Assembly (NCBI GenBank): GCA_963971535.1
Contig: OZ020587.1
Coordinates: forward strand, 162,512,491 to 162,576,490
Reading direction: 5' to 3'
DNA from: Notolepis coatsorum
Taxonomy: Eukaryota; Chordata; Actinopteri; Aulopiformes; Paralepididae
DNA length: 64,000 nucleotides
Numbering within the stretch: position 1 is the stretch's first letter; each line of letters opens with the position of its first letter. The position numbers and the translations under genes were made by a program. Below, piece after piece: positions 1 through 64,000 of this stretch. The notes under the pieces were generated by a model. It did not search any database and was not told the DNA's origin. It saw only the letters and a program-made list of their open reading frames with translations.

Positions 1-28
1 ACTCCCTCTGGTGTTGTGGTCGTGGTAT

Positions 29-322
29 TCACTGACCTTTGGGAAGTATTTCGACATGCACAGGTATCTTAGTGGTGTAGTGTATCTTGTAGACCAGGCC
101 CATTGCAAGTTGCTGTACTCTGTCGTCTACTCTAAGCCATCCTAGGTTATCAAAGTGGACAGGGGTGAGGTGGGTTTTAGGAGTAAGGTCAAGCAGTAGT
201 CTGACCAGTTTGTTTTGTGATGTTTGTAATCTTGTTTTTAGTGCCTTTGAGGTGCTTTGGTACCATGAGGTGCAAGCATAGTCGTAGTACCCTTGAATGA
301 GTGCTCCTGTTAGAGTCTTCAA
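29..322 (-). pseudogene. Non-LTR retrotransposon RT C-terminal fragment
   Basis: 97-codon open frame with the style of the region after the reverse-transcriptase core in LINE ORF2 proteins: YYDYACTSWY, LQTSQNKLVRLLLDL, then HFDNLGWLRVDDRVQQLAM. The 3' part runs off the window's left edge. No catalytic motif is in view, so this is a dead 5'-truncated copy or a partial view of a longer one. The clade is not assigned. Confidence 0.65.
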
Positions 323-463
323 GGTATTCTTGTTTACCAGAGAGGAGATCCGGTACAGGAATCTAGTTCGTTGGTTGACTTAGTTTTATTACATTGGATC
401 CCATTTTGTCACAGGAAAGATTTGCCTCTATAGGATGGAACCCAGGTAGGTAATTTCATCTTT

Positions 464-828
464 CCTTTTAAGATAAGATAAGATATTCCTTTATTGATCC
501 CCTTGGGGAAATTCAGGCATCATAGCAGCATGGGGGAAGGGGGGGGGTACAGGTAGTGAAAACAACACAAGCAGTGTAAACAAATAGGTCAATATAATTT
601 ACTATCTAACTAACTGAAATATACATTATTCATTATTCACAGTATCCACATAAGGTGCAGTATGCATAAGGTAGTGTTATTGTCCTACTTGGGTTCCTAT
701 TAGTTCTAGGTCGATGTCTGGCAGCAGTCGCTGCCCACTGTTGTGGAGCCTGATGGCCACTGGTATGAAGGACTGTCCGAGGCGGTTAGTTGAGTGTCGG
801 GGGGGTATGAGTATGTGGCTTCCTTGTC
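464..828 (-). repeat. LINE 3'-tail-like repeat
   Basis: It begins with (AAGAT)n and then CCTTTATTGATCCCCTTGGG, the reverse complement of a tail also seen on the plus strand at 26295-26335. The rest (TCTGGCAGCAG..., GAGCCTGATGGCC) resembles the L2-like 3' UTR near 31780. Non-coding. Confidence 0.5.
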
Positions 829-833
829 ACCTT

Positions 834-1036
834 CACCTAATTATGTTTTGATCTGGTCAGGTGCGCTGTCACCTAAAATGTTTTGATCTGATCAGGTGCG
901 CTGTCACCTAATATGTTTTGATCTGGTCAGGTGCGCTGTCACCTAATATGATTTCATCTGGTCAGGTGCGCTGTCACCTAATATGTTTTCATCTGGTCAA
1001 GTCCGCTGTCACCTAATGTTAATATGTTTTCATCTG
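834..1036. repeat. Minisatellite, ~35-bp unit, about 6 copies
   Basis: Tandem units of the form GTCACCTAATATGTTTTGAT plus CTGGTCAGGTGCGCT. They diverge toward the right end (TGATCTGG becomes TCATCTGG, and the last copy has an insertion). Confidence 0.85.
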
Positions 1037-2214
1037 TGTCCACTGACACACAGTGGGGGATGTTTTAAAAATATTATTTAATATATAATATAATATAATA
1101 ATTTGTGCTTCACCTAAAAATTTGGTCAGCAGCCTCCACTGCCGTGTATATATACAAAGAATATACAAGGGATATCAAACGATATACAAATATTATACAT
1201 GGGATCTCAAGCAATAAATATATATATTCGGTTTAATCTGACCCTTTGTAACAGTAGCTGTCAAAGCTCCATCACAAATGCAGTTATGTGAATAGAAAGG
1301 GATTCCACTAAGTCAATGTTGCGATGCGCATTTGCCTGATACATGTTGTTGCTGCATGCCGGGAGGAAGGCGATGCTGAATGTTTTCAATTCATTAAATA
1401 AAACGGATACTTTTTGCAAGGGTTTACTGACTGTCATACAAATAATCAACCAACTACATACTGTAACTTTTCAGTGCACATTCTTATTTACATTGTGACA
1501 ACAGCCTTGTGAGTTCCCGCAGTGACCCGCACACAGACATGATGGAATTCAAGTTCAAGTTTGTATTGATCACATATAGGCAGGCTACACATGGCGTATC
1601 GCTACATCATTGGCAGTGAGATTCATTGTTCTTGTATATGCTCTCGTATTATTGTTTATATAGGCTACCCAATACTGACATCAAAATAGATTGTATGACT
1701 CTAGAAATCATATGCAGCAGGTAGAAAATTGACGGAAAATCCATCGCGATTTGGAATAAAATTGAGGAGAACTTTAATCCCTGGGTATTAATCAAACAAC
1801 ACAGGAAAAGGCAGTCATATTCCAGCACGGTCTTTATTAGTGTTTGCGCTGCCCAGGCAGCAATGGTTAATAGATATCATATCCGACATCACCGTACGTG
1901 TGTACACGTCCGTCAGCCTGTCTCATAACACGCTTCCCTCGGCTTAGTCCATTTTTCCACATTTCATGGGGGTATTCCATTACCGTATATGGTTAATCGG
2001 GGCGGTTCTGGTATGCAAATACTTAAAACAGTGCACGAGCTCAAACGTAGGATCAAAGTCATATTTATCAAGACAGGTGTGCGTATAACCTGTGTACGCA
2101 CGTGTGATGAATCCCGTTTTTTTTGTGCGTGCACTGATTCTAAATTCTGTGCTTACGTGTGGAAATAGAACATTTGCTACGCCACGTTGATGAATGAGGG
2201 CCCAGGACTCTTGA
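1037..2214. other. AT-rich intergenic stretch, no gene seen
   Basis: It contains AT-rich simple sequence (1060-1230) and a short LINE-tail-like tract (TCAAGTTCAAGTTTGTATTG at 1549-1568). No ORF has coding character and no complete transposon borders were identified. Confidence 0.5.
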
Positions 2215-3140
2215 CTGATTTTCAGGACTCGTGACTCGACTTGGACTTGAGCACTGATGACTCGGACTTGGACTCGAGCATTGACTGCATTCGGACTCTG
2301 AAGGTGCAGGCGAGGACTCAGACTTGTTAATTGATAAATAGTTATTTCTTTCAAATATATTTATAGGCCCTAATCATTTGGCATATATTGATGGCTAGTG
2401 CATTTGTTTGGATATTGTGTCACAAAGCAAATAAACTCCCTTTGAAACGGTGACCGCTGTGTCATTTATGTTTTTTTTAATTTTTTATTTTTTTTTCTCC
2501 TTCTTTTTCCGATTTTTCTCCCATCCCACTGTTAGTCGTTATGCCAATTCCCAACCCCCTTCCTGGTTGTTGCGCACTTTACCCTACTGTTGGTCCGAGA
2601 GGCCGGAGACTGTCACATGCTTTCCTCCGACGCATGTGCAGCCTGCCGGCAGCCAGCCTGGCCGCGCAGATTCTCACTGGGAGAGTGTAACGTGTGGAAG
2701 GCCGCACTACCTCTCACCAGATCCTACCTTCGCTGAGCAGGCGCCCCGACCGAACTGTAGGGGTCGCTGTCCACAACGCCCAGGACCCACCCACGGCTCC
2801 CCTCCCCCTAACAGCCAAACGAGTTAGTATAGTGATCAGCCCGAGCCAAGGCAATGCTGCACTCTCCGGGAGTCGAGACCGCAGCCTCTTGCATTGGTGA
2901 CGAGCACAATCTGCGCTACGCCACCTGACCGCCCCAGGTCATTTATGTTTAATGTAGACCTTTATTTATTGTATGTCAGCTCTTTGACTGCCAGAGTGGA
3001 GTGGACTCAACCTTGATGACTTGGACTCGGACTAGGTTAATGGGGACTCTACTCTGGCTCTTCTTTGGTGACTCTCACTTTGACTCGAACTCGAGACTCG
3101 ACTCGGACTCAAGATTTAGTGACTCGACTACAACACTGGC
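2215..3140. repeat. GACTC/GGACTTGGACTCG degenerate repeat, split by a SINE
   Basis: Two blocks (about 2215-2335 and 2990-3140) are dominated by variants of GGACTCGACTTGGACTTG. They flank the SINE at 2474-2937 and its duplicated target. Confidence 0.6.
2474..2937 (-). mobile_element. tRNA-derived SINE, family A, copy 1
   Basis: On the minus strand it starts GGCGGTCAGGTGGCGTAGCG, with box-A-like sequence. It then has a region containing CCTACAGTTCGGTCGGGGCG and ends in a long A-rich tail (T-run on the plus strand). It is flanked by a 13-bp duplication, GTCATTTATGTTT (2461-2473 and 2938-2950). Other copies are at 19677, 26963, 41289 and 55922. Confidence 0.88.
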
Positions 3141-3222
3141 TGCTGGTAATGCTTAGTTACTGGAGGTCAAAGGGCACCAGCGACATGTTTCAACGGCTGC
3201 GTTCACACTGATTTGATTTGAT

Positions 3223-3330
3223 TTTGATTTTATTACGGATCCCCATTCGCTGGTGCCATAGCAACCAGCTAGTCTTCCTGGGGTCCACACAAAAAAAACA
3301 TACAAAAAAGATTATTGCAAAACAAAATGA
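3223..3330 (-). repeat. LINE 3'-tail-like fragment
   Basis: GATTTTATTACGGATCCCCA followed by GCTGGTGCCATAGCAACCAG resembles the conserved 3' end of a fish non-LTR element in reverse orientation. It abuts the plus-strand LINE remnant that follows. Confidence 0.4.
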
Positions 3331-3383
3331 TTAAAAGTCAGTACTCAACACACAATGCATAATGAAACTAAAATATTGAAAAT

Positions 3384-4860
3384 GTAATTTTTGCTGACGA
3401 TACAAATGTCTTCTGTGAGGGAGAGAACCTCCAAATGCTTTTAAAGAATGTCGCAGCTGAGCTAACCAAGCTGAAAGTGTCGTTTGATGTAAATAAATTA
3501 CATCATTAAATATCAAAAAAACCAAATTCATGATATTTGGTAAACGTGATATACAAGTAAATACACCGGTGGAACTAATGATTGATAGTATTAAACTGGA
3601 GAGGGTATTTGAGAATACATTTCTAAAGATTTATTTTTCTTGGCGTTTTTATCGCTTTATTGCTACTGGGCAGTCCAGTAGAGAGAGACAGAGGAGGAAT
3701 GGGAGACAGAGTGGGGGGAAGACATTCGGCAAATAACGACGGGTTCGGGAGTCGAACCCGGGTCGGCCGTGTCGCGGCTGAGCGCGCTATGTGGTTCGCC
3801 ACTGGGGCGCCCTTGAGAATACATTTCTGGGTGTGATAATAGACCACAAACTCAACTGGAAACCTCATATCAAATATGTCAGGACTAAATTGGCACGGAG
3901 TATTGGTGTTCTATGCAAGATAAAACACATTCTAAACCAAAAAACACTATACACTGTACTGTACAATCTTCCTACCATATATGAGCTACTGTGCGGAGGT
4001 GTGGTGTAATACCTACAAAAGCACTCTACAGCCAATATGCACCATGCAAAAAAAAGCAATAAGAATAATCAACAATGTAGGATATTATGAACACGCCAAT
4101 AACTTATTTATAAAGCTACAAGCATTGAAATTTATGGACCCAGTGGATTACAAAACTGCCCTCATTGTATACAAAGCCAGATATAAACTAATCCCAGGCA
4201 ACATTCAAAAATGGTTCAGAGACAGGGAAGGAGAATATAATTTAAGAGGGAGAGGGAATCTTAAACAACCAATGGTAAACACCACGCTGAAAAGCATGTG
4301 CATATCGGTGTGTGGAGTGAAGTTGTGGAATAATTTACCCGAATACATCAAACAGAGTAAACATGTGGCACAATTTAAAAAGCAGCTAAAAAAATACACA
4401 TTGGAAAAATACAGAAATGAGTATTGAGGATAAACAAAGTTATGTTATATTGTGTATGTAGTGCTGTACTATATTCACTGCTGTCAAGTGAATCAAGTTT
4501 TTTTTCTTGTAATCTTTTAATATAAGTAAAAGTATATTCTATATTGTAATACACTAAATTATGTTATATCTAGTAAAATTAATGGAAGAACAAATATAAA
4601 TGTAAGTGGGTAGGGATCAATAAGCTTAGCTTCCCTCTACTCCTTTTTGGACATGTCTGCTAACCAAACACATTGCTTTTGTTTATAATTCCTTGTTTTA
4701 TTTTTATTTTTTTTTTATGTTTTTCTCTTAATGTTTTTTTTTTAAATTTGTTGCTATGATTGTTTGGTTCGACGGAACAAGATATCGTGAGTTGTTGGAG
4801 AAATATGGAGAATAACATGTCCAAAAATAAACTTTTTCATTCATTCATTCTTTTTATTCA
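3384..4860 (+). mobile_element. Non-LTR retrotransposon remnant (Rex1/CR1-like) split by a SINE
   Basis: A degraded RT core begins at about 3384 with NVIFADDTNVFCEG (the FADD catalytic motif) and has stop codons. The frame reopens at 3981-4427 with YCAEVWCNTYKSTLQP, QKKAIRIINNVGYYEHANNL, LIPGNIQKWF and VKLWNNLPEYIKQS, a typical C-terminal region of Rex1/CR1-type ORF2. The copy ends in AATAAACTTTTTCATTCATTC with ATTC repeats. Stops plus an inserted SINE (3625-3812) show it is inactive. The clade name is inference. Confidence 0.75.
3625..3812 (-). mobile_element. tRNA-derived SINE, family B, copy 1
   Basis: Short minus-strand SINE starting GGGCGCCCCAGTGGCGAACC, with box-B-like GGGTTCGACTCC. 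It is flanked by a perfect 16-bp duplication, TTGAGAATACATTTCT (3609-3624 and 3813-3828), inside the LINE remnant. Related copies are at 42826 and 62104. Confidence 0.9.
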
Positions 4861-5246
4861 TTCAATGCATAATGAAACTAACAATTAAGATGGCTAAAAT
4901 AACATGCAAGCAAAAAAAATTTAAATAAAAATAAAAAATACTTTACATTGTTAAATACAATTTAAGATTCTTAAGTGAATCTACTGTAAATGCACCCGAG
5001 GTTTTGAGGCAGGTTATTCCAAATAATTAATGCTCTTGGGAAAGACTTTCGTCTTGTTTACATCAGGGTCCCCCATTTTCAATTCATAATGAATTGTAAG
5101 TAAGGGTGCAACTTGCTCCGTGCAATCCATTCTTTGTGGATCTAGCCCTCAATGTACGATGAAATACATTTGAGAGGCATGTTCTATTTAAAAAGAAAAA
5201 GTTAATTATATGATTTTGTAAGTTGAGTAGTTCTTCCAACGGACTG
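4861..5246. other. AT-rich repeat debris, no gene
   Basis: The 5030-5110 part (CTCTTGGGAAAGACTTTCGT, TTACATCAGGGTCCCCCATT) matches internal sequence of the TAGGGCTGGGCGATA hAT-like family at 39571. No borders are visible. Confidence 0.45.
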
Positions 5247-5465
5247 CATTTATATAATGGCTTTTATCCAAAGTGCTTTACAACTTATGTCTCTAATTCA
5301 CTCACGGTGCAAGGTGCCGACCTGCTCATCGGGAGCAGTTAGGGGTTAAGTGTCTTGCTCAAGGACACTGCGACAGTGTGCGACACACTGCCCGGGAGGA
5401 GACGGAATGGAACAGGGAACCTTCAGATCACCAGACGACCACTCTACCTCCTGAGCCACTAAGCA
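5247..5465 (-). mobile_element. tRNA-like SINE (reverse orientation)
   Basis: On the minus strand it reads AGTGGCTCAGGAGGTAGAGT near its start, then CTTGAGCAAGACACTTAACC and CGATGAGCAGGTCGGCACCT, and ends near GCACTTTGGATAAAAGCC. A plus-strand copy is at 14067. Confidence 0.7.
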
Positions 5466-5539
5466 CTTAAGCACCATAGTAGGGCCTATTTTTGCCAAAT
5501 CTTATGATACACGTAGATTGGTATGGTGTGTAGAATACG

Positions 5540-5805
5540 TGGTTCAAGTTTCAAGTTTGTTTATTAATTATCACAATAGAATACACATACTTTACGGTGA
5601 AATGCTTGGTTCTGTATGAGCCTCTGAGAGTGTGCTTCATACAGTAAAAAAAAAAGTAAGTAAAGAGGAATATACAATATACAGTACAATATACAATCTA
5701 GTACAACCTAGGTACAGTGAGTAAAAATGTGTAAACAGTGAGGTACAGTGCAGAAAATGAGGTACAAAACTTTGAGGTAAGGTGCAAAGTGCCCACAAGC
5801 CTAAA
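5540..5805 (-). repeat. L2-like LINE 3' tail
   Basis: TTCAAGTTTCAAGTTTGTTT followed by ACGGTGAAATGCTTGGTTCT is the reverse of the tail at 30455-30690 (CAAATAAAAACAAGACTTGA). Non-coding 3'-end copy. Confidence 0.5.
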
Positions 5806-5828
5806 CCGGTCACAGACAAATATTTTCA

Positions 5829-6249
5829 ATGAGTTTGTGCCGACAAATTTGCCCACTTAATAATAGAGGCCTTTCATGGACTGTTTTAGAATGTCCTGAT
5901 CTGTACTCCATGTTGGAAGAGACAACAGTTGCTATGTGCAAAACAATGAAACGTAATCATTTGATATTATTACTGGATCTCAGTGGTGTCATTTCAGTAA
6001 AAGACAAGGTATGGCGAGGAGGGGGGGGGGGGGGGGGGGGTGAAGGGGATTTTTGGATTTCTTTTGTCAAATCAGTTGTGCAATAGTCACTTTTGGTGAG
6101 TTGTTTCTATACAATTCAGTTATATGACATTTAGGTATGACACAGGACTACACAAGCATTTTTAGTATAGAAATGTCTCAACAGACTAAAGCAGGGAACC
6201 ACAATATTTTGCATACGAATTATGCAGAATGTAATATTGTAATAAATAC
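5829..6249. other. Recurring unclassified block with a G-run
   Basis: Contains GGCCTTTCATGGACTG, CCATGTTGGAAGAG and TATTACTGGATCTCA, shared with blocks near 8265, 43130, 44660 and 63300. A G-run lies at 6018-6040. Short open frames here have no recognisable product. Confidence 0.4.
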
Positions 6250-8080
6250 GAGAGTTATACCAGTAGCAGGAGAAACTGCTACTTAGCAGGGAAACTGCTA
6301 TTTATCCAGATGCCTGAAATAACCAACTTCACAACCGGGTTTACAAGGAATACCAACTTTATTTCATTTAAGTCCTATGCTAAATAATGATATGAGCTAT
6401 TAATTAAAACCTATGAGCCATGAAGCCGATACACCTTTCCCTTCTGTGACATGCAGGGTTTAACAGAACCAGAGAATGCAGCAGGTATAGACAGACGTCC
6501 CCTAGGTAAATTTATATCACCTCTAAGTTAATCACTCTATACATTACAGCACTACAGCACTATCACATCTATAGGTAAACCCTTCACCTCTAGGTGGAGC
6601 ACATCTCACAGCACACTTTATATATGGGCAACAACCCTTAGTTTGAACGAGGTACGGTACATACACAATGCACAACAATAGTCACACACACACTTTATCC
6701 GACCAGCTCTGGTCCATGTGAATATCTAGGGCATCGCCTACCGCTATCAGCCCACACTCTCGCTGTAAATCCTCCGCCACCTCTCTCGCTTGGTACGGCC
6801 TCACGTCTAATAAGACACTTTATTACAACACCTAAGTAATTCATACAGGTACTAGGGGTCTCTAATTGGGGGACTAATCGGACCCCGTAAAGGTAGTCTG
6901 CAACCGTAACTCAGTCACCCTCTTATATGAGGCACGCAATTATGAACATGCATACGTCCTATTACAGTAACCCACGTCAAAACACCCTCTTTAGGAGGCA
7001 CGGCACGTTATACAAAGGAGATGCCTAATCACACACACGGCCCGCTAATCACACTCCCAAATAGGCACTGGTAGATAATGGATCAATTGTACACACTAAT
7101 TATAGCAGACCCCCCCAGGTCCGAATTACCCCTCCCTCTTGGTTCCCCTGTTCCCCTTCAATGGGTCACACAATATCTATACAACATATACCAGCCTGGG
7201 CTATATAATAAATAGGGCATATAAAAGGACTAGTCGAATATGCAGGTTAATTAAGGGCACGATATCATACAGCTAAGGTAACTAGAAAATACACAATATC
7301 CCATATACAATATATATATATACAGTAGGCCTACACAGTTATAAAAATAGACTGTAATACAAAATCCTATACTAAGTGCAAATGTGGGTAACAGTGGACT
7401 TAACTCGGCGCACGGCGCGACCCCCCCCGAGGGTCGACGCTTTGGACCCCGTCCAACTCTCCGGACGAATGTTCCGGCACACGGTGGTCCTCCAGGATAC
7501 AGTTGGGTTTGTCACCTGGTAACGTACTCGGTGTCCGCAAGGACGAGCCAAGTATAAAGTATTTTGGGAGCGATGTAACTCAGACCCTCTATGTCCCGTC
7601 CCTACCTATCTCCAGGAGGGTAAGCCTCCCCTCCTCTCGCTACCGGGAACTATGGACGGCTATCTAACTTCTCTTCATCGCCGGCTGATAACTCTCCACG
7701 ATCGACCCCACCCCCCGGGCCCTAACAGAGTCTGGTTACTGCGTGCGTGCTCCAACCTCGATCTCTGAGTCCCACTGGCTTATCAAACAGTCTCAGCGTC
7801 TCATCCCGCACACAATCAGCAACACCTGTGTTCAATAATGAGCCACTTGAGTCCCTGCTCGTGACGTCATCACTTCGGCCCATTCACATCACACTATCAT
7901 AACTGTCTATTACTTTTCTTGCAATTGAGCGAATTTTCCTTAGGTACGGTTTTGAGGTGTGTGTTCAACAGAATGTAGTATCAAAAACACATTCACAAAA
8001 AGTATGAGTTACTGAATGCTGAACTGCACTATTATAATCACTAAGCCAGACCTTACCCGTGTCCCTGTATCACTTGTCTC
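6250..8080. other. Unassigned 1.8-kb non-coding block, possibly LTR or terminal repeat
   Basis: Unlike its neighbours, it is GC-richer at 7380-7900, with CGGCGCACGGCGCGACC, and seems single-copy in the window. The minus strand carries AATAAA near 6358; the plus strand has TATAAAAGG near 7217. Similar short flanks (CAGAATGTAATAT near 6222 and CAGAATGTAGTAT near 7968) hint at an insertion. No ORF exceeds 60 codons. A solo LTR is one reading; evidence is weak. Confidence 0.25.
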
Positions 8081-8865
8081 TGCTGCCCTTTGATTAAAAA
8101 ACGTCCCTATGTCCATTTTCCTTTTTTTTCAGTTATTTCAGTTAGTCTGTACCCAATAGTTCGAAGCTTCGTTCATAATGTTGACATTCGAATTCTAAAT
8201 CAACATAAAAAAAATTATAAAAAAAAAAAAAAAAAAAGTGCCATACCTTGCCATACCAAAATGACGCCCCTGCTGGATCTTGTAAACGAGTCCCAGTGGA
8301 ACAGTAATATCATGCTTTCCCAATGTTTGACCTACTTTGCCACTGCACAGCAATCACACATTTTCTCTTGAAAGTGGTTACCAATGGTTACTGGCAGCCA
8401 TCTTGGAAGAAGGAGAAATATGCAAACATTCCGTGCTAGGCCTCTATTGAGTTTGAAGTGGCTGGATGAATGTTTTAAGCTCATTTGGAATCTTGGGAAT
8501 CACTGAGCCGACCACATAAAAATCCACACAACACCGGAGTAGCCTATCATAAGACCTGCTGGAAAGGACAAAGAAGATGATGCATTTAAAAGGGGACATA
8601 TTATTATACAAATGGGCGTTGTCAAGTTTTTGTTTGGATTTGACGTCTGAAATGTTTAAGTTCTGGGGAAAGATCACAGACACTCTTTGGGCAGAGTTTG
8701 AAGTCTTCAAATGAACAAGCCGTTCAGAATTCTTGCTCGTTTTGATGTCACAAGGGGGACACAAGCATTAAATTATCTTAAATGAAGAAGAAAAAAAACT
8801 ACAAACCCTCATACTGTCTTTTACTATTATGCACTTTGCTACCAAGTAATCTATGCCCATATTAC
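8081..8865. other. Non-coding stretch with a recurring block
   Basis: 8262-8450 (GCTGGATCTTGTAAACGAGT, GCAGCCATCTTGGAAGAAGG, GGCCTCTATT) is another copy of the unclassified recurring block. A poly-A run lies at 8218-8237. The 106-codon minus-strand open frame at 8444-8764 has no recognisable features. Confidence 0.4.
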
Positions 8866-8869
8866 TACC

Positions 8870-8973
8870 TACTATGCTATTATGTCTATACTACTACTTA
8901 CTATGTTAATGTCTATACTACTACCTACTATGTCTATACTACTACCTACTATGTTAATATGTCTATACTACTA
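8870..8973. repeat. TACTACCTACTATG-type tandem repeat, left part
   Basis: Units of TCTATACTACTACCTACTATG, continuing at 11840-12130 on the far side of the large palindrome and in the inverted spacer. The same motif recurs at 30340-30420. Confidence 0.65.
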
Positions 8974-10220
8974 CAGTGGCGGCTCTGCCACTAGGGGCGC
9001 AAGGGCGCCGACCCACCTGCTGTTTAATCAGAGAAGAAGAAAATAAAACTTTAGTTTTTTGTTTTATAGCCCTATAAATAATATAAACATGTTTAAAATG
9101 AATAATATTTACTCATTTTAAGTATGTTTGTATTTCCAATGCACAATATAACGTTATTATCTAAAATAAAAAAAACACTCGTTTTCCTGAGCAGGAAGTG
9201 ACGTTTTTTTTATTTTCTTTTCGTATTTCTCGGCCCGGGCTAGACGCGATAGCGCTCTGAGTGCGCGTCACAGTTTGATCGCTGTATCCGTCACAGCCAA
9301 TCAGTGCATAACGCGTTGTGCGTTGAAATATGACTATTATGTTGGAATCCGGGCGCGATTTGAAGCGGTCTAGCCAGTAGCGTCAAGAATTTCTGTAGCC
9401 GCATTTCGCGGAGACGCTCTCTGATTGGCCGACGCCAGTATTTTTTTCCGTAGCAGAATTTCACAGAGACGATCTCTGATTGGCCGAATCCAATTTCTAA
9501 TGTTCCAATTCTAGCTTCCTAGGTTGGTCCGTTGGTGAGAGATAGTTGTGTTGTTGTGTTGTTGTGAGATGCAGGCAGCAGAGCGTGCCGTGACTGCAAG
9601 TTCTTTAGACGGTTAAGCTTAGGCACTCTTTCAAAGTTGGTTAAGGTTAGAGTTTGTCTTAGAGCATGGCGATAGAACGCCAGGTAGTTTGCAGTCTGTT
9701 CGACGTGGAAAAATGGACAAAGAAATGTACTTGTGTTGTGCTAACAAGCTAACAGTGGCTAACAAGCTATATGGCGGATGCAGTCTGGAGACAGTGGACA
9801 GTGGTCTGGAATACATCAACAGTAGATTATACACGTTTATCAAGCTCTCCTGCCCTGGACGTTTCAACTAAACAGTGAGTCTCTCTCTCTCTCTCTCTCT
9901 CGCTATACACAGCTGTCTCCGCGAAATGCGGCTACGGAAAAAAGTATTGACTGTGCTTGCTGAGACGATAATTAATAGGCTAGCGATTCAAAACGCGCTG
10001 CTGTGTTGTGAACTATAACATTAATTTAGCTGCTGCTGATGCATAATGAATGAATGGTGAGTTGTTTAAAATGACAACATACATGTGTTAATTATTTGAT
10101 TTGATTGATCCGAGAGACAGAGAGAGATTGCTCCAGAGCATCTCAGAGCATTACATTTTCAACTCGACCTATTAACGTGAACTGCGACCCACAAGGCACC
10201 AGCGCCAGCGGCCGCCACTG
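8974..10220. mobile_element. hAT-like element CAGTGGCGGC, copy 1 (left palindrome arm)
   Basis: 1247 bp. Ends are CAGTGGCGGCTCTGCC and ...GCGGCCGCCACTG, perfect over CAGTGGCGGC. The left flank is TACTACTA (8966-8973), the right flank GTGGCAAA (10221-10228). These do not match each other but match copy 2's flanks as reverse complements. A (TC)n tract lies at 9883-9902. No transposase ORF. Confidence 0.9.
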
Positions 10221-10375
10221 GTGGCAAACCATGTTTCCCCTCGGATTAAGAAATAAACCATACCATATTAGCATAGTAGATATTAATATAGACATTAGCA
10301 TAGTAGGTACTACACAGTAAATTTAGCTGAGTACATTTTACTCAAACTGCGAAATTTACTGTGTAGGTAGTAGTA
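10221..10375. other. 155-bp spacer inverted by recombination
   Basis: It lies between two opposed hAT-like copies. Reverse-complementing it restores TACTACTA next to copy 1's right end and TTTGCCAC next to copy 2's left end, so each copy regains a perfect 8-bp target duplication. It contains ACACAGTAAATTT...AAATTTACTGTGT, a short internal inverted repeat. Confidence 0.88.
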
Positions 10376-11628
10376 CAGTGGCGGCCGCTGGCGCTGGTGC
10401 CTTGTGGGTCGCAGTTCACGTTAATAGGTCGAGTTGAAGATGTAATGCTCTGAGATGCTCTGGAGCAATCTCTCTCCGTCTCTCGGATCAATCAAATCAA
10501 ATAATTAACACATGTATGTTGTCATTTTAAACAACTCACCATTCATTCATTATGCATCAGCAGCAGCTAAATTAATGTTATAGTTCACAACACAGCAGCG
10601 CGTTTTGAATCGCTAGCCTATTAATTATCGTCTCAGCAAGCACAGTCAATACTTTTTTCCGTAGCCGCATTTCGCGGAGACAGCTGTGTATAGCGAGAGA
10701 GAGAGAGCGAGAGAGAGAGAGACTCACTGTTTAGTTGAAACGTCCAGGGCAGGAGAGCTTGATAAACGTGTATAATCCACTGTTGATGTATTCCAGACCA
10801 CTGTCCACTGTCTCCAGACTGCATCCGCCATATAGCTTGTTAGCCAAGTGTTAGCTTGTTAGCACAACACAAGTACATTTCTTTGTCCATTTTTCCGCGT
10901 CGAACAGACTGCAAACTACCTGGCGTTCTATCGCCATGCTCTAAGACAAACTCTAACCTTAACCAACTTTGAAAGAGTGCCTAAGCTTAACCGTCTAAAG
11001 AACTTGCAGTCACGGCACGCTCTGCTGCCTGCATCTCACAACAACACAACAACACAACTATCTCTCACCAACGGACCAACCTAGGAAGCTAGAATTGGAA
11101 CATTAGAAATTGGATTCGGCCAATCAGAGATAGTCTCTGTGAAATTCTGCTACGGAAAAAAATACTGGCGTCGGCCAATCAGAGAGCGTCTCCGCGAAAT
11201 GCGGCTACAGAAATTCTTGACGCTACTGGCTAGACCGCTTCAAATCGCGCCCGGATTCCAACATAATAGTCATATTTCAACGCACAACGCGTTATGCACT
11301 GATTGGCTGTGACGGATACAGCGATCAAACTGTGACGCGCACTCAGAGCGCTATCGCGTCTAGCCCGGGCCGAGAAATACGAAAAAATAAAAATAAAAAA
11401 GTCACTTCCTGCTCAGGAAAACGAGTGTTTTTTTATTTTAGATAATAACGTTATATTGTGCATTGGAAATACAAACACTTAAAATGAGTAAATATTATTC
11501 ATTTTAAACATGTTTATATTATTTATAGGGCTATAAAACAAAAAACTAAAAAGTTTTATTTTCTTCTTCTCTGATTAAACAGCAGGTGGGTCGGCGCCCT
11601 TGCGCCCCTAGTGGCAGAGCCGCCACTG
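10376..11628. mobile_element. hAT-like element CAGTGGCGGC, copy 2 (right palindrome arm)
   Basis: 1253 bp, nearly identical to copy 1 in reverse orientation. The left flank is TAGTAGTA (10368-10375), the reverse complement of copy 1's left flank. The right flank is TTTGCCAC (11629-11636), the reverse complement of copy 1's right flank. Small differences from copy 1 include dinucleotide length and a few substitutions. Confidence 0.9.
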
Positions 11629-11839
11629 TTTGCCACCACAGCGAATACAAATATACAAACATGGAAGTAACAATTACATGATACAATACAGGATACACAA
11701 CACAGTAGGAGAGCCTCTCGACACAGTGCTAACGGTGTTCGTTAAAAGATGTTACCGCAGCAGTAGAGCATTGAGGCATCAACATTCATTCATTCATTCA
11801 ACAACCTATCACTAAATGAGCTTCGCAGAGCATAAAAAA

Positions 11840-12275
11840 ATATGCTTATACTACCTACTATCTCTATATTACTAACTACTATATCTACTACCTACTATGC
11901 TAATATGTCTATACTACCTATGCTAATATCTCTATATTACTACCCGTCTATACTACTACTTACTATGCTGATGTCTATACTACCACCTACTATGCTAATA
12001 TGCCTATAGTACTACCTACTATGCTAATAGGTCTATACTACCACCTACTATGCTAATATGTCTATACTGCTAATATGTCTATATTACTACCTACTATGCT
12101 AAATTATGACTATAGTACTACTATGCACTCAAGACTGTAGCACTCAAGTTCAACAGTTTGACGAATAATCATACTTATACCCTTAGCTGCCAGAGTTGTA
12201 CCTTCCTGCCGACTTGTACACAACTTGTAAGTCGCTTTGGATAAAAGCATTCAGTTAAATGACTAAATGTAAATG
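11840..12275. repeat. TATGCTAATATGTCTATACTACTACC repeat, then SINE-like tail
   Basis: 11840-12130 continues the tandem pattern seen left of the palindrome. 12170-12275 ends GTCGCTTTGGATAAAAGCAT, a tail widespread in fish repeats and seen reversed at 30195 and 46455. Confidence 0.6.
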
Positions 12276-12861
12276 AGCTTTAAATAATAATGAATCATCT
12301 GCTTTCTAGAGCCAGGAACTCTGCTGTTTGTAGACGTCTGTGTGTGTGGGGGGGGTCAAGATAGGAAATAACTAATTTTAAATGATATATATTGCTATAG
12401 CAACCAGAAACAGCATGTTTAATACGAGGGAAGATAAATAAAGTCACATTTAGACCAGTTTCTTTTTAAGAAACATAACATGTTCCAGATTGGAGTGGAA
12501 AAGTGAAAAGACATGATATACTTGTAGTAATATATCTGTAGTAATGACTTAGTACCAGTGTCTTTATACCTGTATCACTGTGCATATAATACAACTCTGT
12601 AGATACATCTGATTAGAACTAGTCTATTACTTTATATATTTCATACCCAGTTTAAATCACCTGTACATTGTATATTACTATAAGAAATGGATAAACAGAC
12701 ACGTAATGCTGGGGCTGGTTCTGCATGCATCCAATATCATTCTCATGAGCAAAAACACATGGACATTTCCTATCACATTCCATATAAGTGAAGGTCATAT
12801 TCAAGGTGGGGTAAGCAAATTTCGTTTAGAAACATTTTGGTAATATTTGGTGAATTTCTCT
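12276..12861. repeat. LINE-tail-like repeat, left part
   Basis: 12540-12690 (GACTTAGTACCAGTGTCTTT, GTACATTGTATATTACT) is similar to 25625-25790 and 36800-36940. Its continuation (TTGTACTGTACTTGTGCTG) appears at 13968-13986, so the piggyBac-like element between them may have split it. Confidence 0.45.
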
Positions 12862-12865
12862 TTAA

Positions 12866-13813
12866 CACTATGGGTGCCGGCCAGAAATCCGGAAAATGAC
12901 TGGATTGCCAGCGCTATTTGTCTATGGAGAAATTCCCCTTCTTTGCAGGGCTATAACTTTTTAAATGCTATTGCTACATTGCCATTATTAGGGCCCATTC
13001 AAAGTCCTATATGTATTGTTCATTGTGTAGCAACGTTAAACTTTTTCATTCACATATTCATAGTAAAGTATGGTCTAATGTATAAGTATGTTTTCATCTC
13101 TTTCTGCAGCTTTCTCCAGAACGTGATATATAGCCCCAAATGCATTATATTGATGATGAAATAGTTTGATGGCAATCGGGGCGATATAAAAAATTTCAAT
13201 TGGACGTACTTCTAGAATGATCTACGTATGATCCGATGATGACCGGATGGGCGGGGGATCGTTTATAATTCCGTGGGCAGCGTTATATCATTAATCTAGT
13301 GTGGGTGATATGTTCATCATAACAGTTTATATGGAATACGATCAAAAATAACGCTGAATCTTACCGTATCCTCCTCGCGCCGTTGGGCGATGAGCGTGGA
13401 ACAGTCATTTACCTATTACGGTATGTAGAAATATCGGGTCCATTTCCAGCTTGTATAATAGTATATATGTCCAAATCATGTTGTTTATCGCGTTATTGGC
13501 AATCGATCGCTATGTATTGTGTCGAGATAGAGTCCCGGTAGCCAAACAGAGTGCCCGGAAGTAATACGGCCGACCAGCACAACCTCCATAGCACATCCTG
13601 TTTGGCGATTGCGCCGATCGGCCACCAGATGGCGCTCCTGAACCACCAGAGAGCTCAGTGGGTCCTCCTGGTGGATCTCAGGCCAGCGGAGGGGAAATAT
13701 GAATCCGATCGCAGATTTTTGAAATATTGATATAAGGACGCTGTAAAGCGTCCTCCGGCAACTTGAGCATGGCCGGGAATGACGCTTTTAAGCATTTTCC
13801 GGCAGTCAAAGTG
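12866..13813. mobile_element. piggyBac-like non-autonomous element 1
   Basis: 948 bp bounded by TTAA (12862-12865 and 13814-13817), with ends CACTATGGGTGCCGGCC and GCCGG..TCAAAGTG-like. Internal landmarks are shared by the whole family: TTTGCAGGGCTATAACTTTT, TTTATAATTCCGTGG, CCGATCGGCCACCAG. No transposase. Confidence 0.75.
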
Positions 13814-13817
13814 TTAA

Positions 13818-14066
13818 TATAATGACGATACATTTGAATCTAATCTAAAAAGTTAGAAAACTAAAATATATTCAAACAAGTTCCTAAAGTCCCCACCAGG
13901 TGTGCTAGCATGACGTTTCTCTTCTGCTGCACCATGCTTTGCTCCGACAGGTAAACGTCTCTTCGTTGTACTGTACTTGTGCTGTATGACGACAATTAAT
14001 TTTAATCTAAACCTTTTAAGGAATTTAGCATGAGCAGTGGAAGTAATACTTTTAGGATACTACAGG
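13818..14066. other. LINE-tail-like remainder
   Basis: It contains TTGTACTGTACTTGTGCTGT, a tail shared with 25840 and 36985. No gene. Confidence 0.4.
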
Positions 14067-14310
14067 GGGCGACAGTGGCTCGGAAGGTAGAGAAGTCTGG
14101 AAAATCTGGAGGTTCCTAGTTCGATTCCCGCTCAGTGTGTCGAAGTGTCCTTGAGCAAGACACTTAACCCCTAATTGCTCCCGATGAGCAGGTTGGCACC
14201 TTGCATGGTTGCCTCCGCCGTCGGTGTGAGTGAATGGGCAAAATGTGAGCAACAAATTGGAAAGCACTTTGGATAAAAGCTGCTACATAAATTTATAAAT
14301 GCATCCATTT
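14067..14310 (+). mobile_element. tRNA-like SINE
   Basis: GGGCGACAGTGGCTCGGAAG (box-A-like), CTAGTTCGATTCCC (box B), then GTCCTTGAGCAAGACACTTA and a tail with GCACTTTGGATAAAAGC. The intact box A/B spacing looks like a tRNA, but the extended tail and the reverse copy at 5247 mark it as a SINE. Confidence 0.75.
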
Positions 14311-14475
14311 AACATTTATAACGTTACCCAGGGAAAGACTTGTCGTCACTGAAAGTTACTCATTAGTCGTTTGTTACTAAAGTCTTTGATAACGTCCAGG
14401 ACACCCTGGTAGCGACCATCCACGTTATAGAATAAATTACAAAAGAATATTCCACAACTTTACAGTAAGTTTGTT

Positions 14476-14481
14476 TTTATT
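14476..14481 (-). terminator. Candidate polyadenylation signal AATAAA
   Basis: Minus-strand AATAAA (TTTATT on the plus strand) is the first canonical signal I see after the PPIG stop codon, about 1.6 kb downstream. A cleavage site would fall near 14455-14465. Isolated hexamers are common in AT-rich fish DNA, so this is only a candidate. Confidence 0.35.
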
Positions 14482-16097
14482 CATTCTTTCCACAATCTCT
14501 GGGGCACTTTTGAAGTAAAAACAAATCTTACACAAATAAGAATCCATACAAACTTATTCCACACTACCTACAGCATTATTCATCCGTTTCCATTTGAAAA
14601 GCAAAACATAGGTATCTCAAAAGCATTTTACAAAAAGAAAAAAAACACTACAGGAATAATGGTGGATCCACATATTTCAAACAGGACAATCGGGGGGGGG
14701 GGGGGGGATTGCATGTGAGAAATAACAAGAAGAACGCAACGCATATCCATAGCAACCGTTGTACTAGAATCACTAGCATGTTGAAAGTGAGACACCTGCT
14801 GTACGTCCTCCGCTACCCCGTCTCCCTCTCTCTCCTCCCTAGCGTCTCTCCCCCTGGCGTTTCCACTCAGCTCCTGTAGGTGTCCTCGTGTCTCCCCCCA
14901 CATGCAGTCTAATCTCATCACCTCCCCTGTTGTATTTATGTCCGACCCCCGGGACTCGAGGAGATGTCAACAGTCAGCCATCCCGTGGGAGATGGGAGGG
15001 GGGGTATGGTGCAAGCTCAGACTGCACTGGTGGAGTGTCTGGGGGAGCAAATTGAATGGAAATGTGGTCAAATTGCAACTGTGCACGTGCGATACGCCGA
15101 TGATATGGCACTATACTGTGTCACTGTGATTTCTCCTCGATTTTACCTCCTTGGAATCAAAGTCTATGCTTAGCTGTCAAGTCGGTTTGTGTAGGGATGG
15201 GCATTGATATTGGAATATTCTTTAAATTATATATATTTAAAAAATCAAATAGTTTACGCAAATATAGTTTAGTCTAAAAAAAAAAAAAAAAAACCCTTGT
15301 TTTTACCGGCACCTATACCGTGTAGTGTTTTTACAGGCACCTACACCGTGTAGTGCACCGAGAGGGGACCCTATTAACGGTTACACCGCTGAACGGCATG
15401 CTGGGTACAGCTCACTAGCTAGCCAGGAGAACAGAAAAGAAAGATGAAGAAAAAGAGACCAGGGATGCTACACTGTAGTACGTTTACCATTTCAAGCGTC
15501 AGTGATGTAACTTTCGGAATGAATGCTTTTGTCCCCCTTACGAACGCTTGCCTGGTCCACTGGTGTTACCCGTTATCGATTACTATTCAAATAGTTCCAA
15601 TTCAAATAGTTCCAAGTGACTATCGAATAGCAATTTTGTGATTTGCCCATCCCTAGTTTGTGTCGTCTGCTCTTGGAGTAGTCAGTGAACTGATTCCCAC
15701 TTGATACTCTTGTTATCCTGCCTGCTGCTTACGTTATACTCTTCAACTGCCCCCCTGCACTTGGATCCACATTCTTGCCCGGTCTTACGTGCCAAGAATT
15801 GAGAAAAAAAAATCGGTCTTTACTGCATCTTTAACCCCTCAAACCGATTAAGATACATGACATTAAATAACATTTATAAAATGACAGTTAAAAAAAAAAA
15901 AGTGAAAGTGAAAGTAAATTAAACAAATGGTTCTCTGCTGCAGTGAAATCTTATGAAATTTTTATGTTTACAAATTCTCTAGAATTGGATCTATAGTAAA
16001 GCCAAGATATCATTGACCAAGGTATTTAAAATCAAAACCGCACACTTCCAAAAAGGGATCTAGTGACGACTTCAGATCAAGAGGACAGTTAATGGTC
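14482..16097 (-). other. ppig: Candidate PPIG 3' UTR
   Basis: No convincing coding sequence lies between the stop codon and the first AATAAA found downstream on the minus strand (14476-14481). The interval includes a 464-bp hAT-like insertion (15192-15655) and poly-A/T runs. That the transcript runs this far is inference; an earlier non-canonical polyadenylation site is possible. A 97-codon open frame at 14628-14921 on the same strand starts at GTG and resembles nothing I know. Confidence 0.4.
15192..15655. mobile_element. hAT-like MITE TAGGGATGGGCA
   Basis: 464 bp with ends TAGGGATGGGCA and TGCCCATCCCTA, flanked by the 7-bp repeat GTTTGTG (15185-15191 and 15656-15662). It sits in the candidate PPIG 3' UTR. 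A degraded relative in reverse orientation ends near 28130. Confidence 0.85.
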
Positions 16098-17772
16098 TTA
16101 ATCACTATCATCAGAGCTGGAGCTGGACTTATTCCTCTTGCTGTGGTTTCTGTCTTTGCCTTTCGTGTTGCGGTTCCGAGTTGGACTTCTTGATTTGTCT
16201 TTGGGGGAGGACTCCCTCTGTGGACTCTTCTTGGAACCGGGACTCCTTCGACCCTTCCTCTTGTCCTCTCGGTCGCTCCTAGAGCTGCTGCTGCGTCGAC
16301 TCCTGGACCTCCTCCGCTGAGAAGAATCATCTTTATTCCTTCTATGAGAGTCTTTGCTGTGGTCCCTATGGTTGCTCTTACTCCTGGAGCGTTTGCCCCG
16401 GTGAGAGTCCCTGGCCTTGTTCCTGTCTGGACTCCGTGTCCGGTCCCGGTTCCTGGACGACCCTCGCCTCCTCTCGTCCCTCTCGCCATGGTGCCGTCTG
16501 TCCAGACTCCTGCTGCGCTCCCTGGCCCTCCCTCTGTCCCGTCCCCTGTCTCTCGACGAAGCGCGTCTACCCCTGTCCCTGCCCCTGCTGTTGGACCGTT
16601 GCCGGTCTTTTGCGGCGTTGCCGTCCCTGTTCCTGCTCCGGGACCTGTGCCTGTCCTTTCCGGCGTTGCTTTCCCGACTCTGCGACTTTGTCCTGCGCCT
16701 CTCACCGTTTCTGCCTTTAGCATCATCTCTGTGTTTTCTGTCAGACTCAGAAGGCTTCTTCCTTTCTTTGCTTTGGTCGGATTCTGACTCTTTATTATCT
16801 TTTCCCTTCGTGCCGTTCTTGTCTTTGCTTCTGGAGCGGCCTCTCCTGTCATCACCCTTGTTTTTCTGATCCCTCTCTCTGCTCTTAGATCGTCCGGTCT
16901 TCTCTCTGCTCTTAGATCTTTCCGTCTTCTCTCTGCTCTTAGATTTTTCGGTCTTGTCTCTGCTCTTGGATCTTCCAGACTTGTCTCTGCTCTTGGATCT
17001 TTCGGTCTTGTCTCTGCTCTTGGATCTTTCGGTCTCGTCTCTGCTCTTGGATCTTTCGGTCTTGTCTCTGCTCTTGGATCTTCCAGACTTCTCTCTGCTC
17101 TTGGATCTTCCAGACTTGTCTCTGCTCTTGGATCTTCCAGACTCGTCTCTGCTCTTGGATCGTCCGGTCTTCTCTCTGCTCTTGGATCTTTCAGACTTGT
17201 CTCTGCTCTTGGATCTTCCAGACTCGTCTCTGCTATTAGATCGTCCGGTCTTCTCTCTGCTCTTCGATCGTCGGGTCTTCTCTATGCTCTTGGATCGTCC
17301 AGACTTGTCTCTGCTCTTAGATCGTCCGGTCTTCTCTCTGCTCTTCGATCGTCCGGTCTTCTCTCTGCTCTTCGATCGTCCGGTCTTCTCTCTGCTCTTC
17401 GATCGTCCGGTCTTCTCTCTGCTCTTAGATCGTCCGGTCTTCTCTCTGCTCTTAGATCGTCCGGTCTTCTCTCTGCTCTTAGATCGTCCGGTCTTCTCTC
17501 TGCTCTTGGATCTTCCGGCCTTCTCTCTGCTCTTGGATCTTCCGGTCTTCTCTCTGCTCTTGCTACGGCTTCGGGACTTGGCCTTCTTCTTGGACTTGTG
17601 TTTGCTGCGCTTGTCTTCCTTCTTGGAATCGTCCTTCTCTTTGCTCTTAGATCTATGGGACCGACCTCTCCGGTCTTTCTTACCCTCAGCAACATCGTGC
17701 TTGGTTTCAGAGACCCTTCTCTCCCCTCTTGGAGGTTTACCAGCTTCGTTCTTGAGATCCGACATATCACCC
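16098..17772 (-). CDS. ppig: PPIG terminal coding exon with expanded RS domain
   Basis: 1675 nt from acceptor CGTTACAG to a stop codon at 16098-16100. The frame joins exon 11 as [15 protein letters not shown]. The first ~85 residues are Lys/Arg/Ser/Asp-rich. Next come about 26 tandem nine-residue units of the type GRSKSREKT, with later units varying to ERSKSRDKT or GRSKSRDES. Then follows a less regular Arg/Ser region ([35 protein letters not shown]), ending [11 protein letters not shown] dipeptides are sites for SRPK/CLK kinases in this family (known). The 27-bp DNA array gives long open frames on both strands, so other ORFs here are shadows. Mammalian PPIG also ends in one long RS exon but lacks this regular expansion as far as I recall. 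Confidence 0.9.
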
Positions 17773-20700
17773 CTGTAACGCAGAGAGGAGAATATCACTT
17801 TTAGCTATGCTGAAATGTCCACCTTCCTCAGTATATGACTGCTAAACATAATAAAAACAAATGTTAAATGTTAAGTGATATATTGGGTAAAATAAAATGG
17901 CTAACTACATCAAACTAATTTACAGTCAATTGAGTGTGTTTATTGATGGCCTCTGGGTCAATTGACCCATCTCAAGCTCCACCCTCTTTTCTTGATCCTC
18001 CAATCATGACCGTATCTTCCCCCGAGTGTGAAAGGAGGGTTTGTCTGAGGGAAGCAATGGTTGTGATTGAAAGATCAGGAAAAGGGGGCAGGGTTTCAGA
18101 TAGGTCCAATTACATTGGTCTGCTTTGAAACGCAATATCATTGGCCTTTCATTTGCATTCAGAGCAGGAAATGTAACTCGTTCAATGTACAAGCTACAGT
18201 GGTTAGTAGTAGGGATGCAATATTTGGTGAAAGATTGAGATTATTGTGGACAATATTGCGATTGCGACATAATACATAAATTATGTCAGTCTACTTAATA
18301 ATAATAACTTTATTTTAGGGCTCTCAGTTTATCGCGTTAATTAGATTAATTAATTACACAGCAAATTATCGCGTTATGAAAATTAACTAAAAACTAATAA
18401 TTTTATTTTTTATTTAAATATTCTTTTTATCTCATTCATTCCATAAGAACGTAGAATACACATTTACAGAAGTTTTTTTAATATGGTCCATTTGCATGTT
18501 CTTGGTATCTGATTCTAGGGACATCTATGGATCTCAGGGAATGTATTCCCAGTGTCAGACACTGTGTCCGTTACTAGGCTCGAGTAAATTGTGATGAACC
18601 AAATGAGAATATCAATTTTTTTTTATCTTTGACTGAATAACACCATGCTAAAATTGACCAGACCTGAAAAATCTAAGCAAATGAATAAATGGAAGATAAT
18701 TAAACAGAAGGTTTTGTAGATACAGTACTGAATTCTGCCATCCGGACACATGCAATTTGAAATAGCATTATAGAATATCAGGCCTAAAATGGTTATGAGA
18801 TTAAAATGGGATTAATTAGATAAATATTTTTTATCGCCCGACAGCACTACTTTATTTGTATAGCACTTTTCATAAAGAAGTTGCAGTTCAAAGTGCTTCA
18901 CAACAGTAAAAAATACAGGCATAAGCAAGCATAAAAAAGATAGAGGTAGCAAGGTAAGGTAAATCAGTGTTTCACATTCACATACTTGCTTGGTTATCAA
19001 GGAAAATAGCGATTACTGTACTGATAGTTTTGAAATGTTCATTTCTAAACTCAAACATACATGCAATAAAAAAAAAATTAAAAATAGGGCTGTCAATATT
19101 TAAATTGTAAAAAATGTTATCTCCCTTTTTGAGCCCAACCACCTCCCATAGTTTGATCTCCTCCCAGATGGCCGGTGACGTGTTTGTTTACATTCCTGAA
19201 TCACATGCGCAACAGGGAGAATAGTACGGTGGACCAGACATTCCCCGAATGTCTCATTTCATAATACGTTTTCCGAATGGACGTTTGGATTATATAGAAG
19301 TATAATATAGAATAATACATTATATAAATGTATAGATACATGTGTGTGTGTGTGTGTATAAATGAATGAATCTAAATATGTAGTTTGACTGATAGATACA
19401 CAAAATGGGGTTATTTATGTTGATTTAATTTAGTTGTGTTGATGTTTCCATTTTTGCAAAATGGGTATTATTCTGTTTGGTTTTACCTACCTGTAAACCC
19501 GAGAGAGAGAGTTTAGTAGGCCGTTTTTGGCCGTCGAAGCTTCGGGGCAGAGATTCGATTTTAATTCGAAGCTTCTAGATTTTTTTTTTTTTATAATAAT
19601 AACAAATTTTATCTTATGTTGTGAGACTTGTGCAGCACTTTGGTCAACTTTGTTGTTTTTAAATGTTCTCTATAACGGCGTCTGGGTGGCGCAGCGGACA
19701 TTGCGCTCGTCACCAACGCAAGAGACACTGGGTTCGACTCCGGCTGTCGGCATTGCCTCCGGCTTGGGCCAGTCGTCATACTAACTCAATTGGCAGAGTT
19801 AGCGGGTGGAAGTCGATGGGTGGTAATCTGGACGTTGTAAACAGCGACTCCTACAGGTCAGTTGGGGGATGCCTGCACAGCAGACAGGAAATGGCGGGGG
19901 TAGTGTGAGCCTCGCACACATTACACCTCGCCAATGAGAGTCCGCGCTGGCAGGTGAAAAGATGTGACAGGCTGCCTCCTTGTGTATCGGAGGTGATACA
20001 AGGCTTCTATCATCCCTACAATCCGACAGGGGAGGGGAGAATTGGCACAGCGGGTAATTGGAATAATCTTTTTGGATAACATCTGATCTCAGGTAAGGAA
20101 TCTATTTTACCAGTCTTAGGATAATCAGACCTGTTTTCACGGAGATATAAGTGTTTGCCCTATGTGTGTATGTGGCTGTGTGGCTGTGATCGCTGATGAG
20201 GAAATGAGAATCGATTTTTCAGCCCGCCTCTATAGCGTGCATAAGTACACATATACTATGCACATATACTATCGATAATCTAGCGTTTATTTGAAAACTA
20301 TTCATAAATAGGCAAAAAAATTACACTGTTTGTGTATTCTAGAATATTCCAGTAAATGCCTTTTATCACGGAATCTTTATATTTTCCTTGAAAACGAGGG
20401 CTTTTCAAAATGCTATAAAAAGGATATGAACAGATTAAAAAACAATCCGTTTCGACAATGTTGACTGCAAACAAGTCATTGATAAGTGACAGGCAGATTA
20501 GACAGCCATAATTTAAAACATAAATTATGCATTTTTAACGCCATCATTGAAGTGGATGCTGGCACTCAACAGGGTTTTCAATGTTAAATGGCCGGCACTG
20601 AAATTGTTAACACATTGGACGCCAACAACGTGATAATTCGTTATTGCCCGCCATGCGTTGAACACCAATTCGTTGTTGGGATCAATATAAAAAATGTTCG

Positions 20701-23700
20701 CCATGGCATTCATAATTCATCCAGCCTCCCTGCGGGACTGCAGCTGCACCCTGTCTGATATTGCAATGCCTCAATACCGCCGCCTGGTGGATGATCGGGG
20801 GAGTTACACTCCACACCAAACCGGAAGTGGCGCTGGTGCATCGAGGAAATCCCTCGGGCAGTAATATCTTGTTACGTGGGTCCAGACAAACACTCTAGTG
20901 CATCGGATCGCTTTCGAAAACGCAATAACCCATATGATTTCGGTGTTTATTGCGTCATACAAACGGGAAATGGATCTAGCAGATCGACGTCAAATAATTG
21001 AAAAATTTTCTCCAGTCTCATCGGCGAACGGTAAGAGGAATATAACGTTATTTTCAGCCCGATTGTTTATTCATTTCACGGCAATCCATCTGATGAAGAT
21101 ATCAACCCATACTAAATAAAGCCGTTACTGACGATCAAGGAATTATAAACGACCCCCCCCCCCCCCTTCCTTCATGCATGATGAAGCATAATGTATACCG
21201 ATCATATACATTTGAATTTTTTAATATAGCGTGTATAGGAAAGAAACGCCAATCGATAATCTATCATATGCTTCAGGGCAGGGAACAAAATAACTACACG
21301 CCATTTGCCAAATGCGTGTAGATTTACCGTCTGGCGACTAAAAATAATAGTCTGCCCGCCAGCTGGCGTGTAGTTCATATCGATACTCTTATTTTGAAAA
21401 TCCTGTGCAGGTCTCATTGCCGCACCAAGCGCAGCTCCAGTCATAATATCTGGGCTCCTGCAGCTAGCAACGTTCAGGTTCATATGATACTCTTATTTTG
21501 AAAAACCTAGCAACTCCGCGAGTCATGATATCCGCCCACTCCGTGTTTCACTTTCTTGAAAACAGAGCAGCAGCGTTAACACAGCAGCGTTAACACAGCA
21601 GTGCGCCTACAGACTCAAAATAAGTCTGATGTTTTTTTTCTTCTCACATCGAGTCCAATGCAACTACATGCTTTGCACCGTCGCCATTCCTTTATGCCCA
21701 CATCGCCCGAAATTAACGTTTATGTACCAATCACTACAACGTTAACGTAAACTAACAAGCTAATCCTGATGATCAGACGAGGCAGAGCCATAGTGAACAG
21801 CACTGAGGAAAGGGAAATGGGGGGGCACTCTCCCCTTCCCTGTGTGTGTGTGCGTGCGTTTGGAAAGACGACGGAATCACTAGTCAGGACTCAGGACAGG
21901 AGTATATTATAGTAAACTGAGGATTACTGAGGATGGACAGATGATGTTGATATTCAAATATAAAAAAGTTTCGAGAGGAGTGGAAGTTTGAAGACAGACT
22001 ACAATATGATGCAGGGGTGGTGAGTTGAAACACAGTGTGTGTGTGTCCCGACCCCACTTCTATGTTTAAATAAATTATTTGCATTTAAAACTATTAACGC
22101 TGACTCATTCCTTCAGTCCACTCAAAATTATGCTAATATTCCTTATGTTGTTTATGATATTAATTGAAAATAGCATATGAGAGTATTATATGTAATAATA
22201 ACACATGGCGATATACTAAAAAGTAGAGATGTCCGATATTATCGGCCGACCGATATTATCGGCCGTTATCGGCAGTAAAATGTGATATCGGAAAATATCG
22301 ATATCGGTTTAAAAAAAGAAAAAAACAATAACAATATTTGTTATATATATATCCAGTGAAATTATTAGTTACCTGAAATTATTCCGTTTTTTGGGGGGGG
22401 GAAACCCTGCATATATCGGTATTGGTTGATATCGGTATCGGAAATTAAGAGTTGGACAATATCGGAATATCGGTATCGGTAAAAAAGCCAATATCGAGCA
22501 TCCCTACTAAAAAGCTATTTATAATTTTTGGCTGGTAAAAAATCTGCCCGGCTGGTACTTTTAAAAAGTACCAAAGTCAAAAAGTTAAGTTTGTTCCCTG
22601 CTTCAGGGCCTATAACTTGCGTTTTTGGAATTACAGCAGAAAACCTTAAAAACATTCGACGGTATTAACACAACAATGTATGAATGAAAAAATATAACGT
22701 TCACACATCCGGAACGATAGATACCCGATGTTGAATGGGCCATAGTAATGTCGATATAGCTATAATATTTAAAAAGTTATAGCCCTGCAAAGAAGGTAAA
22801 CATCTCCATAGGCTTACAGCGGTGGCAGACTGGACCCAATGATGGGTACAATGCATGGCGCCCAATGTGTTAAGTGTGGGGTCGCCAAAATAAAATCCTA
22901 AATAAAATGGGGTCGCGGTATGAAAAGGTTTGAGAACCCCTGGTCTAAACACTACACAGCTGAGCAGAGCGTGTCTAAAACACTACACAGCTGAGCAGAG
23001 TGTGTCTAAAACGCTACACAGCTGAGCAGAGCGTGCGTCTAAAACGCTACACAGCTGAGCAGAGCGTGCATCTAAAACGCTACACAGCTGAGCAGAGCGT
23101 GCAGGGCTCTACAGTGCGACCAAATTGCTCGCATATGCCCCTAAAAATGTCGGTGCAAACCGTAAAAATCTATTACGCGCACGCTGTGCGACTCAGTGCG
23201 AGTACAGATTATAGCCTCTCTCGTCTTTTTTTTCCTCCGCCGCGAGATCGTTAAAAAACTACAAGTCCCACATTGCACTCAAGCCAACGGTCCAATCACA
23301 GTAGAGTGACGTGACTGGTTTCATGAGAAAGAAAGCAAATGACCAATCGGAAGCTCTCATTTGGCTTGTTTACTTCCTGAAACGCCACCATTGCGATATG
23401 CGAGAGTTTCCCGAGACATGCAACTTCTAGTCTTACCAATAGCAATATATGTTAGAACACCTAGATTTAGCGATAGCAATAGTAATATAACGTTAATGCA
23501 ACAAAACGAATGCCTTGCTTTGTTAATCATAACGTTGATGCAGTAGCGTATGCCGTTGTGTTGACTGTAACGGACATGATCATAACACTGTACACATTCA
23601 AATTGCGATAATCGATTCTAACATTTTCAAATCGATGCAGTTGAATTTTTCCCTTAGGATCGATGCATTGTTACACCCCTACACCAAAGTAACTGGCCCA

Positions 23701-26700
23701 CTGTGTATGTGTGTACAGCTAACTTGGCTAGCGTTATGAACAGCAGAGGTGGGCAATAGGGTCCAGCTGCAGCGCCGGACGGCCGGAGTGCAAGCGGTGT
23801 GACGTAATTGGCAGACTCGACTGTCAATCAATGGTCTACCTGACACGCAAACTCATAAACAATGTTTCTGTACTGGAGGTGTACAGTATTTCAATAGGCA
23901 ACCCTGAAAGGATTATTTCTCTAGAAGAGCAACACAGCCAAAACATAGGCATTGTATGCATAAAAGCGGTAAAAGCTAAAGTTAAGTGACTGTTACTTTT
24001 GTAGCAGTAGTTTGATTTGATAGTTTATTTGATAAGTTTATTTGATAGGGACAGCACATGTTAATGAACATCAAGTACAAAATGTAAACATGCAGGGTTG
24101 TAGCAAGAGCTAATTTACACACATGCACGAACAGTACAAATATACATTTATTAAAAAAGAATTTAAATTTGTTTTACTTGAAATATTTTCACTGTGCTCC
24201 CAAATATTTTTGGGTGCTCCTAAATTTCTTTGTGTGCTCCTAACTTTTTTCATTTAGGAGCACCTGTGCCCCTAGTGAAAAAGGTTAGCGTAGAGCCCTG
24301 GTCTAAAGCACTACACAGCTGAGCAGAGCGTGCGTCTAAAACACTACACAGCTGAGCAGAGCGTGCGTCTAAAACACTACACAGCTGAGCAGAGCGTGTC
24401 TAAAACGCTACACAGCTGAGCAGAGCGTGCGTCTAAAACACTACACAGCTGAGCAGAGCGTGAGTCTAAATCGCTACACAGCTGAGCAGAGCGTGCGTCT
24501 AAAACGCTACACAGCTGAGCAGAGCGTGCGTCTAAAACGCTACACAGCTGAGCAGAGCGTGCGTCTAAAACGCTACACAGCTGAGCAGAGCGTGCGTCTA
24601 AAACACCACACAGCTGAGCAGAGCGTGAGTCTAAAACACCACACAGCTGAGCAGAGCGTGCGTCTAAAACGCTACACAGCTGAGCAGAGCGTGCGTCTAA
24701 AACGCTACACAGCTGAGCAGAGCGTGCGTCTAAAACGCTACACAGCTGAGCAGAGCGTGCGTCTAAAACGCTACACAGCTGAGCAGAGCGTGCGTCTAAA
24801 ATGCTGCACAGCTGAGCAGAGCGTGCGTCTAAAACGCTACACAGCTGAGCAGAGCGTGCGTCTAAAACACTACACAGCTGAGCAGAGCGTGTCTAAAAGC
24901 TGAGCAGAGCGTGTCTTACTTGTCGCCCTTGATCCAGCGCTCCCCGCTGGCCGCCCTCGGCCTCATGCGCTGCATCTCCTGTCGCCAGTGGGGAGGAGTC
25001 TCACTGCGGCGGAAACGGTCCCTCGACCGGGAGCGGGAGGGCGTGCGATATCGCTGAGAGAGAGAGAGAGAGGGGGGGGGGGTATAACATTAAAACATGG
25101 TCATGCCCGTCTTGTACTGTAATCATAACTACCTACCCCATTACTAGTCTACCCATATAACTCTGTATGACAGCATGTACAATAGTGCAGGATATATACG
25201 TATATATATATACACTTTTATATTTACCGCGCATATATATATATGCATATCTGTCTGAGTGAATATACCTGCATACAATCCTTCTATATACCTACCTGCA
25301 TATAACCCATAACGCTGTATGATAGCATGTACAATAATGCTGTATATACCATATATATATATATATATAATTATATAGGTTTGATGCACCTACCCGTGGG
25401 CCCCTGCCTTTGATCTTCCTGCCAGACCGCGTCATCACAAGCCTCCGGTTATAGGCTGACTGAGTATTAAGCATCCTGCGAGGGGGGGGGGGGGGGGTGT
25501 CATGTAAATTAACTGACATCAGCAAACAAAGTTGTTTTCCAACACAGACGTGTTTGTGAGAGATGAAAAATCAGACAGAATTGTGATCAATATCACCCTG
25601 ATCACAATTGACCCATCTCAAACCCCAGTAGGACTTACTACCATAGTGTCTTTATACGTGTATCACTGTACATATTAATACTACAACTCTGTACATACAT
25701 CTGAATAACACCATTACTCAGTAGTACTAATTTATATATTTTATACCCAGTTTAAAATCACCTGTACATTGTATATTACTGTTGCACTTCACGGTTACAT
25801 TTGCACTCTGGTTGGATGTAAAACTTGTTTTCGTTGTGCTGTACTTGTGCTGCATGATGATAATACATTTCAATCTAATTTGGGTTTGAGATAGGTCCAC
25901 GTCTCTAATAAAGAAAAGAGGGCAGGGTCTGAGATCCCAGTCTGCTCAGGTTAGTCACTGTGCGTTTACTGGATGATAAACAAATGACGTATATCACACC
26001 AGCTAGGGTACCTCATTTATACTGCACCCGTGTATACTGTATACTTTAGTATATATTTAGATTCTAGTGTTTATTGTAACCATATGTATTGTAATGTATA
26101 ATATAACAGACCCTCATCTGCACCTTTGATCACACTGCCTACTTGCTCAGATGCATATATTCAGAGTTAACTATATTGTTTACACTGCCTATATTAACTT
26201 TTCTACTGTACTATACTTGTATTGCCTATATTTATGTCAGTCTTTCTACTATTAAACTGCCCATACCTGTACCTCCTCCATGCTGCTATGACGCCTGAAT
26301 TTCCCCAAGGGGATCAATAAAGGAATATCTTATCACGCGCACGTTAGCTTGGATATAAACATGGATTTGGTTCCCCGGGCAGAGTGAGTGAGAGAGACAG
26401 AGAGACACAGACCTTTCTCTCGGCCGTTCCTCTTTATTCCGCCGGGCGTTCCCGGGCTCCCCCGTCTGCTGGGGACTCCTCCTCATCAGGAACCTGTTCT
26501 CCGGGATGGAAGGGATCTCCTCGGGCCGCACGGAAGACAAATGCAGATCGTTGTCCTCCTCCTCTTTGTCCTCGCTGCTCTCGGCCTCCGACCTGAGGAG
26601 GACATTTATAGATCAGGGACACGAATGTATCGAGTCTCCGAATAGCAGCGCACGCACATAGAATGTCATGGTAACCTTGCCAGTAATCCCAGAACAAGGA

Positions 26701-29700
26701 TCCCGTTCAGAGATGTTTTGATGTATTGAAACACTATCTGCAAGGTATGGCGTGTTAGCGGCTAACGTTCGTTTACCCCGACGTAAATGACTAGGATACA
26801 AAGCTGTTTAGAAGCATTGGAGTTTTCACTGCACATAGAAACAGCGCGGAAAAGAAACTGGGACTTATAAGCACTCTGAAGCTATGATGCAAGTCTTCAC
26901 ACACGGACGGATGTTTCACAAGCTGTTGTTGATGGGCGTATACTAGCTACCTTGGGCTACTTTTTTTATTTTTATTATTATTATCTTTTTCCCGCGGAAA
27001 AAGCGGAAACTCTTTTTCCGCTTTTCTTTCATCCCAATGTTAGTCGTTATGCCAATTCCCAATCCCCTTCCTGGTCGTTGCACACTCTACCCCCTACCGT
27101 CGGTCTGGGAGGGCGGAGACTATTGCATGCTTCCTCCGACACATGTGTACCCAGCCCACCGCTTCTTTTCACCTGGCAGCGCAGACTCTCACTGGGAGAG
27201 TGTAACATGTGGAAGGTCACACTACCTCTTAGATCCTTCCCTTGCTGTGCAGGCGCCCCGACCGAACTGTAGGAGTCGCTGTTTACAACGCCCAGGATCC
27301 ACCCTCTCCGGGTTGCCCACCCTCTAACACTGCCAATTGTGTTAGTATGGACGGTCGGCCAAGCCGGAGGCACCACAGCCGGATTCAATCCCACTGGCTC
27401 TGTGGTGGTAGACAGACGCTTAGTCCGCTGCACTAACCGGCCGCCCATACCTTGGGCTACTTCTGATTGGTGAGCAATGAAAGCACAGCACTTCGATTGG
27501 TAAGCATGACTGGCACGTAAGAAAAAACCTTGAATTAAACTCGCTGTATAACGTATCACAAATCGCAGGCTTTGCGATTAGCTAATTGCATCATTTCAAA
27601 TCGCAATTTCGATTTAAAATCGATTAATCGTTCAGTCCTAAATCGCTACAGGCCAACGTTATTTCCAGGAACAAAAGCATTGATTCAGATAGTTACATTG
27701 TTGATGCGTTAACGTATGGTTTTGTTTTTACTTAATAATGAACGTGAGATAATCAAACAAGCGAGCTAGCTGGCTGCTGCTAGTGCTAGCGGACCAGGTA
27801 AGCGTAAAGCGTTCATTCTGAACGTTAGATCTCCGATGGTCGAAATGTGTGAACATGTAACATCTCCAGTCTCTCTTTCTTCCATCTTTTTTTTCCTGTT
27901 CTCCCAGTTGTTAACGGACTGTTATGCTACCCGGCTAGCTAGCTACGTCCTGTACCCAGCAGTGGTGTAACAGTTAATAGGGTCCCCTCTCAATACACTA
28001 CAAAGTGTGTAGTTGCTGGTAAAAACAAGGGAAAATATTTGTTTTGAGACAACAATATTCACATAAATAATTCTATTAAAATAATAAAAGATTGAACGAC
28101 TATTGAAATATTCAAAGATCGATGCCCATCCCCATTAGCTGAAGTTAACCCTTTCACTGCCACACTACAGAAGGTTAACCCTTTACTATCACACTACCGA
28201 CGGTGAAGGTTAACCCTTTACTATCACACTACCGACGGTTAACCGCCAGTAGTGTGATAGTAAAGGGTTAACCTTCTGTAGTGTGGCAGTGAAAGGGTTA
28301 ACCTGCTGCTGTGTGGCAGTGAAAGGGTTAACCTGCTGCTGTGTGGCAGTGAAAGGGTTAACCTTCTGTGTATTGTCGCAGTGAAAGGGTTAATAATGAA
28401 GAAACGCCACAAACATGTTGATGACGTACCTTTTCTTTTCAATCTTCTTCTGTTTCTTCTTCTTCTGCTTCTTCGCCTTCTTTTTCCGCTTCTTGGACTC
28501 TTTGTCGGAGTCGGAGGAGTCAGTGGAGCTGTCTGACTCACTGGCGCTGGACACGACCTTCACCCTCTTCTCAACTATCTGTTTGACTGCAAACGGGGAA
28601 AAAAATTAAATAAAATAAAACCGGGTTTGTCGTTACATATTGTGCCTTATGACTTTTTAACTCCTAGTTGGGGTTAGAAGCGGATTGATGAGCGGATTTG
28701 ACGGTTATCCTTTAAAAAGGTGCTATAGATAAAAATGTTATGACGAGTATTTTTCTAGTTCTCTGGATAGACAGCGGAGAAATACAGCCATCCAATCTAC
28801 CAAGAATTAAACCATTTACAAGTCGTATTACATTTAGCAAATAAGGAAACAGATAGAGAACATTGCAAAGCACTAGAAATTGCGAATATCTCATTTTTTT
28901 ATCTAATTCTGAATCCCAACATTTTCGGCATTTATAAAAATCCTCTGGCGACACAAGGACGTTTGTTCCTCCCCGACGGGAGCTTCGACCTCAGAGTGTT
29001 AAGAACTTCTACTTGTGCACAATAGAGAGCATCCTGACTGGTAACATCACCTCCTGGTTTGGGAATAGTACACGACCACAGCAGACTACAGAGTGGCCCG
29101 TTCAGCCGAGCGCACAATTGGAGGTGGGCTTCCCACTCTCCAGGACATTTATAACAAGCGTTGCAGGGCCAAGGCTAAGAAAATAACCAAAGACTCTAGT
29201 CACCCAAACAACTGCCTCTTTGAACTGCTGCGGCGCCGGTCAGGCAAGCGATACCGGAGTCTCATGGCCAGTACAGAAACTCAGAAGGAGCTTCTATCCC
29301 CAGGCCATCAGGATGCTCAATGACTCCATGTAACTAACAACCCATCATCTACACACACATCCACATGCACACACTCAGTTTTAAACAAACACTCACCTTA
29401 ACACTCACTTTAGACACTACATTATATTTATCTATTTATCAAATATACCGATATATGCGGGGTTTCCCTCCCAAAAAAACTGAATAATTTCAGGTAATTA
29501 ACATTACATATATCTTGTCGTGGAATTAACAACATTATGCATACTTTTGACAAAATAAAATAAGAATTTGTTCTTACTTGCTTGCATGGGTAAATAAATG
29601 AAAAAAAAAAATTGAAAACAGATACCGATATTTTCCGATATTACATTTTAATGCCAATATCGGCAGATAATATCGGTAGGCCGATAATATCGGACATCCA

Positions 29701-31047
29701 AAATAATTTGTTCTTACTTGCCTGGGTAAATAAATGTAAATATATATATATTTTTTTTTTAATGTTGAAAACAGATACCGATAATTTGCGATATTACATT
29801 TTAATGCCAATATCGGTAGGCTGATATCGGACATCCCTATTCAGAACCTTACCTTTTGTTTTGGGGATGAGCTCTCCGCAGTTCATCACCTTCACCTCAG
29901 CATACGGCTTGCTGCTGGCATCCGTCTTCTGGCTCTCCATGTTCTGGACCACAGCTTGGCCAGAGATCACATGACCAAACACCACATGGACACTGAAAAC
30001 AAGGACCGGCGTCACTGAGTGGCAGAGCAACGACGATAGGGATTTATTCCATGACCTTTTTAGATAGGTCCTAATTGCACTTACCCGTCTAGATGTGGCG
30101 AGGGCTTTGTTGTTCTAGAAAAGGTTGACGTTGCAGCAGAGAATTGTTGTAAAAGAAAAAACACGTATTATTTAGTTGAGGGTATGAGAACGTTACATTT
30201 AGTAATTTAGCGGACACTTTCATCCAAAGAGACTTAAAAGTTCTGTACAACAAGTCAGCAGGAAGGGTACAACTCTGGCAAGTAAGTTTAAGTAAGATTG
30301 TTCATTAAACAGTGTTGAACTGGAGTGCTACAGACGTGAGTGCATAGCAGTATAGACATATTAGCATAGCATGTAGTAGTATAGTCATATTAGCATAGTA
30401 GGTAGTAATATAGGCACAGTTTCCCCCCCTCCATTTCAGATATAGATCAAAGAAGTGTTTTTAGTCAACGGCGGAAAATTGGGAACAGTGACAGATGTAA
30501 AAGATTTGCACTACACCATTGTTTGCATTTTTTACTTTAGTTGGTACATTGTATATTTTGTAGTGGTTGGTCTTTATTCCTTTGCCTTTTTTACCGTATA
30601 TGAAGCACATTATCAGGGGGCTCATACAGAACCAAGCATTTCACTGTAATGTACATGTACTTTATACGTGGCAAATAAAAACAAGACTTGAAACTATCCA
30701 ACACAATATCTGAAACCTATTCGATATTTAGAAAAAATTTATATGCTGCTTACATGAAAAACTGGGATCCATTGGTATCTTTGCCTCTGTTTGCCATGGA
30801 GAGGAGGTAACCTTTTTCGTGTTTGACAGTGAAGCTTTCATCTGTGGGGGGGAGAAACGGACCATATTATAATAATAATTCATTACATTTATGTAGCGCT
30901 TTTCTAGACACTAGGGGTGTAAAGGTACACGTATCCGTACTGTTTCAGTGTGTACCGTACAGCGGTGTACCGAACAAATACACATGTATGTTAACCACTT
31001 ATGCCCATCGGGGGCTGTTTTTTTCCCACAATCTAATATAATTATTG

Positions 31048-31079
<32 letters not shown>

Positions 31080-34000
31080 TTTTTACAAGTCGATTAATTT
31101 CGATATAGAATATTTGTTGACAGCCCTACAAGTACAATTAGTTACTTCACACTACATCACCCCTGAGTTACATGGAAAGCCAAACTTTCCCCCACTGTAC
31201 CGAAAACCTGTACCGAACCTTGAATTCAAAAACCGAGGTACGTACCGTACCGTGGTTTTGGTGTACCGTTACACCCCTACTAGACACTCAAAGCGATCCC
31301 CACAATGTAGGGTGGAAATTGGGCATAAAATATTGTTTGTTTCTGGTTGCCGACCGACCCTGCCGATTTAGGTGCGGCCCAATATATTTTATGAGTTTAT
31401 TATATATAAAAAAAAAAAAGGCATACAAGTATACAATTAAATGCGGGTGGTCTTGCCCGCAACGATGTGCAATACAGTAGTACAACATATAATAGAATCC
31501 AATAGACAACATTGTGCAATAAACAGGTAACATAGTGAGACATCACGGTATTTGTACATAGTTATTTACAGAGCATGAAGGACATGCTAGGTCCCTTGGT
31601 AGTGCAATACACTGTTACTATTCTATTTTTAAATTGACCTTTCCTTTGTGGCCATAAGTGTGGGCGTGTGCAGCATGAGTGAGTGGCTGCTAGTGTGCGA
31701 GCGTGCACAGCGTGTGTGTGCTAATGTGTGCTTGTGTGTGTAGGGTTCAGTGTTCTGTGACCCTCAGTGTTCATTGTTCAAGGCTCTGATGGCCTAGGGG
31801 AAGAAGCTGAGCCGAAGCCTCTCTGTCCTAGTAGCTGGTGTTCGCAGGCGTCTGCCTGACCTCAGCAGCTGGAACAGGTTGTTATTGGGGTGGTGAGGGT
31901 CTTTCATTATTCTGCAGGCTCTGGATTTGCACCTCTTGTTGTATAGAACCTGCAGGGGAGGTAGTGCAATACCTCATAATACTCTCTGTAGGGCCTTCTT
32001 GTCCTGTGCCGTGCTGTTGCCATACCAGGCAGTGATGTTTCCAGTCAAGATGCTCTCTACAGCTCCGGAGTAGAAGGACTGGAGTATCTTCCCAGATACT
32101 CTGAACTTCCTTAACTGTCTCAGGTGGTAGAGGCGCTGCTTCGCCTTTTTTACAACTGTGTCTATGTGTGTTGACCATGTCAGATCCTCTGAGATGTGGA
32201 CCCCCAGGTACTTAAAGCTGCTCACCCTGTCCACGGTGGCCCCGTTTATCCTCAGTGGTGTGTGTGTCTCCTGCTGTCCTCTCCTATAATCCACGATCAG
32301 CTCCTTGGTTTTACCAATGTTCAGGAGCAGGCTGTTGTCCTGGCACCAGCGTTCCAGTACCTCAACCTCCTCCCGGTAGGCCTTCTCGTCGTTGTCCGAG
32401 ATCAGCCCCACCACCACTGTGTCATCTGCAAACTTCACTATGGAGTTGGAGCTGAACTTGGCCACACAGTCGTGTGTGTGTATAGTGAGTACAGCAGGGG
32501 GCTCAGAACACAGCCCTGGGGGGACCCGATGCTCAGGGTGATGGTGTTGGAGGTCTGACCCCCCACCCTGACCGCCTGGGGTCTTTCACTCAGAAAGTCC
32601 AGTACCCAGGCGCTCAGAGCAGAGCTCAGACCCAGCTCGATCAGCTTGTCCACCAGTCTGGTGGAGACTATGGTGTTGAACGCTGAGCTGTAGTCAATGA
32701 ACAACAGTCTCACATAGCCCCCCTTCTGACGGTCCAGGTGAGAGAGGGTGCTGTGCAGTACTTGGGAGACCGCATCGTCAGTGGACCTGTTTGGCCTGTA
32801 TGCAAATTGCATAGGGTCCATATCGCTGGGGAGGGAGGCACAAATGTGATCCTTGACCAGCCTCTCGAAACATTTCATGGCCACAGAGGTGAGTGCCACC
32901 GGTCTGTAGTCATTGAGACCTGCTGGGGAGGGTTTCTTTGGTACCGGGATAATGGTAGACATCTTGAAGCAGGCAGGGACCACTGACTCCTTCAGGGATC
33001 GATTAAATATGGTGGTGAACACAGGGGCTAGCTGGTTAGCACAGGACTTGAGTATGCGTCCTGTTATTCCATCTGGGCCAGCCGCCTTCCTGGTGTTCAC
33101 CTGCATAAATGCTCTTCTCACACTGTGTACCGTCAATGAGAGCGTCCCCGCCCCCCCGTGGATGCCCCCCCCCCCCCCCCCCCCCCCCTCTAGAAATCTT
33201 AGTCAAATCTTTAGTATTATGGATATTAAACATGCTGGCAGAGTACATGCATCCATGTTGTTGTGAACATTTTAATTAAATAAAGAAATTCCCTATCCAT
33301 AGTCGCCGTGGGAAAGAATAAAAAAAAAATCCCTACCTACCCATGCCTTAACTGACAACCAACAGGAAACAAACAATATTTTTTTTTATGCCTTGCCTCC
33401 TTCACCACCACTGGTAGCACCCAACCTTGGGCTACGCAGGCTCAATGGCTGCCTGCCATACACTGGCACCAGGCACATAGCACACTACCCAATGGCTGAA
33501 CGGCTCAGGAGACAGGGATTAATATCAGCCAATTAAGGGGAAGGGGTGATTAGGTGGCCTTGATGTCAGAGACCCGATTGGGACATCGGGGAACCCTCTA
33601 CTCTTTGCAATAAGCACCCTGGGTTCTTTTAAGGACCGAATTCAGTCAGGACCTCGGTTTAGCGTCTCATCCGAAGGACGGCACTTGCAGCTGTACGGTG
33701 TCCCTATCACTGTAACAGGGGCATCGACGCATCGTTACTGACTAGTCCAGAGGACAGAGTGCCCCCTGCTGTACAACAATACCACTTTCCGACAACGGCC
33801 TTGACCGGGGCACAAACCGGTGATCATGAGTCTGGAGCTCTACTCATGTAGCAACGCTGCCGGGGAATATTTAATTTAATTAATTTAGACTCTAAAAGGC
33901 AACTGAGGCTTCCCTCATTCACAGTCACGTCGAGTGTACAATACAGTTAGGCAAACGCAGAGTTAAGCAAAAAAAAGGGCATATCAAATCACATACAATC

Positions 34001-37000
34001 ATGACAAGTAAAGACAAGTAAAGATAGCAATCGATTAAAACACCTACAACTTGATTGACAAAGGTTGGAGATCAAGGATTTAAACTCTGCAACAGAGGGG
34101 AGAATCTCAAGCTTTAAGGACTGTTGGAAGTAGGCTTGGGCGGTATGACGGTATTAAGGTATACCAGGGTATTTAGAAATACCTACGGTATTGATTTTCA
34201 ATACCGTCCGTCACCGTCAAAATCACAGATGCGCTTCAGTTTCAGTGAAACAGAGTTTTGAGTGTAGTGCACACACGCGCCAGCAGAGGGCGAGACCGCT
34301 CTAGTGGAGCGAGTGGGTCACAACGGTGTTCACGTTTTACGGTAATGTTGCGACAGTGCTGTGAAAATACCGTAAAGCGTTGTGACGAGAGCAGTGTTGT
34401 TGTGGTGCACTGGTGGAGCAAGCAAATAATCCGTCTCTTATTATATGTGAACTAAAGAGTACAAGGTTTACACAACAGCCCCCACCCGCCTTTTTATTGT
34501 ATTTGTACCGTCCTGTACTATCCGCTGTCAGCTGTTTATCTCTCTCTGTGAGCTACTGAGCTTGAATAACTAGCGTTAGCTCACGTTAAGTAGCGTTAGC
34601 TCTGCGGCTAATCTTAGATTACCCTGAACTAAATCAATGACTAGGTTATAAAGCATTCAAGTAGTTTTCACTGCACATAGAAGTATCCAAACAACGGGAG
34701 CATTTCGGGAGCATATGACCAAAACCCAGGCAATTTCTAGCCCTTAAGGAATCAAATAGTCTGCCATGGCTATAGGCTAGATGCTAACGCTAAAACGGTG
34801 CGGGCTTCTACCGGTGCGGGACTACCACTCTGAGAGCTGACGATGATTTGTTTACTTGGTAACACGTACTCCCCCCCCCCCCTGCTGATGAAAATGAAAG
34901 TCATACCGTCAAATACCATGCACCGGGGTATTATAACATAAAGGTTTGCCGGTTTGAAAATAAGGATACCGCCCAAGCCTAGTTGGAAGTTCATTCCATG
35001 AGCTAGAGGGGCATCATAGCAAAATGCAGATTTACCCTGTTAAGAGCAAACTCTGGGGACCTATATAGCCTAGCATAGGGCTGGGCGATATAACGATAAA
35101 TATCGCGATATATTTTAATAATCAAATTGAGATTTATTTCTCTCTTGTCCATTTATTTTGTTTGCTTTCTAATTTAAAATACAGTTTGAAACCGTCTGTA
35201 CACAGTAGGCTATGTGTGCTAGCAGAACTAGACTCCAGTCACGAGTCACGGTGCACATGTTTGTCCACCAAAAAAGCGCCAAAAGATCGAAAATAAACTA
35301 GCAGAGCCAGAACTGGTCAACTCTCCTGGAGCCACAGCCAGCAGAGAAGCCGGTTTACTTTTGCTTTTAAACCAGCTGCAGCCTGAGAACTGGAGTGTGA
35401 GGGGATGTAACACTAAAGATGGCGGCAACGACAAAGAATTGCTGCAAAATAAACATACATCTGTTGTTTTTATATAAAAAAAAAATTATACTTATAACAA
35501 TTTCGATAATTATAGATATCGAGAAATATGATAACATTATCATATCGTTATCGCGATATGAATTTTTTCCATATCGCCCAGCCCCAGCCTAGCATATAGC
35601 TACCTCATACTATAGTCTACCCATATAATTATGTATGGTAGCATGTACAATAGTGCTGTAAATACAGTCTATATATTCACATTTACCACATATATATATC
35701 CATATCTGTCTGGATATAATCCTTCTATATACTACTTATTAGGGATGTACCGAATGGGAAATTTTTGGCCGAAACAGATACCGAAAATAGGAAACAGTTG
35801 GCCGAAAACCGAATGCCGAAAATGATTAATATAAATATATATATAATGTATTTCTTTTCTTTTAGCTACCCGATTATGGCAAAAGACATGATTATGGCAA
35901 AACTTAACTTAAATAATATTAATAATCACTATTATGGGCCCATAAAACATTTATTCAGCACTTTTGAATGCATACATTAATTCCAGACTGCTGAAAGATT
36001 GTACAATTTAAACATTTTCTCTTTGCATACAACAAAATGTGCATTAAAGTCAAGTGCATTTTCTCTGTAGGATAAGTGCATTCAGAACAAAGCCATGGTG
36101 GGATTTACTACATCTCCCATGACTCTTAGCGGGGGATGACGTAGCTTACGAGAGACGGGTCAAAGAGGAATGGAAGCGTTAGCTAGCTTAACGCAAACGT
36201 TAGTTCAAAAGGTTTTAACCGTGACGGGCATATAGTAATGGCGAGGATATAAAGCATGTTAAAAGACGCATTTATTGGATGCGTTGCTCGCAGAGTTTAC
36301 ATAACAGCGCGACTCCCAAGAGGAGTTAGTTATCACAGGCTGCAGAATGCAGGAAGAGCAGCCAAGCTGCTCACGTTACACGTTTTGATTACGTCATCAC
36401 AACAACACTTTAGGTTACGAACGTTACGTAACCCTGTTCTTTGACATTCAGTGATATATTTTCGGTGCTAAAACCCTTTCGGCCGAAAGCCGAAAGAGCC
36501 TTTTTAACCATTTTCGGCAGATAATTTTCGGTGGCCGAATTTTCTGTGCATCCCTACTACTTATACACTTTAACTCTGTATGATAGCATGTACAATAATG
36601 CTGTATATATTTTTTTTCTTACCTTATATAAATATATACACACACACATCTGTCTGTACATACCTGCATATAATCCTTTTTACATATCTGTAGATACTAT
36701 ATCTATACATCTGTACATATCCCTTACCTACTTATTAGTTACGCTGCTGGCCAGTAGATCAATATCACCCTTATCACAATTGACCTATCTCAAACCAGAG
36801 TACGACTTACTACCATAGTGTCTTTATACCTGTATCACTGTACATATTAATACTACAACTCTGTACATACAGCAGACTATTACTCATTTATACATTTTAT
36901 ATCCAGTTTAATCACATGTACATTATATATAACTATTGCACTTTTACTGTTACATTTGCACTCTGGTTGGATGCCAAACTTCATTGTACTGTACTTGTGC

Positions 37001-40000
37001 TGTATGATGACAATACATTTTAATTAGGGATGCTCGATATTGGCTTTTTTACCGATACCGATATACCAATATTGTCCAACTCTTAATTTCCGATACCGAT
37101 ATCAACCGATAACAACAGATACCGATATATGCAGGGTTTCCCCCCCCCCCAAAAATGGAATAATTTCAGGTAATTAACATTACATATCTCTTGTTGTGGA
37201 ATTAACACAACATTATGCATACTTTGACAATAAATAAAATCAGAATTTGTTCTTACTTGCTTGCCTGGGTAAATAAAGGTTATAGAAATGTGGAAAAAAA
37301 GAAGAAATAAATTGAAAACAGATAGATATTTTCCGATATCACATTTTAATGCAGATATCGGCCGATAATATCGGTAGGCCGATAATATCGGACATCCCTA
37401 ATTTGAATCTAACCTAAATACCATGACAATCTAATATTATACTTAAAAACAGCTGAGTTCTTGTTTTTTTTTACCTTCAAAAAAGCCTCCATAGATGGAT
37501 TCACCCCCTCTTCCATTTCCTGTTAAGGGATAAAGAGATCAGTTAGTATCCTCACAGGGGAAATAACCTTAATCCATTCTCTGCCGGGCTTATATCCATC
37601 CTAAACCATCCTCCGCCAGTGCTATTTGTCTATGGAGATGTTCACCTTCTTTGCAGGGCTATAACTTTTTTAATTGTATTGCTAAATTGACATTACTATG
37701 GCCCATTCAACATCAATTATCTATCGTTCAGGATGTAGGAACGTTTTACTTTTTCATTCACACTAAAATACCGTCTAGAGTATAAATATGTTTATCATTT
37801 TCTGCAGTATTTCATAGAACGTGAGATATAGGCCTAAATGCATATATTAGATGATCAAATGCAGTTTGATACCGTTATGACTTATCATCTGCGGGTGAAC
37901 GGAGGGGGGGGGGGGGGGGGTAGTTTATAATTCCGTGGCCGACGTTAAATCATTTATGTAGTATGGGTGATATATAGATCAGAGCAGTTTGTATGGATAA
38001 TAATAAACAAAAACGCTGAAAGTAACGTCAGCCTCCTCTTACCGTTGGGCGATCACACTGGCGCAAACAGATCCCAGTTATGTGATGTTGATCGAGGTGA
38101 TCCAGTTACGGTTTGTATAATACTAATATACGTCCAAATCATGTTTATTGAGTTATGGCAACGGATCGATATCTACGGTGTCTGGATTGAGTCCCGGGAG
38201 CGATAACGAGTGGCCGGACGAAAATAGGGGACGGGCACTTCCGGTTTTGGCAACTCGCCGATCGGCCACCAGGTGGCGGTATTGAAGCGTTGCAGAGTTG
38301 TGATGGCCCAGACAACATCACCCAAGACTCTGTGGGTGAAATGTGAATACCATGACGAAAATATGAAATATTGATCTCAAAGACGCCTTACGGCATCATT
38401 GGCAGATTACGCATGGCGGAGAATGACGTGTTAACACGTCATCGGCGGAGAATGGGTTAATGTAAACTAAAGAATGACAATCTACCATATTCACACGGCA
38501 GACATTTCGCTCTTATGTCATGTTCAGTTTGGGATTCCGTTCCATCTTGTTCCCACAGGGCGACGGGTAATCCCAACCCGAGCGTGACATAAGAGCTAAA
38601 TGTCTTAACTCATTCCCCACCAACTCATTCCCCACCAACAACGAGTTTACTCGTTATTGGGAGCCAACACTTGAACGCCAACAACGAGTAGAACGCCAAC
38701 AACGAGTATACTCGTTGTTTGATTGTTTTCCCCTGATATTTTTATTCATTATTCATCCAGGGACCTTGGTGTTACCATAGGGAATGAGTCTGAGATCGCC
38801 AAAGTGCAATACCGGCCGCATCCAGCTAGACGGCGGTATCGAGCACCCTTTGAAACCTTGTATCTTGGCCTGTGCAACGGTCAAATGTCACCGGGAGCAC
38901 TTTTCTTTGTCGGGCGAATGGAGCGGTAATAACGATCGGATTGAGAAGCGTCAAATGCTCCCGATGCATGATGTGTGGTGGATTATGTTGGCGACACGAT
39001 TGACACCAATACTGGGACTCGCGATCAGATAATTGGAATATTCTTTTTGGGGTACATCCTAGTGAAGGTAAGGGCTATATGATATCAATCCTGCGTTGAT
39101 CCAACCATGTCTTCACCTCGATCACAACGTGTGTGTAACATTACTCCCCAACGTATGCCGTTGGTGACGATCAAAGCATCAAACACCCGCCCCCCCCCCC
39201 CCCCCCGGCAACCCACCGAAAGAGAAACTAGGGCTGGGCGATAAAACGATAATTATCGCGATATATTTTAACACATTGTGCGCCATAAACGGTGTAAGGC
39301 GTTATTGCCCGCCATGCGTTGAACACCAACAACGGCGTAAATCGTTTTTGGGATCTGTGACGTACGTGGGTTGGTCATTATCATCATTACTGTATTTGGA
39401 AGACCATATGAACATCAGGTTAGTATAATTAGTATGTGTTATGTTATTTTTGTTTGTGTGATGCGTCATCTTCTAATCCCGTTTCTCTTTCTCCCTTCCC
39501 AGATACCACTCATCCCCCTGATTGAGCTGATTGCACCTGCTTGATTGCACCTGTGGGCAGTCAGTTGGATTAGGGCTAGGCGATATGACGATATTATATA
39601 AATATCGGGTACAGTTCATTAACGATACACTTTTTCAACGTATCGTGGATATCGTGATGTTTTGCCCAAGAGGATTGTGTCGCGTCAATCTGTCCACACG
39701 TTACTCGTTCATATCTCAGCCCGTGCTGAGATATGCCCATTCCGCGGTCTGTTAATAAAGTTTTCAATCAGACAGATGTATGGAAAGGCTTTTATTATAA
39801 CATTCGTTGTAGTAAAATCATTATGCCTCATTTAGTCATCCTGTTGAGCACTGGTCTCCTACTCGACGGCCGCGGGGAGCTAACGTTAGTAGCTTTGTTG
39901 ACGTTGTTCAGCCACAGGACATTCAGGAAGTAAAAAACTAGGAGCTTGCCGATTGGTGCTAAGAACAGCAGGGCGGGTGCAAGCGCTGTGACGTAATTGG

Positions 40001-40207
40001 CAGACTCGACTGTCAATCAAAATTATATGTTTCCGTCAGAATGAATGAGTGAAGACTTTGTTAAAGGGTTGCAGAATGGGTACAATACAGTACAGGAGGA
40101 TGAAGACCAGAAAAAGACTTTCGACTTTTTTACATAAGGGTCCTCCATTTTCAATTCATCAAAACATTTAGAGACATACATATATACAGTAGTTTCATTA
40201 AAATGCT

Positions 40208-40242
<35 letters not shown>

Positions 40243-42777
40243 TAAAACTTTATTAACATATTGCAGAATGGGTACAGTACAGCTCAATACATACAATTGT
40301 TAAGGGGATGCAGACCAGAGAAAGACTTTAGTCTTGTTTACATCAGGGTCCCCCATTTTCAATTCATCATATTTCATATCTAAATCATATAATATCTCAT
40401 TGCTAAATATATGCAATATATAATCTAATAATCTAAATCTAATATATAATATAAAAATGCTAAATGCATGGGTATTTTATTTTGTCTTTAATGTTAGCTT
40501 GCAAAATCAAATACTGTCTTGGTAAGCCTCATAATGAATTGTTTGGGGTAAAAAAGAAAAACATCGTGATGTGTATCGTGTATCGCCGAAAGGTCAGAAA
40601 ATATCGTGATATCATATTTAGGCCATATCGCCCAGCCCTAAGTTGGATGAGTGGATATAACCTGGAAGATGACACACACACGGGGCGCCTCATTTGGATC
40701 ACTGCCACGTTCCAGAGTGGAGTGAGGAGGTTGCCTTCTTGCCTAGCTGTAGCTGTGGAGGGATACTGTGTGGCTTGGTGCCATTTACCACTTGGTGTGG
40801 ATTAATCCTGTACCAGTTGTGGTGTCCTATGACGGACACGTTAATATTTTGCTAAGTGTTTGTTTGTCTGTATGTATACCTTGTTTGTTCTCCCCTACCT
40901 TTTTCCCTGTGCACCATGGAGGAGGTTTAAAGCCCTACCTCCATTAAATATATAATTTACTATTTGGAAAACATCTTGTGTTGTGGCTTTCTTACCTACC
41001 TGGGACATTGCTTTAAACGCATTTACTGAGGCTGTTTTTGCTCATGTGCAGCCGGCTCCAGTTATTATTCTGTGTGGTCCTTAGACCTTTGTACATGACG
41101 GGATGAATATTAAATTTTTTCGCCATGGCATTCATAATTCATCCAGCCTCCCTCCGGACTACAGCAGCAACCTGTCTGAGATTGCAACGCCTCAATACTG
41201 CCGCCTGGTGGATGGTCGGGCGAGTTACACTCACGCCAAACCGGAAGTGGCGATCGGTGCATCGAGGAAATTCCTCCGGCAGTAATATATATATATATTT
41301 TTTTTTTATCTTTTTCCCCCTCCTTTTTTCGATTTTTCTCCCGTCCCACCTTTTCCTGGTTGTTGCGCACTTTCCCCTACTGTTGGTCCGAGAGACCGGA
41401 GACTGTCACATGCTTTCCTCCAACGCATGTGCAGCCAGCCGGCTGGCCAGCCTGGCCGCGCATTCTCACTGGGAGAGTGTAACGTGTGGGAGGCCGCACT
41501 ACCCCTCTCCAGATCCTACCCTCGCTGAGCAGGCGCCCCGACCGAACTGTAGGGGTCGCTGTCCACAGCGCCTAGGACCCACCCCGCCAGCTTTCCCACC
41601 CTCTAATACTGCCAATTGTATTAGTGTGAACGGCCAGCCAAGCTGGTGACAACGCCGGGAGCTGGATTCGAACACGCAAATCCAGCATCTCCGGCATTGG
41701 TGACGAACGCAATCTCCGCTACGCCACCTGACCGCCCCCCCGGCAGTAATATCTTGTTACGTGGGTCCAGACAAACACTCGAGTGCATTTGGATCGCTTT
41801 CGAAACGCAATAATCGATATTTCATCGTTTATTGCGCCATACAAACCGGAAATGGATCTAGGAGATCGACGTCAAATAATTGGGATATTTTTCCTCCAGT
41901 CTCATCGGCGAACGGTAAGAGGACACTAACGTTATTTTCAGCCCGATTGTCCATTTCTTTGTTTGCAATCAGTCTGATCAATATATCAACCCATACTAAA
42001 TAAAGCCGTTACTGACGATCAAGGAATTATAAACAACCCCCCTCTTGATGCCGGGGCTCAATGGAAATCCCCCCGTCACTATCGAACACTTCCCAGTGAC
42101 CATCAAATAGCAATGAGTTTCTCCCCATCCGTAGTTCATACACACTAGGGCTGACCTCGACTAGTCGAATCGATCGAAAGGAGCCATAGTCGATACCAGC
42201 GAGGCTAACTGCATAAGAAAACGGGCAAAGAAAGAGGATTTCACACACTAGACCTATCAAGATGTATCCATCAGTGGACCAATTGCATGCTTTCGCAGAG
42301 GACAAGAAGCCTTCAGTCGACTTCTTCAGACATTAAGCACCCCCCACAGCCCAAATGGAATGATCCCCCCCACATTTATTTTTTATAAAAAAAAATATAT
42401 ATACCGTATACAGGTATATATTTATTTTGTTGCACTACCAGTCGACTATCGGCAAATCAAAGTAGACTATACAAATCCTTAGTCAGGGACAGAACTAATA
42501 CATACCTTCACTGAAGTCACCTCCTTGGATCATGAAGTCCTTCACAATTCGGTGGAACAGGCATCCTTTGTAATGGAGAGGCTTCTCTGTTCCTTTGCCA
42601 ATTCCTTTCTCGCCTACAACAACAACAACACCAGTGATATTCATGAAAATTGGTTCGCTAGCTGAGAATTTGCAATCATTTATATCCAGAAAACGTGTTT
42701 ACCTGTGCAGAGGCATCTGAAGTTCTCACAGGTTTTGGGGCAGACTTCTGAAAACAGCTCCACTATTACTCTGCCGA
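16098..42777 (-). CDS. ppig: PPIG-like SR-cyclophilin gene, 11 coding exons, 5' partial
   Basis: Peptidyl-prolyl cis-trans isomerase of the RS-domain cyclophilin type, expected in nuclear speckles and tied to pre-mRNA splicing and RNA polymerase II (known of the family). Eleven exons read in one continuous frame through GT-AG introns: 75, 108, 45, 88, 30, 140, 157, 180, 82, 134 and 1675 nt, that is 903 codons plus stop after two leading bases of a split codon. Visible parts in order are the cyclophilin domain with [15 protein letters not shown] and GSQFFITT, a Lys/Ser linker, [41 protein letters not shown], then a long RS domain. Cyclophilin A Trp121 is His here (PSPHLDG), as I recall for PPIG. 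NKTR shares several linker motifs but is much longer, so PPIG fits better. The predicted protein, over 900 aa, exceeds the roughly 750 aa of mammalian PPIG because of repeats in the last exon. The start codon exon is not seen in the window. Confidence 0.88.
16870..17570 (-). repeat. Coding 27-bp minisatellite in the RS domain
   Basis: About 26 tandem 27-bp units (plus-strand AGATCGTCCGGTCTTCTCTC type) encode GRSKSREKT. Units at 17300-17570 are nearly identical to each other. Those at 16880-17280 are more varied, suggesting recent expansion at the N-terminal side of the array. Confidence 0.95.
17773..18315. other. PPIG intron 11, proximal part
   Basis: No coding sequence. 17950-18120 has the palindromic-feeling pair TCAATTGACCCATCTCAAGC and GTTTCAGATAGGTCCAATTA also seen near 25600 and 25885. 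18210-18290 looks like one end of a hAT-like element (AGGGATGCAATATTTGGTGA). Confidence 0.4.
18316..18849. mobile_element. hAT-like element TAGGGCTCTCAG
   Basis: 534 bp with related ends (TAGGGCTCTCAG left, CGACAGCACTA right). It is flanked by CTTTATTT (18308-18315 and 18850-18857). The target was an AT-rich repeat whose GTATAGCACTTTTC continues after the insertion. Confidence 0.8.
19086..20240. mobile_element. Probable hAT-like element with internal SINE
   Basis: The left end is TAGGGCTGTCAATATTTAAA. A possible right end is near 20215 (GAATCGATTTTTCAGCCCG). The interior near 19535 shares GTCGAAGCTTCGGGGC with 59110. Borders are uncertain and no target duplication was confirmed. Confidence 0.35.
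19677..20075 (+). mobile_element. tRNA-derived SINE, family A, plus-strand copy
   Basis: Starts GGCGTCTGGGTGGCGCAGCG, then ACTGGGTTCGACTCCGGCTG (box B), CTCAATTGGCAGAGTTAGCG and CTCCTACAGGTCAGTTGGGG. It is the most diverged of the five family-A copies. Target duplication not identified. Confidence 0.7.
21279..22600. mobile_element. hAT-like element CAGGGAACAAA, copy A
   Basis: 1322 bp with ends CAGGGAACAAAA and TTTGTTCCCTG, flanked by perfect CTTCAGGG (21271-21278 and 22601-22608). Removing a nested insertion (22224-22506) leaves about 1031 bp, close to copy B at 59363 (about 1044 bp after removing its own nested element). No transposase ORF. Confidence 0.92.
22224..22506. mobile_element. 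hAT-like MITE TAGAGATGTCCGATATT
   Basis: 283 bp flanked by perfect CTAAAAAG (22216-22223 and 22507-22514). It is rich in CCGATATTATCGG palindromes. Family relatives are at 29440-29837 and 37025-37400. Confidence 0.92.
22944..23101. repeat. 33-bp minisatellite, left block
   Basis: About five units of CTACACAGCTGAGCAGAGCG plus TGCGTCTAAAACG. It is continuous in sequence type with the array at 24301-24917 and separated from it by a 1.2-kb hAT-like element. Confidence 0.9.
23102..24300. mobile_element. hAT-like element CAGGGCTCTACAGTGCGA inside the minisatellite
   Basis: 1199 bp with ends CAGGGCTCTACA and CGTAGAGCCCTG. Flanks AGAGCGTG and GTCTAAAG are both satellite but are not an 8-bp duplication, so one side was probably lost when array units recombined. 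The left end is close to that at 51146 (CAGGGCTGTACAGTGCGA). Confidence 0.8.
24301..24917. repeat. 33-bp minisatellite, right block, next to exon 11
   Basis: About 19 units of TACACAGCTGAGCAGAGCGT plus GCGTCTAAAACGC. Because 33 is divisible by 3, one frame stays open ([11 protein letters not shown] repeated); this is an artefact. The array ends against the exon-11 splice donor at 24918-24919. Confidence 0.95.
24920..25053 (-). CDS. ppig: PPIG coding exon 11 ([11 protein letters not shown] motif)
   Basis: 134 nt with acceptor CTCTCTCAG and donor GTAAGACAC. It encodes [20 protein letters not shown], then [20 protein letters not shown] and IKGD. The ETPPHW segment and the short RS run separate PPIG from other cyclophilins. 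The donor is odd in its surroundings: a 33-bp minisatellite (24301-24917) runs up to it, and the intronic bases GACACGCTCTGCTCAGC after GTAA are themselves satellite sequence. Confidence 0.93.
25054..25393. other. PPIG intron 10
   Basis: (GA)n and a G-run at 25060-25081, then two imperfect copies of ACTCTGTATGACAGCATGTA followed by ATAT tracts. The same unit recurs at 35620 and 36570. Confidence 0.5.
25394..25475 (-). CDS. ppig: PPIG coding exon 10 ([12 protein letters not shown] motif)
   Basis: 82 nt with acceptor CCCTCGCAG and donor GTAGGTGC. It encodes [20 protein letters not shown] and then IKGRGPR. This basic motif is conserved between PPIG and NKTR. A poly-G/C run (25482-25498) lies directly next to the acceptor, replacing the usual pyrimidine tract with C residues. 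Confidence 0.92.
25476..26412. other. PPIG intron 9 with LINE-tail-like repeats
   Basis: G-run at 25482-25498. 25620-25880 matches the repeat at 36790-37020. 26000-26340 ends GAATTTCCCCAAGGGGATCA plus AATAAAGG, a plus-strand non-LTR 3' tail. No coding sequence. Confidence 0.5.
26413..26592 (-). CDS. ppig: PPIG coding exon 9 ([11 protein letters not shown] motif)
   Basis: 180 nt with acceptor TCCTCAG and donor GTCTGTGTC. It encodes an acidic start ([19 protein letters not shown]), the hallmark [18 protein letters not shown], then [19 protein letters not shown]. The central motif is shared by PPIG and NKTR and is absent from other cyclophilins. The exon is much more GC-rich than the flanking introns. 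Confidence 0.93.
26963..27447 (-). mobile_element. tRNA-derived SINE, family A, copy 3
   Basis: Minus-strand copy with head GGGCGGCCGGTTAGTGCAGC and a long A-rich tail. It is flanked by the perfect 15-bp duplication TACCTTGGGCTACTT (26948-26962 and 27448-27462). The 170-codon open frame across it has no function I can support. Confidence 0.9.
27640..28132. mobile_element. Degraded relative of the TAGGGATGGGCA element
   Basis: 27920-28130 (CTGTACCCAGCAGTGGTGTA, TAATAGGGTCCCCTCTC, GATCGATGCCCATCCCCAT) matches the interior and end of the 15192-15655 element in reverse. The left border is unclear. Confidence 0.5.
28145..28395. repeat. Inverted 30-bp minisatellite TTAACCCTTT
   Basis: GTTAACC occurs at about 28144, 28174, 28209, 28238, 28267, 28297, 28327 and 28357. 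The first half reads GGTTAACCCTTTCACTGCCA; the second half reads TGGCAGTGAAAGGGTTAACC. The two halves form a palindrome centred near 28245, about 35 bp from the exon-8 donor at its right end. Confidence 0.85.
28430..28586 (-). CDS. ppig: PPIG coding exon 8 (Ser/Asp then Lys-rich linker)
   Basis: 157 nt with acceptor CCGTTTGCAG and donor GTACGTCAT. It encodes [20 protein letters not shown], a run of Ser/Asp ([11 protein letters not shown]), and a Lys-rich stretch ([14 protein letters not shown]) typical of a nuclear-localisation and linker segment in SR-cyclophilins. Phase agrees with exons 7 and 9. An inverted 30-bp minisatellite begins about 35 bp past its donor. Confidence 0.9.
28935..29340 (+). 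mobile_element. L2-like LINE 3' fragment
   Basis: The plus strand encodes [20 protein letters not shown], the same segment as [17 protein letters not shown] in the minus-strand LINE at 31.4-33.2 kb, then a frame-shifted tail ending near 29325. 5'-truncated and inactive. Confidence 0.7.
29440..29837. mobile_element. hAT-like MITE (TAGGGATGTCCGATATT family)
   Basis: Two tandem-like copies of ACAGATACCGATA...TCGGACATCC. The right end is ATATCGGACATCCCTA. The left end looks truncated, so no target duplication was found. Lies 16 bp from the exon-7 donor. Confidence 0.6.
29853..29992 (-). CDS. ppig: PPIG coding exon 7 (end of cyclophilin domain)
   Basis: 140 nt encoding [20 protein letters not shown], then [20 protein letters not shown] and LIPKTK. 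This is the C-terminal part of the isomerase fold and the family's CGELIPK boundary to the linker. Acceptor CCTTGTTTTCAG, donor GTAAGGTT. The tract after SGQ matches SR-cyclophilins closely and differs from single-domain cyclophilins, which stop near this point. Confidence 0.95.
30085..30114 (-). CDS. ppig: PPIG coding exon 6 (30-nt microexon)
   Basis: 30-nt exon encoding (I)[10 protein letters not shown] with two bases of the next codon's partner. Acceptor CCTTTTCTAG, donor GTAAGTGCA (strong consensus). The His in PSPHLDG occupies the position of cyclophilin A Trp121, the cyclosporin-contact tryptophan. Exon 7 follows after a 92-bp intron, and the joined frame gives HLDGVHVVFG. Confidence 0.93.
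30190..30690. repeat. Intron 5 repeats: SINE-like tail and LINE 3' tail
   Basis: 30190-30370 is a reverse copy of the fish tail repeat (CAACAAGTCAGCAGGAAGGG), also at 46455-46600. 30340-30420 holds the TAGTATAGNCATATTAGCATAG pattern. 30500-30690 ends GCAAATAAAAACAAGACTTG, a plus-strand LINE tail. Confidence 0.55.
30754..30841 (-). CDS. ppig: PPIG coding exon 5
   Basis: 88 nt encoding (D)[19 protein letters not shown] and then KDTNGSQFF, ending with two bases of the Ile codon. Acceptor CCCCCACAG, donor GTAAGCAGC. It includes the cyclophilin MANRG and GSQFF motifs (substrate-pocket residues equivalent to CypA Asn102 and Phe113). The 6.6-kb upstream intron contains an L2-like LINE and several hAT-like insertions. 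Confidence 0.94.
30912..31279. mobile_element. hAT-like MITE TAGGGGTGTAA
   Basis: 368 bp with ends TAGGGGTGTAA and TTACACCCCTA, flanked by perfect CTAGACAC (30904-30911 and 31280-31287). Interior is rich in GTACCGTACC. Confidence 0.92.
31385..33165 (-). mobile_element. L2-like non-LTR retrotransposon, 5'-truncated
   Basis: It spans a 3' UTR (31385-31970, with TCTGATGGCCTAGGGGAAGA), an RT region, and a 5' end lost near a C-run (33167-33188). It lies in PPIG intron 4, in the same orientation as the gene. Confidence 0.85.
31974..33136 (-). pseudogene. Reverse transcriptase of the L2-like LINE, frameshifted
   Basis: Two overlapping frames (32438-33136 and 31974-32465) make one broken RT. The first has [14 protein letters not shown], the motif-A region [13 protein letters not shown] and motif-[19 protein letters not shown]. 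The second begins just before motif C ([11 protein letters not shown]) and continues with [18 protein letters not shown] and [12 protein letters not shown]. One frameshift near 32450 separates motifs B and C, and the endonuclease is missing. The frame was judged by eye. Confidence 0.85.
33300..34130. other. Intron 4 repeat stretch, unclassified
   Basis: 33400-33860 (GGTCTGATGT-like GGCCTTGATGTCAGAGACCC, GTCTCATCCGAAGGACGGCA, GAGCTCTACTCATGTAGCAA) looks like an old dispersed repeat. 33870-34130 is another repeat, interrupted by the next two hAT-like elements and resuming at 34990 and 35595. No gene. Confidence 0.45.
34131..34981. mobile_element. hAT-like element TAGGCTTGGGCGGTAT
   Basis: 851 bp with ends TAGGCTTGGGCGGTAT and ATACCGCCCAAGCCTA, flanked by perfect GTTGGAAG (34123-34130 and 34982-34989). 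Confidence 0.93.
35076..35586. mobile_element. hAT-like MITE TAGGGCTGGGCGATA, copy 1
   Basis: 511 bp with ends TAGGGCTGGGCGATATAA and ATATCGCCCAGCCCCA, flanked by perfect GCCTAGCA (35068-35075 and 35587-35594). Confidence 0.92.
35740..36556. mobile_element. hAT-like element TAGGGATGTACCGAA
   Basis: 817 bp with ends TAGGGATGTACCGAAT and GAATTTTCTGTGCATCCCTA, flanked by perfect CTACTTAT (35732-35739 and 36557-36564). It splits a repeat whose ATGATAGCATGTACAATA units appear on both sides. Intermediate open frames (35765-35980, 36256-36444) are not recognisable. Confidence 0.92.
36565..37016 (+). repeat. LINE-tail-like repeat
   Basis: Continuation of the 35600-35739 repeat after the hAT insertion. 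It ends TGTACTGTACTTGTGCTGTA and ATGACAATACATTTTAAT, matching 25840-25880. Confidence 0.45.
37025..37400. mobile_element. hAT-like MITE TAGGGATGCTCGATATT
   Basis: 376 bp with ends TAGGGATGCTCGATATT and AATATCGGACATCCCTA. Flanks ATTTTAAT and ATTTGAAT differ at one base. It ends 74 bp from exon 4. Confidence 0.85.
37475..37519 (-). CDS. ppig: PPIG coding exon 4
   Basis: 45-nt exon encoding [15 protein letters not shown] with one base carried over on each side. Acceptor CCCTTAACAG, donor GTAAAAAAAA. The peptide is the conserved cyclophilin loop that follows GGDF. The size and phase equal those I recall for the mammalian exon. The 5-kb intron upstream (37520-42505) is filled by piggyBac-like and hAT-like elements. 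Confidence 0.93.
37573..38456. mobile_element. piggyBac-like non-autonomous element 3
   Basis: 884 bp bounded by TTAA (37569-37572 and 38457-38460), with ends TCCATTCTCTGCCGGGC and GGCGGAGAATGGG. It shares TTTGCAGGGCTATAACTTTT, TTTATAATTCCGTGG and GATCGGCCACCAGGTGGCGG with element 1. A G-run lies at 37902-37920. Confidence 0.82.
38606..39560. mobile_element. piggyBac-family fragments
   Basis: 38606 starts TTAACTCATTCCCCACCAAC with AACAACGAGTATACTCGTTG palindromes. A C-run is at 39190-39206. At 39230-39268 lies an isolated end of the TAGGGCTGGGCGATA family, followed at 39269 by TTAACACATTGTGCGCC, the end of another piggyBac-like copy. No complete borders. Confidence 0.55.
39571..40640. mobile_element. 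hAT-like element TAGGGCTAGGCGATA, copy 2
   Basis: 1070 bp with ends TAGGGCTAGGCGATATGA and GCCATATCGCCCAGCCCTA, flanked by perfect AGTTGGAT (39563-39570 and 40641-40648). A near-identical copy in reverse orientation lies at 52881-55007. (GATT)n at 40213-40242. Confidence 0.93.
40641..41103. other. PPIG intron 3 stretch, no gene seen
   Basis: 40649-41090 is low in recognisable repeats, with CTGTGCACCATGGAGGAGGT and CTCCATTAAATATATAATTT resembling a degraded 3' UTR or LINE tail. Confidence 0.35.
41104..42050. mobile_element. piggyBac-family copy, truncated, with internal SINE
   Basis: Matches element 2 from GCCATGGCATTCATAATTCA to ACGATCAAGGAATTATAAAC, with a SINE inserted at 41289-41739. No TTAA-bounded terminal repeat was found on either side. 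Confidence 0.65.
41289..41739 (-). mobile_element. tRNA-derived SINE, family A, copy 4
   Basis: Minus-strand GGCGGTCAGGTGGCGTAGCG head with box B GTGTTCGAATCC. It is flanked by CCGGCAGTAATAT (41276-41288 and 41740-41752). The uninterrupted equivalent is in piggyBac-like element 2 near 20855 (GGGCAGTAATATCTTG). Confidence 0.9.
42140..42495. mobile_element. Possible hAT-like element near exon 3
   Basis: Begins TAGGGCTGACCTCGACTAGT and has inverted content near the right end (CAGTCGACTATC, TAGTCAGGGACAG). Ends are imperfect and no target duplication was confirmed. Confidence 0.35.
42506..42613 (-). CDS. ppig: PPIG coding exon 3 (cyclophilin active-site segment)
   Basis: 108 nt, separated from exon 2 by an 89-bp intron. 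Acceptor GTTGTTGTAG, donor GTATG. It encodes [17 protein letters not shown] and [18 protein letters not shown]. It holds the residues equivalent to cyclophilin A Arg55, Phe60, Met61 and Gln63 (HR...FMIQ), so the catalytic arginine is intact. Both split codons match the neighbouring exons. Confidence 0.95.
42703..42777 (-). CDS. ppig: PPIG coding exon 2 (cyclophilin N-terminal part)
   Basis: 75 nt. It follows an acceptor TTGTTGTTCAG and ends at a donor GTAAACACG. It reads (V)[19 protein letters not shown] and then RCLCTG across the junction, the classic early cyclophilin segment with [10 protein letters not shown]. The first two bases complete a codon begun in the missing exon 1. Exon numbers follow my recollection of the human gene, where one short coding exon (about 20 codons, starting MG) precedes this one. 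Confidence 0.93.
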
Positions 42778-42825
42778 CTGAACAACAAATGTAACACAGT
42801 CAGAGAACAGAAAATATGTTCTTTT

Positions 42826-42998
42826 TTATTTTTAACGTTTTTTTTGTGTGGCATTTTACAGCTTTTTATTTGTTTTCGGATAGACCCGGCAGAGAGGAAA
42901 GTTGGGAGAAGATGTGGGGGAAGATATGCAGCATAGGTCTCCGGGCCGGAGTCGAACCCGGGACGTCTGCGTTACTGCGGGTGCACCCTGGCGCCCCA
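42826..42998 (-). mobile_element. tRNA-derived SINE, family B, copy 2
   Basis: Minus strand GGGCGCCAGGGTGCACCCGC, with box B GGGTTCGACTCC and a T-rich tail on the plus strand. Flanks CAGAGAACAGAAAATATGTT and CAGAGAATACAATGTT are similar but not perfect. It lies about 50 bp upstream of exon 2. Confidence 0.65.
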
Positions 42999-43216
42999 GA
43001 GAATACAATGTTCTTGCACGGATTGTTTGTGTAGTTCTCCCTCTTCCAGTATGGCTGCCTGTAACCACTGGTAACCACTTTCAAAAGAAAATTGGTCAAT
43101 TCAGTGCAGTGGTAGCTAAGCGCAGGTAAAACACTGGAAATGCATGATATCACTGTTCCACTGTGACTCGTTTACAAGATCCAGTAATAAGACACCAAAG
43201 ACTAATATATTTATTA

Positions 43217-44626
43217 TAGGGCTGGGCGATACGGCCTAAAAATAATCCGATTTTAATCGATTAAAAAAAAATGAATGTCCCTATTGGGATTGAAGTGCAA
43301 ACCTAACTTTCACCAATCTTCACTTAAAAATATTTTTATAATAATATATATATATATATATAATATAAAAGGTTACTCTTGATCAAACAAAGATGAATGT
43401 CCCGTAGAGCTGCCGCGGTATTGATGTTTTCCTTACCGCACACATTTGCAAAATATTTCCTACCGCCGCGGTTATTACCGCACGCACAAAAAAAAAAAAA
43501 AAAGTTTGAATGCATTTTTTTTTTTAGTAGTAGTCTACTCTTTATAGCATATAGCCTGCCTCTAGTCTAAATGTCTATCTTTAGAGGATGACTTTGCAGC
43601 ATGAATATTGTTTGGGATTCGGCAAGCACGCATTAGTTATTGAAAGTGAAACACGGATTCGAAGTTTCCCCTCTGGTCGTGCGCAGTTCACTCGGTGTCG
43701 CGGGCAGGGGTGGTTACCCCCCCGACCCTTTCTTATTATTATTACTATAAAGTTACTACTTTATAATAAAGGCATTCGTTTTGTGGCATTAACATTATAT
43801 AGTTATACGTTCAATAACATCAGCGTATTTACCGGACCATTAGCAAGGCAAGCAATACTCTATTCATATCTCAGTTCCTTTCTTTGCTCAGAGCGTGCCG
43901 AGTTGTCCCATTCTGCGGTCTGTTAATAAAGTTTTCAATCAGACAAGTGTATAGAACGAAGGGCTTTTATTATAACATTCGTTGCAGACAGTAAAATCAT
44001 TATGTCTCGTTTAGTACTCCTGAAGAGCGATGGTAGTCCACTCCGGCGGAGAGTTAAAGCTAACGTTATTAGCCGTGTTGTGATGAGCTGACATTCAGGA
44101 CGTAAAAAACGTGTGACGCGTCTCTCTTCTGACCAATCAGTGGTCTGCAATGTTTCACGTGACTTTTCTGGTACCCAATAGGGTCGCTTGGAACCTCGAT
44201 AGAGAAGTAGGGTATATCTGCAGAGCCGCAAGCCCAACGAGAGGAGGGTAATTTATTATTATTATTATAAAAAACAGCGGTGACGCGGTATTCAGCCTAC
44301 TCTGCGGTGGCCGTGATGTAACAGCGATACCGCGGTAATGCGGTAATCGCGGCAGCTCTAATGTCCCTATTGGGATTAATAGTGCAATAACCTGCCTTTT
44401 CACCAAACTTTACTTAAAACAAATAAAAGGTGCCTCTTGATCATCAAACAAGAATGAATTTCCCTATTGGGATTAATAAAGTGCAAATCTAACTTTCACC
44501 AAACATCACTGTTTGTAAAATAAAAAGGAGACTCTTGGGGGGGGCCGGGGGGGGGTTACTTTTTTTTTTGAAAATAGTCCCAAATCATTCATTCGAATTA
44601 GAATATCGATTAATCGCCCAGCCCTA
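43217..44626. mobile_element. hAT-like element TAGGGCTGGGCGATA, copy 3, with nested insertion
   Basis: 1410 bp with ends TAGGGCTGGGCGATACGG and GATTAATCGCCCAGCCCTA. Flanks ATTTATTA and ATTTATCA differ at one base. Internal tandem-like phrases (AATGTCCCTATTGGGATT) occur three times. It is split by the element at 43405-44360. Confidence 0.88.
43405..44360. mobile_element. hAT-like element TAGAGCTGCCGCGGTA, copy 1
   Basis: 956 bp with ends TAGAGCTGCCGCGGTA and CGCGGCAGCTCTA. Flanks ATGTCCCG and ATGTCCCT differ at one base. Copy 2 (55145-56640) is about 95% alike by eye and carries a SINE where this copy has the empty site. Confidence 0.9.
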
Positions 44627-44929
44627 ATTTATCATATAGCAACCATAGTTTCTTCTATTGCCATGTACAAAACAATGGTTGCCATGTTACAGGCCGCCAT
44701 GTTGGAAGACATAACTACATTAATAGTCTGTGCACGGCATCAAGTGTGTTATGTTGAGATATTGTAGGGATGGGCGTGAGTAATCGATTACTCCAGTGGT
44801 TATTGAGGGTGCTCGTTTAAAAAGAAATTACTATTTGGTTACCACCAATTATTTTCTGGCCACTGAAACAGAAATCTCGCTCTGAAATCCCGCATGGCGC
44901 GAGTTGTTGCAGGAAGACAACAACTGGAA
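44627..44929. other. Unclassified stretch with recurring block
   Basis: 44640-44710 (TCTATTGCCATGTACAAAAC, CCGCCATGTTGGAAGA) is part of the recurring block in reverse context. 44766 (GTAGGGATGGGCGTGAGTAA) looks like one isolated transposon end. Confidence 0.4.
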
Positions 44930-45221
44930 GCTGTGGAGCACGAGAGCTGACGTCTTATATCCAGCCTCTCTGCTAGCGTTACCGCTGTGGAGCATGAGAG
45001 CTAACGTCTTATATCCAGCCTCTCTGCTAGCGTTAACGCTGTGGAGCATGAGAGCTGACGTCTTATATCCAGCCTCTCTGCTAGCTGGAAGCTGTGGAGC
45101 ACGAGAGCTAACGTCTTATATCCAGCCTCTCTGCTAGCGTTACCGCTGTGGAGCATGAGAGCTAACGTCTTATATCCAGCCTCTCTGCTAGCGTTACCGC
45201 TGTGGAGCACGAGAGCTAACG
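44930..45221. repeat. 54-bp minisatellite, left block
   Basis: About five units of GCTGTGGAGCATGAGAGCTG plus ACGTCTTATATCCAGCCTCT. One unit carries a shortened spacer. It continues at 45791. Confidence 0.9.
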
Positions 45222-45790
45222 TAGAGCAGGGCGATAGAACACCAGCCCTGATTCCAAACTCTAACCTTAACCAACTTCGAAAGAGCGCCTAAGCTTAACC
45301 AGTGTGGAAACTGTTTCTGTAAGCTTAACCAGTGATAAACTAGGCGTTAGGTAGTTTTCTGCTGTTCGAGGCGGAAATGGGCGCGTCACGCGATTGGGCG
45401 CACATGTCACATGACCAGAAACGTCAGTGGCCAATCAGATGGCAGAACGCGAAACTGGAAATCTGTTAGTAAAAGAATAGACTGTTTCAAACTGTATTTT
45501 AAATTAGAAAGCAAACAAAATAAATGGACAAGAGAAAAATAAATCTCAATTTGGTCAGTATTGTCATTTGGACAAGCAAAGCCATTACTTTAAGTTGCAG
45601 GCAAGAAAGACAAGTCTGTCTACCGTCTCTGGTTTTAAAACTGCCCTGTTGCAGGTCACAAAAAAAATAATATATATATATATATTAAAAAAAAACGATT
45701 TTTTGATTTTTTTTATTTATTTCGATATTCGCTATTGATTATTAAAATATATCGCGATATTTATCGTTATCGTTATATCGCCCAGCCCTA
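45222..45790. mobile_element. hAT-like MITE inserted in the 54-bp minisatellite
   Basis: 569 bp with ends TAGAGCAGGGCGATA and TATCGCCCAGCCCTA, flanked by perfect AGCTAACG (45214-45221 and 45791-45798), which is part of the minisatellite unit. Confidence 0.92.
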
Positions 45791-45950
45791 AGCTAACGTC
45801 TTATATCCAGCCTCTCTGCTAGCGTTACCACTGTGGAGCACGAGAGCTGACGTCCTCCTGTATTCCAGCATCTCTGCTAGCGTTACCGCTGGAGCACGAG
45901 AGCCAACATCCTCCTGTATTCCAGCATCTCTGCTAGCATTACCGCGAAAG
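45791..45950. repeat. 54-bp minisatellite, right block
   Basis: Three more units, more diverged (TCCTCCTGTATTCCAGCATC), resuming exactly after the duplicated AGCTAACG. Confidence 0.88.
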
Positions 45951-46990
45951 GTTTGTTCCATAGCTAGTTTAGCGTTATCTAAAAGACAAAAAAAGCAGTT
46001 CATGTTTGTGCATTTCCAAATTGTGCCCAACATGTCGCCCACTTTACGTAGCATTCATAGACTATCGATACGGACACGCCGTTCCATGAGCAGAGAGACC
46101 TGCTGCGGACAGAGTGGAGGTAATGTAATTATTACAAATGGTAACCGACTGTTTTGACTGGCAATACGCTTTAAGCATCAGGTATATGGCTGTACATCGT
46201 TATGTCCAGGGAGCGAGACATAATACAATGGGTAGTGTGCAAGTGAGTGTGCGAGTGAGCAAGAGACTCCACACAATCTCATTATTGCTGCTGCAATAGA
46301 TGCATAAATGCATTCTAAAAATAGATTTCCCTAAACAATTGCTCCGAGCGCTACTGGAGTAATTCATGAGTACTGGATCTGGGGAGACATTGCTGGCGCT
46401 CATCCCCAGCAGGCATCAGGCAGGTGGTGAGCAAGGTGACCGTCATGCCTCCCATCTCACATTTAGCTGACGTTTTATGCAAAACGACTTACAAGTTTTG
46501 TACGACAAGTCAGCAGGAAGGGTGCAACTCTATCAGCTGAGTAGCCATGTTCATCAAAGTGTTGAGTGCTACAGTGTAGGTTAGTATATTAAGACAAGTG
46601 CATGACAGTAGGGTTAGTTGGTTTTTTTTTTTTAAATTTCATTTCAGATAATGATCGAAGTGCGTCTTTAGTCAACGGCGAAAGATCGGCTGTCCCAACT
46701 GTGGTGGGAAGTTCGTTCCACCATTGTGGGGCAAGGACCGAGAATAGGCGGCTTCTTACCGAGCACGTTTCCTATGCCAATGTCCAGGAAACACCGAGGC
46801 CGAGGAGCCTTGATCCCCATGTTGATCGACGCAGGCTGGACCTGGAGGATAGGGGAGCAACCGGTCAGTTCAAGATGAGGTGAGTGACCTATCGGATGAG
46901 GTGAGTGACCTATCAGACGAGTTCAAGATGAGGTGAGTGAGTGACCTATCAGACGGGTTCATCGATGACTAACATTTCATGACTGACTTC
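45951..46990. other. Repeat-bearing stretch, no gene
   Basis: 46455-46880 is a dispersed repeat (CGACAAGTCAGCAGGAAGGG, GGGAAGTTCGTTCCACCATT), a reverse-oriented relative of 30190-30480. 46870-46960 has GATGAGGTGAGTGACCTATC in tandem. The 93-codon frame at 46602-46883 is not recognisable as a gene. Confidence 0.45.
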
Positions 46991-46994
46991 ACTT

Positions 46995-47345
46995 CTCAAA
47001 TGCACAGCCCTGTTAAATATTCAAGAGATTTATTTGTCACATACACAAGACATGCAGTGAAATGTAGGTGGCCATGCCCGCCTGGATTGTGCAAAAATAC
47101 AACCAAAACATGATAAGTCATACGAATAAAATACAGTACTAAACATAAGAAGTAAAAAAGCAATACTATACAAATATACAGTGGATTTAGAATACAAAAT
47201 ATCTGCAAATATGTATACAGTAGTTTTTTTAAAGTGACCTTTTTTGTAGTGTATTATGTATGTAGGGGTATGTGAGAAGGTGTTAGTGAGGATGTGTGTT
47301 CATACGAGTGTGAGTGTTCTGATGGCCTGAGGGAAGAAGCTGAGG
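46995..47345 (-). repeat. L2-like LINE 3' tail
   Basis: Begins TTCAAGAGATTTATTTGTCA and ends with TCTGATGGCCTGAGGGAAGA, parallel to the 3' UTR of the LINE at 31385-31830. Confidence 0.6.
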
Positions 47346-47869
47346 CCATGGTTACACTGGTGTAAAACAGCAACGTTCTATTTTCAAATGATTACGTTTG
47401 CATGTCCAAGTTAAAAAGAAACAGTTTTGGCAGGAAAACACGTTTTCCTAGTGGCAACGCTCAAAATGTGTTTTCGTTTTGGAAACTCGCAGACAATGGT
47501 GCCATGTAATTTGCGCAAGCCAGATACGGAGCCGTTCTGCCCAATGCCCATGCGCAGTAGAGACCTGCACGGTTATTTCCAGTGTTTACAGCAGAGCTGT
47601 CCCAAGTAGCTGCGGCTACCAACGTGTTGTCAAGTTATTGTTATAAGGAGCCGAGTCCAAGCTACAACAGTCTGCATTCCCTTAACAATTGTTTGTATTG
47701 AGCCGTATTGTAGCCATTCTGCAATCTGTTAAATAAAGTTTACATCCATTTATTCTGCTAGCATTAATGTTACGACGCTGCTAGCTACAATGCTATACTG
47801 TTATAATGGCATATCCCAAGCACGTTGGCTAACAAATTCAGCAATATTTTTGTGAAACTAAACTCCGCT
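47346..47869. other. Unclassified stretch, no gene
   Basis: 47700-47750 (CATTCTGCAATCTGTTAAAT, AAAGTTTACATCC) resembles the inner region of the TAGGGCTGGGCGATA family. The 60-codon frame at 47427-47609 is not recognisable. Confidence 0.4.
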
Positions 47870-47904
47870 CTTGGTGGTCAATTGTGTTCTTCTGGCGTGC
47901 GTCT

Positions 47905-50866
47905 TTAGACCTGCAGCTCCGTTGAGGCAAGCCAGGCCAACGTTTCATCGTCCAGTTCCATCAGACCGCGTTCTCCATACGGTGGCCGGTGTTTGGAGCA
48001 ACTGGTGATTATATGTTCCACAGTCTGTGCAGGGGCTCCACACTCGCATGAGGCACTGTCCTTGAGGCCCCACCTCTTCATTGAGGCGCTGTAGCGTCCG
48101 ACGCCGGTCCTTAGGCAGTTGAGGGTTGTCCACTGCTTCCGGGGCAAGTCCTGACCAGGGACGTCCAGATGGTCATTGATGAAGAGGTGCAGCCTGGATG
48201 GCAGCGTTTCCGTTAGCCGGTAATTACCGGTATTTGACTGGCAAAATCTGTTGAAGTCCGACATATTTAATCTCTCCGGTCTTAATGTCCGGTGAAAATA
48301 ATTCCCTGAGTCTAAGCACAATTTGATTATTTGAATTGTATTAAAATAGGCTAAAATTAAATAGCCTATGCGATGAACGAAACGATCATTACATTTGTTT
48401 CCTCGTTGCTTCTAATAATGACAACGACGTTGTCAGCGAGAGCTTAGTGCTGGGTGTGCGAACTTTTGTGAAGCTGCAGAGCCGGAGCAGCAGCAGCACA
48501 ATGCAGTATTCCAGCAGTACTCCAATTCAGCCATTTTCAATTCAATGTTGGGTGGGGGACGCTGCTGTGCGGTCCCCAGAAAAGAGCCAATAACAGCTGA
48601 ATCAGCTGCTCTGCAGCGCCATACTCTTTGCAAATAAGTCGTTGCGAGGTGGAGAGAGTCGTCACGCAAACCCACGATAATGTTGCCGTCTCTCTGCCAA
48701 ATTTCTCAGTTCTTCGCTTGATATAATTAATACAAATGTCCAATATAACGGAATTCGTTAGCTCATAAAAATGTGATTATAACAGACTGTTGTTTATTAA
48801 TGTCGGGCGACTGCCCACAGACACCCATTTGATTTAAAGTCGGCAGCAGCACGAGTCTCGGGACTTATTTTATTTGGAATATAATGACTTTATACGCAAA
48901 AGTAGCCTAGTTTTAAGTAAAAATATTATAAATCTACATGCCTTGATGATGCCATTCTTTTGTTTTGTCATCATTCTTTTGCCTATCAATTGTTTTTAAG
49001 CTCAATAAACTGACCGGAATTTCTCTCATTTGACCGGTAGATTGAAATCTACCGGACACTGAGGCCGGCAACAATTTTTTCTAACGGAAACCCTGCTGGA
49101 TGGTTCTGCTGACCTCCACTGGTCCCTCCATCTCGTCCTGACCCAGGAGGCCTTGGAAGTGTCAGATGGTGTTGTGTAGAGTAGCCTGTAAGCTTGCATG
49201 GAAAAGGGGCGCCGTGACTTTAGGCGCACACGTCGTGGTGTCTCTGTGGTGGTATTGTGAAGGAGGTGGGATGCACTGATCTGTGCCTTGCGGGAAAGCG
49301 CCAGTGTGGCTGCTTCTCGTCTGATGGTAGCCGGGGCAATACCAGCGAGTACGGGCAGTTGGTTTACCGGTGTGGCTTGTAGGCAACCAGAGACTGTCCG
49401 CAGGACGCTGTTGAGAACAACATACAGGTTCTTCACGTGGGTGCTACGGCACCAGACCGGGCGCAGTACTCGGCGGCAGAGAACACCAGGGCCAGTGAGG
49501 AGATGCGCAGTGTCTTTGTTGAGGCTCCCCATGTGGTGCCGGCTAGTCGTCGTATCAGCGCGGCACGGGCAGTTGTTTTTCCCCTGGCACCTTCCAGGTG
49601 TTGTTTGAATGACAGTGTTCTGTCAAGCGTCACACCAAGGTATGTGGGGGTATGTTGGTACTGTAGCCGGACGTTATATCTCACGGGTCGCTTCCCTGTT
49701 GTTGAGGTGGAACATTGTAGACATTGTCTTTCCCATGCTGAGCTTGAGACGCCAGTTCCTCAGGTATGAAGACAGGATGTTCATATCTTCAGTGAGGCCC
49801 TCTTCGGCTGCTTCCCAAGTTGGCTTGCTGAGTAGGATGGCCAGGTCGTCTGCATAGCCATACTGCTTTGATTGAGTTGCAGGCAGGTCGTATATGTAGA
49901 TGTTAAACAGCATCGGTGCCAGCACTGAGCCCTGTGGGACGCCATTCCTAAGTTTCCTCACTCTGCTGCATTGGCCGTTGCTGGTGTGTAGCCGGAAACT
50001 GCGGTTGCTCAGCATCTCCATGATGAAGCTCACCATGTGCTTGTCTGGGATGGTTTCCAGAAGCTTCATGTGGAGACCACGCAGCCATACAGTGTCATAT
50101 GCAGCTGTGAGATCCAGGAATACAGCGCCGGCCTTCTCACCTGCCTGGAAGCTGTCCTCTATGTCTTGGCACAAGAGGGTCACCTGGTCTGCCATAGACC
50201 TACCACTTCGAAAGCCAGCTTGTTCTTTGGGCAGCTGGGGGACGATCACTGGGTTGAGACGTGAGTGGAGGAGGCGTTCCAGGAGCTTGAAAGGCACACA
50301 TAGTGAGATGGGCCGGTATCCCTTTGGGTCGTCGCTAGGCTTATTCGGCTTTGGCAGGGCGATCACCTTGGCTCGGCGCCAGATCTTTGGCAGCCTCACG
50401 CAGCGGAAACACATGGAGAGGAAGGAGCACAGCCAGTCGGTTGCCTTCTTGCCTTGGTGTTTAATGTATTCCGGGTGGATGTTGTCAACGCCTGGTGCCT
50501 TACCGGTTTTCAGCCGTCTGATGGCCTGCTCGATTTCTTGTGCTGTGAAATCGTGGGATAGGTTGGAGTCGCATCCCATCGCCCTGTGCAGCTCATGGAC
50601 TCTTGCCGATGTTGTTCTGGCGAAATCCTTGTCTGCATTTGGGAAGCGGCCGTTGCTCAGCAGTAGCGATGCGATGGAGTTTGCCGTGATGGGACACTGT
50701 GCTGTGGTTGTCGACCTGCCTGTCAGCTTGTTCATGGTCTGCCACGCCTTTCGGCTGGAGTGTGTGAAGTCGATAGATTCCACTGTCTCTGTCCATCTTT
50801 GCCTTCGTTTCTCATTCAGCCTGCAGAATAGGTTGTTCGCCGTTACGTCCCGGTCTTCACTGGTTT
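47905..50866 (-). pseudogene. Reverse transcriptase remnant with C-terminal zinc motif
   Basis: The longest frame (49674-50783, 369 codons) holds KTGKAPGVDNIHPEYIKHQG, KPSDDPKGYRPISL, motif A VFLDLTAAYDTVW, motif B NGVPQGSVLAPMLFNIYI and motif C YGYADDLAILL. It then shifts frame to 49433-49684 (TPTYLGVTLDRTLSFKQHLE) and to 49026-49532 (VLNSVLRTVSGCLQATP, LPVLAGIAPATIRREAA). After the hAT insertion, 47905-48190 gives DLPRKQWTTLNCLRTGVGRY and a Cys/His cluster, CECGAPAQTVEHIITSCSKH. All catalytic RT motifs survive, but at least two frameshifts and an insertion make it non-functional. Clade placement is from general resemblance only. Confidence 0.85.
48202..49095. mobile_element. hAT-like element CAGCGTTTCCGTTAGCC, copy 1
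   Basis: 894 bp with ends CAGCGTTTCCGTTAG and TCTAACGGAAACCCTG, flanked by perfect CTGGATGG (48194-48201 and 49096-49103) inside the LINE. Copy 2 is at 59655. No transposase ORF. Confidence 0.95.
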
Positions 50867-50870
50867 GAGC

Positions 50871-51145
50871 TTCTGTGTGGGCACACAGAAGTCAATTGTG
50901 TTGATGTTAGTTTTGTTTCATCAACAAATGAGGCAGAACAGAACACAGTGAATGTATCTGTTTTTGTTTATTGCACTTTATTTCTTGCTGAAAAATAAAT
51001 GCTATGTAGCTAAATGGCTCATTCGAGGTATAAAGATGGTGGCTTTTCTGAGATTTTGAGCAGGATGTGGAGTGACTCGTTCAACCTTTCTGATTGGTTG
51101 AAAATGGCCTTCATGTTTGAACTACATCGCCACCTACTGCTTTGG
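50871..51145. other. Short unclassified stretch
   Basis: It includes GTGAATGTATCTGTTTTTGT and TGAACTACATCGCCACCTAC. No gene or repeat borders seen. Confidence 0.35.
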
Positions 51146-51839
51146 CAGGGCTGTACAGTGCGAGATATATATCGCACGTGCTAGAGCAACAGCGGTCTGT
51201 GCGATGAATGGATTTACTTCAGTAGCACTGGTGCGATAGGCATTCGGTTCATATCGATACTCTTATTTTGAAAATCCTGTCGCGGGTCTCATTTCCGCCT
51301 AAGCGCAGCTCCAGCTATAATATCTATGGCTCCGGCAGCTAACAGCGCTCAGTTCATATCGATACTCTTATTTTGAAAATCCATGGTGTCGTGACTCATA
51401 TCCGCTCCACAGCACACAACAGTACTCGTCTCAGTAGTAGCAGCAGTAGCGTCTGGAACGCGGACATTGCAACATAGCAAGGCTAGTGTGCTTATTTCGC
51501 GACCCAAAACAAATCCCTGCCGTTTTATTCCGCAACGGGTCAAATGCATATAACATGCGTTGCAATCCTCGCCATTTCTTTATGACCACGTCGTGTTTAA
51601 GACCGGAATTAACGTTGCGTTAGCATAAGCTAACAACAAGCTAAAACCCTGTTCAGAGCGACAGAGAACAGCAGAGTGGGGACTGGGAAGGAGGGGGGGG
51701 GGGCATTCTCCCTTCTGTGTGTGTGCGTTTGAAAAGATATGAAGTCGGATGAGTATATTATATTGATAGTAAATGTACTGAGGGTGGTAGGGCTGTCTTA
51801 GGGCCTTTTCTCACTCACCCTATTAGTTTCTATTTCGTT

Positions 51840-52880
51840 CCGTTCTGCCCGTTCCGAGATCTGATGCGAACTCCCCCCCCCCTCTCCCCCCTCTAGTTTG
51901 TGTACACACTTCAGTCTGGGTGCGCTCTGGGTTTTGTTTACAGTTTGCGTTTTGAGCTTGCCGTAGTCGATGATGTCACGCTCGAAATGTAAACACAGGA
52001 AGTGTTAACACGGAGACTGGAGAATGGATGTTGATATAAAGAAACAAATAACTAATAAATATGAAGTTATATTTGAACCTCTGTTGTTGTCAAGCCTTGT
52101 CAATATAACCCACCCCCCTTTTCTCACGAATGGAACTCTGTTGTAGAGTCCGCTTTTGATCGTTTTGCAGGGTTAACAATAACGCTAAGCTAACGGCTAC
52201 CGCTAGTTAGCTTTATAACCTTTTACTAGTAACATTGCTCGCATCGATTATATTGAATGTCATTGATCTACTGGTCGACCGAAAATGTAAACGGGAATGT
52301 CTTAACACGACTGCGGACTCTGGATGTTGATATAAAATGAACAAATTGCCAATAAATATGAAGTTATATTTGAACCTCTGTTGTCAAGCCTCGTCAATAT
52401 AACCCACCCCATTTTATCACGAATGGATGGTGTTGTAGAGTCCGCTTTTGAGCGTTTTGAGCGATCTACTGGTCGACCACGGCCGACTGGTTGGGAACCA
52501 CTGGTCTAATAGAAATAAATGCATTCGAACAATGTATAGACATAGCAATGGCAAACAAAATTTATGACGTTATGTCAGCACCAGGCGCCACGCCCGTGAA
52601 AAGGTACAAGCTCGCAAAGCCACCCGGGGCCGAACCCGAGACCACCTCTGCCAGCTGATCCCGTTCAGCGGGGGGTGAAACGAATCAGAGCCGTTTCGCA
52701 CCCCAAAAGGGGTGAGTGAGAACACTCCCCCCCCCGTGCTCCGGGACGGTGATTCGATACAAAAGGCTGAGTGTGAAAGCCCCCTTAAATACTTCAAAGC
52801 TTCGTTCGATGGGACGAGCTTCGAACATTAAAAAGAAAAGTTTATATATTTTTTTTACTTCGATTTTTGTGTGCGTGTTT
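51840..52880. other. Interior of the composite, no gene
   Basis: Two imperfect direct copies of ACAAATAACTAATAAATATG / ACAAATTGCCAATAAATATG followed by AAGTTATATTTGAACCTCTG (52043-52160 and 52335-52450). 52560-52790 has terminal-like inverted content (CACGCCCGTGAAAAGG, CCCAAAAGGGGTG). C-runs at 51689 and 51873. Confidence 0.4.
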
Positions 52881-53836
52881 TAGGGCTGGGCGATATGGCC
52901 TAAATATGATATCACGATATTTTCTGACCTTTCGGCGATACACGATACACATCACGATGTTTTTCTTTTTTACCCTAAACAATTCATTATGAGGCTTACC
53001 AAGACAGTATTTGATTTTGCAAGCTAACATTAAAGACAAAATAAAATACCCATGCATTTAGCATTTTTATATTATATATTAGATTTAGATTATTAGATTA
53101 TATATTGCATATATTTAGCAATGAGATATTATATGATTTAGATATGAAATATGATGAATTGAAAATGTGGGACCCTGATGTAAACAAGACTAAAGTCTTT
53201 CTCTGGTCTGCATCCCCTTAACAATTGTATGTATTGAGCTGTACTGTACCCATTCTGCAATATGTTAATAAAGTTTTAAATCAATCAATCAATAGCATTT
53301 TAGCATTTTTATGAAACTACTGTATATATGTATGTCTCTAAATGTTTTGATGAATTGAAAATAGAGGACCCTTATGTAAAAAAGTCGAAAGTCTTTTTCT
53401 GGTCTTCATCCTCCTGTACTGTATTGTACCCATTCTGCAACCCTTTAACAAAGTCTTCACTCATTCATTCTGATGGAAACATAATAATTTTGATTGACAG
53501 TCGAGTCTGCCAATTACGTCACAGCGCTTGCACCCGCCCTGCTGTTCTTAGCACCAATCGGCAAGCGCTACTAGTTTTTGACTTCCTGAATGTCCTGTGT
53601 GCTGAACAACGTCAACAAAGCTACTAACGTTAGCTCCCCGCGGCCGTCGAGTAGGAGACCAGTGCTCCACAGGATGACTAAATGAGGCATAATGATTTTA
53701 CTAGAGATGTTCCGATACCATTTTTCCCTTTCCGATCCGATTCCGATACCTAAGCTTTGGGTATCGGCCGATACCGATATTTATCCGATACCAGTGCATA
53801 CAAAAAAAATTTAAAAAAAAATTATATAAATTATAC

Positions 53837-53868
<32 letters not shown>

Positions 53869-55007
53869 ACTGTTATACTGTTTTTTAGTAATAACTAGAA
53901 CGTATGGTATTTATTCAACAACAGGTGATTGTATAGATTTGTATTAGTACTGCAGATATACCCTACTCCAATGATCCACACGGACATTAAACGGTGTTGC
54001 ACTCGCTACTCAGTGGCTCTGCAGATATACCCTATTCAGTCTGTAAGCTAGTGGCAGATAGAAGTTCGTTCATGTTGTGATTTTTGATGCAAAATAAATA
54101 TTCAACATTCTCTTTTGAAACTCCGCCTCAGACTCTTATCCTTTGGCACTTGCTGTACTTTGCTTGCAGGTCTGCAGCCATTATTGCTGGATTATGTGAA
54201 TAGCACCAACTTTAGACACGGTAACGTTATCAAGCTAAGCTAACTGACCTAGCTCGCCTTCCCGCATCGACATTAAGATAACGTTAGTAATAGTCAGCTA
54301 ACGCTAGTCCGTAGCTACTTAACTTAAATACAATTCACCGTGGGTGCATTATTGTTGATAGACGGTCACGGACAGTGTTAGGTCCTGGAGAAAGGACAGG
54401 CGATCATCTGATTTGATGTAACGTTAAAAGCGGATGTTGTTCCAACTAGCTATCTTTCCAGCTAATGCTATCATAACACCAGCCAAACACATCCCGATTC
54501 CCGTCCGAGCTCCCCGTCACACCGCACTGTCGGGGACAATGGAATTTAAGAAAGTGTATCTGCTGTTAAAATGACACAGCATCACACTTTAAAACATGTT
54601 CATTTTATAATCCTCACTCTCCGCAGGACTCGGCAGGAGATAAATTACATCATGGGATCGGAGGCTAGAATTTACGTGTACTCGCCGATACCGATACTAG
54701 CATTTTAGGCAGTATCGGCGGCATTTCCGATACTAGTATCGGTATCGGAACAACTCTAGATTTTACTACAACGAATGTTATAATAAAAGCCTTTCCATAC
54801 ATCTGTCTGATTGAAAACTTTATTAACAGACCGCGGAATGGGCATATCTCAGCACGGGCTAAGATATGAACGAGTAACGTGTGGACAGATTGACGCGACA
54901 CAATCCTCTTGGGCAAAACATCACGATATCCACGATACGTTGAAAAAGTGTATCGTTAATGAACTGTACCCGATATTTATATAATATCGTCATATCGCCC
55001 AGCCCTA
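52881..55007. mobile_element. hAT-like element TAGGGCTGGGCGATA, copy 4, with nested insertion
   Basis: 2127 bp with ends TAGGGCTGGGCGATATGG and GTCATATCGCCCAGCCCTA. Flanks GCGTGTTT and GCGTGTGT differ at one base. Removing the element at 53702-54758 leaves 1062 bp, a reverse-oriented match to 39571-40640 (1070 bp). Confidence 0.9.
53702..54758. mobile_element. hAT-like element TAGAGATGTTCCGATACC
   Basis: 1057 bp with ends TAGAGATGTTCCGATACC and GGTATCGGAACAACTCTA, flanked by perfect GATTTTAC (53694-53701 and 54759-54766). A T-run lies at 53829-53863. Confidence 0.94.
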
Positions 55008-55144
55008 GCGTGTGTGCGTATGGGGCCATTGGGTGGGGCCGGGGGACAAATACACTGGAGGAAAGTAAACCAGCTCAGCACTGCCCAAATTATATCATTA
55101 CTATTGCCTGTTTGAAGGATATCATCCTCAAACACATATACACC

Positions 55145-56640
55145 TAGAGCTGCCGCGGTATTGATTATTTCCTTACCGCACAAATTTGCAAAATATTTCC
55201 TACCGCCGCGGTTATTACCGCACGCACAAAAAAAAAAAAAAGTTTGAATGCATTGCATTTGCATTTTAGTAGTAGTCTACTCTTTATAGCATATAGCCTG
55301 CCTCTAGTCTAAATGTCTATCTTTAGAGGATGACTTTGCAGCATGAATATTGTTTGGGATTCGGCAAGCACGCATTAGTTATTGAAAGTGAAACACGGAT
55401 TCGAAGTTTCCCCTCTGGTCGTGCGCAGTTCACTCGGTGTCGCGGGCAGGGGTGGTTACCCCTAACCCCCCCGACCCTTTCTTATTATTATTACTATAAA
55501 GTTACTACTTTATAATAAAGGCATTTGTTTTGTGGCATTGACATTATATAGTTATACGTTCAATAACATCAGCGTATTTACCGGACCATAGCAAGCAATA
55601 CTCTATTCATATCTCAGTTCCTTTCTTTGCTCAGAGCGTGCTGAGTTGTCCCATTCTGCGGTCTGTTAATAAAGTTTTCAATCAGACAAGTGTATAGAAC
55701 GAAGGGCTTTTATTATAACATTCGTTGCAGACAGTAAAATCATTATGTCTCGTTTAGTACTCCTGAGGAGCGATGATAGTCCATTCCGGCGGAGAGTTAA
55801 AGCTAACGTTATTAGCCGTGTTGTGATGAGCTGACAGTCAGGACGTAAAAAACTAATACGCGCTTGCCGATTGGTGGTAACACACTGCATGACGCTACAA
55901 CGTGTGACGCGTCTCTCTTCTTTTTTTTTTTTTTTTTTTATTGGTCTTTTTCCCCCTCCATTTTCCTCCGATTTTCTCCCATCCCAATGTTAGTCGTATG
56001 CCAATTCCCAGTCCCTTCCTGGTCGCTGCGCTTTACCCCCCACAGTCAGATCATTTGGGAGAGTGGAGGCTACCACGTGCTTCCTCCGACACACGTCCAG
56101 CCAATCACCGCTTCTTTTCACCTGGCAGCGCGGATTCTCATTGAGAGGGCGTAGCGTGTGGGAGGACCACACTATCCCCCTCACGTCCAATCCGCGCTTA
56201 GCAGGCGCCCCGACCGAACTGTAGGAGTCGCTGTTTACAACGACCCGGACCCACCCCGCCAGCTTCTCCCACCCTCTGATACAGCCAATTGTATCAGTGC
56301 AGACGGCCAGCCAAGCTGGTGACAACCCCGGAGCTGTGAGCTGGATTCGAACAGGCGAACCAAGCTCACAGCTCCGGGGCTGGTGACGAACGCAGACGCG
56401 TCTCTCTTCTGACCAATCAGTGGTCTGCAATGTTTCACGTGACTTTTCTGGTACCCAATAGGGTCGCTTGGAACCTCGATAGAGGAGTAGGGTATATCTG
56501 CAGAGCCGCAAGCCCAACGAGAGGAGGGTAATTTATTATTATAATTATAAAAAACAGCGGTGACGCGGTATTCAGCCTACTCTGCGGTGGCCGTGATGTA
56601 ACAGCGATACCGCGGTAATGCGGTAATCGCGGCAGCTCTA
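55145..56640. mobile_element. hAT-like element TAGAGCTGCCGCGGTA, copy 2
   Basis: 1496 bp, flanked by perfect TATACACC (55137-55144 and 56641-56648). Longer than copy 1 because of the SINE at 55922-56394 and a short extra stretch (about 55855-55905). Confidence 0.95.
55922..56394 (-). mobile_element. tRNA-derived SINE, family A, copy 5
   Basis: Minus-strand copy flanked by a perfect 16-bp duplication, GACGCGTCTCTCTTCT (55906-55921 and 56395-56410). The empty site is preserved once in copy 1 of the host element, near 44114-44129. Confidence 0.95.
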
Positions 56641-56648
56641 TATACACC

Positions 56649-57236
56649 TACATGCCTTGTAGAATTCCACACATAAGAAAGATACTGGGATGAATAAACA
56701 ATTAGGAAATAAAATGTACAGTAGGTACAGTACAGTACGGCTCAATACACACAATTGTTAAGGGGATGCAGACCAGAGAAAGACGTTTGTCTTGTTTACA
56801 TCAGGGTCCCCCATTGTGTGTGTGTGTGTCCCAACCGACCCCACTTCTATGTTTCAATAAATTATTTGCATTTAAAACTATTAACGCTGACTCATTCCTT
56901 CAGTCCACTCAAAATTATGCTAATATTCCTTATGTTGTTTATGATATTAATTGAAAATAGCATATGAGAGTATCATAGTAATAATAACACATGGCGATAT
57001 ACTAAATGACAGCCAAACATGGCACTGCAACTAAATAACACAAATACAATAGGCACATTTGTGACTGTTACAAATATAACACGTTTTATACTTGTGCTAC
57101 AAGATTTTGGCCTGTGCTACAAAACTATCAACCTCTGTAGCACCAGTGCTATGTGCAAAAAAAGTTAACGTACAGCCCTGCGTGGAGTCTACAAGGTCTA
57201 CATTGCCGGACCATGTAGAATCCGGACCTTGTAGAC
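56649..57236. other. Interior of the composite, including an extra right end
   Basis: 56815-56995 repeats interior sequence of the CAGGGAACAAA family (CTGACTCATTCCTTCAGTCC). 57003-57180 duplicates 61648-61828 and ends CAGCCCTG. 57181-57236 holds GTGGAGTCTACAAGGTCTAC and a partial inverted copy. Confidence 0.5.
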
Positions 57237-58298
57237 CAGGGGTCTCAAACTCGCGGCCCGCGGGCCAATTGCGGCCCGCGGGATGATATTTTGCGGCCCC
57301 CTACTGGACATCAAAGTGTAGTGTTAATGCGGCCCGCGCACTACTGTTTGCCGAGTCGTTGCGCGAGAGTTGGAAGTTTTATTTATTTGATCACTTGTAG
57401 GCTACCATAGCGCAGGCTCATGACAGCAACGTTATGTTAGTGACTTGGTTGAAACGTGATTCTGGAGTGATATGATATCAAGTAAAGTGGAAGCAAATGC
57501 ATCCTCGCTATCTCTCCTCTGCGAGCAGTGCTGCGCGCTGTCCGCCTGCACTGCCACATATGTCTGTCTGTGTGTACGGGTCTGGTCCAATCACATACGC
57601 GTCCCGTCAGCGTTTTTCCCCCTCAGCCACAGTCTGCGAATCAGAGGCAGAGTAGGGGAGTAGGGCCGGTCTTCACGGACTGCATGTCGTCTCTCTCTTT
57701 CAGTTCAAGTCGGAGCAGAGTTGAAAGCGCATATACAGTAAACTCACTCCCAGTTTTATCTCTGTGAGATAAATGTAGCTATTAGCCTATTTTCGCCAGC
57801 AGGCAGCCAGCAGAAAAATATGGCATTTTCAAAGATGGTCAGTAAAAGAAAAGTCGACTGCAATTCAAAGGTGAATGGACGGAAAAAGTCCCAGCCAGGC
57901 GCGTAGCTGGAGATTCTGGGCCCCACTAAAGAATCAATTTGTGGGCCCCCAATCTATTAAAAAATGTGGGGCATTTATTTATTGATGAAAACGCATAATA
58001 TGGGTTTTACCTATTTTTTTTTATAAACAGCTTTGTGATAGAATAAAAAAAAATGCACAGTGCATTTCCATAGCTGTGGATGAGTCCACTGACACCACTG
58101 AGAAGCCTGAAGAACCGTTCATGTTCTGAAGAACTGTTCATGTTCTGAAATGTTATTGCTAAAGATTGAGAAGATTGGATCAGTTGTACTTTTTTTTGAA
58201 TACTTGAAACCCTTTTTTTGTGGAATATTTGATGCGGCCCAGCCTCACCCAGACTCTACCTCCAGCGGCCCCCAGGTAAATTGAGTTTGAGACCCCTG
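57237..58298. mobile_element. hAT element remnant CAGGGGTCTCAAACTC
   Basis: 1062 bp with ends CAGGGGTCTCAAACTCG and GAGTTTGAGACCCCTG, flanked by perfect TTGTAGAC (57229-57236 and 58299-58306). A remnant reading AVDESTDTT (58068-58094, plus strand) matches the hAT transposase DESTD signature, and MAFSKMVSKRKVDCNSK (from 57820) looks like an N-terminus. It is a deletion derivative of an autonomous element. Confidence 0.92.
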
Positions 58299-58326
58299 TT
58301 GTAGACTGACATAATTCTGTGCATAG

Positions 58327-58812
58327 TAGGGCTGCACGATTAATCGTTTTTTAATCGAAATCGCGATTTGGAATGATGCAATTATCAAATCGCCAAGCCT
58401 GCAATTAAAAAAAAAGAAAATAAAAAAAGATTTTTTTTTTTTTTTAACCAGGAAGTCCCATTGAGATACAAGATCTCCTTTGCAAGGTAGACCTGGCCAA
58501 GATGACACCAATAACATTTGCAATACATCACACAGCAATAAAATGTACGATACATCACACAAGAACATAATAAATGTGCATGTATACAATACATCACATG
58601 TAAACACAAAGCAGAATAGTCTACATGATAGTAAAAGTGTATAATACAGGGTAATTCAGTAATTTTGCAGTTGGGACCCGACTACAGAAAGCAGAAACAT
58701 TCTTCTTGTAATTTTTTTTTTAAAATATGTTATAATCGCATCGCAAATCGCAATCGCAATATCTGTCAGAATAATCGCAATTAGATTATTTCCCAAAATC
58801 GTGCAGCCCTTT
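58327..58812. mobile_element. hAT-like element TAGGGCTGCACGATTAATCG with LINE-tail insert
   Basis: Ends TAGGGCTGCACGATTAATCG and AAAATCGTGCAGCCCT. The inner 58440-58660 (AACCAGGAAGTCCCATTGAG) is a dispersed LINE-type tail in reverse. No target duplication was confirmed. Confidence 0.65.
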
Positions 58813-59354
58813 TAGTCTACACAGACCATATTTCAAATAATCTAAATCTTACTTCATTCATCTTAAACATTCTTGATTTGGGGGATTGGTAGTTCCCATG
58901 AAATCTGAAGTTGCGATCCACCTTGAATTAAATCACACAGCCGAGTGAAACCTTGTTGGCTGCGTCACAGTCACGAAAGGGGCTACTTAATTAATTAATC
59001 CAATCCACTTTATTTATAGAGCACATTTAAAAACAACAAAGTTTACCAAAGTGCTGTACAAGTCCCACAAAAAATGAAAAAATTCCGAAGCGTCAAATTA
59101 AAATCGAAGCTCGGCCCCGAAGCTTCGATTGCCAAAAAAAGCTTCGAAGGTCAGCCCTAGAGGGTGGACAGATTATGTTGATATTTAAACATAAAAAATA
59201 CAATACATAATAAATGTATGCATGATCATCATGCAACATAAAACAATTGCAGGAACGGTTTGGGAGAGGAAGGGGTTTTAGGTTGCGTGTTCCAAATTTT
59301 TTTACTTAAAGTTTAAAGCTCAATATATCAAAATGTGTCACTTTATAGTGAACA
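58813..59354. other. Interior of the composite, no gene
   Basis: 58995-59160 carries TTATTTATAGAGCACATTTA and then AAGCTTCGATTGCC...GCTTCGAAGGTCAGCCCTA, one end of an element related to 19530-19580. Confidence 0.4.
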
Positions 59355-59362
59355 GGAGGTCT

Positions 59363-61309
59363 CAGGGAACAAACTTAACTTTTTGACTTACCAGCCATTT
59401 GGCTGGTAGATTTTTAAAAGTACCAGCCGGGCAGATTTTTTACTAGCCAAAAATTATAAATAGCTTTTTAGTATATTGCCATGTGTTATTATTACATATA
59501 ATACTCTAATATGCTATTTTCAATTTATATCATAAACAACATAAGGAATATTAGCATAATTTTGAGTGGACTGAAGGAATGAGTCAGCGTTAATACTTTT
59601 AAATGCAAATAATTTATTGAAACATAGAAGTGGGGTCGGGACACACACACACACCAGCGTTTCCGTTAGCCGGTAATTACCGGTATTTGACCGGCAAAAT
59701 CTGTTGAAGTCCGACATATTTAATCTCTCCGGTCTTAATGTCCGGTGAAAATAATTCCCTGAGTCTAAGCACAATTTGATTATTTGAATTGTATTAAAAT
59801 AGGCTAAAATTAAATAGCCTATGCGATGAACGAAACAATCATTACATTCGTTTCATCGTTGCTTCTAATAATGACAACAACGTTGTCAGCGAGAGCTTAG
59901 TACTGGGTGTGCGAACTTTTGTGAAGCTGCAGAGCCGGAGCAGCAGCAGCACAATGCAGTACTCCAGCAGTACTCCAATTCAGCCATTTTCAATTCAATG
60001 TTGGGTGGGGGGCGCTGCTGTGCGGTCCCCAGAAAAGAGCCAATAACAGCTGAATCTGCTGCTCTGTATCGACACTCTCGCAAATAAGTCATTGGGAGGT
60101 GGAGAGAGAGAGTCGTCACGCAAACCCACGATAATGTTGCCGTCTCTCTGCCAAATTTCTCAGTTATTCGCTTGATATAATTAATACAAATGTCCAATAT
60201 AACGGAATTCGTTAGCTCATAAAAATGTGATTATAACAGACTGTTGTTTATTAATGTCGGGCGACTGCCCACAGACACCTATTTGATTTAAAGTCGGCAG
60301 CAGCACGAGTCTCTGGACTTATTTTATTTGGAATATAATGACTTTATACGCAAAAGTAGCCTAGTTTTAAGTAAAAATATTATAAATCTACATGCCTTGA
60401 TGATGTCATTCTTTTGTTTTGTCATCATTCTTTTGCCTATCAATTGTTTTTAAGCTCAATAAACTGACCGGAATTTCTCTCATTTGACCGGTAGATTGAA
60501 ATCTACCGGACACTGAGGCCGGCAACAATTTTTTCTAACGGAAACCCTGACACACACAGTGTTTCAACTCACCACCCCCGCATCATATTGTAGTCCGTCT
60601 TCAAACTTCCACTCCTCTCAAAAAAAAATTTATTTGAATATCAACATTATCTGTCCATCCTCAGTAATCCTCAGTTTACTATAATATACTCCTGTCCTGA
60701 GTCCTGACTAGTGACTCCGTCGTCTTTCCAAACGCATGCACACACACACAGGGAAGGGGAGAGTGCCCCCCCCCCCCCACCCCATTTCCCTTTCCTCAGT
60801 GCTGTTTACTGTGGCTCTGCCTCGTCTGATCATCAGGATTAGCTTGTTAGCTGACGTTAACGTTGTAGTGATGGTACATAAACGTTAATTTCAGGCGATG
60901 TGGGCATAAAGGAATGGCGACGGTGCAAAGCATGTAGCTGCATTGGACTCGTTGTGAGAAGAAAAAAACATCACAGACTTATTTCGCGTCTGTGTAGGCG
61001 CACTGCTGTGTTAACGCTGCTCTGTTTACAAGAAACAACACGGAGTGGGCGGATATCATATGACTCGCGGAGTTGCTAGAGGGTTTTCAAAATAAGAGTA
61101 TCATATTAACCTGAACGTTGCTAGCTGCCGGAGCCCAGATATTATGACTGGAGCTGCGCTTGGGGCAGCAATGAGACCCGCACAGGATTTTCAAAATAAG
61201 AGTATCGATATGAATTACACGCCAGCTGGCGGGCAGACTATTATTTTTAGACGCCAGACGGTAAATCTACATGCATGTGGCGATGGGCGCCCAGTTATTT
61301 TGTTCCCTG
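59363..61309. mobile_element. hAT-like element CAGGGAACAAA, copy B
   Basis: 1947 bp in reverse orientation to copy A, with ends CAGGGAACAAAC and TATTTTGTTCCCTG, flanked by perfect GGAGGTCT (59355-59362 and 61310-61317). It carries the nested element at 59655-60549. Confidence 0.94.
59655..60549. mobile_element. hAT-like element CAGCGTTTCCGTTAGCC, copy 2
   Basis: 895 bp, nearly identical to copy 1 at 48202, flanked by ACACACAC (59647-59654 and 60550-60557). The target was a CA repeat inside copy B, where the match is less specific but position and length fit. Confidence 0.92.
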
Positions 61310-61835
61310 GGAGGTCTATTTGTATTAAAAACAATAAATAGTTTTTCATTAAATGTCTGGAAAAGCTTAAAAAAAATTCCAAATTATATTTGTTTGAGTT
61401 GATCTAAATGTTACTGATTGTGTTAAATGGGCTTATGAGATATCATCTCATATCGATTGCAGGCACCTGCATTGTATCATATCGTGGCAGATATCGGCAA
61501 ATATCGTATCGTTGTCCGAAGAATCGATATCGTATCATGATGAAACTGGTGATTTTTCCCACCCCTAGTAGAGTCCATACACCCAACACCAAATCCCATA
61601 ATTCCTTACACGTAACGTGTCTGGCTGTGTGACGTCAACTTGTCAGCATGAAAATGACAGCCAAACATGGCACTGCAACTAAATAACACAAATACAATAG
61701 GCACATTTGTGACTGTTACAAATACAACACGTTTTATACTTGTGCTACAAGATATTGGCCTGTGCTACAAAACTATCAACCTCTGTAGCACCAGTGCTAT
61801 GTGCAAAAAAAGTTAACGTACAGCCCTGGCTTTGG

Positions 61836-62103
61836 CATTGTACTACATGTATATACATCACTCGTGGTCAGGAGACAAAATGATGTCTAACTTGCCTGCC
61901 ATTACGTAGCGTTCTGAAAAACGAAACTGAAACTGAAAACGGCCCTACTAGTGTAACCGCAGCCTGAGTCGTCTCTGTTTTTGCTGCATGAATGTGGAGG
62001 TTTGTGAAATATTCCATCCCACTGTATTGTAATTTGTATTCTAATTTAGTGTATATATACTTGACCACGTCGTGCACAATTGTACAGCCCCCTGGCCTAT
62101 TTT
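61836..62103. other. Short non-coding stretch
   Basis: No gene. It contains CGAAACTGAAACTGAAAACG and a degraded repeat ending at the SINE target CCCTGGCCTATTTT. Confidence 0.35.
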
Positions 62104-62274
62104 TTATTTTTATTATTATGTTTTTGGTAGATTTTTTTGTTTTGACTGCCGGGCAGAAAGGGAGACAGAGCGGGGGGAAGACATTCGGCAAAGGACGCCG
62201 GGTCCGGGAATCTAACCCAGGTCGGCCGCTTCGCGACGCAACGCGTTACATGGTTCGCCACTTGGGCGCCCAAG
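62104..62274 (-). mobile_element. tRNA-derived SINE, family B, copy 3
   Basis: Minus-strand head GGGCGCCCAAGTGGCGAACC and box-B-like GGGTTAGATTCC, flanked by CCCTGGCCTATTTT (62090-62103 and 62275-62288). Confidence 0.88.
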
Positions 62275-62439
62275 CCCTGGCCTATTTTATAATTATATTC
62301 TATTGTGCTTCTATTTTAGTTTATATTCCATTTTATTCTACCGTAATTGTCTGTCTGTTAATGTCGCACTGAAAAACGACCAAATCAAAATCCTTGTACA
62401 TGTAAACTACTTGGCAATAAAGACTCCGACTCTGATCAT

Positions 62440-62750
62440 CATCATTTACTGGTGACAAGACGCACCACTGTGTCCTTTATGAAAAGGTTGAAAAGGTGTA
62501 ACCATCATTTGTATTTGTTTATCTTTAAAGCCCTTATTGGTAAACTTCCCTCTTACATCAACACTGTTGAAATGGAATCTTGGAACCTATTCTACACGTT
62601 CAAATGCCTGCTTGGTTCTTAGGGTTCATCCAGTTTGAACTGAGGAAAACTGCTTTTTCCATTGATGCTTCCAACACCTGGAATGCCCTCCGACTATTAT
62701 GCATGTCTCACGAGTGAAATAAAGGTTTGAAATTAAATCAAATCATCATT
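62440..62750 (+). pseudogene. LINE ORF2 C-terminal fragment
   Basis: The plus strand reads LFIFKALIGKLPSYINTVE (from about 62520) and, after a stop, sequence equivalent to the usual ...FSYCAPYTWN end, then GTGAAATAAAGG. A short dead fragment. Confidence 0.5.
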
Positions 62751-64000
62751 CATAGACATACTAGCAGCAGGCAACAACCAGGATAGGACATTTAAAATAA
62801 ATTCAAAAGTGCACCCCCCCCCCCAGTGTGTTGGTGACCGATATACATGAACATTGACCCAGAACTCACAATTTGATTATATTAAATGTATTGTCATTAT
62901 AAAACACAAGTACAGTACACAAAAATAAGTTTGGTACTCTGGTTAGATGCCAAAAATGTGCTCATGCATCTTATTCATCAAATAGACTAATCCTTTTGTT
63001 AAAATAAATACTGAGTTCAAATATCAGACTGGTGTTAGTGTGAGGATACTTTGCCCCTCTAACGTATCTACAACCTTGGAGGCAATAATTTGATTGATTC
63101 ATGGGGGTCAACAACATTTAATTAGAATAATAGGGAATATTTGCCCTTGTATATTTCCTACAAGGAATCAACCTACACACGTGGAATTTAGCTGGAATAG
63201 AGGCATTGCACGTTTTTTGTGTAGTTCTCATTTTCCCAGCATGGCTGTCTCTAACATAGCAGCCATTGTTTTGTACATGGCAATGGAAGAGGCAACCGTT
63301 GCTGTGTGTTTATATGAGAAATACGTCAACAAAAAGATAATAAATTTGGCGTCTTATTACTGGATCTTATAAACAAGTCAGTCAATATTCCAATGTACAG
63401 TTTCGCTTGTACAGTGTCCCCCACCCACCCCTCCTATCAACAGGCAGCCATGTTGGAAGAGAGCGAGTACTACAACACAACCAATCCGTGCCAACCAGGC
63501 CTCTATTCCCGGAGGTTTAAATTTAAGCGGGTAAATGAATTAAAGTGACCAGACTCTCGTTGAACAAAGCGTGTTAACATGTTCAAATAAGAAGAAGAGG
63601 CCAACAGTAGAGTGCAGTCTCTCTAGAGACTCACTGCGAGAGAAATGACCAACAGTCAACATTACTTCCGACTAGCATTCAAGCTAGCTTCGTGTTGACT
63701 CAACGGTTACACGTTAGCATAGTTAGCTCCAAAAACGCCCCCGTGCTAATGCTAATTAAATAGTTAACCCCCCACGTACAGGCGTATGGTATTTGCAACC
63801 ACGACGAGTATCTCAATTAATTCTTGTTCCTACAAAATCGGGATCCAGTATTATTATTGGATCCATTCTCCTCGCAAACCACGCAGCCAGGCGGGCTAAC
63901 AGCTAACCCCTAAATCGGCCTGCTGCGGCTAACTACTGTTAGCCAAACAATACGATATATGGGATTCTTCTTCCTACTGTCAACGTTACTTCCACAAGTA
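62751..64000. other. Upstream intron stretch, no exon found
   Basis: 62885-63000 is LINE-tail-like. 63220-63520 is the longest copy of the recurring block (AGCAGCCATTGTTTTGTACA, TTACTGGATCTTATAAACAA, AGGCCTCTATT). 63640-63960 has AGCTAGC/GTTAGC-rich sequence. No PPIG exon 1 (expected to encode MG...CFFDI) could be read on the minus strand. Confidence 0.4.

Follow-up and report, generated by a model that had tools for sequence, protein, structure and literature searches.

Two opposed copies of a non-autonomous hAT-like element enclose a 155-bp spacer that has been inverted between them, and the two copies have exchanged halves of their 8-bp target-site duplications. The inversion itself is confirmed, both by the flanks of the copies and by related sequences that retain the ancestral spacer orientation next to the right copy. 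It would be best explained, with a probability of about 0.6, by homologous recombination between two copies that were already in place. The locus lies in a window of 64,000 bp (the whole stretch of DNA analysed, G000:C8:162512491-162576490) of a 3.42-Gb assembly. The positions given to the two opposed copies in an earlier note on this DNA, 8974-10220 and 10376-11628, proved exact, and the features of the palindrome are as follows.

8852..8974 (+): TACTACC/TACTATG minisatellite, the insertion target of copy L
8966..8973 (+): outer left flank TACTACTA, by direct reading; the other half of this duplication stands, as the reverse complement, at 10368-10375
8974..10220 (+): copy L, non-autonomous hAT-like element, 1247 bp, CT tract of 22
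10221..10375 (-): inverted spacer, 155 bp, holding one copy of each target-site duplicate; the ancestral orientation is the reverse complement
10221..10228 (-): GTGGCAAA, the reverse complement of TTTGCCAC and displaced duplicate of the site of copy R
10310..10366 (no strand): small inverted repeat within the spacer, 18-bp arms with 21 bp between
10368..10375 (-): TAGTAGTA, the reverse complement of TACTACTA and displaced duplicate of the site of copy L
10376..11628 (-): copy R, same family as L, 1253 bp, CT tract of 28
11629..11636 (+): outer right flank of R, TTTGCCAC; an empty site in 18/18 of the examined paralogues, with one base altered in one of them
11629..11839 (+): dispersed host repeat, split by the insertion of R; the rest of the repeat forms the first ~47 bp of the spacer and is at present in inverted orientation

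As read, copy L is flanked by TACTACTA and GTGGCAAA, and copy R by TAGTAGTA and TTTGCCAC. When the segment 10221-10375 is flipped both 8-bp duplications become perfect, with zero bases gained or lost at all four junctions; direct reading thus bears out the earlier description of mismatched flanks that a turn of the spacer makes perfect. Both copies start with CAGTGGCGGC and end with GCCGCCACTG. The two arms, described before as nearly perfect, align over their whole length with 1234/1257 identical positions and 12 gap columns (BLASTN), i.e. 98% including gaps. With MAFFT, the arms differ in 1256 columns by 11 substitutions and 12 gap columns, and the three longest stretches of identity measure 253, 234 and 230 bp.

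Independent evidence for the inversion comes from paralogues of the host repeat. A search with 11629-11839 gave 39 other matches among those listed (40 of 680 candidates were scored), and 18 of the 39 were examined. In all 18, sequence matching the end of the flipped spacer (...GGGGAAACATGG) directly precedes the target site. The match spans ~47 bp in 16 of them and is short in L052 and L069, with just 14 and 12 identical bases right before the site; L074 has the single change in the site, and L073 lacks one base just before it. Alignment scores of the paralogues are 16 to 41 against the flipped spacer end and -11 to -1 against the present end. BLAST searches of 7 paralogue loci gave, in each, two matches whose overlap is precisely the 8 target-site bases, and these loci are therefore empty sites. 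The same 8-base overlap was seen at four places from a search with the spacer that were compared with the host-repeat matches (C30, C1, C23 and C2590). The ancestral uninverted order with an empty target site was found, from paralogues, at the right breakpoint only.

The minisatellite points the same way. The array at 8852-8974 has the same orientation as that at 11855-12083 and the opposite orientation to the array within the spacer (10265-10306), in keeping with the earlier proposal that turning the spacer rejoins the tandem repeat. From the paralogues and the opposed spacer minisatellite together, the order before the inversion was minisatellite, flipped spacer, host repeat. Among 40 scored matches of 1832 first-look candidates, the whole spacer was found once in the assembly, at the present locus, with no second orientation, haplotype or locus. 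Continued flipping of such a palindrome, or extrusion of a cruciform, is possible.

The family to which the element belongs numbers at least 448 copies in the genome whose internal landmark is intact and whose CT tract is 4 to 96 long (79 + 283 + 86 by length class), a count that leaves out longer CT tracts and copies with an altered landmark. Seventy-five copy loci were fetched; 3 were skipped (two being the window's own copies and one a repeat of the nested place described below) and 7 more were dropped for odd structure, leaving 65 in addition to the window's two. An 8-bp target-site duplication is perfect in 47 of the 51 full-length copies of the same genome with both flanks, and has one mismatch in 2, three in 1 and five in 1, the 51 not all being independent because at least three pairs have common flanks (L011/L015, L032/L033, L045/L046). 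The exchanged flanks of L and R are outside this norm and not due to chance. One further full-length copy, L029 (G000:C44:96532629-96534908), has mismatched flanks, CTCTTGAT / CTCCCAGC; its left flank is common with a truncated copy, L044, ~22 kb away, and it is possibly another rearrangement.

The terminal inverted repeats of the family have CAGTGGCGGC at both ends (10 bp, perfect), a type of end that we take to be typical of hAT. The earlier label hAT-like fits both the duplication length and these termini. No stop-to-stop open reading frame of at least 110 aa lies within 8974-11628, and the element is therefore non-autonomous. The genome is rich in hAT dimerisation domains (150 matches were scored of 10698 first-look candidates), with a link to this family assigned to none of them. 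A literature search with the terminal motif CAGTGGCGG gave, among the matches listed and judged by title, one paper on silkworm MITEs, the others being seemingly unrelated. Over 1166 clean columns L and R each carry 3 substitutions from the family majority, and the median for 41 others is 5. Divergence in this young, nearly star-like family is low.

We suggest the following origin for the palindrome. Young non-autonomous hAT-like copies would have come to lie opposed, ~150 bp apart, one in the minisatellite (at site TACTACTA) and one in the dispersed repeat (at site TTTGCCAC). Homologous recombination between the inverted copies would then have turned round the segment between the crossover points, and the flip would have left one half of each target-site duplication beside the wrong element. 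Both opposed homologous copies at the two breakpoints and exchanged duplications, which recombination calls for, were found. Recombination is also favoured because all four junctions are base-perfect, where excision and repair would leave footprints. We infer that the spacer was flipped in this way rather than by aberrant transposition, and that the insertions were earlier than the flip. Two independent insertions followed by recombination is also what the earlier note had proposed; the inversion in that proposal stands and its mechanism is plausible and unproven, since insertion of a hybrid element predicts the same flanks.

This second and less probable explanation begins with a single copy at TACTACTA. 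After replication, hAT transposase would take the 5' end of the copy on one chromatid together with the 3' end of that on the other, and the ends from the two sister chromatids would be inserted together at TTTGCCAC, ~150 bp off. One event would thus give an inverted duplicate of the element, inversion of the segment and exchange of the 8-bp duplications, i.e. the observed anatomy, with no coincidence needed for the close spacing. The elements Ac/Ds of maize are hAT elements. Their alternative transposition is documented to leave 8-bp duplications at inversion junctions, a likeness to the present locus (PMC8225341). The outcome of hybrid insertion is called "strikingly similar" to that of ectopic recombination in PMC2775673, where the copies are described as chimeric after ectopic recombination and as identical after hybrid-element insertion.

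The relatedness of L and R bears on the choice between the two, and the assignment of about 0.6 to recombination, with the lesser share to hybrid insertion, is a matter of judgement. Hybrid copies would be identical at birth, but L and R now differ by the substitutions and gap columns given above. Of the derived substitutions in clean columns, 3 are in L, 3 in R and 0 in common. L and R are therefore joined via the majority sequence of the family, which is what separate insertions during a burst would give. If the two have a common origin nevertheless, the differences between them mean that this origin would have to be about as old as the burst. On the other side, L and R resemble each other more than most pairs do: among the other 902 pairs, 153 are more identical (122 in clean columns), a likeness expected of two low-divergence copies. 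Further points count against hybrid insertion: 12/41 other copies are nearer to L than R is and 8/41 nearer to R than L is, and a T at element position 733 is present in L and 8 other copies and absent in R, though the site is a CpG. In a tree of 41 rows without any starred branch, forcing L and R into one group lowers the log-likelihood by 6.37 units, though an AU p of 0.368 does not reject the grouping.

The CT tracts may speak for hybrid insertion. Those of L and R (22 and 28) are the two shortest of 41 measured, and a single 6-bp deletion would convert the tract of R into that of L (BLASTN alignment). Genome-wide, a tract of 28 or less is found in 30/448 copies, L and R included, and the probability that two random copies are both this short is about 0.004, a post hoc value for a pattern noticed after the fact. 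Such short tracts may reflect a common ancestor of the two copies, or shortening of the repeat inside the palindrome.

A chimeric signature was looked for in L and R and none was seen, the nearly star-like family yielding no phase-informative alleles. L089, which holds both the 2-bp deletion of L (element position 76) and the TA deletion of R (position 150), was considered as a link for an L-R chimera and rejected, as it belongs to a subfamily unlike L and R at many sites and both deletions, each seen also in a few other copies, affect a run of T or a TA pair, which are prone to homoplasy. Three apparent further sharers of these deletions (L061, L093 and L101) are merely truncated at those positions. 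Gene conversion between the arms, raised earlier as something an alignment might reveal, was not borne out: an informal comparison by pair ranking and run lengths gave no sign of homogenisation, several copies being nearer to L or to R than these are to each other.

The close spacing of two insertions would be unlikely under random insertion: the genome should then contain about 0.009 pairs with spacers no longer than 155 bp for 448 copies, and 0.18 for 2000 copies. At least 4 pairs within 3 kb were found among 265 listed positions of the 448 copies (these including the first 100 of the 283 copies in one length class) versus 0.06 expected, and family copies therefore cluster. The four are the window pair, a nested pair on C6, C4:13061061/13063639 and C21:49064934/49066816. 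The C4 and C21 pairs are same-strand, and both may be due to segmental duplication. A linked origin of the second copy of the palindrome is thus attractive, and is compatible alike with hybrid insertion and with a local hop followed by recombination; in the latter case the second copy may well be the product of a local hop of the first.

In the nested pair (L105:1509-4027, G000:C6:93206008-93208526) one copy lies inside an opposed copy and both duplications are perfect, the inner copy having AAAGAGTG and the outer one CAAGCCTG. Separate close opposed insertions therefore occur in the family, as the recombination reading supposes. Three end-to-end places fall in the spacing class of 140-170 bp, the window pair among them. 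At C6:128400116, element ends were not found at the expected distance in the two 151-base stretches read, and this place may be another family. At G000:C8:82968549-82968736, two element-like ends 168 bp apart face each other in repetitive sequence, and the spacer between them has GGTGGGTG at either end.

The remaining explanations are far weaker. Long palindromes are error-prone in assemblies, and a misassembly could in principle have made the palindrome or set the spacer orientation. The differences between the arms are scattered, however, and the palindrome is therefore no simple foldback of a read, which would have identical arms. The flanks agree with a biological inversion at every base, and the 40 scored matches include no alternative copy of the complete spacer. 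On these sequence grounds an artefact appears very unlikely. Cutting by transposase at the two inner ends, with the spacer fragment rejoined in reverse, would also turn the spacer. Excision of hAT elements normally leaves footprints at the joined ends, but all four junctions here are perfect, and this route is correspondingly improbable. Reversed-ends transposition does not match the locus, because the segment between the elements is lost in that process, as described for maize in PMC8225341, and a new duplication arises at a new site; the present locus has retained its spacer, and its two duplications have been exchanged.

Elsewhere in the window there is a second near-identical inverted repeat pair (39571-40641 and 52880-55007; 249 bp of 99% and 838 bp of 96% identity), its arms being 12-15 kb apart. 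A repeat-rich open frame of 568 codons at 16098-17804 (-) includes a 27-bp minisatellite of 25.5 copies at 16874-17562, and gave no Pfam match at E 0.001. A 33-bp minisatellite of 18 copies at 24301-24898 is open in frames on both strands. Reverse transcriptase fragments (PF00078) are found at 31974-33202 (-) and 49674-50891 (-).

The general mechanism has precedents in Drosophila, maize and cod; what is found here is an instance of very small size, exact to the base. In Drosophila, an exchange of duplications between opposed transposon copies is established as evidence. A close parallel is inversion 2z3 of Drosophila buzzatii, where, according to PMC2775673, opposed copies of the cut-and-paste transposon Galileo at the breakpoints have exchanged target-site duplications and the non-inverted state has single target copies. 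Galileo is of the P superfamily with 7-bp duplications, and its inversion is chromosomal with chimeric copies, whereas the element here is hAT-like with 8-bp duplications and a 155-bp spacer. In Atlantic cod, non-autonomous hAT elements (MITEs) likewise lie at inversion breakpoints and are ascribed to ectopic recombination in PMC12368964. To judge by its repeat types, the present genome may be that of a teleost. The cod inversions are large and their MITEs form tandem arrays; the micro-inversion here has two single copies and its exchanged duplications can be read.

If hybrid insertion were true, micro-events of this sort would be to animals what alternative transposition is to maize, and would give rise to long palindromes that are nearly perfect. 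The micro-inversion is small enough for every junction and both duplications to be read, and the genome around it has hundreds of further copies of this young element. The locus is a tractable place for asking whether closely spaced, opposed transposon copies come to be flipped through recombination or arise already flipped from an aberrant transposition, and whether palindromes of this kind keep flipping.
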